This document shows, one piece after another, positions 1 to 20,318 of a DNA stretch of 20,318 nucleotides (the stretch's first letter is position 1; each line of letters starts with the position of its first letter). The notes below the pieces were generated by a model. The model saw nothing but the letters and a program-made list of their open reading frames with translations, searched no databases and was not told where the DNA came from. A program made the position numbers and the translations under genes. Source of the DNA: Ectocarpus siliculosus (Eukaryota > Sar > Phaeophyceae > Ectocarpales > Ectocarpaceae); the NCBI GenBank assembly GCA_000310025.1, contig FN649758.1, positions 1,560,281 to 1,580,598 of the forward strand, in the 5' to 3' direction.

Positions 1-6
1 GGAAAT

Positions 7-28
7 GGGGGGGGGGGGGGGGGGGGGG
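7..28. repeat. Poly-G run of 22 bases at the window edge
   Basis: An uninterrupted G22 (C22 on the RWA gene strand). Similar long G runs occur at about 627-636, 1785-1796, 10981-10992, 18785-18797 and 20300-20311, so they are a habit of this genome or its assembly. Bases 29-340 hold no gene I can confirm; the minus strand is open through them in frame with exon 8. Confidence 0.9.
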
Positions 29-348
29 CGTTTGGTACAGTCACAGTGCACGCGCCACGCACTCTTCGATGCCAAAATAAAAGCAACCGGGGCGCGGAAA
101 CAGCGGAGTAGAGGACTGGATTGTGAAACCGCCACTTCATTCCCTTCGGGCAAAGGTGCAACATGTACCCAACCACCTTCGCACGCACACGTCAAAAGTC
201 CCAAAGCACAAGTCCTCCCCAACCCCCCCAAGACAGCATGCTCCGTCCCGGTTTTATAGGGATGTGAGGACAATGGTCTAACGACAACGGCATGCACGGC
301 TATGAGTACCCCCCCAAAGACAGCAAGCAGCCCCTCCCTCTCACTCAC

Positions 349-573
349 CACGTTGCAGGCGTTCAGTAGCTTCCCGTCGTACGACGCCGGTCTGCTCGCC
401 GAGGCGGAAACCTCCTCGCCGCTCCCGACCCCGTTCCCGATGCTGAGGTCACCGCCGCCGCCGCCGCTGCCGGCGTCAAGCAGCAGCTTGTGCACGGCGA
501 AGACCAGGCCAAACCCGATGGCTCCGATTATGCACGCGCAGGCGGCAGGGCCGGCTCCGGCCACCAGGAGCGC
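349..573 (-). CDS. RWA-like gene exon 8 (C-terminal helix and tail)
   Basis: Acceptor GAACAG|GCG, donor GTG|GTGAGT, 75 codons (residues 510-584). It opens with a membrane segment ([20 protein letters not shown]) then a Gly/Ser-rich tail. The pyrimidine tract is a C-rich stretch about 40-60 bases upstream of the AG, with an in-frame TGA just before it. The reading frame also stays open through the donor to the window edge, so this exon might be longer than given or be followed by another beyond the window. Confidence 0.65.
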
Positions 574-3500
574 CTGTTCGTTTTCGTCGTTGTCATTGTC
601 GTTACCGTTGCCGGGGCGGGGCGGGGCGGGGGGGGGTCAGGAAGCAACAACAGCAAATGCCGCGGTAGCGTCAACCTGGGCCGTGGTTCCTCACCGCTGC
701 TTCAGGCCTGCAGGGAAACGCATCGACAGCATCATCACACAACGACGACGACATCAACAACAACGACGACGACGACGACATCATCACACCACGACGACAA
801 TGACAACAGAAGCCGCGGCTGCTCCGGGCATGCGCAGAGAATGTCGGGAGGAAAGCATCAACAACAACTACAACAACAGCAACAGACAACATCATCCACA
901 AGAACGGCAACAACGTCCCTAGGCATGCGAAGAGAATGTTGGGAGGAACGCATCAACAACAACAACAGCAACCAACAGCAAACGACATCAACAACAACAA
1001 CAGCAGTTAGCTAGGATACGCAGAGCTTGTCCGGAGGAACGCATCAACAACTACAGCAGCAACAACATCATTACCAACAACAACGTCCCTAGCAATGCGC
1101 AAAGAATGAGGAACGCATCAACGACAACACCCACAGCAAAAACAACAACAACAACAACAACAACAACAAGAGCGGTTCCACCATGCCACCGCGGCTAAAA
1201 ATAAATATATAAGGCAAAGCGTTTTCATCACCTTCGCCACGGCCACGCAGGCGGCGACGGTGCACGCGATGCCCGCCAGGTTCCGCAGGCACGCCGAGAG
1301 CTCGTCGGGGAGACACATGCCGCGGAGGGACATGGTCAGCCGGTAGAGCTCGCGGCTCACCAACACGTAGCAAACCGTGACGATCACCATGTTGAGCTTG
1401 GGGCTTCCGGGGACCACTACCAGGAGGGTCTTGGCATTGCTGGTGAGCCAGATGTGGTGCTGCATGAGGTAAGTCTCCAGGGTGATCTTGCCGAGCGAGT
1501 GCAGCGGCTCCAGGTAGCGCGTGCGCATCAGGGGCGTCAGGTTGCGGACGTAGATGTAGGTCAGCACCGGGATCGCCACCCCGAAGTAGGCGTTCTTCTG
1601 GTTGTACACCAGCTTCTCGAGCTGGGATTTTGGTCGATGGCAAAGGCGGGGGCGGACGGTAGATTGTACACGAGCTTCTCGAGCGGGGATTTCGGTCCAT
1701 ACAGCAGGGTCGATGTTGGGCAGATTGTACACGAGCTTCTCGAGCTGGGACTTGGTCCATACAGGGTCGATGGCAAAGCGCTCGGGGGGGGGGGGGAGGG
1801 GACTGCAGACTGTACACGAGATTCTCAAGTTGGTCGATATAGGGTCGGTGACACAACTATGCGGACGGCAAGGAATAGGGGCTCGGGAGCAGGCAGGACT
1901 GTGTAGCAGCGATACACACGTTCCGAACCCTGGCCGTCAAAGCCACCCACCCCTTCGGTGTCGGTTCAATGATTGTGTGTTGTGTGTGTCTTTACTACAA
2001 GCATCGATCGGCGCTAGTCGCCCGACCAATGAAGAGATGCCAGTCTTCTAACGGAACACAACACCCGAAAAGTTTTCTGGTCGTCCGCGCCCGCACAGCA
2101 CGGGGGCCACGCATGTGTGTGCATTGGAGGGAGGGGGGGGCTTTTGTGCAATTAAGGAGCACCACAGGCGTCAAGACCACAACACGTTAGGGATAATGAC
2201 GGCCAAAACTCGCTCTTCGTATGCATGTCACCACAAACAAACACACACACACACACACACAGAGATCGTGGCCTTTAGAAGCACTTTGTATTTTCAACCG
2301 CCCTGAGACTGACGTCTTTTCATTGGTCAGCCGATTAGCGCGGTCGATGCTAACAACACACACACACTGAGACTGACGTATTTTCATTGGTCAGCCGGTT
2401 AGCGCGGTCGATGCTAATTAATAACACACACAAACAGGTGCTTACCGGGAGAATGTTCGCAGCCCACCAGGCGGTGGCCGACAGCAGGACAGCGGCCACC
2501 GAGCCCTTGATGGCCCACTGCCGCCCGAACGGCAGGGACTCGATCTTCTTCACCCACTGGGCCGTGGCGGGGTAGTTGAGCGCGAAGATCATGCCCAGGA
2601 AGGTCGACCAGTGGTCGAGGGACGTACGGAAGTACCACTCCCACATGGTGCCGTTACCGGCGCCTACGACCTTCTCACGCCCCAGGAAAAAGAAAATCTG
2701 CAGCACCGAGGGGCGGGGGGTACACATGTAAACGCCTGCCGGAGAGGTGAGGCGTCGCATTCCCTACAATGCCAGGACGGAGAAAATATGTACGAAAATC
2801 GAAAACACACACACAAACAGTCTGAATATCTCACGAAAACCACAGACATCATCAGATACACGCATGCACATAATCGCCGTACAGCACTATAGACAAATTG
2901 CTAGTCTACCACGGACGCTTGCCTGTGGAAGATATGTGTTTGTTGTTTTTGTCGTAAGAAATAAATAAACAAACAAATAAAAACGAAATACAAATGAAAC
3001 AAAACTAAACACACACACACACACACACACACACACCTTTTCGAAAATGTGGAGGTCCCAATCCCACACGCAGAAGATGATCGACCCGGCTACGAGCAGC
3101 TTCCAGCGCATGCCGTTCTTGGTGTAGTTGGCCGACTTGGCGGGCGACATGATGGCGTACACGACGAAGAAGTAGAAGGTGTGCAGGGGGCAGATGTAGT
3201 ACAGGATGTACGTGTTGCCCATGGCCATGCACAGCAGGATCACGAGGAAGTTGAGCCGCCACAGCATCTGGAGGAGGCGGACGGCCCCGTAGTCGCCCTG
3301 TCCCGAACAAACACGCCGATTGCAACAAATTGGGGGATAGGGGTGAGATTGGACAAGCACGCTGATCAACAACAAGGGCCGGGTTGTGACACCAGCAAAG
3401 AGGCGAGGAACCAAAGGGTGCGAACAAGGCGCGCGCAAACACACGAGCAGGTTCTGTATTCACGGGGGCTGGGGAGGTTACACCGTTGTCAAGCACAGTA

Positions 3501-6500
3501 AAAAGAGCGGGCAAGACCAGTATGGCGTTAAGCACACAACGGCTGAAAACCTCCCTGCACAAACTCAAGACAAGAAAGAGTGCAACTAGACAGCGACACC
3601 TCACGCACAAAACAAGAAAATTCCCGAAGTGCACAGTTTCGAAACGCGATGGTAGCCACCGTGTGAGGCCGTAGTACACGCTGGCGGAGGGGTCTTGACC
3701 GCCGCATGACCCACCTTGAGGTAGAAAAAGCTGAAGTTGCCGAAGCCGGTCATCCAAACGTACGCCGTGATGAACACGCGGATGGAGTTGTAAACCTGCA
3801 AGCATCAAAAGGAGCCATGGAGTATCAATAGAAAAAAACGCCATCATGAGGTGGAACACCCCCGCACGCCACGTCTTCGGAGAAAGACCAGCAGAAACAG
3901 GTGGTTGCTCTTCGCATGCTTCGCGAGGGACGGGGACACACCGGGCAATGCCATCACTTCATGAAACCCCAGCGGAAAATCAAAATCGAGGCGCGCTTCT
4001 CTAACCCGAACTGGTGCCCTCGCTGACTAAATAGGGCTTTGCGTCAGTAGAGTAGCACCGCAAGAGGTACATACCTTGCGAGCGGAGATCTAGCGGTACA
4101 CACGCATAAGACAGAACTCTCTCGCAAGCGACATCTGCTGCAGTAAAGAAGTACTTCCATTTAGGTCGGTTGGGTAGAAGCACCTCGTGGGCGGAGAAAT
4201 AGTGGTACATGAGGAACATGAACTGCATCCACCCCTTCCACTCCTCGGTCTGCTCCCTGTTGAGCACGTCCCCGCCCTTCGACTTGCGCACGTTCAGCGC
4301 CGACGACACCAGCAGCATCAGCGCCACGCACCAGAACATGTCCATGTCGTGGGCCTGCCATCCAAAAAAAAAAAAGAAGAAACAAAGCCCCGCGAAGGGA
4401 GCAAGGTTCGGGTGAGACTGTTGAGGGCACCGCCTGATGCCCGCGGGCCATCAACCACACCCACCCACGAACGAACAGCAGCAGCACCACCGCCGCCGCT
4501 CCCAGTAGCCTTCGAGGGGCTGCTCCTGTCGCACAATCCGCAAAAAACAAAACAAAACACACACACCCCCTTCGCGAGGATAATAATATTGGTTTTAGTA
4601 GGGGGTACGGGGATAGGGCAGGGGATACGAACCCCCCCCCTCTCTCTGTTTTCACGGTAACATTCTAGAACTCTCGGCAAGGCGGTCCGCCGCTCTTGCC
4701 CCAGCCACGCGACCGGTTTCCCTAGAAATGAAGTTTTACGAGCAAACAGAACAGGGAGGTACGTAGACCCTATCCATACCCCAATTTCCCCGACTGCATG
4801 CTTTACTCAACACGTGCACTTCACAGAAAAGTACGGCGAAGGCTGCTGGGACCCCAACTTCGGCGACTGCATGTTTCACCCAACACGCTTGCGTAAGTGA
4901 TAAAAAAAAAAAAAGCTGCGAAGGCTACTGGTACCCAACTTCCCCCGATTGTAAGCTTTATTCAAACATGCTTGCTTCATAGAAGACCCTACCCTGCGAA
5001 AGCAGCCGCACCTTCTCGCCGTGAGCGAACGGCGGGTGGTGCTCACACATGTACGCGAACGTGATGAGAACGCCCAGGCGCGACAGCTCCCACGAGAACG
5101 CCCGCACCGACGTCAGCGTCCGCGACAGCGGTTCCGAGAGAACCTTCTTCCCGTGACCCCCTCCGGCCGCCGCTACCGGCGCCGCCGCTGAAGCGTCGCC
5201 GCCGCCCGCGGGCACGGCGGCGGCGGAGCCAGAAGCTGAGGCATCGGGGAGCTGCTTCGCGTCTTCCGACGCGGAGGCGGTCCGGCTGGAGTAGCGCTCG
5301 TGAAGCCACAGGCAGCCGTAGAGGACCTGCAAGACATGGGATAAGTACGGCATGATATGTACGTTAGGTAGGTAGTACCAGACTTGAGATAAATACGACA
5401 TGCCATGTACAAGACACGAGGAAAATACGGCAAGACATGGAATACAAGACATGGGGGGATACATAAATGTGGTACAAGGCACCACGAGAGTTGCGGGAAA
5501 AGCACGACAAAAGAGTTTAAATTAAGGAATAATAAAAACACACATAGAAAGATTACCCATTCGAGATATACCCACAGTCGAACGGGATGTGGTGGAGTCT
5601 TTTCAGTGAGTGGAGGGAAACCGGCTGGGTACTGGACTTATTTCGAGTCTTTTTAAGTCTATACACTGTGTACGCACTACTGCTGTATGCATATATAGCA
5701 TATAGCGGTGCATTGATCGTGTGCGGCAGGAAAAACCAAAAAATGAAAAAATGAAAACGAAGACATTAGGCTTTTCCCCCGTCGGCGATGTTTTTTTTTT
5801 TTGCGGCGTTTCACGGAATTTTTTGGCTCTTTTTTTTAGTGCCAAAAACGCCTTTTTCGGCGACTTTCGGCGACTTCCACATGTTTTTCGGCGAGTCATA
5901 GTTCAGTTTCGGTGATTGTTGGCGATTGTCGGCGACGTACATAGCATATACTTCCGTAACACAAACGAGTGGGTCGCGACGCGGTTGGACTGCTGCGGAG
6001 GTCACCTGTCACCTGTCCGCGAAAAGCGAAATGATGTGTCCTTCGTCCTTCTCTTATTTTTCTACAAACTACATCTTGCATGTTACGCTGGTGTGTACAT
6101 GCAATATTCCGAGCCCTCAGCTATCAAACAAATCAACACCGAAATGGAATACTATGATGCTTCGATACTTCGACGTTACACATGGCATGCACGCCTACGT
6201 CCGGGCAAAAACATGCAAATCTGGACAGAGGTACTGACCCACCAACTACGAAGAAGTAAGACATCTACACGAAACTATGTAACTGAAACACAGGTCATCA
6301 GTCGCTTTCTTCATCGCTGCCATCGCTCTGGTCGCTACCGCCGCCGCCGCTGTTGGCATCTTCGAAATTAATCGGCACCGTGAAATTAATCGGCGAGAAT
6401 CGGCGACCTCAACCCATGATTCGGCGGAGCCCCCTCCCAAAACGGCAGTTTTGGTTTTCGGCGACAGTTTTTTTTTAGGCGGGCAGTCTTTTTTGACGGC

Positions 6501-7349
6501 GACATATTTCGGAATTCGGTGTTTTCGGCGGTCGCCTACGGGGGAAAAGCCTAGACATGCATCGGAACTTCAAATATTCGAATCAGCTACAGAAAGCAGA
6601 GTCCACCTAGGTCGGTGTCTGTATCTCTGCGGTGAACGAGTGTCGACCGCGCTAGCCCGGACAGACATCTGCAGCCCTCAAAAGAACAACTCGAAACGCT
6701 GCTGCTGTCTGCTGTCTGGGGGTACACCGACGGGGTGTGTGTGTGAAGTGTGAAGTGTGCGGTGATGTTTGTGTGAATGTTTTCTTCTTTCGTTCCCTCG
6801 TTCTGTGTGCTGTGCGACTCCATGTACTCGGCAGTGTGCAGCGAAAAGGGGACGCCCATCGGATGCTATCCTGCCGCTAGAGGGAACAAGGTGGAGCTAT
6901 GTCGCCGGCACACCAATGAATAGCAGTCACACACACAACCGGAGCCGTCCCCCTGCCGGTTGTTTGCGTACAAGTCGAGAGTACAGAATAGGTCCTCTTT
7001 AATGGTTGTCGGCCGTGTGCTGCCACACACGCGAGGATATTGCACCAAACTTATTACGTGACTGCTGTATCATCCTCGCCAGCGTGCAGCGGAAAAGCTG
7101 CACCCATCCAATGTTATCCTACCGCTGGGGAGAATTAAAGTGCTACCAGGAGAGGGAGCTCTCAGTCACGAGGGCATCTCGGAACACAGGAGCGGGTTTA
7201 GATTCGAGGATTCGAGGGAACCAAGAGAGAAATGCTTGGGAGAAAAGAGAGAGAGAGCGGGGGACCAAAATACACCACCTCAGTTCGCTCACCCAATTGG
7301 CTCCAAATAGCACGAGTAGCGCGAGCGCTGTCAGCTGGATGCCCTCCAT
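349..7349 (-). CDS. Cas1p/RWA-like polysaccharide O-acetyltransferase, multi-exon, 3' partial
   Basis: Coding exons in transcript order: 7349-7293, 5326-5012, 4354-4184, 3795-3715, 3297-3037, 2697-2446, 1621-1232, 573-349. All introns are GT-AG and all junctions are phase 0; the joined frame gives 584 residues without a stop. The family (Cas1p 10-TM acyltransferase; plant RWA, animal CASD1) is a Golgi membrane protein needed for O-acetylation of glycans. Visible family signatures: [14 protein letters not shown] (155-168), YICPLHT (242-248), [12 protein letters not shown] (314-325), and [17 protein letters not shown] (422-438). Length and order match plant RWA: one short N-terminal helix, a variable low-complexity loop, then the multi-helix domain. 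There is no N-terminal SGNH/PC-esterase domain as in CASD1. Start: ATG at 7349 is the first ATG after an in-frame TAG at 7436. The 3' end is not resolved. In brown algae an acetylated matrix glycan such as fucoidan would be a candidate substrate (inference). Confidence 0.88.
707..1169. repeat. Minisatellite of about 78-95 bp units ending in an (AAC)n tract, in intron 7
   Basis: Units start at about 828, 923, 1014 and 1092 with GCATGCGMAGAGAATG-like sequence followed by GGAGGAACGCATCAACAAC and CAA/CAG-rich filler; a weaker unit starts near 707. A pure (AAC)n tract occupies 1141-1169. On the gene strand the intron is therefore GTT-rich. The long plus-strand frames here (poly-Gln, poly-Thr) are repeat artefacts. 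Confidence 0.85.
1232..1621 (-). CDS. RWA-like gene exon 7
   Basis: Acceptor CCCAG|CTCGAG, donor AAG|GTGATG, 130 codons (residues 380-509). It starts LEKLVYNQ, then carries [19 protein letters not shown] and [17 protein letters not shown] with the conserved His. The acceptor lies inside a tandem repeat and a second intact copy lies 123 bases upstream, giving a possible in-frame 41-residue extension. If the 3' donor is not used the frame reads on into a poly-Cys tail and stops at 1118. Confidence 0.88.
1603..1830 (-). repeat. 61-62 bp tandem repeat spanning the exon 7 splice acceptor
   Basis: Repeat units begin (plus strand TGTAC of TTGTACACSAGCTTCTCGAG) at 1603, 1665 and 1726, and a degenerate, poly-G-expanded one at 1811. 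On the minus strand each unit contains the acceptor/exon start CAG|CTCGAGAAGCT. The AG is intact at 1622 and 1745; the middle unit has CCCCG instead of CCCAG, and the fourth has changed AG to AC. Confidence 0.9.
2304..2416. repeat. 64-bp tandem duplication in intron 6
   Basis: TGAGACTGACGT starts at 2304 and again at 2368; each copy runs through TTTTCATTGGTCAGCC and GCGCGGTCGATGCTAA with only a few differences and is followed by a CA tract. A separate (AC)10 tract lies at 2241-2260. Confidence 0.9.
2446..2697 (-). CDS. RWA-like gene exon 6
   Basis: Acceptor CTGCAG|ATT, donor CCG|GTAAGC, 84 codons (residues 296-379). [20 protein letters not shown] corresponds to the conserved Arg-x-x-Leu-Asp loop and following helix of RWA/CASD1; a further helix is [19 protein letters not shown]. 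An AG slightly upstream would shift the frame and is not used. Confidence 0.9.
3010..3036. repeat. CA/GT microsatellite abutting the exon 5 donor
   Basis: A pure CA run, read as (GT)n on the gene strand. The exon 5 donor GT is the first repeat unit, so there is no unique sequence between exon and microsatellite. Confidence 0.9.
3037..3297 (-). CDS. RWA-like gene exon 5
   Basis: Acceptor GGACAG|GGC, donor AAG|GTGTGT, 87 codons (residues 209-295). It contains [10 protein letters not shown] and [17 protein letters not shown], both family-typical membrane segments. The donor is the first unit of a (GT)n microsatellite, so the intron starts with about 27 bases of GT repeats. Confidence 0.9.
3715..3795 (-). 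CDS. RWA-like gene exon 4
   Basis: Acceptor TTGCAG|GTT, donor AAG|GTGGGT, 27 codons (residues 182-208). [20 protein letters not shown] is a near-perfect family match and directly continues the YHYFSAHE end of exon 3. Confidence 0.9.
4184..4354 (-). CDS. RWA-like gene exon 3 ([14 protein letters not shown] signature)
   Basis: Acceptor TGGCAG|GCC, donor GAG|GTGCTT, 57 codons (residues 125-181). It holds the most diagnostic family block, [14 protein letters not shown], followed by the helix [13 protein letters not shown]. The hydrophobic start ([18 protein letters not shown]) is another membrane segment. Confidence 0.92.
4778..4985. repeat. Three degenerate tandem units (73 and 82 bp spacing) in intron 2
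   Basis: ACCCCAATTTCCCCGACTGC (4778), ACCCCAACTTCGGCGACTGC (4851) and ACCCAACTTCCCCCGATTGT (4933) start three related units. Each continues with a CTTTAYTCAAAC-like stretch and the first two reach a GCGAAGGCTRCTGG segment. The rest of intron 2 (4355-4777) has poly-A and CA-rich stretches only. Confidence 0.8.
5012..5326 (-). CDS. RWA-like gene exon 2
   Basis: Acceptor TTGCAG|GTC, donor AAG|GTGCGG, 105 codons (residues 20-124). It finishes TM1, then has an Ala/Ser/Gly-rich low-complexity loop (about 36-78), then a second helix ([13 protein letters not shown]). A better-looking donor a few bases downstream (CAGG|GTAGGG) would break the frame with exon 3, so GTGCGG was chosen. Confidence 0.82.
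5767..5788 (+). repeat. Left terminal inverted repeat
   Basis: It reads TAGGCTTTTCCCCCGTCGGC and continues GA. Its reverse complement is at the right end with one mismatch (C for A at position 17). Confidence 0.8.
6532..6553 (-). repeat. Right terminal inverted repeat
   Basis: On the minus strand it reads TAGGCTTTTCCCCCGTAGGC then GA, matching the left end of the element. Confidence 0.8.
6836..7135. repeat. Diverged direct repeat, about 50 bp, 248 bp apart, in intron 1
   Basis: GTGCAGCGAAAAGG at 6836 and GTGCAGCGGAAAAG at 7084 begin two similar stretches that share GCATCC/CCCATCC, TATCCTRCCGCT and GAG-rich ends. They lie between the inverted-repeat element and exon 1. I see no gene in this part of the intron. 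Confidence 0.65.
7293..7349 (-). CDS. RWA-like gene exon 1 (start codon, TM1)
   Basis: The 19 codons read [19 protein letters not shown], a hydrophobic helix that continues into exon 2 ([12 protein letters not shown]), just as the first helix of plant RWA proteins runs into a charged loop. The donor is TTGG|GTGAGC, phase 0. An in-frame TAG 87 bases upstream and no intervening ATG support this start. It is too short to be convincing alone; the fit with exon 2 is what carries it. Confidence 0.68.
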
Positions 7350-9299
7350 CCAGCCCCGCGTATGGTTTGTTCGGGCTCGTTTATCCGCGGTAAGCGTGAA
7401 AGAGGCCACGCAACAGGCCGCAGCGGCCTCCCACTACCCGAGAACATGGGGGCATCACAGATGCGACATGCAGGCCGTGGGCGGGGGGGGTTGGGCAGGA
7501 GCGTAGATGTCGGAGATCGGAGATCTGCCCCACTGCCCCGGATCCCCGGATGAGCATCGCAGATCCCTTGTATGCATAGCATCAACAAGCGTTGATAAAG
7601 CGGTGCGGGTGGCGTCGTCATCTTGCCCTCTCTAACCCAACACACAGCAGTGCGATGCGCCTCCGCCAAAATTGTTGTATCTGCGAAAGAAAGAAGGTGT
7701 CGGCGAAATGGCGAAATGCCACGCCACAGAGTTCGGACACACACACCCACAGATTATAGATGCACCGCGCCCGTTGGTTATCGGATTGATCTCTGAGTTT
7801 GTTTGGTCTTTGTGCATGACTGAAGGTTCAAGAACGTTGCAAGGGGATGTCTGGCACTTCTGATTCTGCGCTACCGTCGTTAGATAACGTTTTTTTATTT
7901 AGATTAGCAATGAATCCATAGCGTCAGAGGAAGGCTACCTGCATTTATTTCCAAAATATCCCGAGCAGCACGCAGCGACATCTCCCCTGTGGGTAACAGG
8001 CTCAACAAGACAGTTTGGTAGCCGTCTTGTGTATCTCTCTGCATGTTATGCTGGAAAGGTGCAGAAGGAAACCCTTCATGGAAGAAGCAAAAAAACACAC
8101 ACACACGTGCGTATTGCACAAGGTACAACATTTTACTCCCTGCTTCCGCACGTTGATCCCCCCAGGCAGGCTTCAGCAGGCCAATGTTGGCAGGTCTCAT
8201 GTATTTTTCTCTTTCACTCACGTCACAATGCAAGAACATTCAATTATTGTGGATGTTGACATGCATGTACAAGATTCCAGCGGGTGCAATAACCACATGT
8301 CTCATGTACGTACCAACCTTGTCTTGGACGACGGGTACATGCATGTACGCACCATTTCAGTTCCAACACGAAGAAGCCAATTCTCGATTGATTGTGAAAG
8401 TATGGCACATTTTTGACGAAAAAACTACTCTGTACCATGGTATGTAGGTACACTGCTGTATTTTTTGATGTAGTAGAGTCTAAGTGCATACATGCACAAC
8501 CTCGGCGTCAATGAGGAGGTTACAATGCAGACAATGAGTTAGAGACCTGCCCACCTTTCTTTCGCTTGGATTGCTTCTACAAGCAATATGCAATAGATAC
8601 ATAACAGCGATTAGCATGAGGTGCGGCTACAGTACGTCAGCAGGCACATCAACGCGGCGGGGTCAGGCGGTCATCATGTAACTTTTTATTTCCTGAAGCA
8701 GCCAGCAGCGCGTATGAAAGGCGTCTATACATGCATGAAAGAATCATGTGAGTGACAGCATCATGTTCCACAGATACATAGATGTTCGTAGGACCAGTAC
8801 AAGGAAGCTGAGAGGAACAGCTTTGCTTTATCGCCGCCGCTCACACGGTCGGATAATACGTTACTGAAGCTTCGTCCGAAGTATCCTGGGCATCCTGGGC
8901 AGAAGGCATAGTATGCGACGCTTGTCCTGACGATATCCCGGGTACTTTCATCACACAGCAGCCCGTAGGACCTGCGCCAGTGGCGTTCGAACCGGGGCCG
9001 AACAACACCTTGGAAGAAGCCACACAAAATGCTGCACCATGACGGGTCGAAGAGCGATCGGGATGCCCACTAAACTTCGAAAAACATGTAGTAAGCGGAT
9101 GATGATGTGTAGCACGTGAGAACCGGGGACGATGTCGGAGATAACGACAACTAGGGGCACTTCAGACGGCTCCTACCAACGGCGGGACAAGTTGGACGTT
9201 GGTGCTCGCAGAAGTACGCACGAGGGATCAGTCTGAGCAGGGGTCAAGCATGACATGGGTACGAGACGTATATAGCTCGAGGCAAGCGCTCTCAGATCG
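7350..9299. other. Intergenic region upstream of the RWA-like gene; no gene seen
   Basis: This should contain the 5' UTR and promoter of the minus-strand gene; no clear TATA box or start motif could be assigned. Open frames are short and show no family resemblance. It holds several copies of ACATGCATGT, including the 14-bp palindrome GTACATGCATGTAC at 8335-8348 and a near copy at 8259-8270. The part from about 8760 onward may be further remains of the decayed transposon. Confidence 0.6.
8259..8348. repeat. Paired ACATGCATGT palindromes
   Basis: GACATGCATGTAC at 8258-8270 and GTACATGCATGTAC at 8335-8348 are near-identical palindromes 77 bases apart. Related ATACATGCA(T/C) strings recur at about 8487 and 8728. 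They could be binding sites or chance low-complexity; no evidence separates these. Confidence 0.5.
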
Positions 9300-9920
9300 G
9301 CGCCGATGGCGGGGGCGTGGCCTTGTTGGTGGAAAGTGATGACGTGCCACCTCTGTTTGCCTGAGGGCGCTCCCTTGTGTTCCATTCGGTGCAGTCAACG
9401 AAGTAAACGTTTAGGGACGTCCCGTGGCCCTGAATGCCCTTCACCAGATCGTAGAGAAGGCCGGTGGTGACCCGAGACAGGCCGGCTCGCATTCGCTGAG
9501 AACCGGGGCAGCGATGACTGACTCTGGCAGCTGGGGGAGAGGTACCGTAAAGACATAAGCAGGGAGAGGGTAGATGGATGAAGATTCGGGCACGTATTTA
9601 CATACTGTTCGGAAAACTAGCGAAGGGGAGGCAGATGTCGCAGAGAAAAGGTCGAGCAAACACTAAGTTAGGCAAGGGCAACAAGAACCAATCTCACCTT
9701 GGTTGTGGTGGATGTCAGTGGTAGAGTGCCATTGGGGGTCTGGGTAGTACATTGATGAGGCGGTATTTGTTACGACCGACCAGCTGACACATAAGGCAAA
9801 CTTTTGATTCCGGCTGAGAGAGGGAAGCGGCCGGTTTCGCGCCCTCATCATTTGCCAGTGAGATACTTCTCCTTCCGTAGAAATTGATAATGGCAATGAC
9901 ATCTACACTCACCCGGTCGC
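9300..9920 (-). pseudogene. Decayed piggyBac-like transposase fragment
   Basis: Reading the minus strand across frames gives pieces in the order expected of a piggyBac (DDE_Tnp_1_7) core. About 9905-9830 reads DVIAIINFYGRRSISLA then AKP, like the family's D-E-x-x-I-x-F-x-G-R ... K-P block. About 9810-9735 reads QKFALCVSWS ... MYYPDP, like its K-x-x-x-L-C ... Y block. About 9440-9395 reads GHGTSLNVYFVD, like its G-H-x-x-x-x-D block. About 9355-9320 reads QRWHVITF, then in another frame SLSTNK, like its W-x-x-x-V-x-L-S-T block. At least two frameshifts and stops separate the pieces and the Glu after the first Asp is missing, so it cannot encode an active enzyme. Ends and inverted repeats were not located. 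The assignment rests on motif memory. Confidence 0.5.
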
Positions 9921-12900
9921 AAATGAAATAGAGAAAGATCCAAGACCAACAATTTTCAATTCGCCACGGATGGCGCCGAAGAGCGGCGACGATGCGCATA
10001 TATGTGCGGTGCATGTGTGATGAAAACGACAGGCTGTACGTACTGTAGGTATAGGTACGCTCCTAGCCCCCGCGTCTCGGCGGCTTGCGCAAAACCCATT
10101 GACCTGTCACCCTTCGAGCAAGCTTCCCATCTATTTGTTTAATGTGTCCAAGAGCTGTGTCAACAAACACGACTAGGGTGTGGTACCCAGGACATACGCA
10201 TCGAATCAATCCCAGTACCCCACCGTCGTCCGTCACACTTGCTCGCCTCCCATAGACAAGTCTGAAAGATAGTTCTACGGCAACGGGTAATGGCGGAGGC
10301 AGTGCAACTACCTGGGATAGGATTATCGAATGAAGGAACGGTCCCTCTCCGCTGGAGGACCCTCGTCCCCCTTTGTTCAGTCTATCAAAGAGAATAAGGG
10401 GACGTCAAGCGTTGTTGTTCTAAGAGGTTGTCAACCAGTGAGTCTTCATCAAACGGCCCCCCTTCATGTGTGGACCTCACAATCCTTGGTGTCGTCGTCG
10501 GGTTATAACTACACTAGCCCTACCATACGGCAGCTGAGTGGTATACTCCGGAGTAGAGTACAGATAGCGACCGCAATTAAGAAACGCTGATATTAGGTCC
10601 AGCCTCGAATTCTTATTGTGGGCTATAAACTCAGCGTATGTTGTTCAATTTCTGTGTCAAGTTTCTTATTTTTTCGTGCCGCCAAATACTGCTGAATTTC
10701 TGAATTTCTTAAACCGGCAATTGCTTACTTTCCTCTCCTTGCTTAGTACATTACACAACGTTCAAATTAAACAAATGATTTGCCCTCACGAGAGCTGGCG
10801 GAGAGCACCACCAAAACCGTACAGCAGACAGTATATCGTGGTTCGCAGCCTGTCTGTCTGGTGTGCTGTCCCAGAGCCGGAGCGCCAGAGAGCGCCAGAG
10901 CCGGCAGGGGGCCGGAGGAAGCGCCGCAAAACAAACACACTCACTCCCCCCTCGTCGTACAACTAATAATGCACTATGGGAGGGGGGGGGGGTAGTGGGA
11001 GAGGGGGAAAAGAGCGAGAGAAAGGAGGAGCTGGATGTGGGGTGTTTCTTATTCGACACACTTCCCCCCCGTAACCCCTCGTTTCATATGTAGTAGGGCA
11101 GCGCTCGCCGCTGTTTCTTATTGAGACATTTCTTGTTGTTGTGTGACCCAGACTGAGCTATGTTTCTTAACCCTGTCTTCTTATTTTTCGTGGGAAAGTG
11201 AGCCTCTATTTCTTCAAAAAAAAAAAAATAATTGCGGGCGCTAACTGTAGTATAGAAATCGATTAGGGAAATCCTGTACGGGTCAGGTCAGGACTACTAT
11301 CTATACTGCTGCTGCAGATACCTCCTCAATGGTAAAGCAAAAAACAACAGCACGAGAAATAGAGCCGTTCGAAAGGATGTGTTGAAGGGATCTTATCTTT
11401 GCAATGGGTGTTGGGGTACAACTTTTGGATTCTTGACAGAGTCTGTTTAGTTAGTCATATACGATAAGTCACAAACTACCATAAATCTATAGGCTATTGT
11501 ACATGTCCATGAATACAACCCACTACTGCTTGTGGGTATCACTCGCTGCATGTGGAACCCACGCTGTTGTCGCGCAGCACAGCAGTATAACTCCTCTATC
11601 CGTCGACATCCGTTTCTACCTGACTGACCTGCGTTAGTTACAGGTTGCCAGGTAGTAGGTCGTATAGTGCTGCGCTATGGATCCTGTACCGAATGTAGAT
11701 CTGCTAAATATCTGGTGCATAGTGTGTTTATCGCACCTATGCATATCATGGCACCAGTCTCTGTACAAACAAACGCCGCCCGTTGGCCTAGCTCCTTATC
11801 GGAGTTATCGCACCGGGGGTGGGTGGGTTACTCCTTCGAACAGCTACTACTGCTGTGTAGCAGGCACGGAACGGATTACCGGCTGTCGCCCTTGCGTTCA
11901 TCAGTTGGGGTTGTACACTTTTCCGTTGAGCACTCGTCCAGTTGCACTTGTTGCATCGTAAATACTACCCGTCGAGGCCCGGTTCGACACGTTTCTCCAA
12001 CGATCGGCGTCGTACAATATGTTTATCCGCGCAACGAAGATCCAGCGCGTGAGTGAGTACGTACAATACAGAAAGGCGGAGTGCCGGCAGAAAGATCCCC
12101 ACCTGGGGAATAACGCGAGAGCCTCGCTCCAACTACAGCAGCTGCTAGCATCATAGACTATGTACGTACACCACGGATCCACGTCTCATGAACAAAATGA
12201 GTTCGCTTGAGGAATAGAACTTGCCGAACGGCTATAATATGTACACTGGTGCGTAGAGCTTCAGTTTAGACTACAGCAGTGAATGCAGGTACGACCGCAG
12301 CAGCAGCATCTGCGTAGTACGTAGTTGTAGGTGGGTGTCCACGGATATTCCAAAGCGAAGACCAATCAAACTGCAACCAAACAACAACAAACCTGGTAAT
12401 AACGTTGTCTAATACACTTCAGCACAATGATGCGTCATATGCATATGCACACCCTATCGCCGAGATGCTCTCTCACGGTGAATGTGGTGCATGGGAAGTG
12501 GATGAGCAGGACAAAGGACGGCAATCCTCTTTGCGCTGTCGAAAGTGTTCTGTTCCGAAAAATAATTTGAAATTTGAACCAGGACCCTTGTTGACAGTCC
12601 CGTCCAAGATACAATCCGAAGGGCTTCGGGTCTTCCAGGTTGTTCGGGGAGGTCGAACGGATCTTTCCTCCGGTATCCATCGAGCTAGATTTTTTAAACG
12701 TTGGATTTTTTTTTTTTGTGCCAGACCACCGAAAACGTACGTTTGCGTCTTTGTCACAACAACGACACCCGCGTTCCTAATTTCTACGACACGCTCCTCA
12801 ATCTCTCTCTTCCTCTCTCGCGAAGATAGCAGTCGCGCCGGCAGGAAAAGCAAGTGAAACACTGGGAGCACCGATCGGAGATAGTTCACCAACCCTAGAC

Positions 12901-13047
12901 GCGAGGAGCGCGAGAGAAAGAGCGGCGGCACCAGTTTTCGGTAACCCTCCTGCTGCTGTTTTTAAAACAGAATCGGTGGTGAATTTCGGTTCGGAAAAGT
13001 AGGCGACAACCGACAGAGAGCGAGCTGGGAGCGCGGTCTTGTCCATC
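9921..13047. other. Intergenic region upstream of the membrane protein gene; no gene seen
   Basis: The left part may hold the eroded N-terminal part of the piggyBac-like element. The rest has only short, unsupported frames. Local features are a short direct repeat of AGCGCCAGAG near 10880-10900, a G12 run near 10981, and several GTACGTAC palindromes between 12050 and 12170. From about 12785 the sequence becomes CT-rich (CTCTCTCTTCCTCTCTCGCG), which may be promoter or 5' UTR of the plus-strand gene. Confidence 0.55.
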
Positions 13048-13322
13048 ATGATCAGCAAAGCCTTCGGGATCGCGGTAGCGTTAGCAGCGACAGCCGCGCC
13101 ACGGGGCCGGGCGGAGCAGGTCCTCGTGGCCAGCCTGGTCGACGACATAACGTACACCGACATCGTGCCTTCCGGCACGTGCGCGGACGGGTGCGTCCGC
13201 TATGAACAAGCCGTGGCTCACGTCACGGGAACCCCGGATCAACTCGACTGCGGCTTACAGACCGTCTCGCCCTTTGACTCGTCCACGCCAGAGCCGGGGC
13301 TGCTGAGGGCGCTGATATACTG
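13048..13322 (+). CDS. Membrane protein gene exon 1 (signal peptide)
   Basis: ATG at 13048 in context CCATCATGATC. The first 22 residues have a Lys, a hydrophobic core (AFGIAVALAATAA) and an RGRA-EQ cleavage-like site. The remainder has four Cys before the junction. Donor ACTG|GTGAGT, phase 2; residue 92 becomes Cys when joined to exon 2. Confidence 0.85.
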
Positions 13323-14081
13323 GTGAGTGCCCTCCTCCTTCTGCTGCTGCTGCTGCTGCATGCCTTGTGTGTGATAGATCGACTGACAAGAGGTTTGCTG
13401 GAAACTCGCACGCGCTTGCCAGCACATCCTTTCTCCGCTTCTCCGCAGAGGCTCCGGTTCTGGCTGACCTTTGCCGACGGGGCATGGGGCCGGACAGCGC
13501 CAGGCTTTGTTGTCACGACGACCCAATAGATTACCAACCTCTACAGATGACTCCTGCCACGCCCCCACTCAACGATTACACGCCAAACTGCGGCTCTGCT
13601 TTGTTGGTGTTTTTCGTGTAAATTCTCCGTGCTTGTATACGTACACGATGGGCCGGCACACTGTTCTCGCATATCATTTTATCTAAAAAAAAAAACACCC
13701 CTTGAACACACATCAATGCAAAAAACACAAAAACAGCGAGGACAGCAGCGGCACCCTCATCGAGCAGGGCACCAGGCCCTGCGTGTTCGACGTCTGCGTC
13801 GACTTCTCGTGGAGCTCCGGGGACGGAGACGGCGACGGGGAGCTCACCTACGAGGTGCGGGTGGAGCGAGAGTCCAAGCCGAGCGCCCCGCACACCATCT
13901 ACGTCGACCTCTCGGTGGCCATCGACCCCACCGCCACCAACACCAACGCCGACTCGTGCCAGTTCAACGGCACTTGCGAGGTGCAGACGTGCGAGGAGCC
14001 GAACGCCTACGGAGCCGTGGTGAGTGCGTGTGTGTTGGGTGGGGACATCCCCGCGTGCGGTAGTTTTGGTTGAGGTTTGAG

Positions 14082-14120
<39 letters not shown>

Positions 14121-17100
14121 GCGCGTGCTGCTGAAAACAAAGCAGCGCCTCTTTGTCCAGAGCGAGCACACCACCAGTGATTTCTTTCTATCTAACTAAA
14201 TAACGCATTCTTTTCTGTTTTTTTGGGCTGTCGGAGACATGCATACATACATCATGAGAGGCCGTTTTCAACGTTGTCGGTTGACGGTACTTGTATTATT
14301 TGTTGCGAATCTGTTCCTGCTTGTTGTTGTTGTCGTACATATATTCCATGTTCCAGCCTTGTGCTGTACTACTTGTGACGTGTGTGGGCAAGACTTATTT
14401 ATGTTCCGTGGTATGCATTTATGCGGCCCATCAAGCACACGCACGCCGAAGAGATATACTACGTAGCCAAAATGCCGAACGCATCGTCGAACCTTGACGA
14501 GATGCAGGGTTTAACGTAGCTGCTTCGTGTGGCGATCGCTGATGATGGCGGCTTAATCTAAAATCCACCTGCACATGGGGCATAGACGCCCCTCTGTTTG
14601 GTCCGTTTCTCGCAACCACCACCGCACGAGAGGAAGGAAGTGAGCTGTCTGTTTTATTCTGTGAGATGAGTCGGTTGGTTGAAGAGCTCCGTTGTTGCAG
14701 GAGGTGCGCCTTGCCGTATGACGTACTTTACGCTACTAACTCGGCGGACTATCTAGTGAGATACGTACGTGGATTCTGCGTGCTCGTCGTCGAGCATGCG
14801 AGCATGCCTGATGGCCCCGTGGCCGAAACAAACGGTAGACACACGCTGCAGGGAGGAGGAGAGACATCATAGGGTACAGCAGCGGGTAAACCTTAACCTT
14901 CCCCCTTTGAAGGATTCCTAGCCGATTGCTCCGTCCTCTCACACACACCCGCGAGAGGCTGGTGTGCATGTGCATGAAATGTTTCCACAGCAAGCGTTTG
15001 TTCGGCAGGAAATGCAGCGATACACCGCTGCTCCGGCCGCTGGAGTGTGTACGTTGTTGTTAGTACATACAGGCAGTAGATGTCTAGTACTATGTACAAT
15101 GAATGAGTCCATGATTTCGACGCTAGTCCGCAACACCTGTTCGGGATATCGTGTAGAGGCTGCTGCTGTGCGATTTCCAAACCCCGAGTTGCAGCAGCAG
15201 CAGCAGCCGCGGACGTGGAAAAACATCCTCTGGGCACGTTCTGACGACCTTAACGCGACCTTACCGGAGGCAACGTTGTGCGCAACCTTTATATTTTGTG
15301 TTGGGGTCGGACTGCTGCCGGCGCACACTATAATAGTAGGGGCGATAATTTCCACTGTTGTCCGTGTGCAGAACTGCACCTCTACATATGCTTCTCAAAA
15401 CAAGACACAGCGGAGAAGGGACCAAAGGGGGGTACACTGCACACTGAGAGAACGTACAGTATTTGTTCCAAGAGGATTGAATTGTGTTCTTTACAGTATA
15501 TTGTGTTCCGGGTGGTGGCATTGTGCTGGCACCAGGAAAAGCTTGGGCGCTTTCGTTTCATCACTTCTGTAGCCCTGCTGCTGCTGTGCCGAATGGCGCT
15601 TGAGCAAGAGAGCCTGCATCCCCCCCGACAAAACTCCTGGGCACGGAACCGTAAACCTGGGGTCGCCGAACAGAACTTGCGAAGAGCCGGTCAAACTTCT
15701 CTCTCTCTCTTCTTGCCTTGTGCAAGCCACAAACAATACGCATGTGCAGCCCCGATTGCTGCAGACCGTAAAGGTTGGAGGCGGAGTTTGCGGCATACCT
15801 GCTGTGTACCAGTAGTGTCGTGTGTATTGTAGGATGATCCAACGTACGTTCAACCAAAGATGCGAGTGTTCCGATTCCCGAAGCGGGAGCGGTGGTGGGA
15901 GAATGGGAGAGCGGGTAGTGTGTGAATATATGTTGCGTACGGCAGCGTAAGAGACAACAGCAGCTCTCGCGACTCCTTGGAGCCCACGAGTATTATTCCC
16001 AAGTGCCCCATCGGTCGTTCTGGGCATGACTCTCCTTGCTCTCTTTTTGTACGGCTCTCATGTACATCTTATCGCCCTCCTTCGAGCACGGAGACAGCCT
16101 ACCATGACTTGCGTCAGGAGGCAGCGGTGTACGTACAATACTGCAAAGCAAGGTTGTTTCCTTATTTTTCTCACACAAACGACACAGCTTTTCCATTTCT
16201 ATGTGCATCCACATCAGATAAGCAGTCGAGGATAGTACTTGATAGTCTTTTTGCTTCTTTCGTGTCTTCAGGCACGTGTGAGCGTTGAGTGTGAACACCG
16301 CCAAGGCCACGCCCGGCAACAAGGGGGGGGATAGGTGGGCGTGCACGTTATTTAGCACAACTCGGGCCCCGGGGGCCGCAGGCAGGCAGAAAATAGCCGC
16401 ATCGTTGCTACTACGGATGTGTGCTGAGACAGAAGCTATGTCCCAGTTTTCCACCGCAAAAGAATGGTTCCGTTTCACGTTCCATGCTTTTAACGGTTTT
16501 ATGGATGCGACGGGACGATGCCGTTGGCGAGTGCGTCCGACAAGATTTTAACGCTGGTGGGATGTCATGCAATTTGTAGAAAATACCAAACTCCTGGGTG
16601 GCTGGCTGGCTCTCTGCTACCTCTCAAGTGATGCGTATTCCCAACAGTCGATGCACTAAAATCGCTACGGCGATGTGAAGACAACAACAAACCGCCTCTC
16701 GAAGACGCGTGGTCAACGGTCTAACCGCTAAGACATCATGCAAAACATAAGAGCCCCCCGCCCCCAACCACCAACCACCAAACGAAACTCTTACTTCCCA
16801 TGCGCCTCGCTCTTGTCGGTTTTCGAAACCCAGATTTCCATGACGGATGAGTACGGCGACGGTTGGGTGGGCGGAGTTGACGGGTACTACAACACGTGGC
16901 AGCTTACGGACCTGACGACGGACACTGTCTGGTCCAAAGGCACGCTCGCGGACAACCACGAAAGGTGTGTGCGTCGCCAACGACGACGACGTTGGTCGGG
17001 GAAAAAAATTTCCGGAGGGGCGCGAAAAAGAGGAGAAGACTGATGAGAAAAGCGGACTGGCAGTCAGTCGCGGGAGCCCAAAGTGTTTCGACCTGGTGTA

Positions 17101-20100
17101 GCTGTTGTTGTTGCTGCTGCTGCTTGCTGGCGGTGTGTACTAGTATCATCTCCTGGGACGTCAAGCCCGCCGGATGTCAATACGATGTATATGTCTGTTG
17201 CTTTTGCACGAGCGATGAAGAAAGCTTCAAGAAACGTAATGTGGCGGGAGGGAGAGACGTTGAACGTTGTGTTATTGGTGGTGAAAGAAGATGGGATGAC
17301 AAGAGGAGACACGGGGTGTGTGCGCATGTGAGGAGTTTCGTCGCGCCGCAGCCAACCAAGACAAGACCTCGTAGACGTTTCATTTTGATTTCACGCTGAA
17401 CCGACACCTTTTTTTTTTGTCCACGTCCCTTCGTCCCTTCCGACGCCGACGTTAATATCGACGCGAAACCAGTGCCACGATCAAGGAGTGTCTAGCGGAC
17501 GGCGAGTACATGTTCAACACCACCGCCACCTCGGCCTTCGCCGACGACATGGGATGGGGCATCTGCGACAACTACGGTGCCGCGGGTGAGCAGAAGAGAC
17601 AAGAGAAGAGACACAAGAGATGTCTGTGTCTCTCGTCTGCTCATGTGGATTTCGGGGAAACGCAGCTCGCAAGCATGCGGGCGAAGTATCGTAACTACTC
17701 TCTGCTGTGCCTCTCGCTGTCAGTGCGGAGAGTCAGACAGAGATGTGCATAGATTCAGAGAGAGAGAGAGGTTGCTTTCCCCGACACCCACTGGTTTGTG
17801 GTTGCGCTAACGGAGGAGCAACCGCAATTGGTTGGCCTGAGTACTGTTCTCCCTCTGTTAAGGACACCATTTTTAATGACACTCCCCCGGTTAAGGGACA
17901 AATTTCTTTTCACAGGCATGGTGGCTCGCAGAACGTATAGCATATGGAGGGGTATCACGATACATGCGACCCGAATAGAAAATAGAAGTGTCAAAAAGAA
18001 TACGAACCCCAAAGAAATTATCGGCGGATTTCACCCGCTCGCGTTCTCCGCATGTAAGGCACGCACGCAGCAAATACACGCCAACTAAATGATGAATTTA
18101 AATAGACATTTCTAACAAAAATAAAATCCCAACGTGATCGCAGGGGAGGGGCTCAAGTTCACGGTGCTGAACGGCGCCTGCGACGGTGAGTCGGCGGAGC
18201 TAATCGCGCGCGCGACCGCGGAGGAGACTTCGGACGCTGGGGACTCCTACTGCGTCCTGCCCGCGCCGGAGAGCGACGTGGATTACCGCACCTCAACCTG
18301 CACCGCCCTGTCTTCGGGCATGAAGATCGACGGAGTCGGGCTGTTCTACGACGACCGGTGCAACAGCGCCGACTACTCGGGGTGCTTCGCCCGGTCGATC
18401 CCGGCGTGCAGGCTCTGCTTCTGGGACAAGGACCTCTGGTTGTCGCGATTCCCCAGCTCGCGCGTGCCGGACTGGGAGCTGTGCCCGTGCTGCGTGGCGG
18501 ACACGCTCGGCATCGACTGCGCGAGCGGCGGGGGCGGGGGAACCGACGAAGGGGTTATCATCGGAGTCAGCGTGGGGATCGCGGGAGTCATCGCAATCGC
18601 GTGCTGCCTGTCGTGCGCCTTCGGGCCGACCATCGTCCGCTTCGTAAGTGCCATAACTGCTGCTGCTGTTGCTGTCGCGCCTAACCCTCGTGGTTGCTGC
18701 AGCGGTAGCTGCTGCTGCGAAGCTGCTAGAATGATTGATTGGTTGGTTGTTTTTTTGCTGCCGCTTGCAGTTGGGAACGGGAGAGGGGGGGGGGGGGCGT
18801 GCCCGGTCTCGCCAAAGGTCGGCACGGTCCGCTGCACGGCCGCGTACTACAACACCACGATGTCGCGAAAACTCACAATAGCACATTAGTTGGCCCATTT
18901 GCTTTTTTCGCTCGCCGTTTTTCACCCTGTTCTCGATAGACACGTCTGCGGGGGCGGCGGCTGCGTTTTTTTTTGCCGCCCCGGTTTCTCTCACTCCCGT
19001 GTAGATGACGCTTTTGCGAAGACTTTCCTGCCCAGCATGTTTGCTCTGTTGAGAGTCCCCTCCGAAAGAACGAAATGCCCGGGTACATTTATAAAAATAT
19101 AATGTCTTGAAGCAAAAAAAAAAGGTTGTCTTGACGCACCGGTCGGTTGTCTCTGGTGACATTCTGGCAGATGTGGGTACCTGAATAAAAATATAGGTCG
19201 ACGAAAGGCCCTTGTAAAAAGATAAAACGGGTTCGTATGCGCGCGCGATCGGTCCTTGTCTCTAACGCGTACACGTGTGTCTCCCGGGTGTTTTTTCGGC
19301 GTGTGCGTGTGCGTTGTTGCTGCGTGTCCTCGTCCGTTTGCTCCCCCGCACGAACGTGCGGCGGCTGCGGGGGGTGTCACGTCGGCGTCGTCGGCGTCGT
19401 CGTTGTTGCACGACCACCAAAAACACAACACCACCACCAACACCAACGAAACGACAACGAAACAACCGTAGTTCCGCCGCTTCCAAAATAAGCGGCTCGA
19501 TGAAGAAGACCTCGACATGGCCGGCGTCCTCGGCACGTCGGCGTTTCCGGAGTCACCAACACGCTACTGAAGCTAATGCTGATGCTTTTGTGCTTCGGCT
19601 GCTGTCGCTCCTCTCCTCTCCTTTCCTTTCCTCTCCTTGCCCATCTGCCTTTGTGTGTGTCGTGTGTGTCTTGTGTGTGCACCCCTGTATGCGTAAAACC
19701 TTCCTTCTGTGTGTGGGGATTTGGATTGGACCGGTACGATGTAAAACTTTTCAACAAAAACCCAGCTCCGCCGCATGAGGAAGAAGAAGCACGCGGAGGA
19801 CCAGCTGGACCTGGACGGCCACCCCGGCACCTCGGCTTTCCCGGAGTCCCCCGGCGGCGGCATGGGCGGCAGCGGCAACACCCTGCGCGGCGCGGTGCTC
19901 ACCCACGGCAACCGCGACCGCGGTCGCTCGGGACACTTCCCTATCCCTCGCTTCGACTCCATCCGCGGACGCTTCGACTCGGGTATCTTCGCGTCTAATG
20001 TTGGGGGCGGGGGTGCGGCCGCAGCCGGCGGCGTGGGCGCCAGAGCTCACGTCGGCGGCGGCGGGCCGAGCGGGGAGCTGGAGAAGATTTCCGCCGAGCA

Positions 20101-20318
20101 GGCAAACGTGTCGACCACGGCGCAGTCCACGCCGTCGGGCGCCAACGGGAACGGCGTCGGTACCGGGGGCGGCGGCGGGAAGGCCGGCAACGCGCCGCGG
20201 TCAACCGTGCTCGACGGCCGCCTGGTGGCCCAGGGGTACACGACGACCGACATGGAGCGGCCGACCTCGTCCGGCCCAAGCCGGGCGGCGACGGCCGCGG
20301 GGGGGGGGGGGAACCTCC
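13048..20318 (+). CDS. Single-pass membrane protein with signal peptide, YGDGW-module ectodomain and alternative tails; 3' partial
   Basis: Exons: 13048-13322, 13737-14019, 16834-16964, 17473-17585, 18144-18643, then either 19472-19570 (stop) or 19766 to the window end. Junction phases 2, 0, 2, 1, 0 all agree. The common part is 434 residues. Residues 1-22 form a signal peptide (likely cut after GRA). The ectodomain is acidic and Cys-rich, with an EYGDGW module (192-197) that continues through MGWGIC (256-261), and N-glycosylation sequons at 169 and 245. A Cys-dense juxtamembrane part (CFWDK, LCPCC) precedes a Gly stretch and one helix (about 405-427), followed by a basic cytoplasmic start. 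Function is unknown. YGDGW modules occur in many protist and bacterial surface proteins, from memory and without an assigned role. The tail is discussed under the two last exons. Confidence 0.82.
13341..13359. repeat. (CTG)6 in intron 1 of the membrane protein gene
   Basis: Six CTG units start 18 bases after the exon 1 donor. The rest of this intron (13323-13736) ends in a poly-A run and an A-rich acceptor region. Confidence 0.85.
13737..14019 (+). CDS. Membrane protein gene exon 2
   Basis: Acceptor AAACAG|CGAGG, donor GTG|GTGAGT. It encodes residues 93-186, with a GDGDGDGE acidic stretch (120-127), a beta-rich part (LTYEVRVERE, PHTIYVDLSV) and a cluster of four Cys near the end. The frame is GC-rich at third positions, in contrast to the flanking introns. 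Confidence 0.87.
14020..16833 (+). other. Intron 2 of the membrane protein gene (2.8 kb)
   Basis: It is bounded by GTG|GTGAGT and ACCCAG|ATT. It contains a (CT)n tract at about 14085-14120 and a (CAG)n tract at 15191-15206. Open frames of up to 202 codons occur on both strands but none resembles a known protein and their composition matches the surrounding non-coding DNA. Its size, four or more times that of the neighbouring introns, suggests an old insertion, but I found no terminal repeats. Confidence 0.7.
14085..14120. repeat. (CT)n microsatellite in intron 2 of the membrane protein gene
   Basis: A near-perfect CT run, broken once by a G, about 65 bases after the exon 2 donor. Confidence 0.9.
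16834..16964 (+). CDS. Membrane protein gene exon 3 (YGDGW module)
   Basis: Acceptor ACCCAG|ATT, donor AAAG|GTGTGT, phase 0 to phase 2. It encodes ISMTDEYGDGWVGG, then NTWQLTD, the characteristic start of the module. It follows a 2.8 kb intron, by far the longest in the gene. Confidence 0.85.
17473..17585 (+). CDS. Membrane protein gene exon 4
   Basis: Acceptor ACCAG|TGCC, donor GCGG|GTGAGC, phase 2 to phase 1. It encodes ATIKECLADGEYMFNTTATS and then FADDMGWGICDNYG, the second half of the YGDGW module (a Gly-x-Tyr strand and a Trp-containing strand). Confidence 0.85.
18144..18643 (+). CDS. Membrane protein gene exon 5 (Cys-rich stem and transmembrane helix)
   Basis: Acceptor TCGCAG|GGGAG, donor TTC|GTAAGT. 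It encodes residues 269-434: a Cys-rich region with an ACRLCFWDKDLW block, a Gly-rich linker (ASGGGGGTDEG) and the single helix VIIGVSVGIAGVIAIACC. It ends in phase 0 at TIVRF, immediately inside the membrane, so the choice of last exon sets the whole cytoplasmic tail. Confidence 0.9.
18644..19471 (+). other. Intron between the transmembrane exon and the first tail exon
   Basis: It begins GTAAGTGC after exon 5. It has CTG-rich stretches (18658-18722), a G13 run near 18785 and a T/G-rich centre; the part before the acceptor of exon A is CAA/CCA-rich with GTCGGC repeats around 19380-19400. A long minus-strand open frame overlaps exon 5 and this intron but is a composition artefact. Confidence 0.7.
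19472..19570 (+). CDS. Membrane protein gene alternative last exon A (short tail)
   Basis: Acceptor CCGTAG|TTCCGC in phase 0 after exon 5. The 33 codons start FRRFQNKRLD and end GTSAFPESPTRY followed by TGA. Used as the last exon it gives a 466-residue protein. Over the first 29 codons it aligns without gaps to exon B (16 of 29 residues identical by eye, including all of GTSAFPESP). No AATAAA signal was seen just downstream. It could be a real alternative terminal exon, a poison exon, or a decaying duplicate. Confidence 0.55.
   Translation, partial: FRRFQNKRLDEEDLDMAGVLGTSAFPESPTRY
19766..20318 (+). CDS. Membrane protein gene last exon B (long Gly-rich tail), cut by window end
   Basis: Acceptor ACCCAG|CTCCGC in phase 0. 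The frame is open for 184 codons to the window edge. It starts with a basic patch (LRRMRKKKH), then LDLDGHPGTSAFPESPGGG, a duplicated RFDS unit (PRFDSIRGRFDSGIF), and a Gly/Ala/Ser/Thr-rich, probably disordered region. A run of 12 G near the end encodes four Gly and could hide a frame error. The strong GC3 bias and long open frame mark this as the main coding tail. Confidence 0.82.

Follow-up and report, generated by a model that had tools for sequence, protein, structure and literature searches.

Results

A single-pass membrane protein gene leads into two tail exons

The window analyzed here is a 20,318-nt stretch of the Ectocarpus siliculosus genome (FN649758.1, positions 1,560,281 to 1,580,598). 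The upstream part of a gene on its + strand is intact, with five exons that encode 434 residues (a 1302-nt frame) and lead in phase 0 into either of two tail exons, A or B. The features of this part are:

13048..13322, + strand: exon 1, with the ATG and a signal-peptide-like start (MISKAFGIAVALAATAAPRGRA); donor GTGAGT; supported by frame and splice sites
13737..14019, + strand: exon 2, with a 190-nt AG-free zone at its acceptor; donor GTGAGT
16834..16964, + strand: exon 3, with a DEYGDGW motif; donor GTGTGT; supported by a paralogue match
17473..17585, + strand: exon 4; donor GTGAGC; supported by a paralogue match
18144..18643, + strand: exon 5, with the end of the Cys-rich ectodomain and the transmembrane segment, ending in phase 0
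18644..18649, + strand: donor GTAAGT, common to both tails

The single transmembrane segment lies in exon 5, where the most hydrophobic 19 residues begin at residue 405. A first-pass annotation had described the product as a membrane receptor. The signal-peptide-like start and the one transmembrane segment of the 434-residue frame bear out a membrane protein ahead of both copies. The receptor assignment was not sustained: a Pfam search of the A-form protein and the visible B tail at E up to 1 returned no family, and a search of solved structures gave two matches, neither significant (E = 0.4 and 0.44), so that no known ligand-binding or signaling domain was found.

Exons A and B are old tandem duplicates

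The two tail exons and the motif that they share are:

19472..19570, + strand: exon A, the short tail, 32 codons followed by TGA (19568-19570)
19766..20318, + strand: exon B, the long tail, at least 184 codons, Gly-rich, running into N
19532..19558, + strand: GTSAFPESP block in A
19826..19852, + strand: GTSAFPESP block in B

Exon A translates as FRRFQNKRLDEEDLDMAGVLGTSAFPESPTRY up to its stop, and the translation of exon B starts with LRRMRKKKHAEDQLDLDGHPGTSAFPESPGGG. The window stops at an N run of ~16 kb, possibly an assembly gap, in which the end of exon B falls, leaving the visible B tail incomplete. The starts of A and B are 294 nt apart, and both acceptors end in AG (CCGTAG for A, ACCCAG for B). 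The upstream frame confirms that both copies follow a usable AG and are entered in phase 0, as first annotated. The gapless alignment over 29 codons was reproduced, with 16/29 residues identical and 20/29 similar (pairwise E = 3e-9). The translations also agree with the two tail lengths first described, with TGA as the fourth codon past the shared block in A and 155 more open codons to the window end in B. Both tails have a basic juxtamembrane stretch as well as GTSAFPESP; the Gly-rich tail is present only in the long form. The adjacent exons are similar and share their phase, two of the properties looked for in a tandem duplicated C-terminal exon pair. These identities, the E value and a pS of 0.47 over all 29 codons support an old tandem duplication, in line with the exon duplication proposed earlier. 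Chance similarity of A and B is ruled out by the pairwise E value and by the genome searches and simulations below.

When the genome was searched in six frames with A or with the initial 32 residues of B (E up to 10), the loci of A and B themselves were the only matches, with cross-matches at E = 0.021 and 0.013; the searches score the best candidates only and leave N runs unread, and so are no proof that a third copy is absent. No convincing third tail copy was found in the window, in the paralogue region (L003) or in the stretch past the N run (L004), the strongest additional hit for either exon being a GTSAYP stretch (L003:1018-1059; E = 0.047 in a small search). The paralogue at C21 has a tail of 759 codons in one frame from L003:5205. 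Comparison of this tail with B gave nothing significant (best E = 28), which rejects a corresponding A/B pair in the paralogue, and neither A nor B has a convincing counterpart in the 439-nt intron ahead of that tail. A stretch related to exon 2 was noticed, by eye only, at about L003 1404-1523 of the paralogue.

The GTSAFPESP block is conserved at the protein level

Synonymous and replacement changes between A and B were compared. All five differences within the GTSAFPESP block (codons 21-29, nine codons only) are synonymous, and codons 1-20 have a pS of 0.36 and a pN of 0.37. With a split picked after seeing the alignment, codons 21-29 and 1-20 differ at a Fisher P of 0.0016, and five synonymous changes out of five have a chance of 0.0018 without constraint. 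These results support protein-level constraint, in line with the selection on GTSAFPESP suggested by the first-pass annotation. The observed 27/87 nucleotide differences were also placed randomly on B in 20,000 simulations. An identical-residue run of at least nine arose in 0.22% of the runs and at least 16 identities without a stop in 2.65%. The intron sequences preceding the two exons are not similar (77/300 shuffles score equally or better, and homology of the two intron zones is rejected), nor are A and B past codon 29 (276/300 shuffles score as high). Therefore, only the coding stretch has been kept.

These comparisons bear on whether A is a relic, a copy of the tail exon that has lost or is losing its function. 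Consistent with a relic, A lacks the long tail of B, 13/29 aligned residues differ, and GC3 is 0.72 in A vs 0.90 in B. The open frame of A is weak evidence of function, since 52% of the random simulations remain stop-free. Against a relic, the divergence is old and yet the nine-codon block carries no replacement. We consider this explanation quite unlikely, also in view of the acceptor of A.

The two longest AG-free runs end at the two acceptors

Both acceptors are preceded by long AG-free zones:

19222..19469, + strand: AG-free zone of acceptor A (19471), 250 nt AG-to-AG, rank 1 in the window
19573..19763, + strand: AG-free zone of acceptor B (19765), 193 nt AG-to-AG, rank 2 in the window

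The + strand of the window contains 1,229 AGs, and the two longest runs between them end exactly at acceptors A and B, which had been named in the first-pass annotation before the runs were ranked. Base shuffles were free of AG in 0/20,000 cases for the A zone, which consists partly of AG-less simple repeats (GTC-like, ACC-like), and in 15/20,000 cases for the B zone. Both zones exceed the cut-offs of 100 and 150 nt applied to AG exclusion zones in a study of distant branch points (PMC1431707). Control introns from kinesin and dynein genes were scored with fixed acceptor weights (84 introns, one without a candidate). A zone reaching 190 nt was present in 1/83 of them, many of these calls being uncertain (53 have exact profile spacing and 23 pass the score and margin limits). 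The 53 frame-exact introns have a median zone of 60 nt and a maximum of 113 nt, and 7/53 end in TAG, like A.

Exon 2, which carries no sign of alternative use, also has a 190-nt zone, and one kinesin intron, a low-scoring call, reaches 221 nt. A long zone may therefore mark a real acceptor and not alternative use. Large human zones are associated with cassette-type alternatives, not with alternative acceptor choice (PMC1431707). The acceptor anatomy seen at both copies is not expected to persist in a dead copy, and the longest + strand AG-free run of the window ends at the acceptor of A, which speaks against a relic.

Candidate branch sites lie far upstream of both acceptors

The candidate branch-site elements in the zones are:

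19262..19266, + strand: CTAAC, the only YTNAY motif in the A zone, with 19265 as the putative branch nucleotide
19573..19583, + strand: CTAAT (19573-19577) and CTGAT (19579-19583), the only YTNAY motifs in the B zone, putative branch sites
19608..19638, + strand: 31-nt pyrimidine tract after the B candidate branch sites

CTAAC lies 40 nt into the A zone, which has no pyrimidine run of 15 nt or more. CTAAT and CTGAT lie at the very start of the B zone, 3-13 nt past the stop of A and ahead of the pyrimidine tract. These motifs are ~206 nt (A) and 183-189 nt (B) from their acceptors, and in 26 high-confidence control introns YTNAY is commonest 30-70 nt before the acceptor. An in-zone YTNAY was found in 17/26 of the controls, CTRAY in 5/26 and CTAAY in 0/26, counts made with older weights that gave TAG acceptors almost zero weight. 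The candidate site of A and one of the two B candidates are of the CTAAY form. The controls lend weak support to YTNAY as the branch-site motif in this genome, and a divergent branch site may lie closer to the exon.

Exon A has no donor before its stop

No donor was found in exon A before the stop, where the best of four GTs scores -3.0 vs 2.2 to 3.8 for the five donors of the gene. GTGTGT sites at 19653-19709 score like the exon 3 donor of the same gene, so a longer A form could still splice on to B. Inclusion of A introduces a premature stop (TGA at 19568-19570) and leaves the B sequence as a long 3' UTR, as in a poison exon. Use of A would then place the stop far from the transcript end and cause RNA decay, and A would tune the amount of the long form without the 32-residue tail being made as a product. 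Splicing from the GTGTGT sites could also turn A into a cassette whose downstream junction follows the stop. Constraint on the protein would not be required of a poison exon, whereas GTSAFPESP has been kept through five synonymous changes, and a cassette form finds no YTNAY between 19584 and 19765 to serve it. A poison exon is an unlikely reading.

The stop without a donor ahead of it would also suit an alternative last exon, in which transcripts using A would be polyadenylated at a site within 19571-19765, and cleavage and polyadenylation decide as much as splicing. The GT-rich sequence at 19653-19677 might pass for a downstream element. Eight hexamers of the AATAAA type were looked for in 19571-19765 without a match, and TGTAAA occurs once, at 19740, although these hexamers may not be the signals of this lineage. 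The same stretch must also act as the AG-free zone of B, and we judge an alternative last exon very unlikely. Where the first-pass annotation proposed a short terminal exon, the missing donor makes a distinct terminal exon with separate polyadenylation unnecessary, and choice of A would amount to alternative 3' splice-site selection.

Potential RNA pairing was examined. The longest stems are 17 (A) and 19 nt (B) vs shuffle maxima of 16 and 20 (30 shuffles each), the 19-nt stem pairing a G run with the pyrimidine tract, and the fold z-score of 19560-19766 is 0.05. Competing RNA structures are not clearly supported, the A stem being one above its shuffle maximum and the B stem below.

Discussion

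Our analysis suggests that the cytoplasmic tail of this single-pass Cys-rich surface protein is probably set by competition between two 3' splice sites of duplicated origin. The two sites would have arisen when the start of the tail exon was duplicated, and the donor at 18644 would have a choice of two acceptors, A at 19471 and B at 19765. Both probably depend on distant branch sites, located near the upstream end of the respective AG-free zone. If the B branch site past the stop of A (CTAAT/CTGAT) is used, all of A would be removed within the intron. If the A branch site (CTAAC, 19262) is used, the AG of A would be met first and the protein would end after 32 codons. As A has no donor before its stop, picking its acceptor would end the protein, and the B sequence would become 3' UTR. 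The branch-site layout and the donor-less A would therefore make the choice exclusive without a further device. Judged from sequence, the splice layout looks exclusive and both acceptors may be used, giving a short- or long-tailed protein. Since only the long form has the Gly-rich tail, the short form would be membrane-anchored without the role of the long tail; this function, like the branch sites, is putative. More tentatively, and a little short of an even chance, the locus would represent a distant-branch-point choice outside animals, in which the B branch site behind the stop of a donor-less duplicate reduces the outcome to one decision with no extra poly(A) site or donor.

If both acceptors are used, distant branch points would extend to a fucoxanthin-bearing alga. 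The locus would then be a compact, testable case of a tandem exon duplication becoming a surface-protein tail switch, by a route in which one copy lost its donor, the juxtamembrane motif was kept and branch sites came to compete. In genomes of this kind, exceptionally long stretches without AG may offer an inexpensive way to spot real and alternative acceptors, on the basis of a small control set.

TrkC-FL and TrkC.T1 are long- and short-tailed receptor isoforms with the same ectodomain and different intracellular parts. The short tail of TrkC.T1 is unrelated in sequence to the long tail; the short tail here, unlike it, is a duplicate of the beginning of the long tail. Drosophila PGRP-LC is an immune receptor. 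PGRP-LC and pip resemble the proposed switch in an exclusive choice among tandem 3' regions, which is linked there to competing RNA structures, whereas no clear competing pairing is present here (PMC9013439).

Among human tandem duplicated exon substitutions 77/236 are C-terminal, and membrane helices, coiled coils and disordered segments are frequent in terminal regions (PMC9741552). Exons A and B are like these C-terminal substitutions, including the tropomyosin 3' exons, in being homologous tandem exons that would give alternative C-termini. They are unlike them in that one copy keeps the first 29 codons and soon stops, predicting a switch in tail length (PMC9741552). Brown algal ROCO genes also have tandem repeated exons, which are alternatively spliced; those are internal LRR exons of an ectodomain-like part, for which the excerpted account gives no branch-point analysis, whereas the exons here encode tails (PMC11378527). 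Among the literature matches listed, in the excerpts consulted, none deals with an algal case of homologous tail exons combined with distant branch points.

Exons with distant branch points are documented in human, rat and other vertebrates (PMC1431707, PMC7969005). The closest parallel in layout is offered by OGDH exons 4a/4b, a mutually exclusive pair enforced by distant branch points (PMC7969005). In both loci the neighboring exons are duplicates, and the branch sites of the downstream exon, which are candidates here, lie just past the end of the upstream one and are followed by a large pyrimidine tract and an extended AG-free zone (PMC7969005). OGDH 4a has a donor, whose distance to the branch sites is involved in exclusivity, whereas A is donor-less and ends the protein (PMC7969005). 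The 4a branch point is ordinary (27-28 nt) in that vertebrate gene; in this non-vertebrate gene both acceptors have long zones (PMC7969005).

Gene structure upstream of the two tails

The window belongs to an assembly of 189.5 Mb in 492 contigs. A light-harvesting protein encoded in it matched solved fucoxanthin chlorophyll proteins (best match FCP17 of entry 9ygv, E 2.9e-122), which identifies the source as a fucoxanthin-bearing alga; assembly size and gene structure suggest a brown alga. Reading frame and splice-site analysis joined five exons upstream of the tails into a single open frame of 434 codons, and all four inner acceptors are CAG.

Exons of the gene and its two candidate last exons (window coordinates)
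13048-13322, + strand, exon 1, donor GTGAGT
13737-14019, + strand, exon 2, donor GTGAGT
16834-16964, + strand, exon 3, donor GTGTGT
17473-17585, + strand, exon 4, donor GTGAGC
18144-18643, + strand, exon 5, transmembrane exon, donor GTAAGT
19472-19570, + strand, exon A, short tail ending in TGA
19766 to at least 20318, + strand, exon B, long Gly-rich tail

The upstream protein has a signal-peptide-like start and 25 Cys, and its most hydrophobic 19-residue stretch starts at residue 405. A paralogue on contig C21 shares exons 3 to 5 with the gene (41% identity over the compared part only). In the paralogue, too, the exon behind the membrane segment finishes at a codon boundary and is followed by a tail in phase 0; this same arrangement supports the exon limits of the gene. 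The paralogue tail is one 759-codon frame (L003:5205-7484) rich in Arg, Ser, Glu and Lys, and no significant match was found between it and tail B. Exchange or complete divergence of the tails seems to have occurred in this pair of genes, with the phase-0 junction remaining in place.

The product was called a receptor in the first-pass annotation, a label that was not borne out. Pfam returned zero family matches for the protein and the solved-structure search gave two matches only, both at E 0.4 or more; "receptor" is therefore a guess, and the product is described here as a surface protein with no ligand assigned.

An N run of about 16 kb, seen at both ends and representing either a gap in the assembly or a withheld stretch, starts directly behind the window, so the end of B lies out of view. 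Beyond it on the same contig (L004), inspection by eye located an interstitial TTAGGG-like repeat run (about 896-970) and an inverted repeat of roughly 70-80 nt with a short spacer (about 2950-3160) that resembles a small mobile element. Elsewhere, 18 of the 20 light-harvesting matches that score 127.6 bits in the genome list are clustered on contigs C92, C232 and C488, which suggests recent amplification or assembly duplication.

The coding stretch shared by A and B

Alignment of A and B reproduced the gap-free match noted at first pass, with 16 identical residues over 29 codons and 27 differences among the 87 nucleotides. In codons 1-20 replacement divergence equals synonymous divergence (pN 0.37, pS 0.36), and codons 21-29, which encode GTSAFPESP in both tails, contain 0 replacement and 5 synonymous differences, in agreement with the selection on this motif that had been proposed. 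The split was chosen after viewing the alignment, and its P values of 0.0016 and 0.0018 are guides only. Simulations that took B as the ancestor and left every site free to vary used no chosen split; a run of nine identical residues arose in 0.22% of them, and at least 16 identities with an open frame in 2.65%. The open frame of A alone says little because 52% of simulations retained it. Searches with the A and B peptides (E up to 10, best candidates scored, N runs unread) found no matches elsewhere in the genome. Likeness between A and B was found neither after codon 29 nor in the AG-free zones preceding their acceptors; judged from these alignments, the coding stretch is therefore what was kept of the duplication.

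AG-free zones before the acceptors

There are 1,229 AGs on the + strand of the window. Ranked by length, the first three AG-free runs on this strand measure 250, 193 and 190 nt, and they terminate precisely at the acceptors of A, B and exon 2, respectively. The positions of A and B had been named before these runs were measured, so the test was able to fail. The exon 2 zone (13547-13736) has no noticed duplicated exon nearby, and its presence means that a long zone by itself is no proof of alternative use.

Control introns flanked by conserved kinesin and dynein exons were fetched (84) and 83 were inferred; zone lengths come from a corrected version, the first having given TAG acceptors too little weight. 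In all 83 the median zone was 50 nt, and a single zone, that of the low-scoring call L038 with 221 nt, was at least 190 nt long; the 53 with exact frame spacing had a median of 60 nt and a maximum of 113 nt, and 7 of these 53 have TAG acceptors like that of A. Both strands of window 1-12999 and the fetched loci held 2 runs of at least 190 nt among 6,638, and 2 among 9,802 after later loci were added. One is the likely acceptor of L038, a kinesin intron (about 208-428; C26:6456725-6457240) with a likely TAG acceptor after its run and possibly an independent instance of a long zone before an ordinary acceptor. The other is an unexplained 216-nt minus-strand run (window about 5383-5599, end at 5383) that could mark the acceptor of an unstudied minus-strand gene. 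Long AG-free runs are rare in the sequence examined, and the assignable ones end at acceptors.

Candidate branch sites and a probable tail switch

The only YTNAY motifs in the zone of B are CTAAT and CTGAT (19573-19583), directly behind the A stop codon (19568-19570) and followed by a 31-nt pyrimidine tract. The zone of A is in part simple sequence and has CTAAC (19262-19266) as its sole YTNAY, with no long pyrimidine tract. In 26 high-confidence control introns YTNAY was commonest 30-70 nt before the acceptor, and it lay inside the zone in 17; the motif is loose, and the absence of the CTAAY form from all 26 control zones counts against the candidate sites. A study of human exons describes verified distant branch points in this layout: the branch site and its pyrimidine tract lie in the upstream part of a long AG-free zone, and the next AG downstream serves as the splice site (PMC1431707). 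The same study associates large zones with cassette-type alternatives, not alternative acceptors, which counts against the alternative-acceptor reading of A and B, as does the partly simple sequence of the A zone.

The main rival is that A is a poison exon, its use being unproductive splicing, and a cassette form of A carrying the stop is possible. GTGTGT sites behind the stop score 2.8, equal to the exon 3 donor; a cassette form would require a B branch site after 19653, where no YTNAY was found.

Branch-site competition between acceptors A and B probably switches the tail. Ahead of the stop of A there are four GTs and none is donor-like (best score -3.0; the gene's own donors score 2.2 to 3.8), so use of acceptor A would end the protein after FRRFQNKRLDEEDLDMAGVLGTSAFPESPTRY. 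Choice of acceptor B would lose A inside the intron, and competition alone would suffice with no further device. No separate poly(A) site would be needed, since B could serve as the 3' UTR of an A-form transcript. The basic membrane-adjacent stretch and GTSAFPESP would be present in both products, and the long Gly-rich tail in only one. The short form would be free of the long tail's interactions, and its most likely role would be that of an anchored or competing version.

Comparison with known systems

Tandem duplication of C-terminal exons is a well-known arrangement, with 77 of 236 events in humans (PMC9741552) and terminal exon clusters in flies (PMC9013439). In brown algae, repeated LRR exons are reported to be alternatively spliced (PMC11378527). 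The unusual feature here is that a stop-bearing, donor-less duplicate occurs in an alga together with a long AG-free zone before each of the two acceptors. Of the parallels found, OGDH exons 4a/4b come nearest in mechanism: their exclusive use is imposed by distant branch points that lie immediately after the upstream exon (PMC7969005).
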